64,000 bases of DNA from Gemmatimonadaceae bacterium (GTDB taxonomy: Bacteria; Gemmatimonadota; Gemmatimonadetes; Gemmatimonadales; Gemmatimonadaceae), in contig DASXKV010000050.1 in assembly GCA_036496605.1 (NCBI GenBank), positions 1 through 64,000 of the forward strand, written 5' to 3'. A model generated the notes under the pieces. It was not told where the DNA came from and ran no database searches. It was given only the letters and a program-made list of their open reading frames with translations. Shown piece after piece: positions 1-64,000 of the stretch; the stretch's first letter is position 1, and each line of letters begins with the position of its first letter. Both the position numbers and the translations under genes were made by a program.

Positions 1-2134
1 CGGCCGTCGCCGTGACACCGGCATTTCCGGTGGCGACGGCCGTCACCGAGCCGGTGGCCGAGACGGTGGCCACGACGGTATTCGTGCTCGCCCAGGTGAT
101 CGTGCGCCCGGTGAGCACATTTCCGCTCGCGTCCTTCAGCACCGCTGTGGCCTGCGTGGTTTGCCCCACGATCAGATTACTCGTGCCTAACGACACGCTC
201 ACCGTCGCCACGGCGGCCAGGGTCACGCTCAGGCTGGCCTGGCCGGTGATGCCGCCACTTGTCGCAACAATGTTCGCGCTGCCGGCACCGACCGCCGTCA
301 CGAGACCCGAGCTGTTGACCGTCGCAACGGCGCTGTTCGAGCTACTCCAGGTGATCGTGCGCCCAGTCAGCACGTTGCCAGTCGCGTCCTTCAACACAGC
401 CGTGGCCTGGGTCGTCTGTCCGACGGTGAGGCTGCCCGAGCCCAACGACACGCTCACAGAGGCTACGGTCACCAGCGTCACAGTCAGGCTGGCTTGTCCG
501 GAAACGCCTCCGCTCGTGGCGACGATGTTCGCGCTACCCGCGCCCATCGCCGTCACCACACCCGTGCTGTTGACGGTCGCAACGGCCGTGTTCGAGCTCG
601 CCCATGTGACCGTTCGCCCGGTCAACACGTTGCCACCGGTGTCCTTCAACACCGCCGTCGCCTGCGTCGTCAGTCCGACAGTTAGGCTGCCCGAGGCTAA
701 CGACACGCTCACCGAGGCCACCGGCACGACAGTGACGGTCAGGCTCGCCTGTCCGGTGACGCCTTCACTCGTGGCCACGATGCTCGCGCTACCCGTGCCG
801 ACCGCTGTCACGACTCCCGTGTTGTTCACGGTCGCAACAGCCATGTTCGAGCTGCTCCAGCTGATCGTTCGCCCCGTGAGCACGTTGCCAATGGCGTCTT
901 TCAGCACCGCCGTGGCTTGCGTCGTCTGACCCACCGCGAGGCTGCCGGCGCCTAACGCTACGCTCACTGATGCCACTGGCGCAAGCGTGACGGTGAGGCT
1001 GGCCTGTCCGGTGACGCCTTCACTCGTGGCGACGATATTCGCGCTACCCGCGCCCGTCGCCGTCACGACTCCCGTGCTGTTCACGGTCGCAACGGCTGTG
1101 TTCGAGCTTGTCCACGTAATCGTGCGCCCGCTCAACACGTTGCCATTCGCGTCCTTCAACACCGCCGTCGCCTGCGTCGTCTGCCCAATAGTGAGGCTGC
1201 CAGAGCCTAACGACACGCTCACGGACGCCACGGGCGGCGGAGGAACAGCGACAACAGCGACGGTCGCCTGTCCGGTGACGCCCTCACTCGTAGCAACGAT
1301 GTTCGAACTGCCGATACTGACCGCCGTTACGACTCCACTGCCATTCACGGTCGCAACGGCCGTATTCGAGCTACTCCAACTGATCGCCCGACCCGTCAGC
1401 ACGTTGCCGCTGGCATCTTTCAGCACTGCCGTGGCCTGCGTAGTCTGCCCCACACCGAGGCTGCCCGTCAACGACACGGTCACCGATGCGACAGATGCCG
1501 GGCCCGCGGCAACAATACCAACCGTCGCCTGGCCCGAGACGCCCTCACTCGTGGCAACGATCGTCGCGCTACCCGCACTCACGGCCGTGACGACTCCGGC
1601 GCTGGTCACGGTGGCAACAGCCGTGTTCAGGCTGCTCCAGCCGATAGTGCGACCCGTCAGCACGTTGCCGCTTCCGTCTTTCAAGACGGCCGTAGCCTGT
1701 GTCGTCTGGCCGACGTTCAAGCTCGACGAGCCTAACGAGACGCTCACCGATGCCACCGGTGCGGGAGGCGAGACGATGACACCGACGTCCGCAGATCCCG
1801 TGACGCCCTCACTCGTTGCGATGATGCTCGCGCTACCTGGGCCGAGCGCTGTCACGCGACCCGTACTGTTTACGGTCGCAACGGCAGCATTCGAGCTACT
1901 CCAGCTGACCGTGGGTCCGGTCAATGTGCTTCCACTTGCGTCTTTGAGTACGGCGGTCGCCTGAACCGACCCGCCAATCTGTACTGATGACGCGCTGAGT
2001 GACACGACAACGGAAGCGACCGCCACCGGGGTTTCGATGGGGCCATTATTCGTATAAGTGACGGAGCTCTTGTTTGCTTCGGAGCACGCGGTGATGACCG
2101 CGAAACCGAGGAGCAACATCCGGGGGGTTCGCAT
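1..2134 (-). CDS. Ig-like (Big_2) repeat surface lipoprotein, N-terminal part, runs off the left edge
   Basis: The minus-strand frame from ATG 2134 stays open to base 1, so the C-terminus lies outside the window. The start is supported by a strong Shine-Dalgarno (GAGGAGGT) about six bases upstream. The N-terminus reads MRTPRMLLLGFAVITACSEA, a short signal peptide with lipobox ITAC, so a lipid-anchored export product is expected. After a short linker come about seven full and one partial repeat of about 85 residues. Each has the bacterial Ig-like pattern VGQTTQATAVLKDxxGNVLTGR, then WSSSNTAVATVNSTGVVTAV and IVATSEGVTGQA. Such domains usually build extended adhesins or stalk-like surface proteins. 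Long open frames on the opposite strand here are antisense shadows of the repeats. A class I c-di-GMP riboswitch lies directly upstream, which fits a biofilm or surface role. Ligand and anchoring partner are not visible. Confidence 0.9.
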   Translation of the reverse strand, partial: MRTPRMLLLGFAVITACSEANKSSVTYTNNGPIETPVAVASVVVSLSASSVQIGGSVQATAVLKDASGSTLTGPTVSWSSSNAAVATVNSTGRVTALGPGSASIIATSEGVTGSADVGVIVSPPAPVASVSVSLGSSSLNVGQTTQATAVLKDGSGNVLTGRTIGWSSLNTAVATVTSAGVVTAVSAGSATIVATSEGVSGQATVGIVAAGPASVASVTVSLTGSLGVGQTTQATAVLKDASGNVLTGRAISWSSSNTAVATVNGSGVVTAVSIGSSNIVATSEGVTGQATVAVVAVPPPPVASVSVSLGSGSLTIGQTTQATAVLKDANGNVLSGRTITWTSSNTAVATVNSTGVVTATGAGSANIVATSEGVTGQASLTVTLAPVASVSVALGAGSLAVGQTTQATAVLKDAIGNVLTGRTISWSSSNMAVATVNNTGVVTAVGTGSASIVATSEGVTGQASLTVTVVPVASVSVSLASGSLTVGLTTQATAVLKDTGGNVLTGRTVTWASSNTAVATVNSTGVVTAMGAGSANIVATSGGVSGQASLTVTLVTVASVSVSLGSGSLTVGQTTQATAVLKDATGNVLTGRTITWSSSNSAVATVNSSGLVTAVGAGSANIVATSGGITGQASLSVTLAAVATVSVSLGTSNLIVGQTTQATAVLKDASGNVLTGRTITWASTNTVVATVSATGSVTAVATGNAGVTATA

Positions 2135-2158
2135 AAACCGACCTCCTCTCAGCTGTAG

Positions 2159-2251
2159 TTCGGCGGCCCGACTAGCTTGGCGCGATTCATCGCGCTGTAG
2201 CCTCGTAGCTTTGCGTCGCCGGCTTTCGCCGGGTTTGCCCTTGTCGCTCAC
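2159..2251 (-). promoter_or_regulatory. Cyclic-di-GMP class I (GEMM-I) riboswitch
   Basis: Read on the minus strand, the leader contains the GEMM-I signature in order: GGGCAAACC, a CGGC-GAAA-GCCG tetraloop hairpin, GACGCAAAGC, then a second hairpin closing with a CCAAGCUAG tetraloop-receptor-like segment and GGGCCGCC. Order and spacing match the well-known Vc2-type aptamer. It sits 10-20 bases ahead of the Shine-Dalgarno of the Ig-repeat lipoprotein. The control mode (translation or termination) cannot be decided by eye. No U-run follows the aptamer, so control of ribosome access is more likely. Confidence 0.9.
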
Positions 2252-2643
2252 CTCGAGTTGAGGCCGTGCGATCCTGCCGTTCGGCTCGTGAATCCTTCAC
2301 CCGCTTTGGCGCGGGGGGCTCACGGTCAACCTTCCTCAAGTGGGAGTTTGAGTCCCGGGATTTCGTCCACCTGTAACTCAGGTGACTTGGCTTACTGAAC
2401 AAAGAGGCTGACCATTTTGGCTATTTCGTAAATCCCACGACTGCTGCGTGGATGCCATATACAGTCATGCCGATGTTTTGCGCTGTGACCTGACTCGCAC
2501 TCGTTGTACAAGAAATCTCACGAAGCCAGCAGAGACATTTGTTCTGATTGGATCTGTGACCAATCGCCCATTGTGTTCTCGCGAAGCGGATGAGATTGCA
2601 GAGGTGACGAGTCTTCGAGAAACGTGTGATCGCGCTTTCCTGA
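2252..2643. other. Non-coding leader and spacer with several hairpins
   Basis: No convincing gene is visible between the riboswitch and the 3' end of the glycosyltransferase gene. Three inverted repeats lie on the riboswitch side: CACCTG/CAGGTG at 2369-2385, CTCAA/TTGAG at 2336-2353, and a nested pair CGTGA/TCACG (2288-2325) around CCCGC/GCGGG (2301-2316). They would form a structured 5' part of the lipoprotein transcript or belong to an upstream terminator. Bases 2390-2643 show nothing I can name. Confidence 0.4.
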
Positions 2644-3771
2644 TCAGCGCATCTCGTATAGCTGTTCGTACTCGCCGATCGTTGCACGTAGATCAAATGC
2701 AGTCTCCACACGCATGCGCGCCAACACTGCATCATCGCGACGACGCACCGGGTCGCATAGCGCCTCGCGCCAGGCGGTGCTGAGGACCCGCGCATCACCG
2801 GCAGGAACCAGGCGATGCGTGAGTTGATCACCGAGCACAGCACGGTTGCCGCCGACGTCGGTTACTACGGGGCACAAACCACTGCTCATGGCTTCGAGGA
2901 GACTGATCGAAGTGCCTTCGCTCCGCGAAGACATGGTGAACAGCGTGAACGTCGATAGCAGAGACTGGATGTCGTTGCGCCAACCCAGGAAATACACGCG
3001 ACCGCGCAGCCCGCGATCCTCAATCGCGTGTTCGAGAGCCTCTCGCTCTGATCCATCTCCCGCAACCACCAGCACGGGCGGCTCGTCGGCGTGCCATTCA
3101 GCAACGAGAGTCGCGAAGGCGTCGACCATGATGTCATAGCCCTTGATCGGCTCGAGTCGCCCGATGCTACCCAGCACCGCAACATGCGATGATATCCCAA
3201 GCTCACGGCGAAGCGCACCGTCATCCATTCGGGGCCGGAGCACGCTCGTCTCTACGCCGTTGGGAATGACGCGCACTCGGGTGGCCGGCGCAATGTGGGT
3301 TGCAACAATTTGCTGAGCGAGACGCTCTGAGACTGCAACGATGACATCCGTGCGCCGAGCGGCGAGCGCGTCAATTGCGCGATCCATCAGTGGATCGGGC
3401 TGCGCGCGCCCATGCTCTGTATGGATGATTCTCCTTACCCCCGCCATCCTTGCCGCGAGACTGGCCTTGAACCAGACGCCACTGTGCGTGTGAACCACGT
3501 CCGGTTCAATGCTCGCGATCTGCCGCGCAAGCGAGCTTGGTCGAATCATGGACCAGCGCGACATCGGCTTGGCTAGATGAAGTTGAGCCACCTCTCGCAA
3601 GCCGTCGGCGAAGCGCCCGAGGTACTGGAGCGCTAGCACGTGGGCGTCAAACCGAGCGCGGTCGAGGCCTCGTACAATGTCGGCGAGGAGACGCTCCATG
3701 CCGCCGTAATTCAAATTCTGAATGATATGGAGCACTCGCGTGCGGCTGAGTGCCGACTGGCTCGAGTTCAT
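2644..3771 (-). CDS. Glycosyltransferase, GT4 family (GT-B fold)
   Basis: The 375-residue protein starts LHIIQNLNYGGMERLLADI, typical of GT4 enzymes that transfer a sugar from a nucleotide donor to a growing polysaccharide at the inner face of the membrane. The C-terminal donor domain shows GSIGRLEPIKGYD, then SRSEGTSISLLEAMSSGLCPVV, which is the E-x7-E motif, followed by TDVGGN. The length is normal for the family. The gene sits divergently from the flippase and close to sialic-type sugar and deacetylase genes, so assembly of the same extracellular polysaccharide is the likely role. Donor and acceptor cannot be predicted. The ATG is preceded by a distant GGAG only. Confidence 0.88.
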   Translation of the reverse strand: MNSSQSALSRTRVLHIIQNLNYGGMERLLADIVRGLDRARFDAHVLALQYLGRFADGLREVAQLHLAKPMSRWSMIRPSSLARQIASIEPDVVHTHSGVWFKASLAARMAGVRRIIHTEHGRAQPDPLMDRAIDALAARRTDVIVAVSERLAQQIVATHIAPATRVRVIPNGVETSVLRPRMDDGALRRELGISSHVAVLGSIGRLEPIKGYDIMVDAFATLVAEWHADEPPVLVVAGDGSEREALEHAIEDRGLRGRVYFLGWRNDIQSLLSTFTLFTMSSRSEGTSISLLEAMSSGLCPVVTDVGGNRAVLGDQLTHRLVPAGDARVLSTAWREALCDPVRRRDDAVLARMRVETAFDLRATIGEYEQLYEMR

Positions 3772-4177
3772 GTCGGTCAGATTACTCCACCACCACCACT
3801 AGTTATGCAGTACCAAACGCGCATTGGCCATCTCGGCATAGTTCGAGGTCGCGCAACTTAGAAGAAGGAAAGGAAATCGCCAGGCTTACACGAAACGTGA
3901 GCGACGTCTCGATAAGACCGCCAGAGGTCATCCTGTTGTGACAGCGCAACAGCTCACCCGGAGATCGTGTCACTGGAGCTCATCGTAGGCCGCCACAGGC
4001 CGATTCGTGTCACGCAAGTTGCGTCGCAGTATAAACTTGACAGCGTTGTGATCAGCCAAGGCACCGGCCTGGGAGTTGCTTCCGAGGCGCACGCGGCGCG
4101 CCCTCGAGAAGGACGAGCCCTCCCTCATACTGCCTCAATTAGTTGTGACCGATTCCTCGGGATCAAAGCAATTTCAG
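3772..4177. promoter_or_regulatory. Divergent promoter region between glycosyltransferase and flippase
   Basis: About 400 bases without a convincing gene separate two divergent genes and must hold both promoters. A TTGACA hexamer is visible at 4037-4042 on the plus strand, but I see no matching -10 box at the usual distance. An ACTAGT palindrome lies near 3797. Nothing else stands out. Confidence 0.35.
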
Positions 4178-5641
4178 ATGGGCCGCGTCGGCCGCCACAC
4201 GCTGGTCTACGGCGCGGGCATGATGCTCACAAGGGCGGTGAGCTTCATCATGCTTCCCGTCTACACGCGTTTCCTCACACCTGCGGATTACGGTGTGATG
4301 GAGTTGATCGGGATGACGCTCGATATCATCTCGATCGTCGCCGGGGCGAAGCTCGCCCTCGGGATATTTCGGTACTACCACAAGGCTGAAGGGGAGCGCG
4401 AAAGAAACGCAGTCGTTTCGACCGCACTCGTCGCGCTTGGCTCAAGCTATGGCGTCATCGGGGCCATCACCTATGTGATCGCGAAGCCCCTCTCCTTACT
4501 GGTTTTCACCTCTCCGCAGTACGCGCCCCTCATACAGCTCGCCGCCATCACGCTTGCGCTGCAAAGCCTCCAGTTGGTGCCGTTGTCGTATGCGCGTTTA
4601 CGAGAACGCTCAGGCCTCTTCGTGATCGCCAATGCGCTCAAATTGGCTATGCAGCTCGGCTTCAACATCTACTTCGTGGTCTATCACGGGATGGGCGTGC
4701 GCGGCGTCTTCCTCGGCAATTTGGCGGCTTCTGCCATAGTCGGCGCCTGGCTCTGCGCCTATGTAGTCCGCGACGTTGGATTGCGTCTCTCGCCGGTCGC
4801 GACTAGGCAGTTACTTCGTTATGGAGTACCGCTCATCGGGACGCAATTCGCAACCTTCATCGTGACCTTTGGCGACAGATACTTCCTCCAGCGCGCGGGC
4901 ACCATGGGCGACGTGGGTCTTTATTCTCTCGCCTATCAATTTGGATTCCTCCTGGCAGCCATCGGCTACATCCCGTTCGAGATGGTCTGGGAGCCGATGC
5001 GCTTCGAGATCGCCAAGCGCGGCGATCGCGACGACGTGTTCGCGCGTGGCTTCCTGTACATGAACCTCGTGCTGCTCACAACGGCGGTAGGCCTCTCGCT
5101 ATTCGTTCCCGATGTATTGCGCATCATGACGACTCCTGCGTTTTACAGCGCGGCGGACCTGGTGCCGGTAATCCTGATCGCGTACGTGTTGCAAGGCTGG
5201 GCACAGATCCAGGACATTGGCATTCTGATGAGCGAGAAGACGGTGTACTCTACTCTCGCGAATTGGGCGGCCGCGCTCGTTGCCCTCGCCGCTTATGCAC
5301 TGCTGATCCCACGGTATCACGGAATGGGTGCGGCGGTGGCCACCGCTATCGCGTTCGCGACGCGTTACGGTTGGATCTATTTCTTCTCACAGCGCCTGTG
5401 GCGTGTGGAGTACAACTGGTCGCCTGTCGTGCGTCTCTGCGCGGTCAGCGTCGTCGTCTGCATAGCGGGCGCCCTGCTCCCGCGCGCCAGCCTCGTTACG
5501 TCGTTAGGCCTGCGGATGGGCCTTCTCGCCGTGTATTTCTTCGCGGTCTGGCACGCGAGCGTGCTCTCAAACGACGATCGTCTCCTCGTCCGCCGATGGA
5601 TTCTTTCCCCGCGACTCGCGCTCACGATGCTGCGCGCATGA
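4178..5641 (+). CDS. Wzx-type polysaccharide flippase (MOP superfamily)
   Basis: From the chosen ATG at 4178 the protein has 487 residues and about 12-14 hydrophobic segments, beginning TLVYGAGMMLTRAVSFIMLPVYTRFL. This is the classic start of a Wzx/RfbX O-unit flippase, which moves lipid-linked repeat units across the inner membrane. The frame extends upstream to 4076, but that part is charged and unlike the family, so the internal start is preferred. A GTG at 4145 is an alternative. The deacetylase gene follows 34 bases later on the same strand and is probably co-transcribed. Together with the autokinase at 12787-15243 it suggests a Wzx/Wzy-type export route, although no Wzy polymerase is visible in the window. 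Confidence 0.87.
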   Translation: MGRVGRHTLVYGAGMMLTRAVSFIMLPVYTRFLTPADYGVMELIGMTLDIISIVAGAKLALGIFRYYHKAEGERERNAVVSTALVALGSSYGVIGAITYVIAKPLSLLVFTSPQYAPLIQLAAITLALQSLQLVPLSYARLRERSGLFVIANALKLAMQLGFNIYFVVYHGMGVRGVFLGNLAASAIVGAWLCAYVVRDVGLRLSPVATRQLLRYGVPLIGTQFATFIVTFGDRYFLQRAGTMGDVGLYSLAYQFGFLLAAIGYIPFEMVWEPMRFEIAKRGDRDDVFARGFLYMNLVLLTTAVGLSLFVPDVLRIMTTPAFYSAADLVPVILIAYVLQGWAQIQDIGILMSEKTVYSTLANWAAALVALAAYALLIPRYHGMGAAVATAIAFATRYGWIYFFSQRLWRVEYNWSPVVRLCAVSVVVCIAGALLPRASLVTSLGLRMGLLAVYFFAVWHASVLSNDDRLLVRRWILSPRLALTMLRA

Positions 5642-5675
5642 GTTTCGCGCTCTCGTCCTGAGCGGCAATCCCAGC

Positions 5676-6668
5676 ATGCTGACACTCGTCATGTACCACT
5701 ATGTGCGGGATCTACCGCGCTCGCGGTACCCGGCGATCAAGGGACGTCGTACCGACGAGTTCGAGGCGCAACTGGACTATATCCAGCGCCACCATTCGGT
5801 CGTGAGGATCCAGGATGTCCTCGCGGCGGCGCGCGGCGAGCGTTCGCTGCCGGAGTTACCCTGCGTACTCACGTTCGACGATGGATTGAGCGATCATTTC
5901 GAAACCGTCTTTCCGCGTCTGATGGAGCGCGGCATTCCGGGCGCCTTTTTCCCGTCGGCGCGGCCGATTCGTGATCAGGTCGTCCTGGATGTTCACAAGA
6001 TTCATTTCGTGCTCGCCTCGACGGCTGACCACGATCTCCTGTTGCGCGACGTCTCGCAGCTCATCGCCTCTTTGCGGCGCGAGCACGATCTGCCGAGCGA
6101 GAAGGAGCTCATCGCGCGATATCGGCTGCCTAACAAGTATGATTCGACGACGACCGCCTTTCTCAAACGACTATTGCAACACGCGCTGCCGAGCATCGTT
6201 CGCGAGCGCGTCGTCGATGAGCTTTTCCGCCGTCACGTCGCGGTGGACGAGGCGACGTTCTCACGTGAGCTCTACATGGACAGGAGCCAGCTACGCTGTC
6301 TCCTGAAGAGCGGCATGGAAATCGGCGGGCACGGCGATCATCACGAGCATATGGGTCTCTTGTCGCCCGAGCGACAGGTCGCGGAGTTGTGCGCGAGCCG
6401 CGCCTTCCTGAACGACGTGTACGACGAATCCGTAAGTGAATGGATCATGTGCTTTCCTTATGGAAGCTTTTCAGCGGACACGCTCGACCTCGCCGCTCAT
6501 CAAGGATGTCGAGTCGCGTTGAGCTGCAAGGCAGAGCTCGTGGCTCTGCCGCTAAACTCGATTAGCACGTCGGTGCTCGTTCTCGACCGGCTCGACACGA
6601 ACGATATCCCCTGCAGCGCAACCGCCTCGCCGTGCGAATGGACACTCCGCGCACGGCGTGAGCGTTAG
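5676..6668 (+). CDS. Polysaccharide deacetylase (NodB-like, CE4)
   Basis: The 330-residue protein contains the CE4 metal-binding motif TFDDG near residue 66, and GGHGDHHEHM near residue 215, which supplies the metal histidines. It starts MLTLVMYHYV, common in CE4 proteins of exopolysaccharide loci. The likely reaction is removal of N-acetyl groups from an exported sugar polymer or precursor. There is no clear signal peptide, so the site of action is open. It follows the flippase in the same direction. Its stop codon (CGT TAG) lies inside a copy of the dispersed octamer, one base from the end of the convergent neuC gene. Confidence 0.85.
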   Translation: MLTLVMYHYVRDLPRSRYPAIKGRRTDEFEAQLDYIQRHHSVVRIQDVLAAARGERSLPELPCVLTFDDGLSDHFETVFPRLMERGIPGAFFPSARPIRDQVVLDVHKIHFVLASTADHDLLLRDVSQLIASLRREHDLPSEKELIARYRLPNKYDSTTTAFLKRLLQHALPSIVRERVVDELFRRHVAVDEATFSRELYMDRSQLRCLLKSGMEIGGHGDHHEHMGLLSPERQVAELCASRAFLNDVYDESVSEWIMCFPYGSFSADTLDLAAHQGCRVALSCKAELVALPLNSISTSVLVLDRLDTNDIPCSATASPCEWTLRARRER

Positions 6669-6669
6669 G

Positions 6670-7938
6670 CTAAATCGCTTGCAGTCGCCCGCGGTCCGGT
6701 AAGACCGGCGATGCCGCAACGGGGATGCCACTGCCGTTGCCGCCAACCTGAGTCAGCGCGCCGATGGCGGCACCGAGTGTGAAGTCTCGAAATTGCTTCT
6801 GGCATGGAGTCGACCACGTGTCGGAGTCCTCGAGCCGCTCCATGAACAATCGCGCGCTCTGACCAGTTCCGAAGTGCAACGACGGCACAGCCGTCGGCAG
6901 ATCTGACAGCGCCGCGACTATTTGCTCCTCATCCTCCGAGACGTCGATGATGCTCTGGTAGCGAAAGCGATTGAGCTGACGGGTACCGATATTGACGGTC
7001 GGGACGCCGTACACTGGCGCTTCGTGCACACCGGAGCTCGAGTTGCCGACGATTGCCTGCGCGTGGCGCAGAAGGGTCAGATAGTACTCGAATCGCATCG
7101 ATGGCAACAACGTGAAGCGCGGATGCCCGCGTACCGATTCCAGGACTTCCATGATCGATTCGGTCCCGCTGTCATTGTTCGGATAGATAACGACATAGTT
7201 GAGTCCCGACCGTATCGCGCCTGTCACCACCGCCTGGGCGTGCGTGCGAATTCTTTCGACCTCGGTTGTGACGGGATGGTAGACCAGCAGCGCGTACTCG
7301 TCGTGCGGGATATCGTAGCGCTGCTTCACCTCGGTCAGCGTCGGCAACGTGTCTGACAGCATGATGTCGATGTTCGGCGATCCGATGACGTGCACGGATG
7401 TGTCGAGTTCGCCCATCTGAATCAGGCGTCGTCTCGCTTGTTCATTCGACACAAAATGCAAATGTGACAATTTCGAGATGGCGTGACGCAGGAGCTCGTC
7501 GATCGTGCCCGATATTTCGCCGCCTTCGACGTGTGCGACGAGAATATTGTGCAGGGAGCCCACGATCGCGCCGCCGAGCGCTTCGACGCGATCACCGTGA
7601 ACGACGATCATGTCGGGCCGAAACTCACGCACATAGTGTCCGAGGCCGCGAATGGTGTTCGCCAGCACCACGTCCATCCCGCGCTCGGTGCTGTCTTGAT
7701 TGATAAAGGTAAATATGTTCGTGATGCCGGCATTACGGATTTCGTTCACCGTCAATCCGTAGCGCTTGAGCATGTGCATACCGGTCACGAATACTTCGCA
7801 GATGAATCCGGGCTCATTCTGCACGGCACGCATGAGCGGCTTCATTTTTCCGAAGTCGGCCCGAGTGCCCGTGAGAAAAAGGATCCGTCGCTGTGGACCG
7901 AGTTGGTCCGAATGAGAACCAAAGAAATCAGCCGACAT
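6670..7938 (-). CDS. neuC: UDP-N-acetylglucosamine 2-epimerase, hydrolysing (NeuC type)
   Basis: The 422-residue protein has the hydrolysing epimerase signature: LFLTGTRADFGKMKPLM at the N-terminus, VVHGDRVEALGGAIVG, HVEGGEISGTIDE, and GNSSSGVHEAPVYGVPTVNIG near the C-terminus. NeuC converts UDP-GlcNAc to ManNAc plus UDP, the first step to sialic acid. Close homologues (LegG/NnaA) act on diacetamido sugars for legionaminic acid. It is the last gene of the neuA-neuB-neuC operon and overlaps neuB by 11 bases. No LegB/C/H-type genes are seen here, so a neuraminate-type product is the simpler reading. Confidence 0.88.
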   Translation of the reverse strand: MSADFFGSHSDQLGPQRRILFLTGTRADFGKMKPLMRAVQNEPGFICEVFVTGMHMLKRYGLTVNEIRNAGITNIFTFINQDSTERGMDVVLANTIRGLGHYVREFRPDMIVVHGDRVEALGGAIVGSLHNILVAHVEGGEISGTIDELLRHAISKLSHLHFVSNEQARRRLIQMGELDTSVHVIGSPNIDIMLSDTLPTLTEVKQRYDIPHDEYALLVYHPVTTEVERIRTHAQAVVTGAIRSGLNYVVIYPNNDSGTESIMEVLESVRGHPRFTLLPSMRFEYYLTLLRHAQAIVGNSSSGVHEAPVYGVPTVNIGTRQLNRFRYQSIIDVSEDEEQIVAALSDLPTAVPSLHFGTGQSARLFMERLEDSDTWSTPCQKQFRDFTLGAAIGALTQVGGNGSGIPVAASPVLPDRGRLQAI

Positions 7939-8962
7939 CGGCCCACGCGAGCTGAGTATTCGACGGAATCGCCGCGCGGCTCCGGCGGCCGATGAGATCG
8001 TCGAAATGTCGAGCCTTGATCTGGCCAGTGCCGGGTCGCTTCACCCAGATGTTGCTCTCCGTGAATTCCTCTCCTTCGGCGATCGCGCGAATCGAGACGA
8101 CGGACGCGTACGCGAAGTCGATCGTTGGTTGCTCTTCCGGGAGGATGCTCTTGTCGCCGCCGAGCGCCTCGAAGATCGCCCGCGATCCGCTTACAAGATC
8201 GCGCAGCTCGTCTGGATCGAGCGAGATCGGAACGTCTGGACCGGGCCAATCCTTGCGCGACGTGAAGTGCTTCTCGAGAATGCGAGCCCCCAGTGGGATC
8301 GCGGCAAAGCAGGTGTAGCTGCCTAACGAATGGTCGCTCAATCCAACGACCGCGTCGGGAAACGCAGTCGCGAGATCGGTGATGCCGCCCAATCGGACTT
8401 TGGCGTAGGGGGTCGGATACATCGACGTGCAGTGCAGCAGCGCGAATGGCACACGCGCGGCTCGGAGGATGTCGACCGCCGGTTCGATCGACGCGAGGTT
8501 GTTCATTCCCGTACTCAGGATGACGGGTTTCCCAAACCCGGCGATGTGCTTGATGAGTGGATAGTTATTGCACTCACCCGAGCCGATCTTGAACGCGGGG
8601 ACATGCATGCGCTCCAGGCGATCTGCCGCCGCGCGTGAGAAGGGCGTGCTGAGATACATCAGACCCTTGCTCTCAGCGTACCGCTTGGTCTCGATCTCCT
8701 CCGCCTCCGTGAGTGCGCAGCGCGACATGATGTTCCAAATGCTCTCGCGCGCATTTCCCGGTATCACATCATTCGGAATCATCTCGTCTTCAATGACGTG
8801 TGACTGAAACTTCACGCATTCGCACCCAGCGGTGTGCGCGTCGTCAATCATCTGGAGCGCCCGTTCGAGGCTCCCTTCGTGATTGATGCCGATTTCCGCG
8901 ATAACGAGCGGCGGATGATCGAGGCCGATCATGCGGCCGGCGAAGTTGAACTCGGTCTTCAT
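7928..8962 (-). CDS. neuB: N-acetylneuraminate (or related nonulosonate) synthase
   Basis: The 344-residue protein carries the NeuB barrel (VIAEIGINHEGSLERALQMI, VKFQSH, STPFS, KIGSGE, ILSTGM, HCTSMYP, GLSDHS) and a C-terminal SAF antifreeze-like domain (SVVSIRAIAEGEEFTESNIWVK... IG). It condenses phosphoenolpyruvate with ManNAc, or a related 6-deoxy sugar, to make a nine-carbon acid. The stop of neuA and the start of neuB overlap by four bases, and neuB overlaps neuC. This indicates translational coupling. A copy of the dispersed octamer encodes Ser-Leu-Gly at 8321-8328. Confidence 0.92.
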   Translation of the reverse strand: MKTEFNFAGRMIGLDHPPLVIAEIGINHEGSLERALQMIDDAHTAGCECVKFQSHVIEDEMIPNDVIPGNARESIWNIMSRCALTEAEEIETKRYAESKGLMYLSTPFSRAAADRLERMHVPAFKIGSGECNNYPLIKHIAGFGKPVILSTGMNNLASIEPAVDILRAARVPFALLHCTSMYPTPYAKVRLGGITDLATAFPDAVVGLSDHSLGSYTCFAAIPLGARILEKHFTSRKDWPGPDVPISLDPDELRDLVSGSRAIFEALGGDKSILPEEQPTIDFAYASVVSIRAIAEGEEFTESNIWVKRPGTGQIKARHFDDLIGRRSRAAIPSNTQLAWADVG

Positions 8963-9750
8963 ATCGTGACGGCGTTTACGGAGCGAGTTTTGAGAAGTGC
9001 TTCAGCAATTGCGAAATCGAGGACGCTGTCGATGTCGACGGATGACTCGGCGTCCATGAGATAGGGACGCGCGCGCCCACCCCAAATCGAGCGTTGGTCG
9101 ACGAGTACGTCGCGCCAGGTGACGTAGACGGCGCCGTTCTCGCGGTACGCGGCGGGGAGCCGTTGTCGCGGCGTACCGGGCGGCGTGCCGGGAATGAGCG
9201 GCGACAATTCTTCGCCGCGTACATTGAACATTTTGTACGGCGAGTGCTCGGCGAGACAGACGCCAATGACGGAGTCGAAGGTCGCCGTCAGCCGCTCGAT
9301 CGCCGCCGCAAGATCTTCCGATCGGCGAAGGGGCGATGTGGGCTGCAGCGTAACGACTCGACTGGGAAGATGTTCTGAGTCGAGTTGTTTCAGAACGTGC
9401 AAGAGCACCGGGAGTGTCGGCGTGTCGTCTCGAGCGAGCGACAGCGGTCGTTCCATGACCTCCGCGCCAGCAGCTCTGGCAAGGCTCGCGATCTCCGGAT
9501 CGTCCGTCGAGACGATGACGGAGTCGATTTGCGAGGTAGCCTGCGCCTGCTCAATGGAATGCACGAGCAACGGCTTCCCGGCGAGCTCGCGGACATTCTT
9601 TCGGGGAACACCCTTCGATCCACCACGCGCAGGGATAATCGCGAGTGTACGACCGTCGGTGTCTCGCGATGGACGATGCGTCACGTGATGCTGAATCCTG
9701 TATCTCGAAAAGGAAGCGACAGCTGGAGGTTCGTTCTGCGTGGCTGTCAA
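8959..9750 (-). CDS. neuA: CMP-N-acylneuraminate cytidylyltransferase
   Basis: The protein activates the nonulosonic acid by forming CMP-sugar for transfer. Motifs are LAIIPARGGSKGVPRKNV for nucleotide binding, then VSTDDPEIA, RPLSLARDDTPT, QPTSPLR and the C-terminal AYRENGAVYV. The listed TTG start gives 35 residues before the conserved segment, which is long for the family. GTG at 9684 would give a more typical N-terminus. It is the first gene of the minus-strand neuABC operon. About 250 bases separate it from the deacetylase gene upstream, so a promoter may lie at 9751-9998. Confidence 0.9.
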   Translation of the reverse strand: MTATQNEPPAVASFSRYRIQHHVTHRPSRDTDGRTLAIIPARGGSKGVPRKNVRELAGKPLLVHSIEQAQATSQIDSVIVSTDDPEIASLARAAGAEVMERPLSLARDDTPTLPVLLHVLKQLDSEHLPSRVVTLQPTSPLRRSEDLAAAIERLTATFDSVIGVCLAEHSPYKMFNVRGEELSPLIPGTPPGTPRQRLPAAYRENGAVYVTWRDVLVDQRSIWGGRARPYLMDAESSVDIDSVLDFAIAEALLKTRSVNAVTI

Positions 9751-9998
9751 TTACGGCCCGGCCACAGCAACGCGGCACGCCGCGTCTAGATCTGTCTGTG
9801 GAGGAAGCAAGATCCGGAGCCGCTGGGGGGGCAGCGTTCTTGACCGGACATCTTGTTGTCAGATCACGGGATGGGCGTTACGCCGGCATGACCCGCTTTC
9901 GTACTGCGGCGATCAACTGTGGCGCTGATGCAACGACCGAACGATGGCCGCTACAACCGAGGCAGTCGCTCGCAATCTCTTCCTGCGCTGCGATCAAC

Positions 9999-11075
9999 TC
10001 ACACGGCCGGCGGCGGATGCTCGGGCTCACCAACCGCTTGCCAGCCGGCGCGACCCTGCCTGAGATAGGAGTTTACGCGATCGAGGCCGGTGACGATTGC
10101 GACGAACTGCGCGCGGTTGGTTGGATAACCGAATCGTGGCACGTTGAAGCGCGCGTCGGATGCACCAGCGCGCGCGACACTTCTGGCAGCATAAGACGGT
10201 CTCGTTGTGACAGCTGCGACGAGATCGGTGGCGCGCAGGATACGCACGTCGCGCGATGAGAACACGCCGTTCGGGTAGCAGAAGACAGGAACTGTCGCCT
10301 CGCACTCCGCGCGGAGACGCTTCCAGCTTTCCGATATCTCCCACTCGGCTTGGCTCTCGGAGATCTGCGAAAGCATCGGGTGTGTCACGGTATGTGGCCC
10401 GAACTTGACGCCGCGGCTCGCGCAATTCCGCACATCGGTCCACGACATGGCGGCATAACGCGGCGGCGGTGTACTTGGAAGACGCACTTCCAATCGGTCG
10501 GCCAGGAGCGCGAGCGCGTCCAGCTTCGCCTCGTTTGGGATGGCTTTTAACATCTCTACGATCTCCGACGCCGCCACCGCTCGCTCGGACGGTGAACTCC
10601 AGCTTCGCGCAACCTCGTCGTCACCCAGCTCGACGCTGAGACTGCCCCGCTTTGTGGCGTTCATCGCGTACTCGACTTTGTCCCACCAAAACCACGAGGG
10701 CTTGTCGATGGGCCCCGTAGTCAGAAATACGGTTACGGGACAATCGAACTCCGCGAAGACCGGCGCCGCAACAGTGGCAAATTCTGCATGCCCGTCATCG
10801 ACGGTGAAGAGCACGAGCGGTGTTTTTCCGCTGCTTGCGAGCTGTGAGCCGGACAGGAGTTCGCCAAAGGATGTCAGGCGAAAACGATGGCGCCGCAGGA
10901 ATGCGAGGCTTTCGCGAAGGTTTTCCGGCGTCACGCCCGCTACGCCGCGATCGGCGTCCGCGAATCGGTGAAGCATGAAGACGATCGCCACGTCGCGAAC
11001 GAACATCCGCCAATATGGAACGCGAACAGTGCTTGCGATGAGCGCGAGTGCGGCGCGCTTGGCGTGCACCGTCAT
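9999..11075 (-). CDS. Polysaccharide deacetylase (NodB-like), second copy
   Basis: From the chosen ATG at 11075 the protein has 358 residues. An upstream in-frame ATG at 11138 adds an unlikely 21 residues. CE4 motifs are present: FMLHRF near the start, FTVDDGHAEF (a variant of TFDDG with the metal aspartates kept) and GPHTVTHPML with the metal histidines. It probably de-N-acetylates a surface sugar. It lies upstream of and in the same direction as neuABC. This is one of three deacetylase genes in the polysaccharide region; they are only distantly alike. Confidence 0.82.
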   Translation of the reverse strand: MTVHAKRAALALIASTVRVPYWRMFVRDVAIVFMLHRFADADRGVAGVTPENLRESLAFLRRHRFRLTSFGELLSGSQLASSGKTPLVLFTVDDGHAEFATVAAPVFAEFDCPVTVFLTTGPIDKPSWFWWDKVEYAMNATKRGSLSVELGDDEVARSWSSPSERAVAASEIVEMLKAIPNEAKLDALALLADRLEVRLPSTPPPRYAAMSWTDVRNCASRGVKFGPHTVTHPMLSQISESQAEWEISESWKRLRAECEATVPVFCYPNGVFSSRDVRILRATDLVAAVTTRPSYAARSVARAGASDARFNVPRFGYPTNRAQFVAIVTGLDRVNSYLRQGRAGWQAVGEPEHPPPAV

Positions 11076-11418
11076 GTCAGGTATCCATTGCGGGTTCTTG
11101 CTCGGGAGCGCCCAGCAGTAGTGCGAAGCACGTGCCAATGATTTTGCTGCCTAGCGACGTTGGCCAGGAGCCGCGCCTGTGTGGCTCGCATGCCACGAGT
11201 TGTCGCGAGCGTCTTTGTGCCGAACGATTGAGCCAATCGATAGATGCTCGCATGGCAATCAATTGGTTCGTTCGTCAGAGTGAGCATTGACTAATCTTTC
11301 TTAGTAATCGATCGGCACGACAATCGCGCAAAACGCATGTCTAGGCCAACCCCTAGGCCTGAAAGAGCGAGTGTAGGTCTCCCCTCCACTGCCCCTTACC
11401 AGGACCGCTGACCAGGCC
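11076..11418. promoter_or_regulatory. Divergent promoter region, deacetylase / acyltransferase
   Basis: This stretch of about 340 bases between divergent genes has no convincing gene. It holds a short inverted repeat ACTAA-tctttc-TTAGT at 11289-11304 preceded by TTGACT, and a direct repeat CTAGGCC spaced by five bases at about 11340-11358. Either could be an operator. I cannot assign a promoter. Confidence 0.3.
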
Positions 11419-12696
11419 ATGGTCAATCAGTTCTTGGGACCCCTTGCGCCGCCGTCCCGCCCAGATGTGAATCGGTCGAGGTTCAGTCACGTTGCGCGTG
11501 TAAACTCGATCGATGTGGCCCGCGGCGCGGCGATGTTCTTCGTCTGTCTATCGCATTTTACTGGCGCTTACCTCTGGCAGACCGGGATGAGGGCCAACGA
11601 TTTCCTGGTGACGGTGAGCATGATCGCGTCGCCGAGCTTCGTTCTCATCAGCGGAATGATGTTCGGCTTTCTTCGCGTCTTGAATCCAGTGGATCTGCCG
11701 CATCTGCGAATTCGTCTTCTGGATCGTGGCGTTTTCCTGTTAGTGATTGGGCATTTTCTACTCGCGGTGTCCCAGCTTCGGCGGAGTACGATGACCGAGG
11801 CGTATTACGGGAGCTTTCTGACTGATGCTCTGGCCGTGGCAATCATGCTTGGGCCGCGCATAGTCGACGTAAGTCGCGGACCGCTTCGAATCGCCATCGC
11901 GATATCGCTCTATTGCGCATCCTGGCTCATGCTGGCTCGCTGGCACCCGAGCGGGTCGGGTGCTTTGCTCATTCAGCGGTACGTCATCGGTTCACTGCCT
12001 TCCGAAATCGCGGCTCCGCGAACACTGGTTTTCCCCCTGCTGCCATGGCTGTCAGTCTATCTACTGGGCACGGTACTCGGCGAGCACGTTGGATATTTCT
12101 ATCGCCGTCGTGAAGCGCATCGGGCACGACGCCTGTTCTTGCTGGTCGGTAGTGGGTGCATGCTCCTCGGTACAATCACCTATGTCGTCACCCGATACCT
12201 CGGGCCAGTTCACTCGTTGGTGTCGCGCTCAATGCTCGCAGTACTGTTGACGAGTCCAACTCTGAAGTTCCCACCCGGTCCGGCGTACATCGCCTATTTC
12301 GGCGGTTCTGGGCTGGTGTTCATGTGGCTGGTGCTCGAGCTGGAAGCACGCCGACGACTACCGTTGCTGACGGAGTGGCTGCGCCGCGTCGGTTACGCTT
12401 CTCTCCCCGTGTTCTTACTGCAGGGCTTTGTGTACTCCGCAGTCGTTCGATCCGCGAATCTGCCCTACAGCGCGTGGTGGCCACTGCTCTTTCTGTTCTC
12501 GCTCGTACCGATGTGGGCGCTCGCTAGCGTATGGTCTCGTGCGGATGCGAATCGACTGCTGACGGTAGGTATCACTGCCTGGCTCGAACGTCAGTCGCAC
12601 CCGGCGGTCGTTCGAGCTTCTCGTTTGGCCCGAGTTTCCCGCCCTGGACTCAAGGCAATCAGCAGTCTAACGGCCTACGTTCGCGCGCGATCCTAG
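11419..12696 (+). CDS. Multi-pass membrane acyltransferase (DUF1624/OpgC-like)
   Basis: The 425-residue protein has about ten hydrophobic segments. After a soluble tail comes NSIDVARGAAMFFVCLSHF, the typical first helix of the acyltransferase-3 / DUF1624 / OpgC group. The conserved Asp, Arg and His are in place. Members move acyl groups across or onto sugars at the membrane, for example acetyl or succinyl groups onto exopolysaccharides. The location between deacetylase and tyrosine-kinase genes fits decoration of the polymer. Exact donor and acceptor are unknown. It converges on the autokinase gene. Confidence 0.75.
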   Translation: MVNQFLGPLAPPSRPDVNRSRFSHVARVNSIDVARGAAMFFVCLSHFTGAYLWQTGMRANDFLVTVSMIASPSFVLISGMMFGFLRVLNPVDLPHLRIRLLDRGVFLLVIGHFLLAVSQLRRSTMTEAYYGSFLTDALAVAIMLGPRIVDVSRGPLRIAIAISLYCASWLMLARWHPSGSGALLIQRYVIGSLPSEIAAPRTLVFPLLPWLSVYLLGTVLGEHVGYFYRRREAHRARRLFLLVGSGCMLLGTITYVVTRYLGPVHSLVSRSMLAVLLTSPTLKFPPGPAYIAYFGGSGLVFMWLVLELEARRRLPLLTEWLRRVGYASLPVFLLQGFVYSAVVRSANLPYSAWWPLLFLFSLVPMWALASVWSRADANRLLTVGITAWLERQSHPAVVRASRLARVSRPGLKAISSLTAYVRARS

Positions 12697-12704
12697 TGGC
12701 TAAG

Positions 12705-12729
12705 GGAGCATAAGGGGTAATCGTGCTCC
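12705..12729. terminator. Inverted repeat between convergent genes
   Basis: GGAGCA at 12705-12710 pairs with TGCTCC at 12724-12729 around a 13-base loop, between the ends of the acyltransferase and autokinase genes. There is no clear T-run, so terminator function is only suggested by position. Confidence 0.3.
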
Positions 12730-12786
12730 TCTCAGCGATTCGTAGTCCCCGACTGGCGTTCGCACACGGCGAGTCGCAGACGCTAT

Positions 12787-15243
12787 TTACCGTGGCCACG
12801 ATCGATAATTGAAGACGGCGGAGCGCTCCGCTGGTTCATCCTCGGCAGTCGTGAGCATGTCGTCCTCGTCGTGTATCGCGTATCCGGGAAGATACGCATA
12901 CTCCGTATTCAGGCCGCCAGCGGGCTGTATGTCGTTGATCACTGCACCGACTACGTTCACGGGGAATCGTTCGAGCGATTCAAGTCTCTGTCGAGCAATC
13001 TCGCCGTCGGTTTTCGCGAGGCGGACGACAAACAGGGCGTTTCCCGTCGACACACAGAGGGCGTAAGGATCCATCCCGGCAGCCAAAGGCGGGCTATCGA
13101 TCAAGATGACATCATAGTCCGCCTGCAACGTCTTCATGAGCTGTTGGAATGCCACCGATGTGAGAAGCTCCGGCGCCGAGGTAAGCCGCGAGCCGCTAGG
13201 CAGAAGCGTTAGGCTCGGCTCAGACGTCGGGCGAAGGCATTCGTTCAGCGGGACAGTGCCGCGCAGTACGTCCACAAGACCAGGTCGCCGATCGGTCGCG
13301 AATGTCGTGTGCAGACGGCCGCGTCGGAGATCTCCATCGACGAGCAGTGTTCTGAACCCGCCGCCAGCGAAGGAGAGCGCGAGGTTGGCGCTCACGAGAG
13401 ATTTTCCCTCTCCCGGGCCAGCGCTCGTGACGGTCAGCATCAGCTGACGGTCATTCGTCGCTGCGTAGCTGACGTTCAAGCGTAGCAGTCGAAAGGACTC
13501 GATCAGCTGCATCACGTCGAGTGGCTTCGGAGTGCGTCGCTGCGCGGCGTGCGGCACCGCACCAATGACGTTCAAGCGCAGATTCTGAGTGACCTGATGG
13601 GTGTAACGAATACGCTTATCGAGCCGATCTAGCACGAGGGCAAGAAGGACCGCCGCAAGCAATCCGCCGGCGATGACCATCAAGCCCAATTGTCGGCCGC
13701 GGTTCAGGATCGGGAATTCGGGCATGGCTGCTGAGTCCAAGACGGCAAGATCCGGCTCGACGCTCAGCTCCGCGAGATGCGCTTCTTCATAGCGCCCTTG
13801 GAGCATTCCATACAGCTGCCCTCGGGCCTCGGCGTTACGCGTCAGCCGAACCTCTTCGATGGTGCGCGACGGAATCTCTTTCAGACTGGCGGACCCGGTG
13901 CCGACCTCGCTGGCGAGATCGGTTTCTCGCCGCCGCAGCTGGTCGACGACCGTTGTCACTGCACGAGGGATCTCGCGGTCCTTGAGCTGAGCGATGGCTG
14001 CACGAGCGTCCTTCACACCCTGGTAGCTGTCGGTAAATGCCGCCTGCGCATTGCGAAGCTCGGTGCTGCGTTTTGTGTACTCCTGAAGGAGACTGCTGAT
14101 TTCCTGTGTATTAATGTCCGTCGGCAGCACCTGCCACATGGCAGATACGTCGACACGGCCTGCTTTGACATCGTTGAGCGTTTCCTCTAGTACGCCGCGC
14201 TCATGGGACGTGTTCTCGAGCGTGAGCTTGAGATTGAAGTAATTGGTAATTGCCGGATTGCGCGTGATGGCCACGCCACCATTGATTGGCGTTCCTGCCT
14301 CCGACGGAAGCGTGATCGTCTCCATTCGGAAGCGCTCGAGTGCATCGTCCGCGGTTTGCAGTGCCTTGCCTGCATACGCCAACTGCGTTTCAAGAGCCTC
14401 ACGCACGTCCGTCAGATTTCGGCGCTTCAACTCCCCGGCCGTCAGGACAAGATGGCGAACGACGGAGTTGAGCGTTCTCGTTACGAGCCAGGCGTCCGGA
14501 CCCGCAACATAGACATGCATGATGTTCCCCTCTCGTGGGACCACCGAGCGAATCTGCTCACGGAGTTGTTGCGATGCCTGGCGCGGGGTATACAGAGCAA
14601 AGCTGACCGTTCCAGCGTTCAGGAGGGCTGTCGTGTCGGGAGACCAACGAAGGCCAACCGCTCCACCGATGGAGTCCGCTATCGTTCCGCGCTCCACGAT
14701 TTGCTCGTGCCCTGCTTTTGTGATGCTCAGGGTGTAGCGTCTCGTGACGCTATCGACGTTCAACGTATACAGGCCGGGACGCACCACGTCGTTGACGTCC
14801 ACGATCGAGAAGAGCGAGTTGTTTCGTGGATCGAGAGGTCGGACGTACGTGTGCAGTTCGCGGACAACCTGTCCGAGTACGGCATAGCTAGTCAAAAGAT
14901 CTCCCCAGGAACTCGAGGGCAGCAGCGCGGCAGCGCGCACGGGCCCGGCGCGTTGCTGGCCATCTTCCGACGGTGAAATCCAGACCTTCGCTTCTGGCTC
15001 ATAAACGGCCGAAAACCGGCCGTGGATCGCGAAGGCAGTTATTCCAGAGACGATAGCAATCGAGAGCAAGAGCCATTTGTATCGCAGCATCGCTGCGACT
15101 GAACGGCGGAGGGCAAGTCGCAAATCATTGCTAGGATCCTCTGCGTCCGGCCCAGCGTAGGCCGGCTCCATCGATCGTTGAGCAGGAGGGACAGCCCGTT
15201 GTATCGAATTGTCTTTCCGATGTGGCGCTTCTGAATTGAGCAT
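12787..15243 (-). CDS. Wzc-like polysaccharide co-polymerase with tyrosine autokinase domain
   Basis: From ATG 15243 the protein has about 818 residues. A TTG at 15327 is a longer alternative. Order of parts: one membrane helix near residue 60 (WLLLSIAIVSGITAFAI), a large extracytoplasmic Wzz-type domain with coiled-coil, a second helix (LGLMVIAGGLLAAVLLALVL), then a cytoplasmic BY-kinase. The kinase has Walker A SAGPGEGKSLVSANLA near residue 610, Walker A' LLVDGDLRRG and Walker B ILIDSPPLA. The C-terminal tail has clustered tyrosines (TEYAYLPGY, NYRSW), the expected autophosphorylation sites. Such proteins set polymer length and couple export to a phosphorylation cycle. No partner phosphatase or Wza channel is visible in the window. 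Confidence 0.9.
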   Translation of the reverse strand: MLNSEAPHRKDNSIQRAVPPAQRSMEPAYAGPDAEDPSNDLRLALRRSVAAMLRYKWLLLSIAIVSGITAFAIHGRFSAVYEPEAKVWISPSEDGQQRAGPVRAAALLPSSSWGDLLTSYAVLGQVVRELHTYVRPLDPRNNSLFSIVDVNDVVRPGLYTLNVDSVTRRYTLSITKAGHEQIVERGTIADSIGGAVGLRWSPDTTALLNAGTVSFALYTPRQASQQLREQIRSVVPREGNIMHVYVAGPDAWLVTRTLNSVVRHLVLTAGELKRRNLTDVREALETQLAYAGKALQTADDALERFRMETITLPSEAGTPINGGVAITRNPAITNYFNLKLTLENTSHERGVLEETLNDVKAGRVDVSAMWQVLPTDINTQEISSLLQEYTKRSTELRNAQAAFTDSYQGVKDARAAIAQLKDREIPRAVTTVVDQLRRRETDLASEVGTGSASLKEIPSRTIEEVRLTRNAEARGQLYGMLQGRYEEAHLAELSVEPDLAVLDSAAMPEFPILNRGRQLGLMVIAGGLLAAVLLALVLDRLDKRIRYTHQVTQNLRLNVIGAVPHAAQRRTPKPLDVMQLIESFRLLRLNVSYAATNDRQLMLTVTSAGPGEGKSLVSANLALSFAGGGFRTLLVDGDLRRGRLHTTFATDRRPGLVDVLRGTVPLNECLRPTSEPSLTLLPSGSRLTSAPELLTSVAFQQLMKTLQADYDVILIDSPPLAAGMDPYALCVSTGNALFVVRLAKTDGEIARQRLESLERFPVNVVGAVINDIQPAGGLNTEYAYLPGYAIHDEDDMLTTAEDEPAERSAVFNYRSWPR

Positions 15244-15611
15244 TTCCAGTCCAACGTCAGTATGGCGAGCGCGCGCTGTCTGGCCGCGCGAACCTCGTGA
15301 TGCATAGTTCGACGATGGGACAGGCAAGACTCAGCCCGCGCTCCAAGGTGTTGTCGCCCTTGGCCAAGCGCCCTGGCCAACGGTGACAGTGTAGTTCCGA
15401 CGCGACAGCCTTGTCGCGCATTCGCCGCTTCTGGCTATTCACCGAATGGCGGTTATTGAACGGTGTACCGGTTCTAGCGAGAAAACGATTGATTTGGACG
15501 CTTCAGCGCTAGGCACACCTTTCGCGAACGCAGAGCCCGCTCTCCGCTTCTTCACGCGGATTTTCGTAGGCGCACACCAAGCACGGCCCACTACTAGTAA
15601 CCAATCAAACT
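15244..15611. promoter_or_regulatory. Divergent promoter region, autokinase / acetyltransferase
   Basis: About 370 bases lie between the chosen starts of two divergent genes. An inverted repeat AGTAAC at 15596-15601 and GTTACT at 15614-15619 overlaps the putative TTG start of the plus-strand gene and may be an operator. No convincing -35/-10 pair was found. Confidence 0.3.
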
Positions 15612-16913
15612 TTGTTACTTGATCGAGCTTTTCCGGCTACCCATCTCAACCGAGCGGAACTCAGCGCCGATCGCACGCACCGCGTCGGCCACGATCTCGC
15701 TGCGTCTCGACGCCGTCCAGCAACTCGGCTGCACTGCCAGCTAATCAGCGACGCGCAGAGCTGGGATTTGTACCGGGCGCAGATCGATGACCTGCTTTCG
15801 ACCACGTCTCTCTCGAATGCCCATTCCACCACTGCCTGGCATCGCGCCTGGTGGCAGTCATTTGCCGGTGATCGTTCCTTACACATAGGCTTGTGGTGGC
15901 AGGGGGCGGAGCTCGTCGGATACGCGCCGCTCATGCTCACGACCGAGCATCTATGGGGCGTCCCCCGCCAAGTCCTCCGGTTCGTAGGGGAGGGCATATC
16001 GGACTATGCGGATCTCTACAGCAGAGACGATCGACGAGACGTCACCGTCGCGATGGTGAAGGATATCGTCGAAACCTGGGACTGGGACGAGCTGCAACTT
16101 TCCAACGTGCGCGCCGGGTCGAGAACGATTCCCGCATTCGAACAGTGCCAGTCTCGTCGATACTTCGCACGCGTTGGTCCGGTTGAGCGTTGTCTATACA
16201 TCGATCTTCGAAACCGAACCTTTGACCAGTACTACCGAGGCCTCAGTCGAAATCATCGACGCGAGCTGCAGAAGCGTCGACACAAGCTCGATGCGCTCGG
16301 GAAGTGGTCCGTACATTTCGAGCAGAACGCGCCGGCGGAAGCGTTGTTCGAAGAATTCCGCGCGCTACATACCGCGCGCAGCGAAGCAATGGGGTGGACA
16401 TCGCTGTACGATCTCGCCGGATTTCGCGAGTTCTTTGTTGAGCTCATGCAATCAAAGCGACAGGACATCGAGGTACTCTGCTCGACGCTACGACACGAAC
16501 AGAAGTTGATGTCGTACACACTGGGCTTTGTTCACAGGGGCGTCTACCACCACTGGAACATTGGTTTCGATGCAGCCTACGAAGCCATTGCGCCCAATAA
16601 GCTCCATCACCAGTTCCTCATCGAGGAGTGCTTTTGTCGGCGCTATGTGGAGTTCGATTTCATGCGCGGCGCGTACGAGTACAAGTACAAATGGACCGAC
16701 GCTGTCCGCGAGAACTACGGCATCCGGTTCTTGCGGCGGCATGGATGGCGACGTGTCATGAACTCCGTTCTCTGGCTCCAGGAGCGCACGCCAGACTCTC
16801 TTGCCTCACGGCTCATTGATGGGACTCGAGCGGCCTTGCAAACGCTGAGAGTTGGCGACGCAAAAAGCGCGAAAGTGACAGCGCCAGCAGGCGTACGGGG
16901 AGTGCAAACGTAG
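15612..16913 (+). CDS. GNAT-fold acetyltransferase, CelD/FemAB-like, of an exopolysaccharide locus
   Basis: The 433-residue protein has the CelD-type acetyltransferase layout: an N-terminal half with WHRAWWQSFAGDRSLHIGLWW and LVGYAPLMLT, and a C-terminal half with SRNHRRELQKRRHKL, FRALHTARSEAMGWTSLYD, and DFMRGAYEYKYKW, which is characteristic of the group. These enzymes are common in exopolysaccharide clusters and are thought to acetylate sugar or lipid-linked intermediates. The start is uncertain: TTG 15612 is the only initiation codon seen before the conserved region and it has no Shine-Dalgarno. The gene precedes the sugar transferase on the same strand. Confidence 0.75.
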   Translation: MLLDRAFPATHLNRAELSADRTHRVGHDLAASRRRPATRLHCQLISDAQSWDLYRAQIDDLLSTTSLSNAHSTTAWHRAWWQSFAGDRSLHIGLWWQGAELVGYAPLMLTTEHLWGVPRQVLRFVGEGISDYADLYSRDDRRDVTVAMVKDIVETWDWDELQLSNVRAGSRTIPAFEQCQSRRYFARVGPVERCLYIDLRNRTFDQYYRGLSRNHRRELQKRRHKLDALGKWSVHFEQNAPAEALFEEFRALHTARSEAMGWTSLYDLAGFREFFVELMQSKRQDIEVLCSTLRHEQKLMSYTLGFVHRGVYHHWNIGFDAAYEAIAPNKLHHQFLIEECFCRRYVEFDFMRGAYEYKYKWTDAVRENYGIRFLRRHGWRRVMNSVLWLQERTPDSLASRLIDGTRAALQTLRVGDAKSAKVTAPAGVRGVQT

Positions 16914-17127
16914 AAGAACCCAACTGAGTTGTGGTGCGGGCGCGTGCGAATTGTGGGGGCTGATCCACATCAGGTAGTCGCGATATCGCCAGCGGTCGGT
17001 TCTCGAGACGCAGAAGCGACGACCTTGCAAAGAGTTATGCGTCGAGCGACGACCGGTGGGATGCGAGCATGCGGAGTGCAGAGGGAGCGGCCGAGCAACT
17101 CTCTGTCCGCCCCGCTACTTGAGGCAC

Positions 17128-17895
17128 ATGGAAGCCGAAGCCGCCTTCGCCTCCGCATCTGCTGAGCCGTTCGTCCCGCACTATACACCGATTCTCGCGA
17201 CGCGACAACGCAGGAGCGCACGCGAGCCGGCGGCCCTGTGCATGCCCAGGCGGCGAGTCGAATGGGCGAATCGGGCAGTCAATATCTTGCTCGCCGTGCT
17301 TGCGCTCATCGTGCTGAGCCCACTGATAGCTCTCATCGCCGCCCTTATCAGACTGACGTCGCCGGGTCCGGTGATTTACACCCAGGATCGGGTGGGTGTG
17401 AATCGCAGACGCCGCCGCACGCAGGCTCTTTACGATCGCCGAGGAGTGGACGCGGGAGGCCTCGTCTTTACGATTTACAAGTTCCGCACGATGCGTAACG
17501 ATGCGGAGCGGTGTTCTGGAGCCGTGTGGGCGACGGCCAATGACCCCCGCATAACCAGGATTGGTCGGATCCTGCGTCAATATCGCATCGACGAACTTCC
17601 CCAGCTGCTCAATGTCATTCGCGGTGACATGAACATTGTCGGACCGCGACCCGAGCGGCCAACAATTTTTGCAGATTTGCGAGCGCGAATCACGGACTAT
17701 CAACAGCGTCAGCGTGCGCGTCCGGGCATTACCGGCTGGGCCCAAGTCAACAGCGCGTATGACGCCTCTCTGGACGACGTTCGCGCGAAAGTGCGTTACG
17801 ATCTGGAATACCTGGAGCGCCAGTCGCTCGCCGAGGACGTCAAGATCATGCTACGTACCGTCCCGGTGATGTTGTTCAAGCGCGGGGGCTTGTAG
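17128..17895 (+). CDS. Undecaprenyl-phosphate sugar phosphotransferase (bacterial sugar transferase)
   Basis: From ATG 17128 (TGAGG upstream) the protein has 255 residues. It has one hydrophobic hairpin (VNILLAVLALIVLSPLIALIA) and a catalytic domain with SPGPVIYTQDRVGVN, FTIYKFRTMRNDAE, RIGRILRQYRIDELPQLLNV, GDMNIVGPRPERP and RPGITGWAQV. This is the WcaJ/PglC-type core that loads the first sugar-1-phosphate onto undecaprenyl phosphate and starts repeat-unit assembly. It lacks the long N-terminal membrane domain of WbaP/WcaJ. Upstream in-frame ATG 17056 is unlikely. It converges with the deacetylase gene. Confidence 0.9.
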   Translation: MEAEAAFASASAEPFVPHYTPILATRQRRSAREPAALCMPRRRVEWANRAVNILLAVLALIVLSPLIALIAALIRLTSPGPVIYTQDRVGVNRRRRRTQALYDRRGVDAGGLVFTIYKFRTMRNDAERCSGAVWATANDPRITRIGRILRQYRIDELPQLLNVIRGDMNIVGPRPERPTIFADLRARITDYQQRQRARPGITGWAQVNSAYDASLDDVRAKVRYDLEYLERQSLAEDVKIMLRTVPVMLFKRGGL

Positions 17896-17958
17896 TCCGC
17901 GCCATCGCTCGATCGTGGGCAAGTGGCGATCGCAATCGTCGATCGCCTCGCTCGGTGA

Positions 17959-18837
17959 TCAGGAAGCGAACGAGGACGTCGGCGACTCTATCTGCAGTCG
18001 GCTATGTCCTTCTGCGAGCCGCGCCGCAATTGAGGTAAATCTGAACTCGCGAAGCAATCGGTCGAGGCGAGCCTGAGTGCCCTTGAGTCCGCGATAGTGT
18101 CGGAGCTGGCTCAGCGGACCTACACGAACGCGTGGCTGTTCCGCGTCGAGCTCCCACGGGTGAATGTAGAACACGCCCGGAACGCCTTGGGTATCGTGCT
18201 CCCGAAAGGCGCGCTGCACAATCGAGTAAGGAAACTGGCGAAAGTATCCGCCGCCGGCGGCGGGGATGCGGAACGATCCCCATAGGCTCGTCGCGAGTGG
18301 AAACTCGATCAGGGTTCCGCTGGCACAGTGCAACAAGTGTGGAATCGGCGGAGCACCGGGCCAACCATAATTAGAGCGGCGAATCGGGAAGATGCTCGAG
18401 TCGTAGACGTATCCCTCCTCGAGCAGCACGTCGAGCGCAAACTGCGAATCAGGAGTGATCGAGAAGCTCGGCGCTCGGTAGCCTGTCACCGGGCGTCCGC
18501 AGATGTCCTCGAGGAGACTCTTCGAAGCACGGATGTCTTCGCGGAATTCCTCAGGCTCGAGTGAAGTCACTCGATAATGCCACCAACCATGTGACGCGAC
18601 TTCGTGCCCTGCCTCTGCAATGCGTCGCACGACGTGAGGATGGCGATCAGCGACCCACCCCAGTATGAAGAACGTCGCCGAGGCTCCGTGTTCGCTCAAC
18701 AACTCCAAGACAGAATCAACATTCCGAGCAACTCGGCTCGGTAGGTCTTGCCACTCGGTACGACGGATCACGCCTTCGAACGCGTGGACCTGGAAATACT
18801 CTTCGACATCAACTGTGAAGATGTGCGCCGTCGACAT
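17959..18837 (-). CDS. Polysaccharide deacetylase of the XrtA/exosortase-associated type (DUF3473)
   Basis: The 292-residue protein starts FTVDVEEYFQVHAFE, diagnostic of the CE4 subfamily that travels with EpsH/XrtA-type exopolysaccharide loci. It continues with SEHGASATFFILGWVADRHP, HEVASHGWWHYRV (metal histidines), GYRAPSFSI and the DUF3473 tail (GGYFRQFPY, YIHPWELD). The predicted role is deacetylation of the exported polymer or precursor. No exosortase gene or PEP-CTERM protein is seen in the window, so the rest of such a system would be elsewhere or absent. It lies downstream of the lasso-type cluster in the same direction, separated by about 270 bases. Confidence 0.87.
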   Translation of the reverse strand: MSTAHIFTVDVEEYFQVHAFEGVIRRTEWQDLPSRVARNVDSVLELLSEHGASATFFILGWVADRHPHVVRRIAEAGHEVASHGWWHYRVTSLEPEEFREDIRASKSLLEDICGRPVTGYRAPSFSITPDSQFALDVLLEEGYVYDSSIFPIRRSNYGWPGAPPIPHLLHCASGTLIEFPLATSLWGSFRIPAAGGGYFRQFPYSIVQRAFREHDTQGVPGVFYIHPWELDAEQPRVRVGPLSQLRHYRGLKGTQARLDRLLREFRFTSIAARLAEGHSRLQIESPTSSFAS

Positions 18838-19105
18838 GTGTAATCGGGAGTCGTGCTGCGATCACGATGGGCCTGAGGACGCCCGGCACTTTTGCACAAT
18901 GACGGCCAAGCCAGGTCGCGCGGCTTTCGATGTGCGTCGATGTGCTATCTCGATAGGCTGCAATCACTAGCGCACAGAGTCGCGAAGGGCCGGTCCCACA
19001 TCTCACATGGAGTGTTGTGGCAATCCAACAGCGAATTGGCGGACGGATACCGCGGCCTCGACACGGCCAGAAGCTGTCGGAGCGCAGAGCGCATCGGAGA
19101 TTCTC

Positions 19106-20380
19106 TTACGCGATTATCTCGGACAGGTAACGCCCCGTTCGTCGAAGCTGCAGGAGCGCGGATTCCGGTGACCCATCCTCGGCGAGACGCGTTTTCTCGT
19201 GAAAGGCAGACAAAAGCTCCAATGACACGAGCCAAGGACGAACAGCACCATGGCCGCAGCGCTCTGGCTGCATAGCCATTGTCCAAAGTGCCCGATTGAG
19301 TCGCGCTGAGGGACAGCCGGCGTCATTGCGCGCCAGTTCCCTCACGAAATGCCGCGTCAGAGAGCGTCGCACGAGTTCCGGCAAACGAGGCCGCAATTGA
19401 TGCAAGACTCCGTCTGGTACTGGTAGCGCCGATAACTCACGACCGAGCCGTAGAGTCCAGTAACAGCACGTTGAAGCACCCCAGCGCGACGCAGTCCGTG
19501 CAAAATCGGACCAGTCGAGCACTCCTTTGGTCGCGAGAGCCGCCAGATCCCGGAACGCATGCCATGCCCCCAGGTTCAGCATGTGGCCCCACGCGAAGTG
19601 AATTGCAATGTGGACGGCATGATGCGATGGGTGCATAACGAGGGCATGACCGGCACCCACCTGCACGCGACGGGCGGCACTCCATAGTTCGTCGCGTGTG
19701 AATCGAAAAGGATGGCCGGCAGCCATGAGCGCGCGATGAATCTCGAGACGCAGGCCGCTCGAGACCGCGTCCCTCAACGGCGGCAGATGATGATGCGCGT
19801 CGTAGCTCCGGTCACCCGGCAGTTCCGGATCGAGCTGCCATCCCGACTGGAGCATGATCGAGCGCGCGTCGTCAGCGCGATCGGGCGGCACGAGCAAGTC
19901 GATATCTCGCATGGGCCGCGCAGCGAAGGAGCAATAAACGGTGTACGCCAGCGCTCCGCCTTTCAGGAGTAGCGGCTCGATGCCGGCTCGGTTCAAAGCA
20001 ACGACCGACTGCTCCAGTCGCTCCTGCAGACGTCGCATGCGGAACTCGCGATCGAGCGAAAGAATCGCCACTTGGCGCTCGACGTTGACCGGAATCGTCT
20101 TGCCGGCATCGCCGGCAAGACACTTCCGGAGCGCGATGAGCGCATTTTCCTCCGACGCAAACTGGACGAGCCGGTTCCAGTCTCCTACGCTGCCGAAATC
20201 GATCGAACGGCGTGTTCCTCGGCCAGGCTGAGCGAGTCGGAAAACGAGATCCGACTCGACGTCCTCGGCTCCGGCAGGCGTCAGCTGCCCCGCGATGTCA
20301 GGGTCGTTAGCCTTGCGAATCCAAGGGAAGCGGCGGGTCATCTCGAAGGACGCGAGAGCGGATTGAGTGGGAGCGCGCAT
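19106..20380 (-). CDS. Nucleotidyltransferase-family protein of the RiPP cluster
   Basis: The 424-residue protein has the core of the NTP_transf_5-type family: LLLKGGALAYTVY followed by ARPMRDIDLLVPPDRADDA, where the Asp-x-Asp binds metal. Homologues occur in lasso-peptide clusters that also have an HPr-kinase-like enzyme. In the pseudomycoidin cluster the equivalent protein is reported to add further groups to the phosphorylated peptide, so a late tailoring step is a reasonable guess. It is the last gene of the minus-strand cluster, about 246 bases after the PqqD-like gene. ATG 20341 is an alternative start. Confidence 0.72.
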   Translation of the reverse strand: MRAPTQSALASFEMTRRFPWIRKANDPDIAGQLTPAGAEDVESDLVFRLAQPGRGTRRSIDFGSVGDWNRLVQFASEENALIALRKCLAGDAGKTIPVNVERQVAILSLDREFRMRRLQERLEQSVVALNRAGIEPLLLKGGALAYTVYCSFAARPMRDIDLLVPPDRADDARSIMLQSGWQLDPELPGDRSYDAHHHLPPLRDAVSSGLRLEIHRALMAAGHPFRFTRDELWSAARRVQVGAGHALVMHPSHHAVHIAIHFAWGHMLNLGAWHAFRDLAALATKGVLDWSDFARTASRWGASTCCYWTLRLGRELSALPVPDGVLHQLRPRLPELVRRSLTRHFVRELARNDAGCPSARLNRALWTMAMQPERCGHGAVRPWLVSLELLSAFHEKTRLAEDGSPESALLQLRRTGRYLSEIIA

Positions 20381-20454
20381 CGCGGTGCGTTGCGAGTCTG
20401 CCGGGGGGATGGCAGCAACGGTGCCGGTGGTCGGTCAGGCGTGTTGCCTTGAGC

Positions 20455-20640
20455 CTAACGGCGAATGATATCGAGAAGACGTTGCGCACTGATGAGTTGA
20501 CGACCACGTCCACCAACCCGGAGAGCAGATGGCGCAATGGAGGGCAGTTCGAACTGTGGCAACACCGCAACGCATCCAGCAGCGATCGCAACGGTCATTT
20601 CGAGAGCGCTCGCCGCACAGACCGCGTCATACAAGGTCAA
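20455..20640 (-). CDS. Possible small protein between B1 and nucleotidyltransferase
   Basis: A 61-codon frame starts at TTG 20640, overlapping the end of the PqqD-like gene. An ATG at 20598 would give 47 residues. The product is partly hydrophobic (MTVAIAAGCVAVLPQFELPS) with a basic tail ending LLDIIRR. Its stop is CGT TAG inside a copy of the dispersed octamer, a pattern also seen at three other gene ends here. No Shine-Dalgarno or homologue is recognised, so it may be a chance frame. Confidence 0.3.
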   Translation of the reverse strand: MTLYDAVCAASALEMTVAIAAGCVAVLPQFELPSIAPSALRVGGRGRQLISAQRLLDIIRR

Positions 20641-20935
20641 CCAGCTTGAGGGATATCATCTCGCCTAAGAAGGCGAGAACGGCGCTTTCGCACTCGGGCT
20701 CGTGGATGTCGCAGTATTCGGCGAGCAGCGCGTCGCGCACCTCGAGCACCGTGCACGGCGCCTGAATAGTTCTCCAGATGTTGGCTGCGACTTCATTTAG
20801 GCCATAGTACTCTCCGTCCCGCATACTCAGGAGGACAGCCTCGTCCGCCACGTTGCAGAAAACCTGCTGCGGCGACGCGCGCACCACCGTCTCGAGACCG
20901 AGACCAAGGCTCTGCATGCTGCTCACTATGCTCAT
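20627..20935 (-). CDS. PqqD-like RiPP recognition protein (lasso B1)
   Basis: The 102-residue protein has the PqqD/RRE winged-helix pattern: VRASPQQVFCNVADEAVLLSM, DGEYYGLNEVAANIWRTI, then a helical C-terminus (VRDALLAEYCDIHE). In lasso and related pathways the separate B1 protein binds the leader peptide and delivers the precursor to the B2 protease. The ATG at 20935 overlaps the stop of the kinase gene in an ATGA arrangement, which makes it the best start. An upstream in-frame start at 21013 would overlap the kinase gene by 82 bases and adds unlike sequence. This pairing of a kinase and PqqD-like protein resembles the HPr-rel-A systems described in family databases. Confidence 0.85.
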   Translation of the reverse strand: MSIVSSMQSLGLGLETVVRASPQQVFCNVADEAVLLSMRDGEYYGLNEVAANIWRTIQAPCTVLEVRDALLAEYCDIHEPECESAVLAFLGEMISLKLVDLV

Positions 20936-21927
20936 TCTACGCTGCTCCACTCGATGATCTGGCTCACAAGCGGACCCAATCGGGCGACATCTCGCACGGG
21001 ATACAGCGTCCATACTGGCACGGTTGCGGCCAACGCTGCGGAGGCAGCGAGCTGAGTGCCCGCGCCGCGAAGTCCGACGAGAGAGGGCGGCAACTTTGTC
21101 TGATGGGCCAACGCGATCGTCGCTTCACTAGGCGAAAGCAAGTTGCGACGCACGGTTGGAACGTCGGGCGCGCCCTGGACGGGTGAGAGAGCGTATATCG
21201 CGCGAAGTGGGGTCGGTTCGGCCGCCACGGCATGGCCGGCAAAGCCAGTTGCCGTGGTCTTCACGCCAGGAATGAGCGTTTCGCAGATCGCACCTAACGG
21301 CAACGCGGTCGTCATATCCGCCCAGAGGCGTACGCTCGCGACGCCAGGGCGAATGGTCGCGGGTGGACCGGCGCTCACGACAAGCAAATCGTCACCGATG
21401 AGTCGAGCGCCAGCGGCTGTCAGGGCGACCGCGAGCGTGGATTTGCCAAAGTGCTTCGGGCCGACGAACGCCACGGCCGAATCGCCAATCGCGACTGCGC
21501 TTCCGTGCAAGCACAGGAAGCCCGCAAGCTCCAGCGCAAGGGAAATTGCGGGACCGATGATGATGCTCCGCACCAACTCGGGTAACGCGTCGGCACGATA
21601 GTACCAGACGATTCTCGACCCGTCGCGAGCGATGTCGAACGTCCCGGCGTGCGAGTACACGAGTCGCAGCCCGTTGCACGAACGCCAGAGCTCATATCGC
21701 TCTTCGCGAATCTGTCGTTCACCGACTAGAACCCATTCCTCAGTGGACGGTGCGCGGTCGTCCACGACAACCGACCAGTCGGGCAACCCGCCAATCGTCG
21801 AGATCGACAGTTCGGGAAATTCGATCTCGGAGCGCAGTGTTCCGCCAAACACTGAATAGTCGCGGATGCCGGCAGGCTCGCGAATCGTGGAGGCGTCAAC
21901 TGGAGGCAAGATGGCGGCAGTCGTCAC
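20932..21927 (-). CDS. HPr-kinase-like tailoring kinase of the lasso cluster
   Basis: The 331-residue protein shows the HprK C-terminal core: LHGSAVAIGDSAVAFVGPKHFGKSTLAVAL, where GPKHFGKS is the P-loop, and GARLIGDDLLVV with the paired aspartates. It lacks the N-terminal HprK domain and is one of the HprK-related kinases found in RiPP loci. In the paeninodin family such a kinase phosphorylates the C-terminal serine of the lasso precursor. The precursor here ends in Ser50, which fits. The start is GTG 21927, three bases after the B2 stop, and the stop overlaps the B1 start, so the genes are tightly coupled. Confidence 0.85.
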   Translation of the reverse strand: MTTAAILPPVDASTIREPAGIRDYSVFGGTLRSEIEFPELSISTIGGLPDWSVVVDDRAPSTEEWVLVGERQIREERYELWRSCNGLRLVYSHAGTFDIARDGSRIVWYYRADALPELVRSIIIGPAISLALELAGFLCLHGSAVAIGDSAVAFVGPKHFGKSTLAVALTAAGARLIGDDLLVVSAGPPATIRPGVASVRLWADMTTALPLGAICETLIPGVKTTATGFAGHAVAAEPTPLRAIYALSPVQGAPDVPTVRRNLLSPSEATIALAHQTKLPPSLVGLRGAGTQLAASAALAATVPVWTLYPVRDVARLGPLVSQIIEWSSVE

Positions 21928-21930
21928 AGC

Positions 21931-22434
21931 TCAGCGGAGTTCAGCGTGTGATAGGGAGTGTACGTTCGCGTCGCTCGGAAGCTCTGGAAGACGCACGAGA
22001 GAATGAATGCCCTCCCCGCCGAGGATAGCTTTGCCGTCCCGCTCGACCCATGCATGCGCGCGCAGCGCTCCGTCAGTGGTGCGCGCGACGCCGAGGCAGA
22101 GTTGGACGTGGTCGCCAATGCAACCGAGTAGGAGCTTCGCGGCGATCGCCTGCGTGAGACAGGTCGCGCGCGGAATTCGCCGAGCGACAGCTTCGACAGC
22201 CCAAATCATCGCCGAGTCGCTCGTTATGCGCGTCGACACTCGAGAGCCAGATTGACGCCCGAGCCGGCCAACCAGGCGGACGATTACTGCCGGGGGCAGA
22301 ACCCAGAGCGCGATTCGGATGGCCGCAACCAGAGGCGCGGCAAGCATCAGTGCGCCCCACTGCCGCAACTCGAGCTGCCTTATAGTTCGCAATCGAAGCA
22401 TCGCGCTGATGTGCGATCTGTAGAGTCCCATCAC
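21931..22434 (-). CDS. Lasso peptide leader peptidase B2 (McjB C-terminal-like, transglutaminase fold)
   Basis: The 167-residue protein has a hydrophobic N-terminal half and a Cys-His-Asp protease core: RATCLTQAIAAKLLL holds the cysteine, and AHAWVERDGKAI holds the histidine and aspartate. This is the cysteine-protease part of McjB, which removes the leader from the precursor. B1 is a separate gene downstream, so the B function is split. The first codon is GTG 22434 followed at once by ATG 22431. No Shine-Dalgarno is visible. A strong hairpin lies 15 bases upstream. Confidence 0.87.
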   Translation of the reverse strand: MMGLYRSHISAMLRLRTIRQLELRQWGALMLAAPLVAAIRIALWVLPPAVIVRLVGRLGRQSGSRVSTRITSDSAMIWAVEAVARRIPRATCLTQAIAAKLLLGCIGDHVQLCLGVARTTDGALRAHAWVERDGKAILGGEGIHSLVRLPELPSDANVHSLSHAELR

Positions 22435-22448
22435 GAGGGGGGCCGCTT

Positions 22449-22485
22449 CTCACCGTTACGGCGCTGTGCGCGCCATAACGGTGAG
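22449..22485 (-). promoter_or_regulatory. 16-bp stem-loop after the precursor gene
   Basis: Arms CTCACCGTTAYGGCGC at 22449-22464 and 22470-22485 pair over 16 positions, with one U-G wobble in the minus-strand RNA, around a five-base loop. It lies between precursor stop and B2 start. There is no U-run after it, so it is more likely an mRNA-stabilising or partial-attenuation hairpin than a full terminator. Such elements often raise precursor over enzyme expression. Confidence 0.7.
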
Positions 22486-22512
22486 TGCGTTGCTATCGGT
22501 GTTCGAGGTCGG

Positions 22513-22665
22513 CTACGACGCGGAGCAGACGATTGCCTGCCCCTCGAACGTGAAGCCGTCAGACGTGCCAAAGGTCTTGTCGCAGCCTCCTTGGGTCGCT
22601 GACTCGAACGTGCCGAACCGTCGGACCTCAGGTGAGGCCCATTTTCTTTTTCCTGCTGCTGCCAT
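22513..22665 (-). CDS. Lasso-type RiPP precursor peptide (A gene), 50 residues
   Basis: The 50-residue peptide begins at ATG 22665 with a strong Shine-Dalgarno (GGAGGG, 5-6 bases upstream) and ends at TAG 22513-22515. Leader residues 9-26, WASPEVRRFGTFESATQG, match the B1 recognition pattern YxxPxLxxxGxFxxxTxG at every spacing, with Trp for Tyr and Val for Leu. By the conserved Thr(-2) rule the core starts at Gly26: GGCDKTFGTSDG, then FTFEGQAIVCSAS. Cys28 and Cys47 could form a disulfide. The acids are Asp29, Asp36 and Glu41; none is at core position 7, 8 or 9. If cleavage were before Cys28, Asp36 would be position 9 and the tail GQAIVC would resemble GYAIVC of class I siamycin-type lassos. 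The C-terminal Ser50 suits the HPr-like kinase. It lies between the cyclase and B2 genes. Confidence 0.88.
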   Translation of the reverse strand: MAAAGKRKWASPEVRRFGTFESATQGGCDKTFGTSDGFTFEGQAIVCSAS

Positions 22666-22708
22666 TGTTACCCTCCGTCAGGGGTGGATGTGACCGCAAC
22701 GCGTGCGG

Positions 22709-22735
22709 TTATTACGCGTGACGAACGGACGGCAA
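22709..22735 (-). promoter_or_regulatory. Candidate promoter for the precursor gene
   Basis: On the minus strand TTGCCG (22735-22730) is followed after 15 bases by TAATAA (22714-22709), about 44 bases before the precursor start. A separate promoter would let the precursor outrun the enzymes. The spacer is short, so this is only a candidate. Confidence 0.3.
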
Positions 22736-22810
22736 CGCGAGCCCACGGCCGCATCGTCCTCGCCCACTGACACGCGTCCTGTTGGTCCCCGAGTCGACGG
22801 CAGCGCATTC

Positions 22811-24760
22811 TCATGCGGCTTCCGGCGAAAGCGCCCCGACGTCGGAGCGCGCCCGGTGACTGCGGTCTGCGAACTGCGACAACCATTCTCCAAGCACTAT
22901 GGTGCGGAAGAGCGTCAGATCCTGCGCATTCCTGGCGTCTTGCGCGTTCGCCGCCTGATATTGGCTACGGAGCGCGCACAGCCGATCGATGCGTACGTAT
23001 GGCGCGAGTGCGGCCTCGTCGAGCATTTCAGACATACTTGCGTCGACCGCACGGAACTGTCGATGAAAATTCGGGGAGAGGTTCGACTTCGTCGTTCGCC
23101 ACTGTATGGCGGGCGGCAGAACTCCATTCATGGCTCTGCGAAAGAGCAGCCGCGGCCAACCTCCGCCGAACTTCTGCTCCTCTGGCAGACCAACACAGAA
23201 CTCGATGAGGCGCCGGTCGAAGAAGGGGTAACGCGGCTCAACGCCAAATGCCGCAGCCGATTTATCCGCGATCTCCAGTGTCAGCTGATACAGCGGCTGC
23301 GAGAGCCCCTCGACATGGGCTTCTCGCTCTGAACGAATCGCGGGGCGGGCGCGCCCTAACGAGCGCGAAAGCATTGGCCGAATACCGCGTGTCAGGGCGA
23401 GATTAGCGCGGGACAAACCAAAGCGTCGGCCGACGTTCCGCGCGGCCTCGAGCCAAGACACATAGTGTCCCTCCCTCGCCAAGTCCTCCAGGTGAGGCAG
23501 GACATAGTTATCGACGGCACGTTGCGCGGACTTGCCGTGGTGGGCGCTGAAAGCGAGAAGCTCGGCCTCGAGCGCGTCCCATTGGCGGGCACGTGCCAGC
23601 CCCGTTAGGCGGCCAAATCCATGGCCGACGGCGGAGTCCCCATCGAAGCCATCGAGAAGCACGCGAACGCCGGTCTCGCCGGCGGCTTCGTACATCCCCC
23701 AGTGCAGGTACAGATTCGGCGCGAAATATGGCTCGTCCAGATGCCAGATGATTTTGCGCAGATCGCGCAATGGGCTGATTTGGTCGCCGCGCACGAAATG
23801 CGGACGCACGCCCCCAGACTGTACGACTGAGTCGACGAATGAGCGCTCATCGATGAGACGAAGCTCTCGCTCGGGTAAAGTCGGAAAGATGACCGAGAAG
23901 GTCTGCAGTGGCGGCGCCGTGCGCGATCGGAGGTGCCGTGCCATGCACACCACCGACGAGGAGTCCAACCCACCGCTGAGCGTGGCGCCGATAGCTTTCG
24001 CGCATCGCGATCTGGCGCTTACCGCTCTTGCGAATATGTCGCGGAACGCTTCCGCAAATTCCTCGTCAGTGCGATAACGCACGTCAGCCGCGGATTCGGG
24101 ACTCCAGAACCGTCGCACGATCACGCGATCGCGCGTGACGACCATCGTGTGCGCCGCCGGCAGCCGCATGAGATCACGATACATCGTTCGCGTTCGCTCT
24201 TCGTGCCGACCGCTCATGAAGAGAGACACTTCGTCGGGATCGATTGTCGGCGTTACGTCAGCGAGAGTGAACAAGGATTTCAGCTCAGTCGCGAACGCAA
24301 ATACCCGATCGTTTCGGAAGTAGTAAAAGGGCTTGACGCCCATTGGATCGCGCGCGCAGAAGAGCGTGTCCGCGCGGCTATCCCAAATGGCGAACGCAAA
24401 GTCTCCGATGAGACGATCGACGCACTCGCAGCCCCACCGTTCGTATGCAGCGAGGATGATCTCGCTGTCGCTCGCGCGATACGACAGTGAAGGTCGGAGC
24501 GTCGAAAGCAGCTCGTCCCGATTGTCAATTCTGGCGTCGGCGACCAGAACGAATTGGCCCGGGGAGCGCACCACGGGCTGAACTTCAGTCACCGATTCGA
24601 GTGTCGTAACGAGTAATCGATGGGCGACGGCCACGTCGTTTCCAGACCACAGGCCATCTCGATCGGGTCCCCGGTGCGCGAGCGCGGCCGACATCGCTGC
24701 GATCTTGTCGCGCGCTGCCGGCTGACCATCGAGGTGGAAGATCCCGCAGATGGCGCTCAT
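22811..24760 (-). CDS. Lasso cyclase C (asparagine-synthetase-like macrolactam synthetase)
   Basis: The 649-residue protein has the class II glutaminase-like domain (CGIFHLDG, LAHRGPDRDG, LIGDFAFAIWD, CARDPMGVKPFYY) and the ATP-dependent synthetase domain with PPi-loop SGGLDSSSVVCMA, then DGFDGDSAVGHG. The N-terminus is MSAICGIF: the cysteine is at position 5, not position 2, so the N-terminal nucleophile needed for glutamine hydrolysis is missing. That is usual for lasso cyclases, which adenylate an Asp/Glu side chain and close the ring on the core's N-terminal amine. An AsnB-type amidotransferase is the alternative, but the precursor, B1 and B2 genes downstream argue against it. It is the first gene of the cluster. 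Confidence 0.87.
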   Translation of the reverse strand: MSAICGIFHLDGQPAARDKIAAMSAALAHRGPDRDGLWSGNDVAVAHRLLVTTLESVTEVQPVVRSPGQFVLVADARIDNRDELLSTLRPSLSYRASDSEIILAAYERWGCECVDRLIGDFAFAIWDSRADTLFCARDPMGVKPFYYFRNDRVFAFATELKSLFTLADVTPTIDPDEVSLFMSGRHEERTRTMYRDLMRLPAAHTMVVTRDRVIVRRFWSPESAADVRYRTDEEFAEAFRDIFARAVSARSRCAKAIGATLSGGLDSSSVVCMARHLRSRTAPPLQTFSVIFPTLPERELRLIDERSFVDSVVQSGGVRPHFVRGDQISPLRDLRKIIWHLDEPYFAPNLYLHWGMYEAAGETGVRVLLDGFDGDSAVGHGFGRLTGLARARQWDALEAELLAFSAHHGKSAQRAVDNYVLPHLEDLAREGHYVSWLEAARNVGRRFGLSRANLALTRGIRPMLSRSLGRARPAIRSEREAHVEGLSQPLYQLTLEIADKSAAAFGVEPRYPFFDRRLIEFCVGLPEEQKFGGGWPRLLFRRAMNGVLPPAIQWRTTKSNLSPNFHRQFRAVDASMSEMLDEAALAPYVRIDRLCALRSQYQAANAQDARNAQDLTLFRTIVLGEWLSQFADRSHRARSDVGALSPEAA

Positions 24761-24997
24761 GGTGGTCTTGCTCGAGGATGCTCGTTACGCATATGCCGAT
24801 GAACCGTGACTCTCGGGCCGACGCGGCGCACCGCGCGGGTGCCACGCAAGTGAGAAACCATCCAGAGTCGGATCGCTATGCGCTTTCAGGGTTTGGAGTT
24901 GGAGCAGGCGCGACGTTCCGGCCGCAAACAAATGAGGCGCGATCGCAACAGTGACTGTCGAAGCGGGGCTGCGATCGATCCTCTATACTTCGCGCGA
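24761..24997. promoter_or_regulatory. Divergent promoter region, lasso cluster / yggT
   Basis: No gene is evident in these 237 bases. For the plus strand a TATACT hexamer at 24984-24989 lies only nine bases before the yggT ATG, so, if used, the transcript would be nearly leaderless. For the minus strand no clear promoter was recognised. Confidence 0.35.
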
Positions 24998-25606
24998 ATG
25001 AACGCTCTTTTGACCGATTTCGATCTGGTCGTCCACGGTCTCCGGCTGGCGATCTTCGCGGCAGCTGTAGCCATGGGTGTGATCGCACTCGTCGATTGGC
25101 TGGTGCGGACGCGTCGAATCAGTCCGTTCAACGGCGTCGCTCGCTTTTTTCGACGAAGCGTGGATCCGCTGATGGTGCCAGTCGAGCGGATGGTCCTGCG
25201 CGCGGGCGGTCAGCCGGCGTCAGCACCCTGGTGGTCTCTAGTGACCGTGGTCCTTGGGGGGATCGTTCTCCTCTTCCTACTCGGCATCGTTCGGACGCTC
25301 CTTGGTCAGCTGGCCAGCGCGGTCGGCGATCCGCGCTTGCTGCCGGTCATGATCGTGGCCTGGGCGTTCAAGCTGGTCGAGTTGGCGCTCATCGTCAGAG
25401 TGTTGTCATCCTGGTTGCCCATCTCGCCATACTCGCGGTGGGTCCGCTGGACGTATGCTCTTACCGATTGGATGCTTGTGCCGCTGCGACGGATCATTCC
25501 GACACTCGGAATGGTGGACATCACGCCAATCGTCGCCTACCTGGTCCTCGCGTGGATCCTCGAGCCAGCGGTGATTCGCATTGTCGCCAGCGTCATGGGG
25601 CTCTGA
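24998..25606 (+). CDS. YggT-family integral membrane protein
   Basis: From ATG 24998 the protein has 202 residues with four to five hydrophobic segments. It shows the duplicated YggT motif: ISPFNGVARFFRRSVDPLMVPVERM in the first half and YSRWVRWTYALTDWMLVPLRRIIPTLGMVDITPIVAYLVL in the second. The family is widespread and linked to osmotic tolerance and cell-envelope functions in a few bacteria. The mechanism is unknown. An upstream in-frame ATG at 24878 adds 40 charged residues and is less likely. The DUF167 gene follows seven bases later, as in the common yggT-yggU arrangement. Confidence 0.85.
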   Translation: MNALLTDFDLVVHGLRLAIFAAAVAMGVIALVDWLVRTRRISPFNGVARFFRRSVDPLMVPVERMVLRAGGQPASAPWWSLVTVVLGGIVLLFLLGIVRTLLGQLASAVGDPRLLPVMIVAWAFKLVELALIVRVLSSWLPISPYSRWVRWTYALTDWMLVPLRRIIPTLGMVDITPIVAYLVLAWILEPAVIRIVASVMGL

Positions 25607-25612
25607 TCACGA

Positions 25613-25921
25613 ATGCCCCGCTTGGCATTGCGAACCGATCGATGCGACGGCGCCGTGCGATTCGCAGTTCACGTTCAACCGCGCGCTTCACGTAGCGAGA
25701 TCAGCGGCCTGCACGGCGACGCGCTCAAAGTGCGACTCGCGGCGCCTCCCGTTGATGGAGCGGCTAACGACGCACTCGTTGAGCTCATCGCGGCCGCGCT
25801 CGGCGTGCCTCGACGAAACGTGCAGATCGTTAGCGGCCAACACGCACGAAGCAAAGTGGTCGAGGTCGCTAATGTCAGCGTCGAGGATGTACAGCGACTA
25901 GTCACGAGCCGGGAGACGTGA
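25613..25921 (+). CDS. DUF167 (YggU-like) protein
   Basis: The 102-residue protein has the DUF167 pattern: VHVQPRASRSEISGLHGDALKVRLAAPPVDGAANDALVELIA and VQIVSGQHARSKVVEV. The fold is a small alpha/beta domain of unknown function, usually cytosolic and often next to yggT, as here. It overlaps the possible GTG start of the following gene. Confidence 0.88.
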   Translation: MPRLALRTDRCDGAVRFAVHVQPRASRSEISGLHGDALKVRLAAPPVDGAANDALVELIAAALGVPRRNVQIVSGQHARSKVVEVANVSVEDVQRLVTSRET

Positions 25922-25935
25922 TAGACTCGTCGCCG

Positions 25936-26358
25936 ATGAATGCCGAACCAATCTGTCTGCTGCTCGTTGGATCGGACGGCGCGCTGCTCGAGGGGCTATC
26001 GCAGTCGCTCGGCGCCCTTGGCTATGCGACGATGGCGACGCATGAATTGCGAGACGCACGCGATCTGGCGACGACGCGCGCGCCGTTGATCGCCGTGGTC
26101 GAATCGAACCTGGCGGCGGCGTCGTATGCGGACGCTCTTGGAATTCCGCTTGCTGCCGGTGGCGCGCTGGTTCTCTACAACGTAACAGGCATGGGTCAAC
26201 CGCCCGTGCTGTCGCCGACACTACAGCGCGCGGTGCTCGCGAACATCACGCTTCCGCTCGAGCGACAGCGGCTCGTCGCGTTGGTGCAGCATGTCGCCGA
26301 GCGCGTGCGTGCGACGGGGCGGCGGAGAAACACTCCGCCGGAGCGCACGGCACCCTAA
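25936..26358 (+). CDS. Degenerate receiver-like protein
   Basis: The product (140 residues from ATG 25936; GTG 25918 would overlap the previous stop) has a receiver-like alternation of strands and helices: ICLLLVGSDGALLEGLSQSLGALGYATM, then APLIAVVESNLA, and TLPLERQRLVALVQHV. The usual phospho-Asp position reads Glu-Ser-Asn and the conserved Lys-Pro reads Leu-Pro. Phosphotransfer is therefore unlikely. It could be a pseudo-receiver adaptor, or the likeness may be only structural. It ends 160 bases before metH. Confidence 0.5.
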   Translation: MNAEPICLLLVGSDGALLEGLSQSLGALGYATMATHELRDARDLATTRAPLIAVVESNLAAASYADALGIPLAAGGALVLYNVTGMGQPPVLSPTLQRAVLANITLPLERQRLVALVQHVAERVRATGRRRNTPPERTAP

Positions 26359-26396
26359 CCCGCATTGGCGCGGGGATTGCCTGCACAACGACGGCC

Positions 26397-26402
26397 TACA
26401 AT
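26397..26402 (+). promoter_or_regulatory. Candidate -10 box of the metH transcript
   Basis: TACAAT lies about 26 bases ahead of the SAM-II aptamer, where a start site for the leader would be expected. The best upstream -35 candidate, TTGCCT at 26377-26382, is only 14 bases away, so the assignment is weak. Confidence 0.35.
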
Positions 26403-26427
26403 ATTGAAAGAGCTGCTACAACTGAAC

Positions 26428-26478
26428 TCGTGGCGATTTAACGGCAACTTGCGGCCACGTTAAAGAATCGCTAAAGCG
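26428..26478 (+). promoter_or_regulatory. SAM-II riboswitch upstream of metH
   Basis: The leader matches the SAM-II aptamer in order. P1 is CGTGGC at 26429-26434 pairing with GCCACG near 26454-26459. Then come the conserved GATTTAA, CTTGC, GTTAAAGAAT and finally GCTAAAG. GCGATT in the first loop can pair with AATCGC at 26466-26471, giving the expected H-type pseudoknot. The following 42 bases hold a weak GCCC/GGGC hairpin and a T-rich tract ending just before the ATG, with no Shine-Dalgarno. Control by termination or initiation near the start codon is therefore plausible. SAM would lower metH and the downstream genes. Confidence 0.87.
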
Positions 26479-26520
26479 CCTGCCCGGCGCACAGCGTTTG
26501 GGCCTTTTTCTTTCCGTCTC

Positions 26521-29500
26521 ATGTCCGACACCAAGCTGCATCCATATCTCAAAGCATTGAGCGAGCGAGTTCTCATCTTCGACGGTGCGATGGGAACGAA
26601 CATACAATTGCACCATCCGACCACGGAAGACTTTGGCGGGAGGTCGTTGGAAGGGTGCAACGATCATCTGGTCCTTACGCGGCCAGACATCATCCAGAGC
26701 ATCCACGAGTCATTCTTGGAGGTCGGGTGCGACGTCGTGGAGACTTGCACCTTCCAGTCGACGCCTCACCGGTTGCGTGAGTGGGGAATCGAGCACAAGA
26801 CGCGTGACCTGAATGTCGCAGCGGCGCGCATCGCGCGTGCTGCGTGCGTGAAGTTCGGCACTCCGGAGCGCCCGCGATTCGTGGCTGGCTCGATTGGCCC
26901 GACCGGGATGCTGCCATCGAGCAGTGATCCCGTGCTCTCGAACATCACCTTCGCGCAACTCGCGGACACCTACTACGCCCAAGCGAAGTATCTCGTCGAA
27001 GGTGGCGTGGACGTTCTGCTCGTCGAGACGGCGCAGGACATTCTCGAGGTCAAAGCAGCGCTCGCGGGATTCGAGCGTTTGTTCGTGGAGCTCGGCCGCC
27101 GCGTGCCGGTACAGGCGCAGGTGACGCTCGACACGAGTGGCCGGATGCTGCTGGGCACCGATATCGCCAGTGCCCTAACGACGCTCGAGTCGCTTCCAGT
27201 AGACGTGATCGGGCTGAATTGCTCCACCGGGCCGGAGCACATGCGGGAGCCGATCAGGTTCCTAACGACTCACGCGTTGCGGCCGATATCGTGCATTCCG
27301 AACGCGGGACTTCCGTTGAATACGGGGACGGGTGACGCAGTCTATCCGCTCGAACCGGGACCAATGGCAGAGATGCTCGGAGAGTTCGTCGAGAAGTTCG
27401 GCGTCCGCGTTATAGGCGGCTGTTGCGGGACTCGACCTGAACACTTGCACGCAATCGTCGAGCGGGTGCGCTCGGCAGAGGGTGGAGGACAGCGGGCATT
27501 GGGTCCGAGAGCGACGTCTTCACCCTCCGCCCACAGCCCCCTACACTCTGCCCGCGTAAGCAGCGCCATGCGCGCCACCGACCTGCGCCAGGATCCGCCG
27601 CCGCTCTTGATCGGAGAACGAGTTAACTCGCAGGGCTCGAGGAAGGTTAAGCGTTTGCTCCTGGCCGACGACTACGAGGGGATCGTCGACGTCGCGCGCG
27701 AGCAGGTGGACTCGGGAGCTCACGTGCTCGACGTTTGCGTGGCACTCACGGAGCGCGCGGACGAGGCCGAGCAGATGGCCAAGGTCGTGAAACTCCTCTC
27801 GATGAGCGTCGAGACGCCGATCATGGTCGATTCCACCGAGGCGAATGTGATCGAGGGCGCGCTCGAGCACATTCCCGGACGCGCCATTATCAACTCGATC
27901 AACATGGAGAATGGCCGTCAGCGCATCGATGCGGTGGTGCCGCTCGCCAAGAAACATGGCGCGGCACTGGTCGCACTCACCATCGACGACATCGGCATGG
28001 CGAAAACGCGCGACCGAAAGCTGGAGGTCGCGCAGAAGATCTACGACATCGTTGTCGGCGAATACGGCATGCAGGCGGAGGACCTGATTTATGACGATCT
28101 GACCTTCACGCTCGCGACGGGCGATCCCGAGATGGCGAATTCCGCAGTCGAGACGATCGAAGGAATTCGGCTGATCAAGCGGGAGCTGCCGGGGGTTTTT
28201 ACTTCGTTAGGCGTCTCGAATGTGAGCTTTGGGCTGGCGCCCGAGGCACGAGCCGTCGTCAATTCGGTGTTCCTGCATCATTGCGTCGAGGCCGGGCTCG
28301 ACATGGCGATCGTCAACCCCGCGCATGTGAAGCCGTACGCCGAGATCGAGGCGAGCGAGCGCGCGCTCGCGGACGATCTGATCTTCAACCGGCGTCTCGA
28401 CGCGTTGCAACGGCTGATCGAGGGGCTGGGGACCATCGGCCAGGGGCTCGGGACAGCGGCGGTAGTCGAAGATCCGACTTCCGACATGTCACCGGAGCAG
28501 CGTGTGCACTATATGGTGGTGCATCGTAAGAAGGACGGAATCGAGGAGGCACTCGATGCCGCGGGCGTACGCGCGAACCCCGTGCGTGTGCTCAACGATG
28601 TTCTGTTGCCGGCGATGAAGGAAGTCGGCGACAAGTTCGGCGCTGGGGAGCTGATTCTGCCGTTCGTGCTCCAGAGTGCGGAGGTCATGAAGCGAGCGGT
28701 TAAGCATCTCGAGCAATTTCTCGAAAAAGCAGAAGGCTATACGAAGGGCAGAGTCGTACTCGCGACGGTGTATGGCGACGTTCACGACATCGGCAAGTCG
28801 CTGGTGAACACGATCCTCTCGAACAACGGCTACACCGTGTACGACCTGGGCAAGCAGGTGCCCGTGAATACGATCATCGAGAAGGCGATCGAGGTCGACG
28901 CGGATGCGATTGGGTTGTCGGCTCTGCTCGTCTCGACGTCGAAGCAGATGCCGCTTTGCGTTCAGGAGCTCGACAAGCGCGGACTCGATATCCCAGTACT
29001 GATCGGCGGCGCGGCGATCAATCGACGCTTCGGACGGCGTGCGTTGTTCGTCGACGGGGAGCGGGCGTACAGTCCAGGCGTCTTCTACTGCAAGGATGCG
29101 TTCGAGGGGCTCGAGACGATGGACGTTCTTCAAAACGACGACGCAGCGCGCCGCGCCGCGTTTGTCACGAAACTTCTCGACGACGCTCGGAACGACGTCT
29201 TCCTGCGGACGACGGTTGGCAAGGACGTCGCAGCCGGCGACCAGGGGGGAGCGCGGAGCAACGTCTCCCAGGATCACCCTGTACCGAAGGCTCCCTTCCT
29301 GGGCGTTCGGACACTTCGCCAGGGGGACATCCCACTCGACGAGGTCTTCGCGCTGCTCGATCTCGACGAGCTGTATCGGCTGCAGTGGGGAGCCCGCGGC
29401 TCCGGTGCGCAGTATGAAGCGACCGTACGGAACGAGTTCGAGCCGGTGCTGTCGCGCCTAACGGCTGAAGCGAAGAGGGAGGGATGGCTCGAGCCAGAGG

Positions 29501-30108
29501 CGGTGTACGGGCTTTTCCCGGCGCAGTCGCGAGGGAACGACCTCCTGATTTACGATGCCGCCTCGTATGCGCGCGACGGCGCGACGCGCGAGATCGCCCG
29601 CTTCCATTTCCCGCGTCAGGAGGGGCGTGAGCGTTTGTGCATCGCCGACTACTTTCGATCGACTGACTCGTCGGACGTGGATGTCGTCGGACTGCAGGTC
29701 GTGACGGTCGGCGACGAAGCGAGTCGCAGATTCCACGCGCTTCAAGCGGCTGGAGAATACGCCGAGGCATTTTACGTCCACGGCCTCGCCGTCGAGACGG
29801 CGGAGGCGCTCGCCGAATGGCTCCATCGGCGATTACGCCGTGAGCTGGCAATTCCTGGTGGCCGGGGCAAGCGATACTCGTGGGGTTACGGCGCCTGTCC
29901 CGATCTCGATGACCACGCGACAGTCTTCAAACTTCTCCCTGCCGCCGAGGAGCTTGGCATAGAGCTGACGAGCGCGTTTCAATTCGTTCCGGAGCAGAGC
30001 ACGGCCGCCATCATCGTGCACCATCCCGAGGCGAAGTACTACGCGGTCCGCGCCGTGGCCGGCGAGGGCTCCGAGCGGCGCGAGCTCTCCACCCTCTCGA
30101 GCAAATGA
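26521..30108 (+). CDS. metH: Cobalamin-dependent methionine synthase
   Basis: The 1195-residue protein is a full-length MetH. Residues 1-310 are the homocysteine/zinc domain (LIFDGAMGTNIQ, GLNCSTGPEH and GGCCGTRPEH give the zinc cysteines). Residues from about 340 are the methyltetrahydrofolate domain (LIGERVNSQGSRKV, DVCVALTERADE, INSINMENG). The cap and B12 domain follow, with the DxHxxG motif in YGDVHDIGKSLV near residue 755. The last 300 residues are the SAM/flavodoxin-dependent reactivation domain (KRYSWGYGACPDLDDHATVF). Between the first two domains lies a roughly 26-residue low-complexity insert that coincides with an imperfect palindrome. The stop overlaps the start of the next gene (ATGA). 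A SAM-II riboswitch precedes the gene. Confidence 0.96.
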   Translation: MSDTKLHPYLKALSERVLIFDGAMGTNIQLHHPTTEDFGGRSLEGCNDHLVLTRPDIIQSIHESFLEVGCDVVETCTFQSTPHRLREWGIEHKTRDLNVAAARIARAACVKFGTPERPRFVAGSIGPTGMLPSSSDPVLSNITFAQLADTYYAQAKYLVEGGVDVLLVETAQDILEVKAALAGFERLFVELGRRVPVQAQVTLDTSGRMLLGTDIASALTTLESLPVDVIGLNCSTGPEHMREPIRFLTTHALRPISCIPNAGLPLNTGTGDAVYPLEPGPMAEMLGEFVEKFGVRVIGGCCGTRPEHLHAIVERVRSAEGGGQRALGPRATSSPSAHSPLHSARVSSAMRATDLRQDPPPLLIGERVNSQGSRKVKRLLLADDYEGIVDVAREQVDSGAHVLDVCVALTERADEAEQMAKVVKLLSMSVETPIMVDSTEANVIEGALEHIPGRAIINSINMENGRQRIDAVVPLAKKHGAALVALTIDDIGMAKTRDRKLEVAQKIYDIVVGEYGMQAEDLIYDDLTFTLATGDPEMANSAVETIEGIRLIKRELPGVFTSLGVSNVSFGLAPEARAVVNSVFLHHCVEAGLDMAIVNPAHVKPYAEIEASERALADDLIFNRRLDALQRLIEGLGTIGQGLGTAAVVEDPTSDMSPEQRVHYMVVHRKKDGIEEALDAAGVRANPVRVLNDVLLPAMKEVGDKFGAGELILPFVLQSAEVMKRAVKHLEQFLEKAEGYTKGRVVLATVYGDVHDIGKSLVNTILSNNGYTVYDLGKQVPVNTIIEKAIEVDADAIGLSALLVSTSKQMPLCVQELDKRGLDIPVLIGGAAINRRFGRRALFVDGERAYSPGVFYCKDAFEGLETMDVLQNDDAARRAAFVTKLLDDARNDVFLRTTVGKDVAAGDQGGARSNVSQDHPVPKAPFLGVRTLRQGDIPLDEVFALLDLDELYRLQWGARGSGAQYEATVRNEFEPVLSRLTAEAKREGWLEPEAVYGLFPAQSRGNDLLIYDAASYARDGATREIARFHFPRQEGRERLCIADYFRSTDSSDVDVVGLQVVTVGDEASRRFHALQAAGEYAEAFYVHGLAVETAEALAEWLHRRLRRELAIPGGRGKRYSWGYGACPDLDDHATVFKLLPAAEELGIELTSAFQFVPEQSTAAIIVHHPEAKYYAVRAVAGEGSERRELSTLSSK
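27475..27551 (+). repeat. Imperfect palindromic insert inside metH (interdomain linker)
   Basis: GCAGAGGGTGGAGG at the left and CCCCCTACACTCTGC at the right form imperfect inverted arms. The segment encodes an Ala/Ser/Arg-rich linker right after the zinc domain. The same words occur at the equivalent place in the neighbouring fused gene (31011-31098). Confidence 0.55.
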
Positions 30109-32045
30109 CCCAGCGTTCGTTGCTCGATCGATTGGTTGATCCGGAGCGCATCGTGCTCTTCGACGGCGCGATGGGGACGATGCTGTATCAAAAGGGCGTC
30201 TTCATCAATCAGTGTTACGACGAGTTGAGCGTTCGCTCACCGGATCTCGTCGCCGAGATTCATCGCCAGTATGTGAAGGCAGGCGCCGAGGTGCTGGAGA
30301 CGAACAGCTTCGGGGCAAATCGCGTGAAACTTGCGCAGTACGGCCTGGAAGCGCAGGTACACGCGATCAATCGCGGCGCGGCCGCAATCGCGCGAGTCGT
30401 CGCCGACGAGGCGGGTCATCCGGTGCTCGTCGCGGGTGCAGTTGGCCCACTCGGCGTGCGCCTCGAGCCGTACGGTCCGACCAGCGAAGACGAGGCACGC
30501 TCCGTGTTCCGCGAGCAGCTCGCCGCGCTGAAGGAGGGGGGCGCCGATCTCTTCATTCTGGAAACGTTCAGCGACCTTCACGAGATCAAGGAAGCAATCC
30601 GCGCGGCGCGCGAGGTCGACCCGGCGATCCCGATCGTGGCACAGATGACGATCGGCGCCGATCATCACACGTCGTACGGCGCGACCGCCGAGGACGTCGC
30701 GCGAACGCTCGATCAGTGGGGAGCAGACGTGATCGGGCTGAACTGCTCTGTCGGTCCGCAAATCATTCTCGAGTGCATCGAACGAATGGCGCCGGTGACG
30801 CGACGGAAGCTCAGCGCGCAGCCTAACGCTGGAATGCCGCGGGATGTCGGCGGCCGCAGCATGTACATGGCAAGCCCGGAGTACATGGCGACGTATGCGC
30901 GGCATCTCATCCATGCCGGCGCCAAAGTGCTCGGCGGCTGTTGCGGGACGACGCCGGAGCACATCAAAGCGATCTGTGAGGGGATACGGCCCCTGAACCC
31001 AAGGCTGGGTGCAGAAGGTGGAGGGCAGAGGGTACAGAGCGCACAGCAGAGAGCCGAACGAACGCAGAACGCGCAACCCTCTGCCCTCCACCCTCTGCAC
31101 TCTACCGCATTCGCCGACCGCTCCCGGTTCGCGTCACGCATCGCAGCACACGAGTTCGTGACCTCGGTCGAGATCGTGCCGCCGCGTGGCGTCGATGCGA
31201 GCCGAATGATCGCTGACGTCCACAAGCTGAAAGTGGCGGGCGTCGATGCGGTCAATGTACCGGACGGGCCGCGTGCGCAGAGTCGCATGGGTGCGCTCCT
31301 GACGAGCGTGCTGATCGAACAACAGGTCGGCATCGAGACAGTGACTCACTACGCCTGCCGCGACCGCAATCTTCTCGGCATGCTCAGCGACTTGTTAGGC
31401 GCCGCCGCGATCGGACTCCGCAATCTGCTCATCATCACCGGCGATCCGCCGAAGATGGGCCCGTATCCGGATGCGACGGCAGTGTTCGATATCGATTCGA
31501 TCGGCCTAACGAACCTCGTGCGTAATCTCAACCGCGGCCTCGATCCGGGCGGCAACGCGATCGGCCAGCCGACACGGTTCGTGATCGGCGTCGGCGTCAA
31601 TCCAGCGGCGCTCGACGCGCCGCACGAGATCCGCCGCTTCGAGTGGAAAGTCGACGCGGGGGCGGAGTTCGCGATCACCCAGCCGGTGTTTGACGCCGCG
31701 CAGCTGGAGAAGTTCCTGAGCGCCGTGTCGCACGTGCGCATCCCCGTCATCGCGGGAATCTGGCCGCTGGTCTCACTTCGGAACGCAGAGTTTCTCGCGA
31801 ACGAGGTGCCGGGCGTGTCCGTGCCGGAGGGCGTGATCGCGCGGATGCGCCGAGCAAGCGAGAAATCGAAGGAGCATGCGACGATGGAGGGAATCGCGAT
31901 CGCGCGCGAGATGCTCGAGCGCGTACGGGGCGTCGTTCAGGGTGTACAGGTATCGGCACCGTTCGGGAAGGTGGAGCTGGCTCTGCAGGTTTTCGATGGA
32001 CTGACGGCGGCGCCTCCTTCGCCGTTCCCGGCGTACAGTCCTTAG
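30105..32045 (+). CDS. Bifunctional homocysteine S-methyltransferase / methylenetetrahydrofolate reductase
   Basis: The 646-residue protein fuses two enzymes. Residues 1-290 are a homocysteine methyltransferase barrel (VLFDGAMGTMLYQKG, GLNCSVGPQ, GGCCGTTPEH with the zinc cysteines). From about residue 340 to the end it is a MetF-type flavin reductase (VTSVEIVPPRGVDAS, VNVPDGPRAQSRM, THYACRDRN, LLIITGDPPKMG, ITQPVFD). This layout is that of YitJ-like proteins. The reductase supplies methyl-THF for the adjacent MetH. The first domain may use another methyl donor such as S-methylmethionine. It overlaps metH by four bases and should share the SAM-II control. A palindromic insert lies in the linker. 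Confidence 0.93.
   Translation: MTQRSLLDRLVDPERIVLFDGAMGTMLYQKGVFINQCYDELSVRSPDLVAEIHRQYVKAGAEVLETNSFGANRVKLAQYGLEAQVHAINRGAAAIARVVADEAGHPVLVAGAVGPLGVRLEPYGPTSEDEARSVFREQLAALKEGGADLFILETFSDLHEIKEAIRAAREVDPAIPIVAQMTIGADHHTSYGATAEDVARTLDQWGADVIGLNCSVGPQIILECIERMAPVTRRKLSAQPNAGMPRDVGGRSMYMASPEYMATYARHLIHAGAKVLGGCCGTTPEHIKAICEGIRPLNPRLGAEGGGQRVQSAQQRAERTQNAQPSALHPLHSTAFADRSRFASRIAAHEFVTSVEIVPPRGVDASRMIADVHKLKVAGVDAVNVPDGPRAQSRMGALLTSVLIEQQVGIETVTHYACRDRNLLGMLSDLLGAAAIGLRNLLIITGDPPKMGPYPDATAVFDIDSIGLTNLVRNLNRGLDPGGNAIGQPTRFVIGVGVNPAALDAPHEIRRFEWKVDAGAEFAITQPVFDAAQLEKFLSAVSHVRIPVIAGIWPLVSLRNAEFLANEVPGVSVPEGVIARMRRASEKSKEHATMEGIAIAREMLERVRGVVQGVQVSAPFGKVELALQVFDGLTAAPPSPFPAYSP
31011..31098 (+). repeat. 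Palindromic insert inside the fused methyltransferase/MTHFR gene
   Basis: The left arm at 31011-31033 and the right arm at 31076-31098 pair in 22 of 23 positions (core GGTGGAGGGCAGAGGGT against its exact complement). The element is in frame and encodes a Gln/Arg/Ala-rich linker between the two enzyme domains. A related, decayed copy sits in metH. Confidence 0.85.
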
Positions 32046-32061
32046 AGTACAATTGACTGAA

Positions 32062-32553
32062 ATGCGTGCCATTCTCCTCATCGATCACGGCTCGGTCAAA
32101 GCCGAGGCCAACCAGATGCTCGACTGCGTCGCCAACATGCTGCAGTCGATGGTTGGGCCAGACGTCATCGTGCGCGCAGCGCACATGGAGCTCGCGGAGC
32201 CGCTGATTCCACAAGGCGTCGATGCCTGCGTCGAAGCGGGTGCGACGGACTTGGTCGTATTCCCGTACATGCTGTCACCCGGAAAGCACTCAACGCGCGA
32301 CATTCCCCGAATCGCTGCCGAAGCGACGCGCAAGCATCCAGGATTACGAGTGCGCGTGTCGCCCGCCTTCGGAGTCCACGCGAAGCTCGCCGAAGTGATC
32401 GCCGAGCGTGCCGGCGTCGACATCGTGTCCGAGGCTGACTGCACGCACTGTTGGAATCCCGATGGGCAGGTCGGCACGTGCGGTGACGCGTGCTGCGCGC
32501 GAGCGGCGGCTCGCGAAAGCGTCAGCGTCGAAGGGGCGAGCGCGCGATCCTAA
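32062..32553 (+). CDS. Short CbiX/SirB-like chelatase-family protein
   Basis: From ATG 32062 (TTG 32053 is possible) the protein has 163 residues. It starts MRAILLIDHGSVKAEANQML, the CbiX motif with the metal-binding His, followed by VRAAHMELAEPLIPQGVDAC and FPYMLSPGKHSTRDIPRI, which has the second metal His. CbiXS proteins insert cobalt into sirohydrochlorin in cobalamin synthesis or act in siroheme assembly. The location after metH suggests cobalamin supply. An extra C-terminal tail (CTHCWNPDGQVGTCGDACC) has six cysteines and a histidine, and could bind a metal or cluster. It overlaps the convergent next gene by four bases. Confidence 0.82.
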   Translation: MRAILLIDHGSVKAEANQMLDCVANMLQSMVGPDVIVRAAHMELAEPLIPQGVDACVEAGATDLVVFPYMLSPGKHSTRDIPRIAAEATRKHPGLRVRVSPAFGVHAKLAEVIAERAGVDIVSEADCTHCWNPDGQVGTCGDACCARAAARESVSVEGASARS

Positions 32554-33353
32554 CTGCCAAGCGCGCAATGGCGGGCGCGCTCGTAGGCGACGGCCTCGCC
32601 GATGAGGCGGAAGGTTCGTTCGTCCTGCCAGGTCCACGACGCGGGCCTCGCAAAACCGGCGTATCGCCAATGGCTGCTCGCCGCCACGTCGTATGCGTCG
32701 GCGATCGTCGCCCTGCCCCACCCCTTGCTGACATTCCCCTCGAGCCGCACAGCGGCGCTATCGGACGCGTGAACGAGGCGCGCGAGGGTCCCAGCATGTG
32801 AGCGGTCGCTGAACGCCGCCGTCGTGAGCACCATCGGTACGAGCGACCAGAGATCGGGGTTGGCGCTCGCGGTGAAGCTCAGCGTGAAGGAACGGCGCGC
32901 AAGGTCGACGATGTCGGGATCGATCTGGCCCGCGCTGTCGGCGGCGAGGACGCGTGTCATCTCGCGGCGTGCGTCCTCCGGCGTTAGGCGGAGCATCATG
33001 GCGTGCGTCCCCTCGTGCAGCAGCGTGCTGCCATCGAGCGTGTCGCTGACATAGATCACGCCGCCGGTACCGTCGATGGCGAATGCGGCAATCGCTTCGC
33101 CAAGTCGATTGTCCGAATGGGTGAACCGAATCGGCTCGCTCCACTCGGTCGGCGATGCATTCTCGAGGCGGCCGAGGATGGCGGTTCCGAGCAGCGTGCT
33201 CTCGTCGAGGTTCGTCGCGATCTGGCGACAGAGCCACGCATCGCTCGGAATGACGTCGACGCGCGGCGGCGCCTGAGTGACGTACGCCAATTGTGCCGAA
33301 GCGCTCGTTGCTGCGGTGAGCAGCACGAGGGTGCCGAGTGCGAGGGGTCTCAT
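32550..33353 (-). CDS. Secreted protein with HExxH motif, putative zinc metallopeptidase
   Basis: The 267-residue protein starts with a signal peptide (MRPLALGTLVLLTAATSASA, cleavage after ASA). It contains STLLHEGTHAMMLRLTPEDA near residue 115. The HEGTH is a gluzincin-like HExxH motif, with a glutamate-rich helix at the C-terminus (TFRLIGEAVAYERA) that could give the third ligand. I do not recognise the family. A periplasmic or secreted peptidase is inferred from the motif only. The stop codon overlaps the end of the chelatase gene. Confidence 0.6.
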   Translation of the reverse strand: MRPLALGTLVLLTAATSASAQLAYVTQAPPRVDVIPSDAWLCRQIATNLDESTLLGTAILGRLENASPTEWSEPIRFTHSDNRLGEAIAAFAIDGTGGVIYVSDTLDGSTLLHEGTHAMMLRLTPEDARREMTRVLAADSAGQIDPDIVDLARRSFTLSFTASANPDLWSLVPMVLTTAAFSDRSHAGTLARLVHASDSAAVRLEGNVSKGWGRATIADAYDVAASSHWRYAGFARPASWTWQDERTFRLIGEAVAYERARHCALGS

Positions 33354-33752
33354 GGGTACCGCGATTCACGCCGGCTCTTGATCCCGCGCTTGACCCGTCG
33401 GGAGGGAGGACGGGAGTCGTTCGGGCCTCCGGCGCGAGCTGGAGGGCGCGACGCAGTGACGCGCCGCACCACGACACAGGGCAACATCGAGACCGCGCGC
33501 GACGGGTACTCACACGAGGCGGTGGGCGGTGCCTAACGACTTGCCTCGCTGGAGCTTATCGGTGGATCATGCGTCTGCGCCGTCGCGCTGTGGAAGCCGC
33601 GTTTTGCGACGCATTGACGCACGTTGCGATGGCGGACAGAACGACCGGTCGACGGTGGTCGCCCAAGCGGCCCCTCGCCGCTCGTTTGGCTGCTGGATAG
33701 AGTACAGCAATCGCGGGGTGTGAACGCCCCGCTCGAAACACGAGCGATCACT
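33354..33752. other. Spacer between divergent genes, no gene seen
   Basis: About 400 bases lie between the metallopeptidase-like gene and the acyl-CoA dehydrogenase ATG. Open frames here lack a plausible start and have poor codon use. One exact copy of the dispersed octamer lies at 33531-33538, outside any gene I accept. Promoters for both genes must be here, but none is clear. Confidence 0.4.
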
Positions 33753-34919
33753 ATGACAATCGACACGTCGGCGCTGCGATCTCCGTTGACCATGCTTTCA
33801 GACGAGGAGACGATGTTCCGCGATGCCGTTGCCGGCTTCGCGGAAGAAGAAGTACGTCCGCGCGTGCAGCAAATGGAGCGCGACGGCAAGATCGATCCGC
33901 CACTCATCCGAAAGTTCTTCGAGATGGGCTTGATGGGCGTCGAGGTCGCGGAAGGGTTCGGCGGCTCCGATGGATCCTTGATGATGGTGGCACTCGCGGT
34001 CGAAGAGATCAGCAAGATCGATCCGGCGGCCGCCATCCTCATGGACGTACAGAACACTCTGGTGAACTATCCCATTCGCATGTACGGCAGCGACTATATC
34101 AAGTCCACCTATCTTCCGCAGCTCGCGACTGAGAAAGTTGGCGCGTATGCGCTATCGGAGCCTGCGTCGGGGTCGGATGCGTTCGGGATGCAGTCGCGCG
34201 CCGAGCAGCAGGGCGGCGACTGGATCCTCACCGGGAGAAAGCTCTGGATCACGAATGGCGCGGAAGCAGAGATCTACGTGGTCTTCGCCAACGCGAATCC
34301 TGCCGTCGGATACAAGGGAATCACGGCGTTCGTCGTCGAGCGTGGCTTTCCCGGGTTCGGCGTCGGCAAGAAGGAGGACAAGCTCGGTATTCGGGCATCG
34401 AGCACGACGGAGCTGATCCTCGACGGTGTGGCCGTGCCTAACGAAAACGTGCTCGGGCCAGTGGGACAGGGCTACAAGATCGCGATCGACACGTTGAATG
34501 GCGGTCGTGTGGGTATCGGAGCGCAGATGATCGGCGTTGCCCAGGGCGCACTGCGTGCCGCGCTCGACTACGTGAAGGAGCGCCGCCAGTTCGGCAAGGC
34601 GATCGCCGATTTCCAGGCGGTTCAATTCCAGCTTGCGCAGGCACGCGCGGAGCTCGAAGGCGCGCGGCTGCTCGTGTACAATGCAGCGCGCCTCAAGGAC
34701 GCGGGGCAGGACATCGCGATGGAGGGTGCGATGGCGAAGCTCATCTCGTCGCAGGTCGCGGAACGCGTCACCTCGCTCGCGCTCGAGCTGCACGGCGGCT
34801 ATGGCTACACGAAGGACTATCCGGTGGAGAAGTTCTACCGTGACGCCAAGATCGGGACGATCTACGAAGGGACGTCGAACATGCAGCTGCAGACGATAGC
34901 GAAGGGGCTGGTGCGGTGA
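33753..34919 (+). CDS. Acyl-CoA dehydrogenase
   Basis: From ATG 33753 the protein has 388 residues, the usual family length. The frame is open back to 33624, but that part is not conserved. Motifs are AYALSEPASGSDAFGM and WITNGAEAEIYVVFA for FAD and substrate binding, KLGIRASSTTELILDGVAVP, RVGIGAQMIGVAQGAL, RRQFGKAIADFQ, and the C-terminal YGYTKDYPVEKFYRDAKIGTIYEGTSNMQL with the catalytic glutamate in the position of short/branched-chain enzymes. It oxidises an acyl-CoA to the enoyl-CoA, passing electrons to ETF. The quinone oxidoreductase gene follows after a palindromic spacer. Confidence 0.93.
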   Translation: MTIDTSALRSPLTMLSDEETMFRDAVAGFAEEEVRPRVQQMERDGKIDPPLIRKFFEMGLMGVEVAEGFGGSDGSLMMVALAVEEISKIDPAAAILMDVQNTLVNYPIRMYGSDYIKSTYLPQLATEKVGAYALSEPASGSDAFGMQSRAEQQGGDWILTGRKLWITNGAEAEIYVVFANANPAVGYKGITAFVVERGFPGFGVGKKEDKLGIRASSTTELILDGVAVPNENVLGPVGQGYKIAIDTLNGGRVGIGAQMIGVAQGALRAALDYVKERRQFGKAIADFQAVQFQLAQARAELEGARLLVYNAARLKDAGQDIAMEGAMAKLISSQVAERVTSLALELHGGYGYTKDYPVEKFYRDAKIGTIYEGTSNMQLQTIAKGLVR

Positions 34920-35016
34920 TTGGTCGTTGGTGGTTGCTGATTGGTGATTCGGATCGCTACCGAATCGGGCCCCGACGTTGTAGCTACCAATCGCAGGCGA
35001 CCAACCACGAACGACG
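34919..35016. repeat. Intergenic quasi-simple inverted repeat (TTGGT/ACCAA type)
   Basis: Starting at the stop codon, TTGGTCGTTGGTGGTTGCTG is answered by an imperfect complement ending just before the next ATG. A perfect GATTCGG/CCGAATC hairpin (34946-34966) sits inside. It belongs to a group of similar spacers at 49899, 56309 and 56809. Confidence 0.6.
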
Positions 35017-35019
35017 AGC

Positions 35020-35988
35020 ATGAACTCCATCAGCGTACACAAGACCGGTGGGCCGGACGTGCTCCGCATCGAGGAGTTGCCGGATCCCGTGCCGGGACCG
35101 GGCGAGCTGGTCGTCAACATCGAGGCGATCGGCGTCAACTTCATCGAGATCTATCAGCGCGAAGGGTTGTACACGATGCAGCGGCCCTTCACGCCCGGCA
35201 GCGAAGCAGCGGGCACGGTTCGCGCGTTAGGCAGCGGCGTCACCGACTTTCGGGTCGGCGATCGCGTGGTGTCCCAGGCGATGCGTGGCTCATACTCCTC
35301 GCGTGCGTTGGTCGCCGCGGATCGCGTCGTGAAGATCCCCGATGGCGTGAGTACCAAGGTGGCGGCGGCCGTCTTTCTCCAAGGGCTCACGGCGCATTAT
35401 CTCACGTCGTCGACGTTTCCCCTCAAGCACGGCGATAGTTGTCTGGTGCACGCAGCAGCCGGCGGCGTCGGTCTCCTGCTCTGTCAGATCGCGAAGAAGC
35501 GGGGCGCCTTTGTGATCGGAACGGCGTCGACGCAGGAAAAGCTCGACCTGGCCCGAGAGGCTGGCGCGGATGAAACGATCAACTACTCGACGCGGGACTT
35601 CGTCACGGAAGTGAAACGCGTCACCGGCGACGCGGGCGTCGCGGTCGTCTACGATTCCGTGGGCCGTACGACGTTCGAGGGCTCGCTCAACGCGTTGCGG
35701 CGCCGCGGCATGATGGCGCTCTTCGGTCAGTCGAGCGGAACCGTGCCCGCTTTCGATCCACAAATACTCAACCGCAAGGGTTCCCTCTTTCTCACACGGC
35801 CGACGCTGAACGATTACGTCGCGACGCGCGACGAGCTCGTGCAACGGTCGAACGAGCTGCTGGGCTGGGTGAAGGATGGCTCGCTCAGGGTTCGCATCGG
35901 TGCGGAGTTTCCCCTCGTCCGCGCCGCGGACGCGCATCGCGCACTCTCGAGCAGGAAGACGACGGGCAAGATCGTGCTGGTCCCGTAG
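35020..35988 (+). CDS. NADPH:quinone oxidoreductase (zinc-independent MDR family)
   Basis: The 322-residue protein fits the QOR group: GGPDVLRIEELPDPVPGPGE at the start, NFIEIYQREGLY, SEAAGTV, HAAAGGVGLLLCQIAKKRG as the nucleotide-binding loop, and a C-terminal SSRKTTGKIVLVP. The structural and catalytic zinc ligands of alcohol dehydrogenases are absent. It reduces quinones or related carbonyls with NADPH. One octamer copy encodes Ala-Leu-Gly at 35225-35232. Confidence 0.9.
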   Translation: MNSISVHKTGGPDVLRIEELPDPVPGPGELVVNIEAIGVNFIEIYQREGLYTMQRPFTPGSEAAGTVRALGSGVTDFRVGDRVVSQAMRGSYSSRALVAADRVVKIPDGVSTKVAAAVFLQGLTAHYLTSSTFPLKHGDSCLVHAAAGGVGLLLCQIAKKRGAFVIGTASTQEKLDLAREAGADETINYSTRDFVTEVKRVTGDAGVAVVYDSVGRTTFEGSLNALRRRGMMALFGQSSGTVPAFDPQILNRKGSLFLTRPTLNDYVATRDELVQRSNELLGWVKDGSLRVRIGAEFPLVRAADAHRALSSRKTTGKIVLVP

Positions 35989-36046
35989 CAAACGCGTTGA
36001 AGAGCGAATCGAGAACGTACTCACACAATCGACTACGACCACAATC

Positions 36047-37654
36047 ATGTCACAGATAGCGCGACCAGGATCGGTCCCACTGGTTCTCCTCTGCGTGTTC
36101 GCCGCGACCGCTCGCGGGCAACGCACATCTCCAGTCAAGCAGAGTGCCGACTCGACCGGCGTGCTTGCGTCGCGCATCCAGCAGGTGATGGATCGGCCAG
36201 AGTTCAAGCACGCGATGTTCGGCATCGCGCTGTATTCCCTTGGTGACGGGCGCATGATGTGGTCGCAGAACGCGGACAAGCTCTTCGTCTCCGCATCGAC
36301 CACGAAGCTCCTCACCGAGGGAACGGCGCTTCAGCTCCTCGGCGCCGACCATCGTTTTCACACGCGCGTGTATCGAGCGGGACGAATGAACGGCAGCACA
36401 GTGGAGGGCGATCTCGTGCTCGTCGGCAGCGGCGACCCGAATCTCTCGGGGCGCATCCAACCCGGCGATCAGCTCGCGTTCGAGAACGTCGATCACGCGT
36501 ACGACGCGAGCCCCGATACGCGCGCCGTACCGGGTGATCCGCTGGCAGTCATACGTGAGCTCGCGTCGCAGGTCGCGGCAAAGGGAATCAGGCGCGTGAG
36601 CGGCCGGGTGCTCGTCGACGTGTCGCTTTTCAAGGAGGGCGAGCGCGAGCTGGGTACGGGCGTGGTGATTTCGCCGATCGTCGTCAACGATAATCTGGTG
36701 GACCTAACGATTGGCGCCGGTCCACAAGGCGGCGCGCCGACCACGGTTCAGGTGAGTCCGGCGACGCCGTACGTAAAATTTGTCAACAAGTCGACGACCG
36801 GGCCTGCTGGCGCCCGACCAACGATCAGCTGGTCGTCCGACGTGACAGATCCTGATGGCGCACACACCGTCACGATCTCCGGCACCTTCCCCGCTGATAA
36901 GGCTCCGATCCTCTTCAGCTACGCGGTGCCGGAGCCAAGCCGCTTCGCGGAGGTCGCGTTCGCCGATGCGTTACGGTCGCAGGGTATCACCGTGAATCTC
37001 GCGTCTGCAGCGGCGCAGCGTGAGTACCGCGGCACGCCCGCGGCCTACACGGCGGAGAATCTCGTCGCCGAGCATGTGTCTCCTCCGCTCAGCGAGGATG
37101 TGAAGGTCACGCTCAAGGTGAGCCAGAATCTCCACGCGAGCATGACGCCCTTCATCGTCAAATCGGTTCTTGCGCGCGGCGACAGCACGAAGACCGGATT
37201 CGACCTGGAGCACGACTTCCTTCAACGTGCAGGCCTGGATCTTGGCGGCGCGCAACAGACGGATGGCGCCGGTGGGGATGCACGATTCTCACCGAGCTTC
37301 ATGGTGCACTACCTGGAGTACATGTCGAAGCAGCCGAACTTCGAGGCCTTTCTGCGCGCGCTGCCAGTGTTGGGCAAGGACGGCACGTTGTGGAACATCC
37401 AGACAACGTCTCCCGCCGCAGGGCACGTCTTCGCGAAGACCGGGACACTGGGCGGTTACGATGCGCTCAATCGACGCATGCTGCTGTCGGCGAAAGGACT
37501 CGCGGGTTACCTGACGACGCCGAGCGGGAAACGATACGCGATCGCGTTGTATGTGAACAACGTGTCGGTGGGCCTGGATCCAGAGGACGTGACGCGCGTC
37601 GCCGGCCAAGCGTTAGGCGATATTGCGACTATCGCGTACCAGAGTTTACCGTGA
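36047..37654 (+). CDS. dacB: D-alanyl-D-alanine carboxypeptidase/endopeptidase (PBP4, peptidase S13)
   Basis: From ATG 36047 the protein has 535 residues and a signal peptide (LVLLCVFAATARGQ). The penicillin-binding motifs are all present: SASTTKLLTEG for the SxxK, VSQNLHASM for the SxN near residue 360, and FAKTGTLGGYDA for the KTG near residue 463. GSGDPNLSGR is typical of the S13 family. It trims or cleaves peptidoglycan cross-links in the periplasm. The frame continues upstream to 35876 inside the quinone oxidoreductase gene, which is not meaningful. The symbol follows family membership. Confidence 0.9.
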   Translation: MSQIARPGSVPLVLLCVFAATARGQRTSPVKQSADSTGVLASRIQQVMDRPEFKHAMFGIALYSLGDGRMMWSQNADKLFVSASTTKLLTEGTALQLLGADHRFHTRVYRAGRMNGSTVEGDLVLVGSGDPNLSGRIQPGDQLAFENVDHAYDASPDTRAVPGDPLAVIRELASQVAAKGIRRVSGRVLVDVSLFKEGERELGTGVVISPIVVNDNLVDLTIGAGPQGGAPTTVQVSPATPYVKFVNKSTTGPAGARPTISWSSDVTDPDGAHTVTISGTFPADKAPILFSYAVPEPSRFAEVAFADALRSQGITVNLASAAAQREYRGTPAAYTAENLVAEHVSPPLSEDVKVTLKVSQNLHASMTPFIVKSVLARGDSTKTGFDLEHDFLQRAGLDLGGAQQTDGAGGDARFSPSFMVHYLEYMSKQPNFEAFLRALPVLGKDGTLWNIQTTSPAAGHVFAKTGTLGGYDALNRRMLLSAKGLAGYLTTPSGKRYAIALYVNNVSVGLDPEDVTRVAGQALGDIATIAYQSLP

Positions 37655-37763
37655 GGACGGCGCGCTGCGCACGCGCCCCCGCGGCTGTTGGCAAATGCGG
37701 CGTGGATGCGTGACTCGCAACGCGTTTACGAGGCATAGGTGAGGATCGTCTCTGGAGTGCGAA

Positions 37764-37784
37764 CGCGGCGCATTCTGCGCCGCG
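37764..37784 (+). promoter_or_regulatory. Nine-bp hairpin in the leader of a secreted-protein gene
   Basis: CGCGGCGCA and TGCGCCGCG form a perfect nine-base-pair stem with a three-base loop (TTC), about 25 bases before ATG 37810. It may terminate dacB transcription or stabilise the next message. There is no T-run. Confidence 0.45.
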
Positions 37785-37809
37785 CATTCCCCTCACCGTC
37801 GTGGGTCGT

Positions 37810-38628
37810 ATGCTGTCACGAAGAGTCTGCATGCTCGTGCTGGTCGTCGCGCCTGGAGTGGTTCTGGCCCAAGCGCCGACACAAAGTGAGCTCGATGCCA
37901 TCAGCGCGCGCGGGCGCGCGTTAGCAGGATATCAACGCGCGTCGTGGACGGCGAGCATGCAACTGCTCGCGAAGAATACAGACCCGTGGAAGGTCCAACG
38001 ATACGTCGCATATCACGCAGATAGCGGCTGGGTTGTCGCATTCGGCCGATTGAACGCGAGCCGCGACACGTTCTACGTGAGCCACATCGGCATTCCCGCC
38101 GCAGTGAACGGCACGCGCGTGGACTCGCTGTTCGAGTTCGAGACTTTCGCCGAGCCCGGACCGGACACCGATTTTCTCGTGCGCGCGGCGAAGGCGATGG
38201 ACAACGCGGTGCTGGCGCTCGGCGCGACCGCTCGGCCCTACAGCGCGGCGGCGATTCCGGCCGACAATGATGATTGGTTCGTCTATCTCACGCCGGCTGC
38301 CGACGCGGCAAACGTGTGGCCACACGGCGACGATGTCCGTTATCGCGTCTCGGCGGATGGCGAGCGCATCCTCGAGACGAGGCGGATGCACAAGGGTCTG
38401 ATCGAGGAAGCAGTCACTGCGCGCAGCGATGAAGCACGACTGGCAGTCGGACGTTATCGCACCGCATTGCGCGATGAGCCCGAGGACTCGGATGTATTCC
38501 ATGTGCTCGTGCGACATCCGCGGGCGCCTCAGGTCGTCGTCACGCGGCACTTCCAGTATCTGATTGGCGTCGACGGCTCGATCAGGCTCGCACAGGGCAA
38601 GGAGACCGTCGTCGGGGTGAATCGTTAG
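37810..38628 (+). CDS. Secreted protein of unknown function
   Basis: From ATG 37810 (GTG 37801 is an alternative) the protein has 272 residues and a signal peptide ending VVLAQA. The mature part has no motif I recognise. It is rich in beta-strand-like segments, such as WVVAFGRLNASRDTFYVSHIG, and ends FQYLIGVDGSIRLAQGKETV. The stop CGT TAG lies in a copy of the dispersed octamer. The neighbouring dacB and Imm1-like genes do not suggest a role. Confidence 0.7.
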   Translation: MLSRRVCMLVLVVAPGVVLAQAPTQSELDAISARGRALAGYQRASWTASMQLLAKNTDPWKVQRYVAYHADSGWVVAFGRLNASRDTFYVSHIGIPAAVNGTRVDSLFEFETFAEPGPDTDFLVRAAKAMDNAVLALGATARPYSAAAIPADNDDWFVYLTPAADAANVWPHGDDVRYRVSADGERILETRRMHKGLIEEAVTARSDEARLAVGRYRTALRDEPEDSDVFHVLVRHPRAPQVVVTRHFQYLIGVDGSIRLAQGKETVVGVNR

Positions 38629-38647
38629 GCGTCGACAGCTGGGCCGG

Positions 38648-39058
38648 TCAGACCTCGCCCCAGCTAAAGCCGACGCCACCGAACTCACCCGTGGCCCAGA
38701 ACTCCTCGACGGCGCGTAGCGCGACGTCGAGCGGATGGATCCAGTTGCGCGGGTAGAGGCCCTCTTGACCGCCAACGCGGAGCGGCTGCTTCGGCAACTG
38801 CGGCCGCGAGGGATCGATTAGCGTTGGAAAGCGATCGCCGGGCAACACGCCGGTGAGGAGGTAGCGCCCGGCGCCTCCCCCGACGCACAAGTACGGGTGA
38901 GAGCTGCCAGGCTTCGGATAGAGGTACAGGTCGTTGTGAGCAGCGCCGTCCAATGCCCGCACGGCCGCCAGAACGGTTTTGAGCGGCGGCCGCGGAATGA
39001 TCTGTTCGGCGCGACCTGTCCCCTTCCATTCGAAAACTCTCAACTCGGCAAGAGGCAT
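38648..39058 (-). CDS. Probable Imm1-family immunity protein
   Basis: From ATG 39058 the protein has 136 residues (TTG 39094 is a longer option). The pattern AVRALDGAAHNDLYLYP, YLCVGGGAGRYLLTGV, PLRVGGQEGLYPRNWIHPLDVALRAVEEFWATGEF resembles Imm1, a small immunity protein of contact-dependent or polymorphic toxin systems. No toxin gene is next to it in the window, so it would be an orphan or a solitary protective gene. The assignment is by pattern memory only. Confidence 0.5.
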   Translation of the reverse strand: MPLAELRVFEWKGTGRAEQIIPRPPLKTVLAAVRALDGAAHNDLYLYPKPGSSHPYLCVGGGAGRYLLTGVLPGDRFPTLIDPSRPQLPKQPLRVGGQEGLYPRNWIHPLDVALRAVEEFWATGEFGGVGFSWGEV

Positions 39059-39223
39059 AAGCGTAGACCATGAGCGCAGCGCATTGAGGCGCAATCGTTC
39101 ACCAACAATCAGCCGCAGTGCCGTTCCGTGCTGTTACGGGCGTCACGCTCCGCGCGTAACGCCCAGCGCTCGGCGCCGGGCACGTCTACCCAAAAGCGCA
39201 CCGACGCAGTATCGATACGAGCC

Positions 39224-41926
39224 ATGCCGATCGCCGAATCGATACGTCTAAAAGAAGACGCCACTCGGGAACTGAATTGGAAGCGGTGGGGACCATACCT
39301 CTCCGAGCGCCAGTGGGGAACGGTGCGCGAAGACTACTCGGCCACCGGCGAGGTCTGGGATGCCTTCACCCACGACATGGCGCGCAGTCGCGTCTATCGC
39401 TGGGGAGAAGATGGACTCCTCGGCATCACCGACCGGGAGTGCAGACTCTGCTTCGCCATCGCTCTCTGGAACGGTCGTGATCCGATTCTCAAGGAGCGGC
39501 TGTTCGGTCTCACCGGACACGAGGGCAATCACAGCGAGGACGTGAAGGAATGCTATTACTACCTCGATAGCGCTCCGACGCACTCCTACATGAAGGCCTT
39601 GTACAAGTACCCGCAGATCGAGTTTCCCTACGAGGATCTCGTGGCGGAGAATCGCCGGCGCACGCGTCTCGATCCGGAATACGAGCTCGTCGACACGAAC
39701 GTCTTCGATGAGGATCGCTATTTCGACGTCTTTGCCGAGTATGCGAAGGGCTCACCGAATGACATTCTGATTCGAATCACGGCGACGAATCACGGTCCCG
39801 CCGAGGCGCCGCTCGCGGTCCTCCCCACGCTCTGGTTCCGGAATTACTGGTCGTGGGGCCGAAGCGATGAGCCGGCCCCGCGGATCTTCGCCGAGGGCTC
39901 GCGAACGCTGGTCGCCGAGCACCCGAGCCTTGGCGTGTTCCGACTGCAGACAGCACGCAATGGCTTCGACCTGAACCGCGCGCCGCCGGAAACGATCTTC
40001 ACCGACAACGACACGAATCGAAAACGGCTGTGGGACGTCGACAACCACACACCGTACGTGAAGGACGCGTTTCATCGCTACGTCGTGAATCGCGACGTCG
40101 ATGCGGTGAACCCACGTCGCGTCGGCACCAAGGCTGCGTTTCTCTACAAGTGGCTCGTCCCGGCAGGTGGCAGCGTGCGGATCGAGCTGCGGCTGTCGTC
40201 GGACGAAGAGGCTCCCGCAGACTCATTTGGCGAGGAGTTCGACGCGACGTTCGAGCTCCGCGAACGCGAAACCGACGAGTTCTATCGCGGGCTCACGGCG
40301 GGCGCGTCGACAGAGGAGGCGCGCGTCGCGCGACAAGCGTACGCCGGGCTCCTGTGGACCAAACAGTACTACAACTACGTCGTTCGCGAGTGGCTCGAGG
40401 GAGATCCCGCATCGCCGCCGCCACCGGCCGTGCGCTGGCAGGGACGCAACGCCGATTGGCAGCACATCTACAATCGGGACATCATCTCGATGCCGGATAA
40501 GTGGGAATATCCCTGGTATGCGGCGTGGGACCTGGCGTTCCAGATGATCCCGTTTGCCCGTCTCGATCATCACTTCGCGAAGGAGCAACTGATCCTGCTG
40601 TTACGCGAGTGGTACATGCACGCGAACGGGCAACTGCCGGCGTACGAATTCGCATTCTCCGACGTGAATCCGCCGGTGCATGCGTGGAGCGCCTGGCGTG
40701 TCTACAAGATGACCGGCCCGAAGGGAGCACGCGACCACACGTTCCTCGAGCGTGTTTTTCACAAGTTGCTCATCAACTTCTCGTGGTGGGTCAACCGCAA
40801 GGACCCCGACGGAAACCATCTCTTCAGCGGCGGATTTCTCGGGCTCGACAACATCGGCGTCTTCGACCGCAACAAGCCGCTGCCTAACGGGCAGTATCTC
40901 GAGCAGGCGGACGGTACGGCGTGGATGGCGTTCTACTGCTCGATCATGCTGTCGATCACTCTCGAGCTGGCGATGATCGACCGATCGTACGAGGACATGG
41001 CGACCACGTTTTTCGAGCATTTCGTGTCGATCGCCGACGCCATGAACTCGCTGGGAGGGACCGGCCTCTGGGACGAGGAGGACGGCTTCTACTACGATCA
41101 GCTGTGCGTCGACGGGCAGAAGACGCCGATGCGCATTCGCTCGATCGTTGGACTGGTACCGCTGTTCGCGTGCGAGTGCATCGACCAGGAGACGATCGAC
41201 CGCCTGCCCGGCTTCAAGAAGCGCATGCAGTGGTTTCTCAACAATCGCCACGACCTCGCCGCGCATATCTCGTACATGCGGGAGCGAGAAGACTCTCGAC
41301 ACTCGCGGCGGCTGTTGGCAATGCCGGCGCGACACCGGCTCGTACGCGTGTTGCGCTATGTGCTCGACGAGAACGAGTTTCTCTCGCCCTTCGGCATCCG
41401 GTCGCTATCGCGCGTGCACCGTGACCACCCTTTCACGCTCCGCGTCGGTGACGACGAGTACACGGTGCGCTACTCGCCCGCCGAGTCCGACACGTACATC
41501 TTTGGCGGCAATTCAAATTGGCGGGGCCCGATCTGGTTCCCGATCAACTATCTCGTGATCGAGGCACTGGAGCGATATCACCATTTCTACGGCGACTCGC
41601 TGACCGTCGAATGTCCTACGGGATCGGGGCGCATGATGACCCTCGGCGCAGTGGCCCACGAGCTGGCAACGCGGCTCACGCGATTGTTCGTGCCGGACGC
41701 GCACGGCAATCGGCCGTGCCACGGCGGCGACCCTCGTTATGCGCGAAGTGCTGGCTGGCGCGACCTCGTGCTTTTTTACGAGCACTTCCATCCCGAGACG
41801 GGACGCGGACTTGGAGCGAGTCATCAGACGGGATGGACGGCACTCATCACGCGGTGCCTCGAGAAGACCGCAGGGAGGGTGAGTATATCGCGGCCGTCGG
41901 AGCAGATGGAGGCCATTGTCGACTGA
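39224..41926 (+). CDS. MGH1-like glucosidase (GH63-related)
   Basis: From ATG 39224 the protein has 900 residues. The upstream frame to 39128 is not conserved. Recognisable segments are RWGPYLSERQWGTVREDYS, YLDSAPTHSYMKALYKYPQ, FPYEDLVAENRRR, RFDLNRAP-like Asn-rich parts, MPDKWEYPWYAAWDLAF and FLGLDNIGVFDRNKPLP. These belong to the large bacterial glucosidase family with an (alpha/alpha)6 barrel and GH63-like catalytic domain. It probably hydrolyses alpha-glucosidic bonds in a cytoplasmic storage or compatible-solute sugar; no signal peptide is seen. The glycogen debranching gene follows nine bases later. Confidence 0.85.
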   Translation: MPIAESIRLKEDATRELNWKRWGPYLSERQWGTVREDYSATGEVWDAFTHDMARSRVYRWGEDGLLGITDRECRLCFAIALWNGRDPILKERLFGLTGHEGNHSEDVKECYYYLDSAPTHSYMKALYKYPQIEFPYEDLVAENRRRTRLDPEYELVDTNVFDEDRYFDVFAEYAKGSPNDILIRITATNHGPAEAPLAVLPTLWFRNYWSWGRSDEPAPRIFAEGSRTLVAEHPSLGVFRLQTARNGFDLNRAPPETIFTDNDTNRKRLWDVDNHTPYVKDAFHRYVVNRDVDAVNPRRVGTKAAFLYKWLVPAGGSVRIELRLSSDEEAPADSFGEEFDATFELRERETDEFYRGLTAGASTEEARVARQAYAGLLWTKQYYNYVVREWLEGDPASPPPPAVRWQGRNADWQHIYNRDIISMPDKWEYPWYAAWDLAFQMIPFARLDHHFAKEQLILLLREWYMHANGQLPAYEFAFSDVNPPVHAWSAWRVYKMTGPKGARDHTFLERVFHKLLINFSWWVNRKDPDGNHLFSGGFLGLDNIGVFDRNKPLPNGQYLEQADGTAWMAFYCSIMLSITLELAMIDRSYEDMATTFFEHFVSIADAMNSLGGTGLWDEEDGFYYDQLCVDGQKTPMRIRSIVGLVPLFACECIDQETIDRLPGFKKRMQWFLNNRHDLAAHISYMREREDSRHSRRLLAMPARHRLVRVLRYVLDENEFLSPFGIRSLSRVHRDHPFTLRVGDDEYTVRYSPAESDTYIFGGNSNWRGPIWFPINYLVIEALERYHHFYGDSLTVECPTGSGRMMTLGAVAHELATRLTRLFVPDAHGNRPCHGGDPRYARSAGWRDLVLFYEHFHPETGRGLGASHQTGWTALITRCLEKTAGRVSISRPSEQMEAIVD

Positions 41927-41935
41927 CTCCGCGTA

Positions 41936-43891
41936 ATGGCTGACCGACGGGAGTGGTTGGTTGCGGATGGACTCGGCGGCTACGCGATGGGCCGCGCCGA
42001 CGGTATTCGCTCGCGGCGCTACCATGCGTTCCTGATCGCTGCCGCACCGCGGGACGAGCGACGATTCGCGCTCCTGAACGACATCGAGGTCTGGATCGAC
42101 ACACCGACCGGCGCTATAGCGCTCAGCAGTCATCGCTATGCACCGGACGTCGTCCACCCCGATGGTGCAACACGTTTGGCAAGCTTCGATGCCGAACCAT
42201 GGCCGACGTGGCGCTTCGAGCTCGATGCGGGACTCACGATCGTTCAGCAGCTCTTCGCGCCACGGACCACGGGACGCTGCGCAATGATCCTACGGTGGCG
42301 CGTCGTCGCGGGCGGAGACGCCCGCGCGGGCCTGAGGCTACGCGCACGGCCGCTCATGTCAGGCCGCGACTTTCACGCGCTGCACCACCAGAATCCGGAT
42401 TTCCGATTCTCACCCGAACAACTTGGCAAGGAGAGCTTGCTCTGGCGGCCATATGCCGGCGTGCCGCCGATTCTTCTCCGCGCCAACGCCGTGTATCGGC
42501 ACGAGCCGCTCTGGTTTCGCAATTTCTTATATCTGGACGAGCGCGACCGTGGTCTCGACGATGTCGAGGATCTCGCGTCGCCAGGTGAGTTGAGTTGGTC
42601 ATTGAGCGGAAACGAGAGCTCGGAAGCTGTTCTCATGATGACGATCCCCGAGGAGTGGGGCGGCTATGAGACGGCAGGAAACGTGGTTGCCGAGAGCCAG
42701 GCGCTGGCGAGCAGCGAGCGAGCACGCATCGGTGCCTTTCGGACGCGTTTGCACCATTCCGCGGACGAGTACCTCGTTAGGCGCGGCGAACGCGACACGA
42801 TCATTGCCGGCTATCCGTGGTTCACCGACTGGGGCCGGGACACGTTCATCGCGGTGCGCGGGCTGTGCCTCGAGACAAGCCGGCTGGAGGAGGCCGAGCG
42901 CATTCTGCTGTCATGGTGCGCAACGTTGTCCGACGGCATGATGCCGAACACCTTTCCCGCTGGCGATGCGGAAGCGCGCTACAACTCGGTCGACGCGTCG
43001 CTGTGGTTCGTGATCGCTGCGCAGGCATTCCTCGATGCCAGCGCTCGCCGCGGGCGGTGGCTCGAACCGAATGTCGCCAAACGCCTCACGGACACGTCAC
43101 AGGAAATACTCGAGTCATACACCCGCGGCACGCGCTACGGCATTCACATGGATGGCGACGCGCTCCTTGCCGCGGGCGAGCCCGGTATGGCGCTCACGTG
43201 GATGGATGCCGTGGTCGATGGCACGGCGGTCACGCCGCGGATCGGCAAGCCGGTGGAGGTCCAGGCCCTCTGGGTGAATGCCCTGGTGATCGGCTCGCGC
43301 TGGAACGAGCGCTGGGGCGATCTCGCAGACGAAGCGTCGGAGAGCTTCAGAGATCGATTCTGGAATCCCAGACGCGGTTGTCTGTACGACGTGGTCGACG
43401 TTGACCATGTCGGCGGGACGGTAGACGACCGGCTTCGGCCAAATCAGATCATGGCGGTCGGCGGCCTGCGGATCGCGTTGCTGGCTGGCGAGCAGGCGCG
43501 TCAGGTAGTCGAGGTCGTGGAGAATGAGCTTTGGACACCGATGGGACTGCGCACGCTGGCGCGCGGTGAGCCGGACTACGCGACTGCTTGCGCCGGTGCC
43601 GTGACGACGCGGGATCGGGCCTATCACAACGGGCCGGCGTGGCCATGGCTCATGGGGCCGTTCGTCGACGCGTGGGTTCGGTCGCGCGCAGCGGGTGGTG
43701 GTCCGTGGGCGGCAAAGGCGGTGCGTGCGGAAGCAAAGCGCCGGTTCCTCGGCGGTCTGGCGAGGCACCTCGACGAAGCGGGTATCGGCCACGTCTCCGA
43801 ACTTGCGGACGCCGATGAGCCGTGGAAGCCGAGGGGCTGTCCGTTTCAAGGGTGGTCGGTGAGCGAGTTGTTACGGCTCCTTGCGGAGTAG
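41936..43891 (+). CDS. Glycogen debranching enzyme, amylo-alpha-1,6-glucosidase (GH133)
   Basis: The 651-residue protein has both GDE domains. The N-terminal one reads EWLVADGLGGYAMGRADGIRSRRYHAFLI, and the C-terminal (alpha/alpha)6 barrel reads AGYPWFTDWGRDTFIAVRGLCLE, LSDGMMPNTFPAGDAEARYNSVDASLWFV, KPVEVQALWVNALVIGS and LRPNQIMAV. It removes alpha-1,6 branch residues from glycogen-like polymers. The nine-base gap to the glucosidase gene suggests one transcript for alpha-glucan breakdown. One octamer copy encodes Val-Arg at 42775-42782. Confidence 0.92.
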   Translation: MADRREWLVADGLGGYAMGRADGIRSRRYHAFLIAAAPRDERRFALLNDIEVWIDTPTGAIALSSHRYAPDVVHPDGATRLASFDAEPWPTWRFELDAGLTIVQQLFAPRTTGRCAMILRWRVVAGGDARAGLRLRARPLMSGRDFHALHHQNPDFRFSPEQLGKESLLWRPYAGVPPILLRANAVYRHEPLWFRNFLYLDERDRGLDDVEDLASPGELSWSLSGNESSEAVLMMTIPEEWGGYETAGNVVAESQALASSERARIGAFRTRLHHSADEYLVRRGERDTIIAGYPWFTDWGRDTFIAVRGLCLETSRLEEAERILLSWCATLSDGMMPNTFPAGDAEARYNSVDASLWFVIAAQAFLDASARRGRWLEPNVAKRLTDTSQEILESYTRGTRYGIHMDGDALLAAGEPGMALTWMDAVVDGTAVTPRIGKPVEVQALWVNALVIGSRWNERWGDLADEASESFRDRFWNPRRGCLYDVVDVDHVGGTVDDRLRPNQIMAVGGLRIALLAGEQARQVVEVVENELWTPMGLRTLARGEPDYATACAGAVTTRDRAYHNGPAWPWLMGPFVDAWVRSRAAGGGPWAAKAVRAEAKRRFLGGLARHLDEAGIGHVSELADADEPWKPRGCPFQGWSVSELLRLLAE

Positions 43892-43961
43892 CTGCTCGGC
43901 ACGCAGGCTGTGTGCGTGCAGAGAGTAACGAAGGTCGAGACCAGAGCCTGGGAGAGCGTGA

Positions 43962-44240
43962 ATGGCCGAGAAGTCGAAACCGCGTGTAGCGTCCACCGCG
44001 GCAGCCAGCGCCGGCGGAGCTGCGTCGGCGCCGCCGGAAGACCGGCGCAAGCGTGTCGCCTTACGCCGACTGATCGACGAGATGCTCTTGGAGATCCGTG
44101 CCGCGGCGAGCGAGGAGAACTGGACGTCCGAGGCGCGCACGCAAGCGGAGTCGGACCTGGCGCGGATCATGGACCAGGTGCGACACGAAGCCATGCGCGC
44201 CGAGCCGAGAGTGAAGGCCAAGCGCGCGAAGCCTCGATGA
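43962..44240 (+). CDS. Small basic protein of unknown function
   Basis: The 92-residue protein has an Ala/Ser/Pro-rich start, a helical middle (RKRVALRRLIDEMLLEIRAAAS, DLARIMDQVRHEAM) and a basic tail (RVKAKRAKPR). It is likely cytosolic. I recognise no family. Codon use matches neighbouring genes, and it follows the debranching gene by 70 bases. Confidence 0.6.
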   Translation: MAEKSKPRVASTAAASAGGAASAPPEDRRKRVALRRLIDEMLLEIRAAASEENWTSEARTQAESDLARIMDQVRHEAMRAEPRVKAKRAKPR

Positions 44241-44251
44241 GCGTCTGCTAA

Positions 44252-44683
44252 TTAGCGGACGCTGACGTGCGACAATCCGGACTGGTTCTCGATCGTCCAG
44301 ATCGCGATGCCACCGCTCGGAAACATGAACTGTTCGGATTTGAACGATTGTCCGGCGAGCGGATGCGCGACCAGATACGTGCTTCGCCCATCAGCCATGA
44401 AGCCGAGCCGCTGAATCGGGAATTCCGAACGGGTGAGCGCACCCACATCACCGAGGCGCCAGAGCTGATCACCCCGAGAGATGTACACGGTGACGCGATC
44501 CCAGCTGTTGTTCTCGATGACGACGCTGGTCGGAGACGCGTCGTACTGCTGCGCACGTGCGCCGACACCACCTGATGCGCACGCCGACATGCCGGCGGCG
44601 CCAACCAGGATCGCTGCTACGATAACATGCCTGCCCAGCTCTGCGCGCAGGCGAGCGCGTTGCACGATAGTGCTCATCATCAT
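44252..44683 (-). CDS. Lipoprotein of unknown function
   Basis: From the first of three consecutive ATGs (44683, 44680, 44677), preceded by the purine-rich stretch GGGGGGAGGGG, the protein has 143 residues. It begins with a basic region, then VIVAAILVGAAGMSACASGG, a lipobox (MSAC) signal. The mature part, SVVIENNSWDRVTVYISRGDQLWRLG and LTRSEFPIQ, looks like a small beta-sandwich. Function is unknown. An extended frame to 44827 is unlikely. Confidence 0.75.
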   Translation of the reverse strand: MMMSTIVQRARLRAELGRHVIVAAILVGAAGMSACASGGVGARAQQYDASPTSVVIENNSWDRVTVYISRGDQLWRLGDVGALTRSEFPIQRLGFMADGRSTYLVAHPLAGQSFKSEQFMFPSGGIAIWTIENQSGLSHVSVR

Positions 44684-45033
44684 CCCCTCCCCCCTAACCG
44701 CCGTCCCCGCCACGCACCCTGCGCTCGTGAGACCTGCGGTTGGACCTAATGCGGAGAGTGTGCCAGCGGCGCGGCGAGCGTCGGAGAGACGTTCGCGGCC
44801 CAACTCGAATTGCCACTTTCTCAGCATTCACCGCGAGCGCAAACGGGCACCGCGACGTGGACGGACCGTTTGACGTGACCAAGCTCACAAGGAGATTCAA
44901 AGAGACATAACGTCGTCGTCGTAGGATGACTGCCCTTTCCGAGTTTGCGTAACGAGGGCCAGAGCGACTGACGGATGAGAAGAGCATTTCCTAAATGCGG
45001 TTGCGGTGCGCCAGCGAGGGCAGTCAAGCACGC
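44684..45033. promoter_or_regulatory. Divergent promoter region, lipoprotein / HETGH membrane protein
   Basis: These 350 bases hold no convincing gene and separate divergent genes. A TTGACG hexamer near 44870 has no clear -10 partner. Nothing else is recognised. Confidence 0.3.
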
Positions 45034-45600
45034 ATGACGGACACGACGCTCAGTGCGCCGGGAAGAAAAACAACTGATGGATACGCGCGGCTGGGGTTCA
45101 CGGTCGTGCTCGCGCTGTATGCGATCCCGCTGATGCGGCATCCCGAGTCCGGCAGCTTTCTCGACAGCCTCGACCTCGCCATTCATGAGACCGGCCATTT
45201 GGTCTTTGGTCCACTTGGCGAGGTGATCGGCTTCGCGGGTGGTACACTGTTCCAGCTGATCGTGCCGGCGACGTTCCTCTGGTACTTCGCGAAGCGTGGC
45301 GATCGCCACGCGGCCACCGTGCCGCTGTGGTGGCTCGCGCAGAACCTTTGGAACATCTCCGTGTACGTGCGAGATGCGCGGACACAGGAGCTTCCCCTCG
45401 TCGGCGGCGGTGAACACGACTGGGCATACCTGCTCGGCCGATTCGGATTGCTCGCGCACGATCAAGGCATTGGCCGCGGCGTCTGGGCGCTCGGAACGAT
45501 CGTGTACATTGCCGCGGTCGTGGGTGGGATGATGTTCGCGACCGCCAACAACGCGCAAAGCGAACCAACGAGTGGACAAAGAGCGCTTTCATCTCGGTGA
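45034..45600 (+). CDS. Membrane protein with HETGH motif, M50-like
   Basis: From ATG 45034 the protein has 188 residues and about five hydrophobic segments. DLAIHETGHLVFGPLGEVIGFAGGTLFQL holds an HExxH zinc motif at the edge of a helix, as in site-2-protease-like (M50B) membrane peptidases. The second metal site usual in true S2P enzymes is not obvious; AQNLWNISVYVRDARTQELP and GGEHDWAYLLGRFG are the best candidates. Activity is therefore uncertain. It overlaps the start of the next open frame by 29 bases. Confidence 0.65.
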   Translation: MTDTTLSAPGRKTTDGYARLGFTVVLALYAIPLMRHPESGSFLDSLDLAIHETGHLVFGPLGEVIGFAGGTLFQLIVPATFLWYFAKRGDRHAATVPLWWLAQNLWNISVYVRDARTQELPLVGGGEHDWAYLLGRFGLLAHDQGIGRGVWALGTIVYIAAVVGGMMFATANNAQSEPTSGQRALSSR

Positions 45601-45829
45601 CGAGCCGGTCGTCGTTAGGCGACTCGAGCGCGACGACGAGGCACGCGCGTGCGCGCGCCTGATGTCCGACACCGAGCCGTGGCTGACGCTGGGACGCGGC
45701 GGAGCACGACGCCTGGAAGGCGCGGCTGATCGACGACGCACAGTTGCGTCGTTCCGCAAGCGCTTGTTAGCCTTCGACCGCGGCAGGCAAGCGCCGGCCG
45801 CGGGGCGACCTACACACGGAGCAGACGAC
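45572..45829 (+). pseudogene. Remnant of a GNAT acetyltransferase N-terminus ahead of bTHX
   Basis: The frame before the bTHX start encodes EPVVVRRLERDDEARACARLMSDTEPWLTLGR, very like the start of GNAT acetyltransferases. The likeness then stops and no acetyl-CoA loop follows. Translation continues in frame into bTHX only because no stop intervenes. A decayed gene truncated after about 45 residues is the likeliest reading. Confidence 0.4.
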
Positions 45830-45946
45830 ATGGGCAGAGGCGACAAGCGCTCACGGAAGGGCAAGATCTATCGCGGTTCGTACGGCAAGACGCGTCCCGG
45901 CAAGGTGAAGAAGAAGGCACGAAAGGCCGCGAAGCGGAGCGCCTGA
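45830..45946 (+). CDS. 30S ribosomal protein bTHX
   Basis: The 38-residue protein MGRGDKRSRKGKIYRGSYGK... is the Thx peptide, a small very basic protein that binds the top of the 30S head and stabilises it. Length and the motif GDKxxRxGKIxRGSYGKxRP agree with the family. The C-terminal KVKKKARKAAKRSA extends the basic tail. ATG 45830 has GGAG nine bases upstream. The open frame continues to 45572, but that part belongs to an acetyltransferase remnant. Confidence 0.9.
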   Translation: MGRGDKRSRKGKIYRGSYGKTRPGKVKKKARKAAKRSA

Positions 45947-45955
45947 CGGCTCTAC

Positions 45956-46453
45956 TCACGGAGACTGCGGGCGGAGCTCCCAGAGCACGTTGACGATCAC
46001 CCAGCGGCCATTCCACTTCGCGAGTTGCAGGTAGTCCACCCAATCGCCTGCATCGACGCGCGCAACGGCCGCGTTCTCGTAGATGTCAAGCAACCGATAA
46101 TCGGTGCGGCGGTGGCTCGCGGGCGTATTCGAGCCGCCGCCCGCTTTTGTGCTGTTGACCAGTGTGAGCGCGCCCATCGTGCCGAACATGCTGTGACCGG
46201 TCTTGGGATCGGTGCGCACGATGCGTTTCGCAAGCTCCGGATGCAGCGCCCGCTGCATCCGGTCGGCATTCCCCTCGTACCAGCCCTGGATGTAATCCAT
46301 GGCGGCATCGCGAATGCCGGTGCTGTCGGCCGCGGTCGCGATGTGCTCGACGGTGGCGCTCTGCTGAGTGGCAATCTGTGCACGAGCAGTGAGAGCTGAC
46401 GCGGCAACGGCGACAATCGCCCAAGCAGCGCGGCGGGAAGTCCAAGTAGTCAT
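45956..46453 (-). CDS. Secreted NTF2-like (putative lumazine-binding) protein
   Basis: From ATG 46453 the protein has 165 residues with a signal peptide (AAWAIVAVAASALTARAQ). The rest fits the small NTF2-like family often called lumazine-binding: IRDAAMDYIQGWYEGNADRMQRALHPELAKR, LTLVNSTK, VARVDAGDWVDYLQLAKWNGRWVIVNVLWE. It is probably periplasmic. The bound ligand is unknown. It converges with bTHX. Confidence 0.8.
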   Translation of the reverse strand: MTTWTSRRAAWAIVAVAASALTARAQIATQQSATVEHIATAADSTGIRDAAMDYIQGWYEGNADRMQRALHPELAKRIVRTDPKTGHSMFGTMGALTLVNSTKAGGGSNTPASHRRTDYRLLDIYENAAVARVDAGDWVDYLQLAKWNGRWVIVNVLWELRPQSP

Positions 46454-46552
46454 GAATTCTCCGATGGGTAGCGGACTCCCCACGCTGCCTCCGGCGCTTC
46501 CACCTTGGCAAAATCGAAGTGACGATCTCGCCGTCCCACGGGATGACTCTGC

Positions 46553-47386
46553 TCAGCGCTCCAGCAGTCCTCGCAGACCCGCACTATGCGCGCGGCTGGA
46601 CGTGAGCCGCGTTCCGTCGCGCATCGTAACGACATATTCGCCGTGCACGTATGGCTCGATCTGCGCTACGCGATCGATGTTCACGATCGCCGAACGGTGA
46701 ATGCGCACGAACCGCCGCGCGTCCAGTCGAAGCTCGAACGCCTTCATCGTTTCGCGGTAGAGGTGGGTGCGCCCACTGGCGTGCAGTCGTACGTAGTTGC
46801 CCGCGGCGTCCGCCCATTCGATGTCGTTGGCGGGCAGGAAATACATACGGTGGCCGCTGCGAATGAGGAAACGCTCGTCACGGCGCTCTCGCGAACGGAG
46901 CAGCGTCAGCAGTTCGCATACGCCGGGATCCACGGCTCCGGGTGGACCCTTGTCTGTCCACGCCGCGCGCCGAAGCGACGCGCTCTCGAGGGCGCGATCC
47001 AGGCGAGCCCGATCGAATGGCTTGAGCAGATAGTCCAGCGCACGGACCTCGAATGCCTTGACGGCGAACTCGCCGAACGCGGTGACGAAGATGATTGCTG
47101 GAGCCGGCCCCGCCGACGCGTCGGATTCGCCCATCGCCTCGAGCGCGGCAACGACCTCGAATCCATCGAGCTCCGGCATCTTCACGTCCAGGAATACGAT
47201 GTCGGGCCGCTCCCGCAGAATCATGTCGACCGCTTCGGCGCCGTCGCCTGCCTCGCCGACGATCGCCACATCGCCGCGGTTATCGAGGAAGCTACGAGTG
47301 CGCTGTCGCGCGAGCGGCTCGTCGTCCGCGATCACGACGCGCGTCGAGCGTCGTGCAGGACGCAACGCACCAAGGCCCTCAGACAT
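46553..47386 (-). CDS. LytTR-family response regulator
   Basis: The 277-residue protein has a receiver domain (VVIADDEPLARQRTRSFL, phospho-Asp in IVFLDVKMPELDGFEV, Thr in FVTAFGEFAV, Lys in LLKPFDR) and a C-terminal LytTR DNA-binding domain (FLIRSGHRMYFLPANDIEWADAAGNYVRLH, FVRIHRSAIVNIDRV). Partner is the histidine kinase, whose gene lies just upstream and overlaps by eight bases. Target genes are unknown. Confidence 0.94.
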   Translation of the reverse strand: MSEGLGALRPARRSTRVVIADDEPLARQRTRSFLDNRGDVAIVGEAGDGAEAVDMILRERPDIVFLDVKMPELDGFEVVAALEAMGESDASAGPAPAIIFVTAFGEFAVKAFEVRALDYLLKPFDRARLDRALESASLRRAAWTDKGPPGAVDPGVCELLTLLRSRERRDERFLIRSGHRMYFLPANDIEWADAAGNYVRLHASGRTHLYRETMKAFELRLDARRFVRIHRSAIVNIDRVAQIEPYVHGEYVVTMRDGTRLTSSRAHSAGLRGLLER

Positions 47387-48563
47387 TCGCGGTCACACGT
47401 GAAACTGGCCCTTCCCGCTCGGAAGCAACCTCACCGCGCAGAGGGATCGTGATCGTGACGAGAGTGCCGCCATCTTCACGAGCCCGAATCGCGAGCGATT
47501 GTGCATCTCCATATAGCTGGTGCAATCGAAGCCGCGTGTTGCCAAGCCCGACGCCCTCGTCAGGCGGGAACGACCCGTTCGCTCGATATGGGATGCCGCA
47601 GCCATCGTCGCCGACGCGGAGTTGCAGCGTGTCGCCCACGTCGTCCGCCTCGATCACGATGCAGCCCGCGCCAGAACGTCGCGCGACACCATGCTCGATC
47701 GCGTTCTCCACGAGGGGCTGCAAGATGAAATGGGGCACCACGGCCGAACGGACACGAGGCGCGACGCGTATCGAGACCGTGAGCCGATCGGCGTGTCGCG
47801 CGCGCATGATGTCGATGTAACGCTCGAGAAGCCCGAGCTCTTCGGCGAGCGGAATCTCGTGCGTTCCAGACGTTTCGAGCGATACGCGGAGTAGGTCGGC
47901 CAACTGAACGACCATGCGATCCGCCGATGCCGGATCGCTATGAATGAGGGTGGAGATGCTGTTGAGCGTATTGAAAAGAAAATGCGGGCGGAGCTGCCCC
48001 CTCAACACTTCGAGCTGCGCTTCGGAAAGGCGGCCGCGGAGCTCAGCGGCGAGCCACTCGCGTTCCTGCCATCGCCGATAGAACACAATGCCATGCGCGA
48101 TCCCGATGACCGCCCAGAAGATCATCGACTCGATGATGAAATTCGAAGCGAGCGCGCGCGAGAGCGTCGTCCGCCTGTCAAGGCTGATCACGTGCCAGAT
48201 CTCGACGAGTACGGCGTATTTGACCACGACGGCAACGCTGCTGCCCGCGAGCTGGACGAGGATATTCGTGCGCCAATGCCGCCGATCGACCGGAAAGCGC
48301 TCGGCCATCCAGAGAAAAAGCGGAGTGAATGCGCCGCACGTGTACCAGTCGAGCATACGCGCGCCAAACGAGCCCCAAGTCATGCGCTGGCCCACCTGCG
48401 CAAGAAAGAGGCTGGCCTGCGCGCACGACAGGAGCCCGAGCGTCGTCCAGACGCCGAAGATCGAGAGTGCGTTGAGAACGGTGCGTCGTCGAGAGGAGGA
48501 AGACGTAGGGCTTGGGCTAGAGGGTAACGAGAATGTACGCTGATTGATCGACGTTGTAGCCAC
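47379..48563 (-). CDS. LytS/YehU-type sensor histidine kinase
   Basis: The 394-residue protein has four N-terminal membrane segments, then a short coil and the HPK7/8-type core: QLRPHFLFNTLNSISTLI with the phospho-His, VVPHFILQPLVENAIEHGV as the N box, and DDGCGIPY and GVGLGNTRLRLHQLYG as the G boxes. There is no extracellular sensor domain, so the stimulus is probably sensed in the membrane. The start is GTG 48563. It forms a coupled operon with the LytTR regulator. Confidence 0.93.
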   Translation of the reverse strand: MATTSINQRTFSLPSSPSPTSSSSRRRTVLNALSIFGVWTTLGLLSCAQASLFLAQVGQRMTWGSFGARMLDWYTCGAFTPLFLWMAERFPVDRRHWRTNILVQLAGSSVAVVVKYAVLVEIWHVISLDRRTTLSRALASNFIIESMIFWAVIGIAHGIVFYRRWQEREWLAAELRGRLSEAQLEVLRGQLRPHFLFNTLNSISTLIHSDPASADRMVVQLADLLRVSLETSGTHEIPLAEELGLLERYIDIMRARHADRLTVSIRVAPRVRSAVVPHFILQPLVENAIEHGVARRSGAGCIVIEADDVGDTLQLRVGDDGCGIPYRANGSFPPDEGVGLGNTRLRLHQLYGDAQSLAIRAREDGGTLVTITIPLRGEVASEREGPVSRVTANV

Positions 48564-48682
48564 GCGGCGGGACCGACACGCCTCCTTCGGGGATCACTCG
48601 ACCTTCTAGCAGGATAAGAACGGGGTATGGTTATCGTTCATTGCGTTCCGATCGACATCTTCCCACACCGAGGCGTCTGTCT

Positions 48683-49111
48683 GTGAGTCTGTTCGAACCA
48701 GCTCGTGAGCGATGGACCGGTACGGTACTCAGTGTGTTGCGCATTGTTGCGGCGTTGATCTTCATGCAGCACGGAAGTCAGAAGCTGTTTCACTATCCGC
48801 CAGCCGGTGCGCCGGGACCGGTCGCTCCATTCACCTTGTTTTCGCAGACTGGCATTGCGGGGATTCTCGAGTTCTTTGGCGGCTTCCTGCTGCTCATCGG
48901 CCTAGTCACTCGACCGGTAGCGTTCATCGTCTGTGGCGAGATGGCGGTGGCGTACTTCAAGACCCATGCGCCGCGCGGATTCCTGCCGATCGTAAATCGC
49001 GGCGAGCTCGCGGTGGTTCTGTGTTTCGTCTTCCTGTATCTCGCCTTCGCCGGTGGAGGTTCGTGGAGCGTCGACGCACTGATCGGCGGGCGACGTAGCA
49101 TGAACCGTTAG
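48683..49111 (+). CDS. DoxX-family membrane protein
   Basis: From GTG 48683 (TTG 48641 is possible) the protein has 142 residues and four hydrophobic segments. The DoxX pattern is clear: VLRIVAALIFMQHGSQKLFHYP, GIAGILEFFGGFLLLIGLVTRPVAFI, GEMAVAYFKTHAPRGFLPIVNRGELAVVLCF. Members are small quinone-linked or redox-stress membrane proteins. The exact role is not known. The stop CGT TAG lies inside a copy of the dispersed octamer. Confidence 0.9.
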   Translation: MSLFEPARERWTGTVLSVLRIVAALIFMQHGSQKLFHYPPAGAPGPVAPFTLFSQTGIAGILEFFGGFLLLIGLVTRPVAFIVCGEMAVAYFKTHAPRGFLPIVNRGELAVVLCFVFLYLAFAGGGSWSVDALIGGRRSMNR

Positions 49112-49133
49112 GCAATACCTCGGGCCCACGATC

Positions 49134-49898
49134 ATGACGACACGCCCCTTCATACTGTCCGAGACAACCTGGAAGACCGTCGACCCGACGCATTACGAGC
49201 TCGCGATCCTGCCATGGGGCGCGACGGAAGCGCACAATCTCCACTTGCCGTACGCAACCGACACGATTCTGTCGGTGGGCGTCGCGGCAGCCGCAGCGCA
49301 GCGCGCGTGGGCGGCGGGCGCGCGCGTGCTCGTCTTGCCGGCGGTACCGTTCGGCGTGCAGACGACCCAAATCGAGATCAAGGGGTGCATCAACATGAAC
49401 CCCAGCACCCAGGCGTTACTGCTCGCTGATGTCGCCAACTCGCTCGAGCGTCAGGGAATTCTGAAGCTGTGCATCCTGAACGGGCACGGTGCGAACGACT
49501 TTCGACAGATGATTCGCGAGCTACAGCCGAAGACGAAGGTGTTCCTGACGACCGTGAACTGGTACAAGGTCGTGAACCCGAAGGACCACTTCGAGGATCT
49601 CGGCGATCATGCCGGAGAGGTCGAGACGAGCGTGATGATGCACCTCGCACCAGAGGCCGTGCTGCCACTGAGCGAGGCGGGTGAGGGGAAGGAACGCCGC
49701 TTTCGAATCGGCGGCTTACGAGAGGGTTGGGCGTGGGCGCCGCGCGACTGGAAGCAGATCACCTCCGATACCGGCGTCGGCAATCCGAAGAAGTCGACGG
49801 CCGAGAAGGGACGGAGTTATCTCGAGATTGTCGAACAGCAGATCTCGCAGTATTTCATCGAGCTGGCGAAGGTGGATCTCGGCAAGCTGTACGAGTGA
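49134..49898 (+). CDS. Creatininase-family protein
   Basis: The 254-residue protein has the creatininase metal motifs: ILPWGATEAHNLHLPYATDT for the first metal ligands, PFGVQTTQ, CILNGHGANDFRQMI, and DHAGEVETSVMM near residue 165. The family covers creatinine amidohydrolase, formamide hydrolases of riboflavin/F420 synthesis and the mycofactocin peptidase. Which reaction applies here cannot be told. It is cytosolic and ends at an inverted-repeat spacer. Confidence 0.87.
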   Translation: MTTRPFILSETTWKTVDPTHYELAILPWGATEAHNLHLPYATDTILSVGVAAAAAQRAWAAGARVLVLPAVPFGVQTTQIEIKGCINMNPSTQALLLADVANSLERQGILKLCILNGHGANDFRQMIRELQPKTKVFLTTVNWYKVVNPKDHFEDLGDHAGEVETSVMMHLAPEAVLPLSEAGEGKERRFRIGGLREGWAWAPRDWKQITSDTGVGNPKKSTAEKGRSYLEIVEQQISQYFIELAKVDLGKLYE

Positions 49899-49974
49899 TT
49901 GTGGGAGTTGGTGATTGGTGATTCGTTGTTGGGGATGAGCGAATTCCAACCACCAACCACCAGCAACCAACCAC
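49899..49974. repeat. Intergenic quasi-simple inverted repeat between convergent genes
   Basis: GGGAGTTGGTGATTGGTGAT on the left is answered by CCAACCACCAACCACCAGCA on the right. The arms pair imperfectly over 25-30 bases. It fills the gap between two convergent genes and could act as a bidirectional terminator. Confidence 0.6.
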
Positions 49975-49979
49975 GTTCC

Positions 49980-51371
49980 TTATTCCCCGCTCGGGAAGGT
50001 CTCCGGGACCTCGCCGACTCTCACCGGCAGATGCAGCGGCGATAGGGCGTGGGTCTCGTCGACGAAGATGAACGCGTCGTACCGGCGAGGGACGATCGTC
50101 GGCACGTAGTTGCCCCAGCGTTCGTGATCCGGATCGTAGACGACGCCAATGGCGCGATGGGCGATCGGCTCGTCGAGTCCGGGTAAGCCGCCATCGTTGG
50201 CGTCGTCGAAGACGAGAAGCGCGGCGCCGGTCGCGTCATCGCTATTCGCCACGGCGTTGTGCATGACGTCCTCCCAGCTCCCGGCGCGTGCCTCGGGAAC
50301 GCGCATCCGTTCCATTGGTGCGCCCCACTCCTCGCCCGCGATCACGCTTCCGCGATGCGAGCCGAGGCCCACGAGCACGACGCCTTGGCCATCGTGCGCC
50401 TGCCTCACGAGTTGGCCAACATTCACCATCCCGGCCGTCGCCATGTTGGTGAATCGCGCATCACCGATGTGCGTGTTGTGCTCCCAGACGATCGCCTTTG
50501 CGTCCGGATTCACCGCTCGATGGTAGGTCATCAGACGGTCCAGCGTGTCGACCATGTGATGATCGCGGACATTCCACGATTGCGATCCGCCCCGGACCAT
50601 GGTGCGATAGTACAGCTCGGCGTTCTTCGCGACGAGCGCATTCTGCTCGGCGTTGAACTGGGCCTCGCGGCCATCGCCATCATACTCGGCTGGCCGAGCT
50701 CGCAGCGAACGAAGAACGGAGACGGCCTCGTCCTCGCACGACGTCGGCACGAGGTAGGTCGCTCGAGCGTACTCCTGTTCGTCTTCGCCATAGGGCTCGA
50801 AGCAGCGATACGCCCGCTTGGCGCCTGCAGCGAGCTTCGGATCGATACGCTCGAGATAGTCGACGACCGCTCGCATCGAGTCCCACAGCGAATACACGTC
50901 GAGCCCGTAGAAACCGACTTTTCGATCGTCGCTCAGCCGACGCTGACCGTTGTAGCGCCGCAGCCATTCGACGAGATCGACGATCTCATCATTGGCCCAC
51001 ATCCACGTCGGCCAGCGCTCGAAGGCGTGCAAGACGTCGCGTGCGCTCGCGCCAGAGGCTGGATAGCTCTTCGCATAGCGATTGACGCGATAGCAGTCGG
51101 GCCAGTCGCCCTCGACAGCGATGAACGAGAAGCCCTTCTCGCGAACGAGCCGCTTCGAGAGCTCCGCACGCCACGTGTAATACTCCGAGGTGCCGTGAGA
51201 CGCCTCGCCGAGGAGGACGTATTGCGCGTCGCCGATGCGGTCGAGCAGCGGGTCGAGATCCGCCGCCGTGCGGAGCGGCTGAGCGCGTTGCCGCAGCTCG
51301 GCCGCAAGGGCACCGCCCTTTCCGCCGTCGTCCGATATGTTGCCGCGTGATCGGAACATCGCTCGTCCCAT
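49980..51371 (-). CDS. Erythromycin esterase family protein
   Basis: From ATG 51371 the protein has 463 residues. Motifs of the EreA-like family are GDAQYVLLGEASHGTSEYYTWRAELSKRLV with the catalytic His, FIAVEGDWPDCYRVNRY, ERWPTWMWANDE, FYGLDVYSLWDSM and AIVWEHNTHIGDARFTNM. Some relatives hydrolyse macrolide lactones; most have unknown substrates. No signal peptide is visible. The open frame upstream to 51689 overlaps the divergent gene and is rejected. Confidence 0.9.
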   Translation of the reverse strand: MGRAMFRSRGNISDDGGKGGALAAELRQRAQPLRTAADLDPLLDRIGDAQYVLLGEASHGTSEYYTWRAELSKRLVREKGFSFIAVEGDWPDCYRVNRYAKSYPASGASARDVLHAFERWPTWMWANDEIVDLVEWLRRYNGQRRLSDDRKVGFYGLDVYSLWDSMRAVVDYLERIDPKLAAGAKRAYRCFEPYGEDEQEYARATYLVPTSCEDEAVSVLRSLRARPAEYDGDGREAQFNAEQNALVAKNAELYYRTMVRGGSQSWNVRDHHMVDTLDRLMTYHRAVNPDAKAIVWEHNTHIGDARFTNMATAGMVNVGQLVRQAHDGQGVVLVGLGSHRGSVIAGEEWGAPMERMRVPEARAGSWEDVMHNAVANSDDATGAALLVFDDANDGGLPGLDEPIAHRAIGVVYDPDHERWGNYVPTIVPRRYDAFIFVDETHALSPLHLPVRVGEVPETFPSGE

Positions 51372-51506
51372 GAGATGCCTCCCAACCGCGATGCAAATTG
51401 GGGGCGCGCATACTGGACGAGCACGGGTTTCCGAGACATCCTCTGTGCGTCGTCCCTCAGGCACGGCGACGGCAAGCCTAACGAATCTCCCTCCCCGCCA
51501 AACGAC

Positions 51507-53228
51507 ATGCGCATCAAATCTTCGATCGTCTTCATTGCCATCCTCGCTGCTTGCTCGGTACGCCCCGAGCCACAGGCCCGGCAGCAGGGCGGCGCTCAGC
51601 AGTACGACCTGGTTATCACGAACGGCAAGATCGTCGACGGCACGGGCAATCCGTGGTTCTACGGCGACGTTGCCATCAGCGGCGACCACATCGCGCGAAT
51701 CGCCCCGGCCGGCATGCTCGCGGACGCCGGTGCGAAGGAGAAGATCGACGCGAAGGGACTCGTCGTCGCACCGGGCGTCATCGATATACAGGCGCAGTCA
51801 TACCCGGAGCTCCTCACTGGAGACAGCCGCGTCGTCAGCATGATCACGCAGGGCGTGACGACGATGATCCTCGGCGAAGGCGACACGCCGGCGCCAGCCA
51901 ACGACAAGATCTTCCAGTCGTCGGCCGCGATCGCAATGGATACGTCGCTGCAGCGCGTCCTGAAGGGCTTCACTGGTCCGCGTGGTTTCGACGCATGGCT
52001 CCGCGCAATGGAAAAGCACACGATGTCCGTCAACGTCGGCTCATTCGTCGGCGCCGGGACTGTGCGCGCTTACTCGAAAGGAATGACAGAGGGCCCAGCG
52101 AACGCGGCGGAATTGGACACGATGCGGCTCGTCGTTCGCGACGCGATGCTCGATGGCGCGTTCGGCGTCGGCAGCGCGCTCATCTACCCACCCGGGAGCT
52201 ACGCGTCGACGACGGAGCTCATCGAGGAGGCGAAGGCAATGGCGCCCCTCGGCGGCGTGTACATCACGCACATGCGGTCCGAAGGCGATCGCTTGGTCGA
52301 AGCCGTGGATGAGGCGATCAAGATTGGCCACGACGGTGGTGTCCCGGTAGAGATCTACCATCTGAAGGCCGCGGGCGTACGCAACTGGCCGAAAGCGAAG
52401 CAGGTCGTCGCCAAGATCGACTCGGCGCGCGCCGCAGGACAGGACGTCGCTACCGATCAGTATCCGTATGTCGCAGGGCAGAACAACCTTTCGTCGTGCA
52501 TCCCGCCGTGGGCGCACGCCGACGGCAAGCTCATCGACCGTCTCCACGACGCGCCGACGCGCGCGAAGATCAAGGCGGAGATGACGAGCGAGCACGCGTC
52601 GTTCGAGAGTCTGTGCATGGCGGCGACCCCGAAGGGCGTCGAGGTGGTCGGCTTCACTGTGGATTCGCTCAAGAAATACGAAGGAAAACGACTCAATGAG
52701 ATCGCCCAGGCGATGCACAAGGACTGGTCGGAGGCGCTGATGGACCTAACGATCGCCGAGCAAAATCGGCTTGGTCAGGTCATCTTCATCGCATCCGACT
52801 CGAACGTGGCGATGCAGGTGCGACAGCCGTGGATGAAGTTCGGGACGGACGCCGAGGCGTTTGATCCGGACAGCGCGAAGATCTCGACGCACCCACGGGC
52901 CTACGGGACGTATCCGCGCATCCTCGGCCGCTTCGTACGGGATCAGCGAATCCTGACGCTCGAGGATGCCGTACGAAAGATGACCAGCGCCGTCGCCGAC
53001 CGGCTGAGTATTCGCGACCGCGGCGAGCTGCGCGAAGGGATGTACGCCGATGTAATGGTGTTCGACCCCAACACGATCATCGACCGCGCGACGTACGAGA
53101 AGCCGCACCAGCTGTCGGTGGGGATGAAGTACGTGATCGTAAACGGTGTGGCCGTGGTGAGTGACGGAAAGGTGACGGGGGCGAAGCCGGGAAAGCTCGT
53201 TAGGGGACCGGCGTACCGGGGAGAATAG
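51507..53228 (+). CDS. N-acyl-D-amino-acid deacylase-like amidohydrolase, lipoprotein
   Basis: From ATG 51507 the protein has 573 residues. It begins with a lipoprotein signal (SSIVFIAILAACSVRPEP, lipobox LAAC). The amidohydrolase barrel follows: DLVITNGKIVDGTGNPWFYGDVAI, VVAPGVIDIQAQSYPELL, VYITHMRSEG, VEIYHLKAAG with the lysine usually carboxylated, IASDSN and the C-terminal LREGMYADVMVFDP. The first metal motif, normally HxH, reads Gln-Ala-Gln, so the metal site must be altered. It probably acts in the periplasm on an N-acylated amino acid or peptide. Confidence 0.85.
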   Translation: MRIKSSIVFIAILAACSVRPEPQARQQGGAQQYDLVITNGKIVDGTGNPWFYGDVAISGDHIARIAPAGMLADAGAKEKIDAKGLVVAPGVIDIQAQSYPELLTGDSRVVSMITQGVTTMILGEGDTPAPANDKIFQSSAAIAMDTSLQRVLKGFTGPRGFDAWLRAMEKHTMSVNVGSFVGAGTVRAYSKGMTEGPANAAELDTMRLVVRDAMLDGAFGVGSALIYPPGSYASTTELIEEAKAMAPLGGVYITHMRSEGDRLVEAVDEAIKIGHDGGVPVEIYHLKAAGVRNWPKAKQVVAKIDSARAAGQDVATDQYPYVAGQNNLSSCIPPWAHADGKLIDRLHDAPTRAKIKAEMTSEHASFESLCMAATPKGVEVVGFTVDSLKKYEGKRLNEIAQAMHKDWSEALMDLTIAEQNRLGQVIFIASDSNVAMQVRQPWMKFGTDAEAFDPDSAKISTHPRAYGTYPRILGRFVRDQRILTLEDAVRKMTSAVADRLSIRDRGELREGMYADVMVFDPNTIIDRATYEKPHQLSVGMKYVIVNGVAVVSDGKVTGAKPGKLVRGPAYRGE

Positions 53229-53254
53229 CTTCGAGGAAGGCGATAAGACTACGC

Positions 53255-55294
53255 ATGCAAACGTTGTCCGCACATGAGCCACTGAGTCGCTCGCTAGCGC
53301 CGTCGCTTCTTTCGCCTGACGAGCGGACCACGCTTCTCTGGGTGTGCGGAACGCTGTTCCCTCGGCTCGATCCGGCGCCGGGTGACGAGCCCGAGCTCTT
53401 CACCGCCGACGGTGTTTCGTTAGGCGTTCCAGCGGCAATCGAGGAAGCCCTGGCGGCGGTGCCGGCGGAGCAGGTGCAAGACTTTCGGCTCCTGCTCCGC
53501 GCGCTCGACCACCCTCTCTTCATGCTCGGACTCGCCGGCAAGCCGCGGTCCTTCCGTTCGCTGCGCGCAGAAGAACGGGAGCGCGTACTGCTCTCGATGG
53601 CGACGAGCTCCGTCCCGCTGGCACGTAAGGGATTCCAGGCGGTGAAGCGGCTGGCCTCGTTCCTGTTTTACTCGCTCATGGACGAACGGCGTGCCAATCC
53701 AACATGGAATGGAATTGGTTACGTGCCGCTGCCTAACGCAGCGGCGCGTGATACCTCGCTCCGACTGACGAACGTCGATGGTCCGGTCCAGCTGGAGGCC
53801 GACGCGTGCATCATCGGCTCGGGCGCCGGCGGCGGAGTCGTCGCGGCCGAGCTCGCACGCGCTGGACTGCGGGTTGTCCTGCTCGAGCAGGGTCCGGGCG
53901 ATCAAGCAGCACAGTTCGATCAACGCGAGATCGTCGGTATGCAGCGGCTCTACCTCGATCGCGCAACGACGTCGTCGCGTGATCTGGGCGTCACGATCCT
54001 TGCTGGGGCGTGTGTCGGCGGTGGAACATCCCTGAACTGGCAAACGTCGCTGCCATTGCCGGACGCGATTCGCGACGAGTGGGCGGCGGTTTCCGGCGTG
54101 GCGATGTTCACGGACTCGCGCTTCACGGAGGCGCTGGACGCCGTGTGTGAGCGGCTCAACGTCGGCACGGTCGAGAGCGTGATCAATGCGAACAACGAGG
54201 CGTTGCGGCGCGGCTGTACGGCGTTAGGCTGGTCCTGGCGTCACGTTCCGCGGAATGCGCATGGTTGCGACCCAACGCAGTGCGGGTCGTGCATGTACGG
54301 TTGCCGCCATGGCGGCAAGCAGGGGACGGCGGTCACGTTCCTTGCCGACGCGCAGCGGCTCGGCGACGTGACGATCATGCCGAACTGTCGCGTCACACGC
54401 GTGACTCACTATCGTGGCCGCGTGGCCGGGGTGCACGCGGTCGCGCGGGATGCCGATTCGTCCATGGGACGGGAGTTTGCGATTGGCGTGCGTGCGCCGA
54501 TCGTCGTCGCCGCCGCGGGCGGTCTCGAGACGCCGGCGCTCCTGCTCCGCTCGGGAATGCGGCATGCATCGTTAGGCAGGAATCTCTTCCTCCACCCCGC
54601 GAGCGCGGTGTTCGGCATGTACGCCGAGCCGATACGACCGTGGGATGGCCCGCCGCAAACCATAATGTCCGAGGAACACGCGGCGCTCGACGGGAATTTC
54701 GGAGTCCGTCTCGAGCTCGCCGACGCACACCCCGGGATGTTGGCACTCTCGATGCCATGGCTTGGCGCGCGCGACCACCGGCGGCGCATGCAGCGTGCGG
54801 CGCACGTCAGCGCGACCGTCGTACTCGTCCGGGATGGCGAAGGGGGCCGCATTCGCGTTCGGCGCGAGAGTCGCGCGATCGAGTACCGACCGGGCGGGCG
54901 CGAGCTGTCGCACCTCAAGCGCGGGATTGCGGCCGCGGTGCGCGCGCACATCGCGGCGGGCGCGGAAGAGATCATCACCCTCCACTCGCGGCCGCACGTC
55001 TTGCAGGCGAAGCAGGCGTCGAAGGCAGCTGTCGACCAGTTCTCCACGCGCGTTCTCACCAGTGCGGTCGACCGCAACTGGTCGACGCTGTTCAGTGCGC
55101 ATCAGATGGGGGCGTGCCGCCTGGGCGCCGATCCCCGCACTGCAGTGTGCGACGAGCGAGGTGCCGTTCGGGGAATCACCGGTCTATTCGTCGCCGACGC
55201 GAGTCTCTTCCCCGCGTCCTCCGGCGTGAACCCGATGATTACAATCATGGGACTGGCAAAAATCATCGGAGCGGGGATAGCAGATCGGGGCTAG
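53255..55294 (+). CDS. GMC-family oxidoreductase with N-terminal extra domain
   Basis: The 679-residue protein has about 165 residues of helical domain (LSPDERTTLLWVCGTLFPRL) like that of long-chain alcohol oxidases. The FAD domain follows: DACIIGSGAGGGVVAAELARAGLRVVLLEQG and GACVGGGTSLNWQ. The C-terminal GMC signature is SAHQMGACRLG with ITGLFVADASLFPASSGVNPM. A short cysteine-rich loop (GCDPTQCGSCMYGCRHGGKQ) lies near residue 350. It likely oxidises an alcohol. The electron acceptor is not predictable. A Shine-Dalgarno (GAGGAAGG) precedes the ATG, and the alcohol dehydrogenase gene follows 30 bases later. Confidence 0.88.
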   Translation: MQTLSAHEPLSRSLAPSLLSPDERTTLLWVCGTLFPRLDPAPGDEPELFTADGVSLGVPAAIEEALAAVPAEQVQDFRLLLRALDHPLFMLGLAGKPRSFRSLRAEERERVLLSMATSSVPLARKGFQAVKRLASFLFYSLMDERRANPTWNGIGYVPLPNAAARDTSLRLTNVDGPVQLEADACIIGSGAGGGVVAAELARAGLRVVLLEQGPGDQAAQFDQREIVGMQRLYLDRATTSSRDLGVTILAGACVGGGTSLNWQTSLPLPDAIRDEWAAVSGVAMFTDSRFTEALDAVCERLNVGTVESVINANNEALRRGCTALGWSWRHVPRNAHGCDPTQCGSCMYGCRHGGKQGTAVTFLADAQRLGDVTIMPNCRVTRVTHYRGRVAGVHAVARDADSSMGREFAIGVRAPIVVAAAGGLETPALLLRSGMRHASLGRNLFLHPASAVFGMYAEPIRPWDGPPQTIMSEEHAALDGNFGVRLELADAHPGMLALSMPWLGARDHRRRMQRAAHVSATVVLVRDGEGGRIRVRRESRAIEYRPGGRELSHLKRGIAAAVRAHIAAGAEEIITLHSRPHVLQAKQASKAAVDQFSTRVLTSAVDRNWSTLFSAHQMGACRLGADPRTAVCDERGAVRGITGLFVADASLFPASSGVNPMITIMGLAKIIGAGIADRG

Positions 55295-55324
55295 GGGCAA
55301 GCGACCGGGGGCAAGGGAATTCGG

Positions 55325-56311
55325 ATGCACGCGATGGTGCTGGAGCGGCCGCGGTCGGAGTTGATAGAACGTGAAATTCCGCGGCCGGCGCCGGCGTCGG
55401 GACAGGTATTGATTCGCGTCCGCGCATGCGCGGTCTGTCGTACGGACCTCCACATCATCGACGGAGAGCTCACGCAGCCAAAGCTGCCACTCGTCCTTGG
55501 GCACGAGATCGTCGGCGTCGTGGACGAGGCGCCCGGTGACAGCCGATTCCATCGCGGCGATCGCGTCGGCGTACCGTGGCTGGGCTGGACGTGTGGCGTC
55601 TGCGTCTACTGCACTACCGGACGCGAGAACCTCTGCGATCGCGCGCGTTTCACCGGCTATGACATCGATGGCGGATATGCGGAGTATTGCGTGGCCGACG
55701 CGCGATACTGTTTTCCGATCGTGGGTGAGTACGACGACGCACACGCCGCGCCGCTACTCTGCGCGGGACTGATCGGTTATCGGTCGCTGCGGCTCGCGGG
55801 CGATCCCGCGATCGCGAAGCGCCTCGGTATTTACGGCTTCGGCGCGGCCGCGCACCTGATTACTCAGGTGGCCGTCGCCCGGGGCCAGCGAGTATTCGCG
55901 TTCACACGGCGGGGCGACGACGCATCACAAGGCTTCGCCCGCTCGATGGGAGCGGAATGGGCAGGAGCGACTGACGAGCATCCCGAACCGCTCGACGCAG
56001 CAATCATCTTCGCCCCGGCAGGTGAGCTCGTGCCGACGGCGCTACGCGCGACGGCGAAGGGCGGTGTTGTCGTCTGCGCGGGCATTCACATGAGCGATAT
56101 CCCAGCATTCCCTTACGACATTCTTTGGGGAGAGCGAACCATCCGGTCCGTGGCCAATCTCACTCGGCAGGATGCCGACGAGTTTCTCACACTGGCACCG
56201 AGGGTGCCTCTACACACGGAGGTTCAGTGTTTTGCGCTGAACGCAGCGAATGAGGCCGTGAAGGCGCACCGATCGGGACGTCTTCGTGGTGCCGCCGTGC
56301 TCGTGCCGTAG
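55325..56311 (+). CDS. Zinc-dependent alcohol dehydrogenase
   Basis: The 328-residue medium-chain dehydrogenase has the catalytic zinc ligands (CAVCRTDLH, GHEIVGVV), the structural zinc cysteines (GWTCGVCVYCTTGRENLCDRA) and a shortened Rossmann loop (IYGFGAAAHLITQVA). It belongs to the AdhA-like group acting on alcohols and aldehydes with NAD(P). It is co-directional with the GMC oxidoreductase, which may act on the same pathway. It ends at a palindromic spacer. Confidence 0.92.
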   Translation: MHAMVLERPRSELIEREIPRPAPASGQVLIRVRACAVCRTDLHIIDGELTQPKLPLVLGHEIVGVVDEAPGDSRFHRGDRVGVPWLGWTCGVCVYCTTGRENLCDRARFTGYDIDGGYAEYCVADARYCFPIVGEYDDAHAAPLLCAGLIGYRSLRLAGDPAIAKRLGIYGFGAAAHLITQVAVARGQRVFAFTRRGDDASQGFARSMGAEWAGATDEHPEPLDAAIIFAPAGELVPTALRATAKGGVVVCAGIHMSDIPAFPYDILWGERTIRSVANLTRQDADEFLTLAPRVPLHTEVQCFALNAANEAVKAHRSGRLRGAAVLVP

Positions 56312-56373
56312 CTGGTTGCTGGTTGCTGGTTGCTAGTCGACTTCGCCAACCACCAACCACCAACCAGCAGCTA
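56309..56373. repeat. Intergenic quasi-simple inverted repeat
   Basis: TAGCTGGTTGCTGGTTGCTG on the left is complemented by CCAACCACCAACCAGCAGCTA on the right with a few mismatches. It begins at the stop codon of the alcohol dehydrogenase gene. Confidence 0.65.
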
Positions 56374-56404
56374 CTCTCTCAACTCCATCCCCCTCGATCG
56401 CCCA

Positions 56405-56809
56405 ATGCACGTTCAATACGTCGCCCTTTGCGATACGGTCATTCTCGGCAACGACGGCCGGCCCTCGTTGATCGGTGTCTTCAACGATCTCCAGGTTCCA
56501 ACGATCCCCTTCACGCTGCCGCGTTTGGCGTTCGCGGCGCGCATTCTCTTCACTCGCGAGGAGGTTGGGCAAAGCCACCGGGTCGAAGTGGCGATGAGCG
56601 ATCCGTCGGGGAAGGAAATCGGACGGCCGGGCGGCGAGGTGTCGCTGCCGGCAATGCCCACGGGTCTCGAGTCCGTCTCCGTGGATCTGCCGCTCGTGTT
56701 CGATCTCTTCAATGTCGCGACGGCGGGACGGTACACGTTTCTGCTTCACGTCGACGGTACGCCGACGGCGGCCGTGCAGCTGAGCATCCGCCAAGCGGCA
56801 AATGCGTGA
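56405..56809 (+). CDS. DUF6941-like protein of unknown function
   Basis: From ATG 56405 the protein has 134 residues. It starts MHVQYVALCDTVILGNDGRPSLIGVFNDLQ, a pattern of a conserved beta-rich family of unknown function, and continues PRLAFAARILFTREEVGQSH and PLVFDLFNVATAGRYTFLLHVDG. It is cytosolic. The upstream frame (to 56330) reads through the palindromic spacer and is discarded. Confidence 0.72.
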   Translation: MHVQYVALCDTVILGNDGRPSLIGVFNDLQVPTIPFTLPRLAFAARILFTREEVGQSHRVEVAMSDPSGKEIGRPGGEVSLPAMPTGLESVSVDLPLVFDLFNVATAGRYTFLLHVDGTPTAAVQLSIRQAANA

Positions 56810-56868
56810 GGTTGGTAGAGGGTAGAGGTGGGTAGGCAACCAACTACCAGCAACCAACTACCACCTAG
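56809..56868. repeat. Intergenic quasi-simple inverted repeat between convergent genes
   Basis: AGGTTGGTAGAGGGTAGAGG faces CAACCAACTACCAGCAACCA and ACTACCACCTAG. The arms pair imperfectly and reach the stop codon of the gene on the other strand. Confidence 0.5.
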
Positions 56869-57401
56869 TCCGCCTGCGATGATCTCGGTCCTGGCGGGAG
56901 CAACGAGTACGTCGAAACCACCGCCTCGCTTCGCTCGAGGAGTTGACGCGCGACGTCTGGTGCGCGGCCCTGGGCGAGCGCGACGAGGCGCGCCAGGTAA
57001 TCCATCAAGGCGTTCGCGCGAAGGCCGCCCACGCCATCACGCCAGAGCGTGATGTTCCGCCATGCTCCGCGCCACGTTCGATTTGTCAGAACTTTGATCT
57101 GGCCATGCTCGTCGAGCACGAGAGCGCCATGGAGATTCCGAATCGCAAGGGTTTCGGCATCCTCGATCGAGCGACCGGTGAGCGCCCAATGCTCCATTCG
57201 AGACTGACGCAGTGGCAGGCGGTCGCTCGGGATCGTTGCGAGCTCGAGGACCTGCCGCATGGTAACGATCGCGGACGCAAGCGCCGCGACGCGCGATTCT
57301 TCGGCGGCGGTGAGCTCGGTAGAGTATCGTGTCATCTCGCTGCACCTCGCAACGAGGTCAGCCAGCGCTGCCGGAGTTGGGACTTCCGTCGGATTGGGCA
57401 T
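56865..57401 (-). CDS. Protein of unknown function
   Basis: From ATG 57401 (preceded by an in-frame TTG) the protein has 178 residues. It is mostly helical: AALADLVARCSEMTRYSTELTAAEESRVAALASAIVTM. A central part (TLAIRNLHGALVLDEHGQIKVLTNRTWRGAWRNITLW) may form a small beta sheet. No family or motif is recognised. No signal peptide or membrane segment is present. It is divergent from the following gene. Confidence 0.6.
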   Translation of the reverse strand: MPNPTEVPTPAALADLVARCSEMTRYSTELTAAEESRVAALASAIVTMRQVLELATIPSDRLPLRQSRMEHWALTGRSIEDAETLAIRNLHGALVLDEHGQIKVLTNRTWRGAWRNITLWRDGVGGLRANALMDYLARLVALAQGRAPDVARQLLERSEAVVSTYSLLPPGPRSSQAD

Positions 57402-57599
57402 CAAAGAACAGCGAAGACTCGGCTACAGTATGCAGGGCAGCGAGAATGGTGCCTGTGCACCGGCAAGAGTAATGATTGCACGAAATCGTGTCGTGACGTG
57501 CATCACACTGCGCTGCACCGGTTTCCAGCGTTTCTGCCTAACGTCAGACGAATTTGGACGCTCGGTTATCATCGATTTCGAGTGTGAGGAGACCAGGAA

Positions 57600-57947
57600 A
57601 TGACGCGCTCGGAGCAGGCAGTTCAGGTCTGGCAGGTGCTCGTGAGTGCCGCCTTCTACCGTCAGACACTCACATACACCCTTCTCGCCGATCGGATCGG
57701 TCTCGACGGCGGTGCTTTGAGCCAGGCGCTCGGAATGGTGAGCCGGTACTGCTCGCTGAAGCAGCTGCCTCCCCTTCCGGTCCTGGTGGTGCGCTCGGAC
57801 GCCGGCATTCCCGCAGACGATCTCACCTGGACGACCGATGTCGACTTCGCGCGCGAGGCGGTCTACTCGACGGAGTGGTACAAGCTCAAGCCGCCCTCAG
57901 CGAACGACTTTGTCCTAGTAGAGAACATGGGCGTGGGAGAGAACTGA
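57600..57947 (+). CDS. Protein of unknown function, possible winged helix
   Basis: The 115-residue protein starts at ATG 57600 with a good purine-rich stretch upstream (GAGGAGACCAGGAA). The first 60 residues (VWQVLVSAAFYRQTLTYTLLADRIGLDGGALSQALGMVSRYC) look like a winged-helix fold. Then come PPLPVLVVRSDAGIPADDL and an acidic end. DNA binding is possible but unproven. No family is recognised. Confidence 0.7.
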   Translation: MTRSEQAVQVWQVLVSAAFYRQTLTYTLLADRIGLDGGALSQALGMVSRYCSLKQLPPLPVLVVRSDAGIPADDLTWTTDVDFAREAVYSTEWYKLKPPSANDFVLVENMGVGEN

Positions 57948-58020
57948 AGCCGGCGCCGAAAGGCGCAACTGCTGAAGACGCAACTGATGACGCGTCGTCC
58001 GGCAGTCGCGCCCTGCGTCT

Positions 58021-58287
58021 TCAGGATTTTTTTCGGGTCCTCTCGTCGACTTCACCGGTACGAGAATCCAGTGCGGCCTGCGTCGAGTCGAGTGACGTCA
58101 TTCCTCGACCGATCACGCGACGGCCCGTCGTGGAACTGGAGGAGGCACTCCGCGAGCTACTGGTGCGCGACGAGCTGGAGGCGCTGCGTGCGCTGCTGAC
58201 GTTCTTGCCTTGCGACTTGCTGCTGCCTTTACTCGAGCCGCCCTTTCCACCGCTCGCGCTCGTACCACCGCTGCTCCGTTTCGGCAT
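58021..58287 (-). CDS. Small Ser/Lys/Arg-rich protein
   Basis: The 88-residue protein has a strong Shine-Dalgarno (GAGGA, five bases before ATG 58287) and mostly G or C at third codon positions. Residues 1-55 are low complexity (SSGGTSASGGKGGSSKGSSK, then repeated SSSS and Arg). The C-terminal part, RRVIGRGMTSLDSTQAALDSRTGEVDE, is more ordinary. It is probably disordered. Function is unknown; nucleic-acid binding is only a guess. An opposing frame on the plus strand seems to be its shadow. Confidence 0.5.
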   Translation of the reverse strand: MPKRSSGGTSASGGKGGSSKGSSKSQGKNVSSARSASSSSRTSSSRSASSSSTTGRRVIGRGMTSLDSTQAALDSRTGEVDERTRKKS

Positions 58288-58433
58288 GTTGATCCTCGGG
58301 TGAAAGACATCGGCATCGCGCGCACGCTGCGTGCCGCGCGGACGCGCGAAAATGGCGGGCGTTCAATCGGTCGTTACCTTCTTAGGCGCGCTTGCTTCTG
58401 ATCGCAATCCAACGCCTCCGGTTCCGACTCTCG

Positions 58434-59735
58434 ATGACGCTTCGCCGAGTCGCTCTGCTTCTCTTGCTTTCACCGATGCTCGCCGTCGCTCAGGTGCGGC
58501 CGCCGAGCGCCCAGAAACCTCCGGGTCCGCGCGTCACGCCGCCTAGCGAGCCTGGGAGCGAGCTGACCGTCACGCTGCTCACCATGGGTGTCGGCGAGCA
58601 GGTCTGGGAGCAATTCGGCCACAACGCGCTCTGGTTCCACCTCGAGCGAGCGCCCTCCCAGGGCGGTCCCGTCGATGTGGTCTACAACTGGGGAATCTTC
58701 GACTCGAGCCAGCCATACTTCATACCGCATTTCCTTCAGGGTCGGATGCTGTACTCGATGGGAGGCTATCCGCTTGAGGAAACCCTCATCGACTATCGCG
58801 AGCGGGACCGGGCCGTGTGGGCGCAGCAGCTCGACCTGACCAACGCGCAGAAGATTGCGCTGCGCGATTTCGTCGTCTGGAACTCGCAACCCCAGAACAG
58901 GAACTATCGGTACGACTACTACCTCGACAACTGCTCAACGCGCGTGCGCGACGCGCTCGATCGCGTGCTCGGCGGCGTGATCCGCGCGACGTTCTCCGGC
59001 CGGAAGACGAACTACACCTATCGGTCCGAGACGCTGAGGCTCACGCAACGCGAGGCTCTCCTCGCGTCCGGCATCGATCTCGGCCTGGGACGTCCCGCCG
59101 ATCGCGACCTTTCGGCGTACGACGAGATGTTCCTGCCAATGCGGCTGCGCGACTACATCCGCGAGCTTCGTATCGACGACGGGCATGGCGGGACGCGTCC
59201 GCTCGTGAAGAGCGAACGCATGCTGCTCGGCACGGTGCGACACCCTGAAGCGACCGCGCCTCCCAACTGGCTGCCCGTCTTCCTGACACTCGGTATTCTC
59301 ATCGCAGCGCTCTTCGCGGTGATTGGGTGGCGCGGCGCGCGTGGAAGCGCGCGGGCGAGAATTGGTGCTGGTGTCCTGTTCGCGACCTGGGCATTCGGCG
59401 CGGGTATTCTTGGTCTCATCCTCGCGCTTCTGTGGGGAGTGACCGATCACCACTTCGCCCATCGCAACGAGAACCTTCTCCTCTTCAATCCACTCTGGCT
59501 GCTGCTCTCGGTATTTGCGCCGATGACCGCGGTGAAGGGCGGGCTCGCACGAACGACGCGCTGGCTGACCTTCCTGCTGGCCGCGCTCGGAGTGATTGCG
59601 CTCTTGCTCCATCTCATTGGACTATCGCGCGAGTCGAATGGGCCGATTATCGCTTTTGTCTTGCCGCCGATGCTGGCGTTGGCGTGGGCCGTGCACCGAG
59701 CGACTGCGCGTCCCCGCGCGATCGAGCGTCGATGA
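58434..59735 (+). CDS. DUF4105 membrane protein
   Basis: From ATG 58434 the protein has 433 residues with a signal peptide (LRRVALLLLLSPMLAVAQ). The DUF4105 / Lnb periplasmic domain follows: VTLLTMGVGEQVWEQFGHNALWF, YNWGIFDSSQPYFIPHFLQG, and YRYDYYLDNCSTRVRDAL with the conserved Cys. About five membrane helices form the C-terminal third (LPVFLTLGILIAALFAVIGW). The Cys/His pattern is papain-like, and some relatives act on lipoproteins or peptidoglycan. The substrate is unknown. It overlaps the next gene by four bases. Confidence 0.88.
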   Translation: MTLRRVALLLLLSPMLAVAQVRPPSAQKPPGPRVTPPSEPGSELTVTLLTMGVGEQVWEQFGHNALWFHLERAPSQGGPVDVVYNWGIFDSSQPYFIPHFLQGRMLYSMGGYPLEETLIDYRERDRAVWAQQLDLTNAQKIALRDFVVWNSQPQNRNYRYDYYLDNCSTRVRDALDRVLGGVIRATFSGRKTNYTYRSETLRLTQREALLASGIDLGLGRPADRDLSAYDEMFLPMRLRDYIRELRIDDGHGGTRPLVKSERMLLGTVRHPEATAPPNWLPVFLTLGILIAALFAVIGWRGARGSARARIGAGVLFATWAFGAGILGLILALLWGVTDHHFAHRNENLLLFNPLWLLLSVFAPMTAVKGGLARTTRWLTFLLAALGVIALLLHLIGLSRESNGPIIAFVLPPMLALAWAVHRATARPRAIERR

Positions 59736-59977
59736 CGAGTTCACGCAAAGCAGTGGGAGACAAGTTCAAGGAGCGCAAGCAGGCAGCGGGACGCATCGGA
59801 TTCGCAATGGGGTGTGTCGCCGCAATCGTTGCCACGGGCATCAACTTCGTTCGCGCGCCACGGCCACTCACGCTCGGAATCGAAATGCTGATCGTGCTCG
59901 TCGCGGCACTCAATATTCCGCTTGGCATTGCAATCGGTCTGTTAGGCGAACGGTTTTCGCGGCGCGTGGAGCGCTGA
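59732..59977 (+). CDS. Small two-helix membrane protein
   Basis: The 81-residue protein begins at an ATGA overlap with the DUF4105 stop, indicating coupling. It has a basic N-terminus (SSRKAVGDKFKERKQAAGR) and two hydrophobic segments (IGFAMGCVAAIVATGINFV and IEMLIVLVAALNIPLGIAIG). It may assist the DUF4105 protein, judged by position only. The longer in-frame start at 59327 lies inside the upstream gene and is rejected. TGTTAGGC, a near copy of the octamer, lies in its last codons. Confidence 0.7.
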   Translation: MTSSRKAVGDKFKERKQAAGRIGFAMGCVAAIVATGINFVRAPRPLTLGIEMLIVLVAALNIPLGIAIGLLGERFSRRVER

Positions 59978-60043
59978 GGCCGGTCACGGCGCTATCTTCC
60001 ACGCGCCCCCCGCCCCGCTCCCCGCATCACGCGTTCCGCTCAG

Positions 60044-62440
60044 ATGTTCGCCGCAATTTCCCTCCTCGCACTCCTTCAAGCCCAAACGTCAGTCGAACAA
60101 TCGCAGGCGCGCCCAGTGGCGCGACACGCGACGTACGACGGCCGCGCTAACCAGACGTCGCTTCGCGCGCCAAAGGCCGACGGACGCGACGCCGAGGTCA
60201 CCATTGATGGGTCGCTCGACGAACCCATCTGGCGCGATGCGGCAGTACTCACTGGCTTTTCACTCTATGCGCCGATCGATCAACGACCCGCGCCGGATTC
60301 GACCGAGGTGCTGGTCTGGTATTCGTCGACCGCGATCTACTTCGGCATCCGCGGGTTCGAGCCGCACGGCGGCGGCGACGCCGTTCATGCGACGCTGGCC
60401 GATCGCGATCGCATCAGTGGAGACGACAACGTCGAGATTCATCTCGATACGTTCCACGACCAGCGCCGCGCATTCGTTTTTATAGTGAATCCCCTCGGCG
60501 TTCAAGCTGACGGGATGAAAAGCGAGGCCGGCGGCTTCATTCCCGGCTCGAATGTCATGCCCGGACAGAACGATCTCAGTGCCGATTTCATCTGGCAATC
60601 GAAGGGGCGCGTCACGCCATGGGGATTCCAGGTCGAGATTCGCATTCCGCTCAAGTCGCTGCGGTTCGCCGCACGCGACGTGCAGGATTGGGGACTTCAG
60701 ATCCAGCGCAACGTCCAACACTCCGGATATCAGGAGACATGGACGCCCGCTCGTAAGGCATCGGCATCGTTCCTCGCGCAAGAGGGGACGATCGTCGGGC
60801 TCACCGGCATGCATCACGGTGAGGTGCTCGAGCTGAATCCGGAGCTGACGTCGACAACCGCCGGCGCGCCCCAGACGCTCGCGAACGGTGCGGCCGGTGC
60901 GTGGGGCTACGAGCAGTCCGCCACGTTAGGCGGCAACGTGAAGTGGGGAATGACGAGCAACTTCGTGCTCAACGGCACGATCAAGCCCGATTTCTCCCAG
61001 GTCGAAGCGGACGCGACACAGATCGCGAGCGATCTGCGCTTCGCGTTATTCTACCCGGAGAAGCGGCCTTTCTTCGTCGAAGGCAGCGATCAGTTCAACG
61101 TTCCGAACACGCTGGTCTACACGCGCCAGATCGTGCATCCGACGGACGCGGCGAAGATTACGGGAAAGGTGGGCGGAACGGATCTCGCCCTCCTTTCGGC
61201 CGTCGACGACCCGCAAGTGTCGCGAACGCCCGGCAGCAATCCCATCGCAACGATCCTTCGCGTTAGGCGCGACTTCTCCGGGCAATCGACGGCGGGCGTT
61301 CTCGTGAGCGATCGCGAGGAGGGATCGGCGTTCAATCGCCTCGCTGGTGGCGACGTCCGCTTCGTCTTCGGCCGGCTTTATTTCGCGCAATTTCAGGCGG
61401 TCGCAAGCACGACGCGTCTCAGCGATACGACGCGCACCGGCCCGATGTGGGAGGCGGTGCTCGATCGAACGGGACGCGCGTTTGGATTCCACTACAACAT
61501 CATCGGTATTCATCCCGATTTCGCGGCGTGGAACGGCTTCGTGCCGAGAACGGGATATGTGCAGCCCAGCGTCTCCAACCGCTTCACGATCTATGGCCGG
61601 CCCGGTTCGGTCTTCGAGCGCTACAACGTTTTCATCACGACGAACGCGCTCTGGCGCTACGACGACTTCTTCTCGGGAAAAAGTCTGCTCGAGAGCAAGG
61701 CGTCGGCGAGCAACCAATTCCTCCTGCATGGCGGTTGGTCGCTCAACCTGAATCCGACGCTGGCGAGCTTCGCTTTTGATCCGGCTCAGTACGCAGGACT
61801 GGTGACCGTCGCTCCGCCCGGTCCGGGCTCGCCTCAGCTTACACCGTTCGTGCCATCTCCGCGCATAACCACATTCGTCATCGGCACGAGCGTGAATACA
61901 CCGATCTATCAGGAATTCGACGCCTCGGTGAGCGCGACGGGAGGTAACGACGTCGACTTCAGCGAGACGTCGCGCGTCCACCGCTTCGACGCGGGCGCAA
62001 CGGCCAACTGGCGGCCGACGGAAAAGGTCCGAGTGAATGCATCCTACGTGAGCTCGATGCTGACCCGCCGCGCCGACGACCGGATCACCACATTCATCCG
62101 CATTCCTCGGATCAAGGTAGAGTATCAGCTCGCGCGGCCCGTGTTCGTGCGATTCGTCGGCCAGTACACTGCTACCACGACTGGCGATACGCTCGTGCGC
62201 GACCCACGCACGGGGCTGCCGCTGACGACGATCGGCTCGTTAGGTCCGCAGAACGTCGAGCGGCTTCCATCGACGGCATTCCGCGTCGATTGGCTGTTCT
62301 CCTATCGACCGACGCCGGGCACGGTGTTCTTCGTGGGCTACGGAAGTAGCTTGACGGAGGATGATCCGTTGGCATTCTCGCGGCTACGGCGCGTCAACGA
62401 TGCGTTCTTCGTGAAGGCGAGTTATCTGCTGAGGATGTAG
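60044..62440 (+). CDS. DUF5916 outer-membrane protein with CBM9-like domain
   Basis: The 798-residue protein has a short hydrophobic start (MFAAISLLALLQAQ). The CBM9-like domain follows: VTIDGSLDEPIWRDAAVLTGF, STEVLVWYSSTAIYFGIRGFE, DRISGDDNVEIHLDTFHDQRRAFVF and FQVEIRIPLKSLRF. The DUF5916 beta-barrel region is next: TIKPDFSQVEADATQIASDLRFALFYPEKRPFFVEG. It ends in the aromatic-rich FFVKASYLLRM typical of barrels. The family is common in Gemmatimonadota and Acidobacteria, and is thought to handle sugars or other ligands at the outer membrane. Two exact octamer copies lie in it. Confidence 0.9.
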   Translation: MFAAISLLALLQAQTSVEQSQARPVARHATYDGRANQTSLRAPKADGRDAEVTIDGSLDEPIWRDAAVLTGFSLYAPIDQRPAPDSTEVLVWYSSTAIYFGIRGFEPHGGGDAVHATLADRDRISGDDNVEIHLDTFHDQRRAFVFIVNPLGVQADGMKSEAGGFIPGSNVMPGQNDLSADFIWQSKGRVTPWGFQVEIRIPLKSLRFAARDVQDWGLQIQRNVQHSGYQETWTPARKASASFLAQEGTIVGLTGMHHGEVLELNPELTSTTAGAPQTLANGAAGAWGYEQSATLGGNVKWGMTSNFVLNGTIKPDFSQVEADATQIASDLRFALFYPEKRPFFVEGSDQFNVPNTLVYTRQIVHPTDAAKITGKVGGTDLALLSAVDDPQVSRTPGSNPIATILRVRRDFSGQSTAGVLVSDREEGSAFNRLAGGDVRFVFGRLYFAQFQAVASTTRLSDTTRTGPMWEAVLDRTGRAFGFHYNIIGIHPDFAAWNGFVPRTGYVQPSVSNRFTIYGRPGSVFERYNVFITTNALWRYDDFFSGKSLLESKASASNQFLLHGGWSLNLNPTLASFAFDPAQYAGLVTVAPPGPGSPQLTPFVPSPRITTFVIGTSVNTPIYQEFDASVSATGGNDVDFSETSRVHRFDAGATANWRPTEKVRVNASYVSSMLTRRADDRITTFIRIPRIKVEYQLARPVFVRFVGQYTATTTGDTLVRDPRTGLPLTTIGSLGPQNVERLPSTAFRVDWLFSYRPTPGTVFFVGYGSSLTEDDPLAFSRLRRVNDAFFVKASYLLRM

Positions 62441-62445
62441 AAAGC

Positions 62446-62898
62446 ATGGCCGACCTTCTCGAGAATCTCTTCGCTCACATGTGGTGGGCGCATGACGAGT
62501 TGTTCGCGGAGCTTCGTAAGGAGCCGCCGGACGCGGAGACGCTCCGGCTCCTTGCACACGTCGTTGCAGCAGAGCATTTGTGGCTCGGTCGCATCGATCT
62601 CACCAAGGCAAGAGTCGCCGTGTGGCCGACACTGTCGCTCGACGACGTCGCGCAACTCGAGAGCGAGAACCGCGCGCGCTTTCGCGAACTGATCGGCCGG
62701 CGCGACGACACGCGTGAACAACGCGTGCGCTACCGGAACAGCGCCGGCAACGCGTTCGACAACAGTGTCCGCGAGATTCTCACGCACGTCGCGCTGCACG
62801 GCCATTACCATCGCGGACAGATCGCGCGCGTGATGCGAGCCGCGGGCCGTGAGCCAGTGTATACGGATTACATCGGCTTCGTGCGAAAGGGGCGCTAG
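62446..62898 (+). CDS. DinB-like four-helix protein
   Basis: The 150-residue protein has the DinB/YfiT metal-dependent helical bundle: NLFAHMWWAHDELFAEL, LLAHVVAAEHLWLGRI with the first His, and ILTHVALHGHYHRGQIARVM with the HxxxHGH-type second site. Members are thiol-dependent S-transferases or have unknown activity. The gene starts five bases after the DUF5916 stop. Confidence 0.88.
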   Translation: MADLLENLFAHMWWAHDELFAELRKEPPDAETLRLLAHVVAAEHLWLGRIDLTKARVAVWPTLSLDDVAQLESENRARFRELIGRRDDTREQRVRYRNSAGNAFDNSVREILTHVALHGHYHRGQIARVMRAAGREPVYTDYIGFVRKGR

Positions 62899-62910
62899 CG
62901 TCCCATCGAC

Positions 62911-63111
62911 TCAATCGACCGGCCAGCGCTCGCGGCGTTCGCGGTCGGTGAGAGCCGGTTTGCCGGACGACGACCGATCGGTGCTCGTCCGCTCGCCGCC
63001 ACTCGAACTGTGGCGCCCGTTGCGGTACGAATCATCCTCCGGATTCGGCCCGCTCGGCGCTGAACGATTCGGCGGCGCGGTGTCACGATCCCGGTGTGTC
63101 CGGTCGTCCAT
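62911..63111 (-). CDS. Small hydrophilic protein
   Basis: The 66-residue protein has GGAG six bases before ATG 63111 and third codon positions mostly G or C. It is Arg/Asp/Ser-rich (DDRTHRDRDTAPPNRSAPSG) and ends LTDRERRERWPVD. It has no hydrophobic segment. Likely disordered; no function is recognised. Confidence 0.45.
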   Translation of the reverse strand: MDDRTHRDRDTAPPNRSAPSGPNPEDDSYRNGRHSSSGGERTSTDRSSSGKPALTDRERRERWPVD

Positions 63112-63228
63112 GGCTCTCCAGCTCCTCGACTCTCGGGGACCTTTTCAGTTCCGCAGGCGATGTGCCGGATGCGTGTGCCAACCACGAAATTCTTGCGCTT
63201 AGCACCTACTAGCCCCTAGCCCCTAGCG

Positions 63229-63990
63229 TTACGCCCAGAGTCGAACGCCGCCAAGTATGCCAGCGGTGTTCGACACGACGCTCACGTCGCGAGGCAGAAC
63301 GACGTCGAGCAAACGCGAATTGCCGCCGCCGATGTAGAGATGGTCGAAGTTCGTAAGATTGCGTAACGAGTCGATCGCTTCCAGCACGTGGCGCTGCCAG
63401 GAGTTGTCGCCGTCACGCTGGCGCGCAGCCTCGCCAAGCTCGTCCTCGTACGTCTTGTCTTTGCGGAAGTTGTGATGAGCAAGCTCGAGGTGTGGACCGA
63501 GATGTCCATCGACGAAGATCGACGAGCCGAAGCCGGTGCCGAGCGTAATCACCATCTCGACGCCCTTCCCCTTCACCGCGGCAAGTCCCTGCACGTCGGC
63601 ATCGTTCTCGACGCGAACCGGCTTATGCAATCGTCGCTCGAGGGCCCGAGCCAGATTGAAGCCCTGAAAGCGCTCGGTGCCGAGGTTCGGCGCGGTACGA
63701 ATGACACCGTTCCGGACGACGCCCGGAAAGCCGACAGATACGCGATCGAATCGCGGCAGTGATGGCACCAGCTGCGAAATCAGCGTCACGAGTTCCTGTG
63801 GCGTCACCCGCTTCGGTGTCTCGATACGCACCCGGTCGTGAATCATGCGACCGCGCGCGTCGAGCACCGACGCTTTGACGTGAGAGCCGCCAATGTCGAC
63901 GGCGAGTGTCGCGGGGCCGGAGCGGGAGCGCGACTTCGCGCGCATCGCTCGCGAGGATTTCCTGGTCGCCGTTTTCTTCGTGCGTGGCAT
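63229..63990 (-). CDS. ROK-family kinase, polyphosphate-glucokinase-like
   Basis: The 253-residue protein has the actin-like ATPase motifs: TLAVDIGGSHVKASVLDARG for phosphate 1, FDRVSVGFPGVVRNGVI, VRVENDADVQGLAAVKGKG with the catalytic Asp, and MVITLGTGFGSSIFVDG. The length and IGGSHVK fit polyphosphate-dependent glucokinases better than the longer NagC/XylR-type ROK proteins. It would phosphorylate glucose with polyphosphate or ATP. A basic N-terminal tail (PRTKKTATRKSSRAMRAKSR) is unusual and may bind polyphosphate. Confidence 0.82.
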   Translation of the reverse strand: MPRTKKTATRKSSRAMRAKSRSRSGPATLAVDIGGSHVKASVLDARGRMIHDRVRIETPKRVTPQELVTLISQLVPSLPRFDRVSVGFPGVVRNGVIRTAPNLGTERFQGFNLARALERRLHKPVRVENDADVQGLAAVKGKGVEMVITLGTGFGSSIFVDGHLGPHLELAHHNFRKDKTYEDELGEAARQRDGDNSWQRHVLEAIDSLRNLTNFDHLYIGGGNSRLLDVVLPRDVSVVSNTAGILGGVRLWA

Positions 63991-64000
63991 TGTGATCAGT

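Follow-up and report, generated by a model that had tools for sequence, protein, structure and literature searches.

A lasso-type precursor peptide of Gemmatimonadaceae with a proposed ring aspartate beyond the known ring sizes and a lysine six residues before it

Our analysis of a 64-kb stretch of Gemmatimonadaceae DNA (the window, by which we mean the whole of that stretch) revealed a biosynthetic system that is lasso-type by its enzymes, yet whose peptide is not a canonical lasso by the ring rule. The peptide is almost certainly the product of a genuine lasso-type precursor gene, and its presumed ring-forming Asp lies too far along the core for any known lasso ring. A Lys stands six residues before this Asp (position D-6), and we tentatively favor the reading in which the side chain of this residue, Lys5, replaces the N-terminal amine in ring closure on Asp11, a real possibility that falls a little short of an even chance. 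With slightly more reserve, the same reading might extend to a branch of lasso cyclases from Gemmatimonadota, Rokubacteria, Cyanobacteria and a methanogen, which would use the Lys amine at D-6 as nucleophile and give lariat-like products whose N-terminal arm is free and varies in length. What goes beyond the sequence pattern in this reading, we infer. The cluster comprises the following features, with core numbering counted from the presumed cut after T-x.

22513-22665, minus strand: precursor gene A, 50 aa, ATG start, sequence MAAAGKRKWASPEVRRFGTFESATQGGCDKTFGTSDGFTFEGQAIVCSAS
22671-22676, minus strand: Shine-Dalgarno GGAGGG, 5 nt upstream of the precursor ATG
22591-22665, minus strand: leader, residues 1-25 (W9-P12-V14-G18-F20-T24), cleavage presumed after Q25
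22516-22590, minus strand: core, residues 26-50, GGCDKTFGTSDGFTFEGQAIVCSAS
22576-22578, minus strand: core Lys5 (residue 30), at D-6, proposed nucleophile
22558-22560, minus strand: core Asp11 (residue 36), proposed acceptor
22811-24760, minus strand: lasso cyclase C, 649 aa, asparagine-synthetase-like (NF033535, 688 bits, cut-off 525)
21931-22434, minus strand: B2 leader peptidase, transglutaminase-like (NF033537, 82 bits, cut-off 33)
20932-21927, minus strand: HprK-like kinase, Walker A GPKHFGKST, weak matches
20627-21013, minus strand: B1/PqqD-like RRE (PF05402, 60 bits), overlapping the 3' end of the kinase gene
19106-20380, minus strand: NTP_transf_5 nucleotidyltransferase-like protein (125 bits)

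The first-pass annotation of this DNA had described a 50-residue minus-strand gene with a strong Shine-Dalgarno between C and B2, and the ATG start and the GGAGGG placed 5 nt before it bear this out; the gene lies 145 nt downstream of C and 78 nt upstream of B2, all on the minus strand. The same annotation had the leader fit the lasso motif at all seven anchors (W-P-V-G-F-T-G in this peptide), which holds exactly for five of them (P, G, F, T, G) and by conservative replacement for the other two, with W in place of Y and V in place of L. The lasso leader cut comes after Thr at -2, and with these two replacements the leader has the lasso form, WxxPxV...G.F...T-Q with Thr at -2. The strict motif occurs in one short ORF of the window, against 0.05 per Markov-simulated 64-kb sequence. 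Family searches gave the gene order C, A, B2, kinase, B1, nucleotidyltransferase along the minus strand, so that the full core set claimed earlier is indeed present on one strand; C, B2, the B1/PqqD domain and NTP_transf_5 scored above curated cut-offs, and the kinase match fell below them (HprK_C E 2e-4, HprK_rel_A E 1e-6). B2 has candidate Cys, His and Asp residues, and the solved structures nearest to B1 are 9x90, a lasso PqqD chaperone, and TbiB1 (5v1u).

A plain search with the precursor returned nothing in GTDB contigs and nothing in plasmids, and the genus mates G360 and G390 showed no close copy. The closest precursors were reached via the cyclase, whose nearest full-length matches are 42-45% identical: they are the Rokubacterial L162 (YITPQLIVHGTVEEITA-LQNKTYGASDGFLFQGVAITNVS; 42% over 45 aa, single-comparison E 2e-11) and L054 (YVAPELIVHGTVEEITA-DQNKKLGLSDGFLFMGAPISNAS; 40% over 40 aa, E 5e-9). 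Direct sequence searches led to distant precursors in gemmatimonads, which have the form YQKPRVERFGTFRELTQ-VGFNGTTDGFTICG and lie next to C, kinase and NTP genes. The leader motif is kept in the homologues, and the residue aligned with the window D11 is D10 for Rokubacterial homologues and D8 for gemmatimonad ones. The precursor gene is thus conserved across phyla beside C, and where the earlier reading would have fallen had such relatives been lacking, they do adjoin C/B genes in other genomes. We judge the precursor genuine because of its leader motif, its conserved T at -2, the adjacent C, B1, B2, kinase and NTP genes, and these homologues.

The rings of lasso peptides join the alpha-amine of residue 1 to an Asp or Glu at core positions 7-9 (PMC9266682). 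The window core has three acidic residues after T-x, D4, D11 and E16, all of them outside positions 7-9. The product had been proposed to be a lasso or lasso-like macrolactam; the precursor does belong to a complete lasso enzyme set, but a canonical lasso is not supported by this spacing, and a lasso-like macrolactam with a ring closed in some unusual way is the likely product. Two other placements of the ring were rejected. A cut at T31-F32|G33, giving the 9-residue Gly-Glu ring GTSDGFTFE, breaks the leader spacing and uses Glu16, opposite which the Rokubacterial homologues have Met/Gln, and a siamycin-like Cys1...Asp9 ring (CDKTFGTSD) requires a Cys that is not conserved, the homologues carrying Gln there.

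The displaced Asp is part of a wider pattern. We defined Lys-module precursors by K-x-x-G-x-x-D with Lys at D-6 and Asp at least 10 after T-x, a definition to which Lys5, Gly8 and Asp11 of the window core conform. A blind set was made of precursors adjoining cyclases found by cyclase similarity, chosen regardless of Lys, and the acceptor was set mechanically as the first Asp at position 10 or beyond. Among the 80 precursors left after removal of near-duplicates, 62 had D/E at 7-9 and 15 were shifted, with the first Asp at 10 to 15. Lys occupied D-6 in 14 of these 15 (2.1 expected; p 7e-13 by within-core shuffle, a descriptive value that ignores phylogeny), against 4/62 of the canonical precursors of the set. 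Arg was never found at D-6 in the shifted precursors (0/15), and 13/15 had Gly at D-3. Adding leader-profile matches gave 99 non-redundant precursors, a combined set whose added part is not blind, because the profile contained Lys-module rows; here 22 were shifted and Lys was at D-6 in 16 of them (2.8 expected), against 6/73 canonical ones (Fisher p 6e-9, again descriptive and ignoring phylogeny). The six shifted precursors without this Lys are L177, L178, L187, L217 (Asp at 10), L091 and L180. Two of them, the cyanobacterial L177 and L178, are AFG/MFG-type precursors with Asp at 10 that are otherwise canonical; the L177 precursor sits beside Asp9 siblings, and both may form true 10-residue rings.

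The position of the module relative to the leader is loose: Lys floats between core positions 4 and 9 after the leader Thr, while its distance to Asp is constant. Asp is at 11 in the precursor of cyclase L058 and at 14 in that of its sister L156, and the single cyclase of L082 accompanies two precursors, one with Asp13 and the other with Asp15. The leader Thr is at its usual spacing in 15/16 Lys-module precursors. Small residues (N, T, S, A, G, D) predominate just ahead of Lys, with Pro there in L155 and L157. In Aphanothece (L166), the precursor MQAEKNQVQQQLKKPYNPPKFTVHGDTKQILESIETTGPAKRCVQKDPGPGDGFGSIPPEA, about 400 nt past the cyclase, has overlapping K9-D15 and K14-D20 and no Thr at -2; here and in L115 further acidic residues leave the acceptor ambiguous. 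The more distant gemmatimonad cyclases of L222 and L223 likewise have Lys-module cores next to them. The lasso cluster of a methanogen MAG (Methanothrix, L090) has three tandem precursors, and all of them combine Asp10 with Lys4.

The AF2 model of the cyclase C (pLDDT 90, pTM 0.91) matches the folds of TsnB9, asparagine synthetase B (AsnB) and beta-lactam synthetase, and the protein retains SGGLDSSS and the conserved D-G-x-D-G-D residues. Its glutaminase domain (MSAICGI) has no N-terminal Cys2, which makes ammonia supply unlikely and points to the peptide itself as the expected source of the amine. The nearest relatives of this cyclase are of the shifted, Lys-module type. Roughly five residues are added before IDER, in an insertion LPxxxLxxIDER (residues 296-303) that is modelled as a short helix (297-303) just past strand 285-291 of the synthetase domain. 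The window and Rokubacterial cyclases have this insertion, as do most Lys-type ones from cyanobacteria; canonical cyclases largely lack it. We rejected it as a residue set separating the two types: L166, L090 and L048 are Lys-type and lack it, and L094 and, as a variant, L049 carry it, which makes it no more than a marker of lineage.

In the cyclase phylogeny, the 11 cyanobacterial cyclases, all serving Lys-module precursors, form one clade (SH-aLRT 99), and those of the window, L054/L162, L166, L090 and the gemmatimonad L048 fall elsewhere or without a resolved place. A single clade of the 15 insertion-bearing cyclases, 14 of which have known precursors, was not rejected (AU p 0.53), nor was one of all 18 (p 0.28), and an independent-pairs test gave p 0.25; all three tests are underpowered. 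The phylogenetic independence of the Lys-module cases is therefore limited.

The window cluster shares its gene kit (A, C, B1 with the RRE, B2, a weakly matching kinase, NTP_transf_5-like), the C-terminal Ser and the YxxPxL..T leader motif with class II lasso peptides that have split B1/B2 and an HprK-type kinase, such as paeninodin and pseudomycoidin; the known cores of these have Asp/Glu at 7-9 from T-x, whereas the window Asp is at 11, with Lys at D-6. The gemmatimonad lasso precursors L022-L034, of the same family, share the leader and the GTTDGFT core segment, and the kinase and NTP genes of their clusters are 35-41% identical to those of the window, against only 26-28% for the cyclase; unlike the window peptide, they have Asp at the canonical 8 and mostly no Lys. 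Lariocidin and triculamin also have a Lys six residues ahead of the ring Asp and a Gly next to Asp, but their ring joins the Ser1 alpha-amine to Asp8 with no arm ahead of the Lys module, whereas in the window four residues separate the presumed cut from Lys, which is at 5 with Asp at 11, a different arrangement from Ser1-Lys2...Asp8. In lariocidin B, Lys2 forms an isopeptide with the C-terminus. A Lys-to-Asp/Glu side-chain lactam would be shared with graspetides (microviridin-like omega-amide peptides) if closure on Lys is right; these use ATP-grasp ligases, and the window has an asparagine-synthetase-like lasso cyclase with lasso B1/B2 and no ATP-grasp domain among the proteins of the cluster, which places it outside the graspetides.

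The kinase and the NTP_transf_5 protein recur in many of these clusters, with kinase homologues in related clusters 35-41% identical to that of the window. Pseudomycoidin has counterparts of both proteins, which phosphorylate its C-terminal Ser and attach hexoses (PMC9266682). Ser is likewise the last residue of the window peptide, and the kinase probably phosphorylates it; a PsmN-like role is possible for the NTP_transf_5 protein. The lasso cluster directly adjoins an exopolysaccharide/XrtA-type gene cluster (4076-18837), with the following members.

4076-5641: flippase-like protein
9999-11138 and 17959-18837: polysaccharide deacetylases
12787-15327: ParA-like AAA protein
15612-16913: FemAB-like acetyltransferase
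17056-17895: sugar transferase

On its other flank (26521-32045) lie metH methionine synthase and then a homocysteine S-methyltransferase/MTHFR fusion.

If the ring does close on Lys, B1 would bind the leader, B2 would cut after T24-Q25, and C would adenylate the Asp11 side chain, which would then be attacked by the side-chain amine of Lys5, held at i to i+6 in K-x-x-G-x-x-D. The product would be a side-chain/side-chain lactam of 26 atoms, against 25 in an ordinary 8-residue lasso ring; GGCD would be left as a free arm at the N-terminus, and the C-terminal tail GFTFEGQAIVCSAS may pass through the ring. The kinase would probably act afterwards on the terminal Ser, and Cys3 and Cys22 could link arm and tail. 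Both Cys are in the window core and both are missing from the Rokubacterial homologues, a joint presence and absence hinting that Cys3 stays in the product. Closure on Lys accounts for the constant distance between Lys and Asp, for the lack of Arg at D-6, for an arm of variable length, for the retained Thr, whose normal spacing in nearly all members argues that cleavage is still there, and for the Pro before Lys in L155/L157, since Pro is a poor N-terminal nucleophile. To our knowledge, no lasso cyclase uses a Lys side chain, and searches of the open-access journal literature found no case of Lys-closed lassos or of lasso rings larger than nine residues. The six Lys-less shifted precursors count against this reading, as does lariocidin, where Lys2 is six residues before Asp8 and the ring closes via the Ser1 alpha-amine (PMC11451635), so that a Lys can stand at D-6 without being bonded to the Asp.

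That example also lends substance to a displaced leader cleavage, which we consider rather unlikely. If B2 or later trimming cut just before the residue preceding Lys, the core would be DKTFGTSD-GFTFEGQAIVCSAS, with an ordinary 8-residue alpha-amine ring and Lys2 as a cleavage or binding signal, as in lariocidin (S1-K2...D8; PMC11451635). The ring would then be of size 8 for every member, matching the canonical relatives L045, L046, L075 and L022-L031, whose Asp is exactly at 8; the mostly small residues ahead of Lys would suit such a cut, and the comparison of L032 (GKSDPGFD8) with L223 (QQGKKDPGAD10) resembles a leader longer by two. Yet the leader Thr has not moved, though it would no longer be at -2, and the new site has no conserved residue and would put Pro or Lys at position 1 in some members. 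It would also have to serve a Lys up to 9 residues away (14 for the second module of L166), the window cluster has no extra peptidase, Cys22 would be orphaned, and the Lys requirement is given no reason.

An enlarged ring from the Gly1 alpha-amine to Asp11, of 11 residues (34 atoms) and so beyond the known 7-9, would keep the cut after T-x as well as the customary nucleophile, and the Lys-less D10 cores of L177 and L178, the former arrayed with D9 siblings, suggest that somewhat larger rings may occur. It is improbable, however, as it needs sizes from 10 to 15 or more among close relatives, with 13 and 15 from one enzyme in L082, leaves Lys at D-6 without a role, and must be set against known systems in which a one-residue change of ring size sharply lowers yield (PMC13352647). 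Least probable, by a small margin, is that a real precursor is not cyclised by C on Asp11, because the cluster is degenerate, the product is only phosphorylated or linear, or Glu16 or Asp4 is used. The window cluster indeed lacks a transporter gene, unlike L054, where an ABC transporter lies between the kinase and NTP genes, and no close copy turned up in the genus mates; but C, B1 and B2 are intact, C keeps its SGGLDSSS and D-G-x-D-G-D residues, and the K/G/D module is kept as far as Rokubacteria at 40-42% identity. The loss of 18 Da proposed earlier as a check on the product cannot by itself separate N-terminal from lysine-side-chain closure, because the products are isomers.

The fixed Lys-Asp module with its floating distance to the leader is the part worth following. 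If the ring closes on Lys, lasso-type cyclases can do without a free N-terminus, and lassos with an N-terminal extension or fusion become possible. Such closure would also explain precursors likely overlooked by the ring-size rules of current mining tools, and would make K-x-x-G-x-x-D after T-x a defined motif for finding more. Under a displaced cut or an enlarged ring, the same precursors would violate either the rule placing T at -2 or the one limiting rings to 7-9, so that any of these outcomes alters a rule in use.
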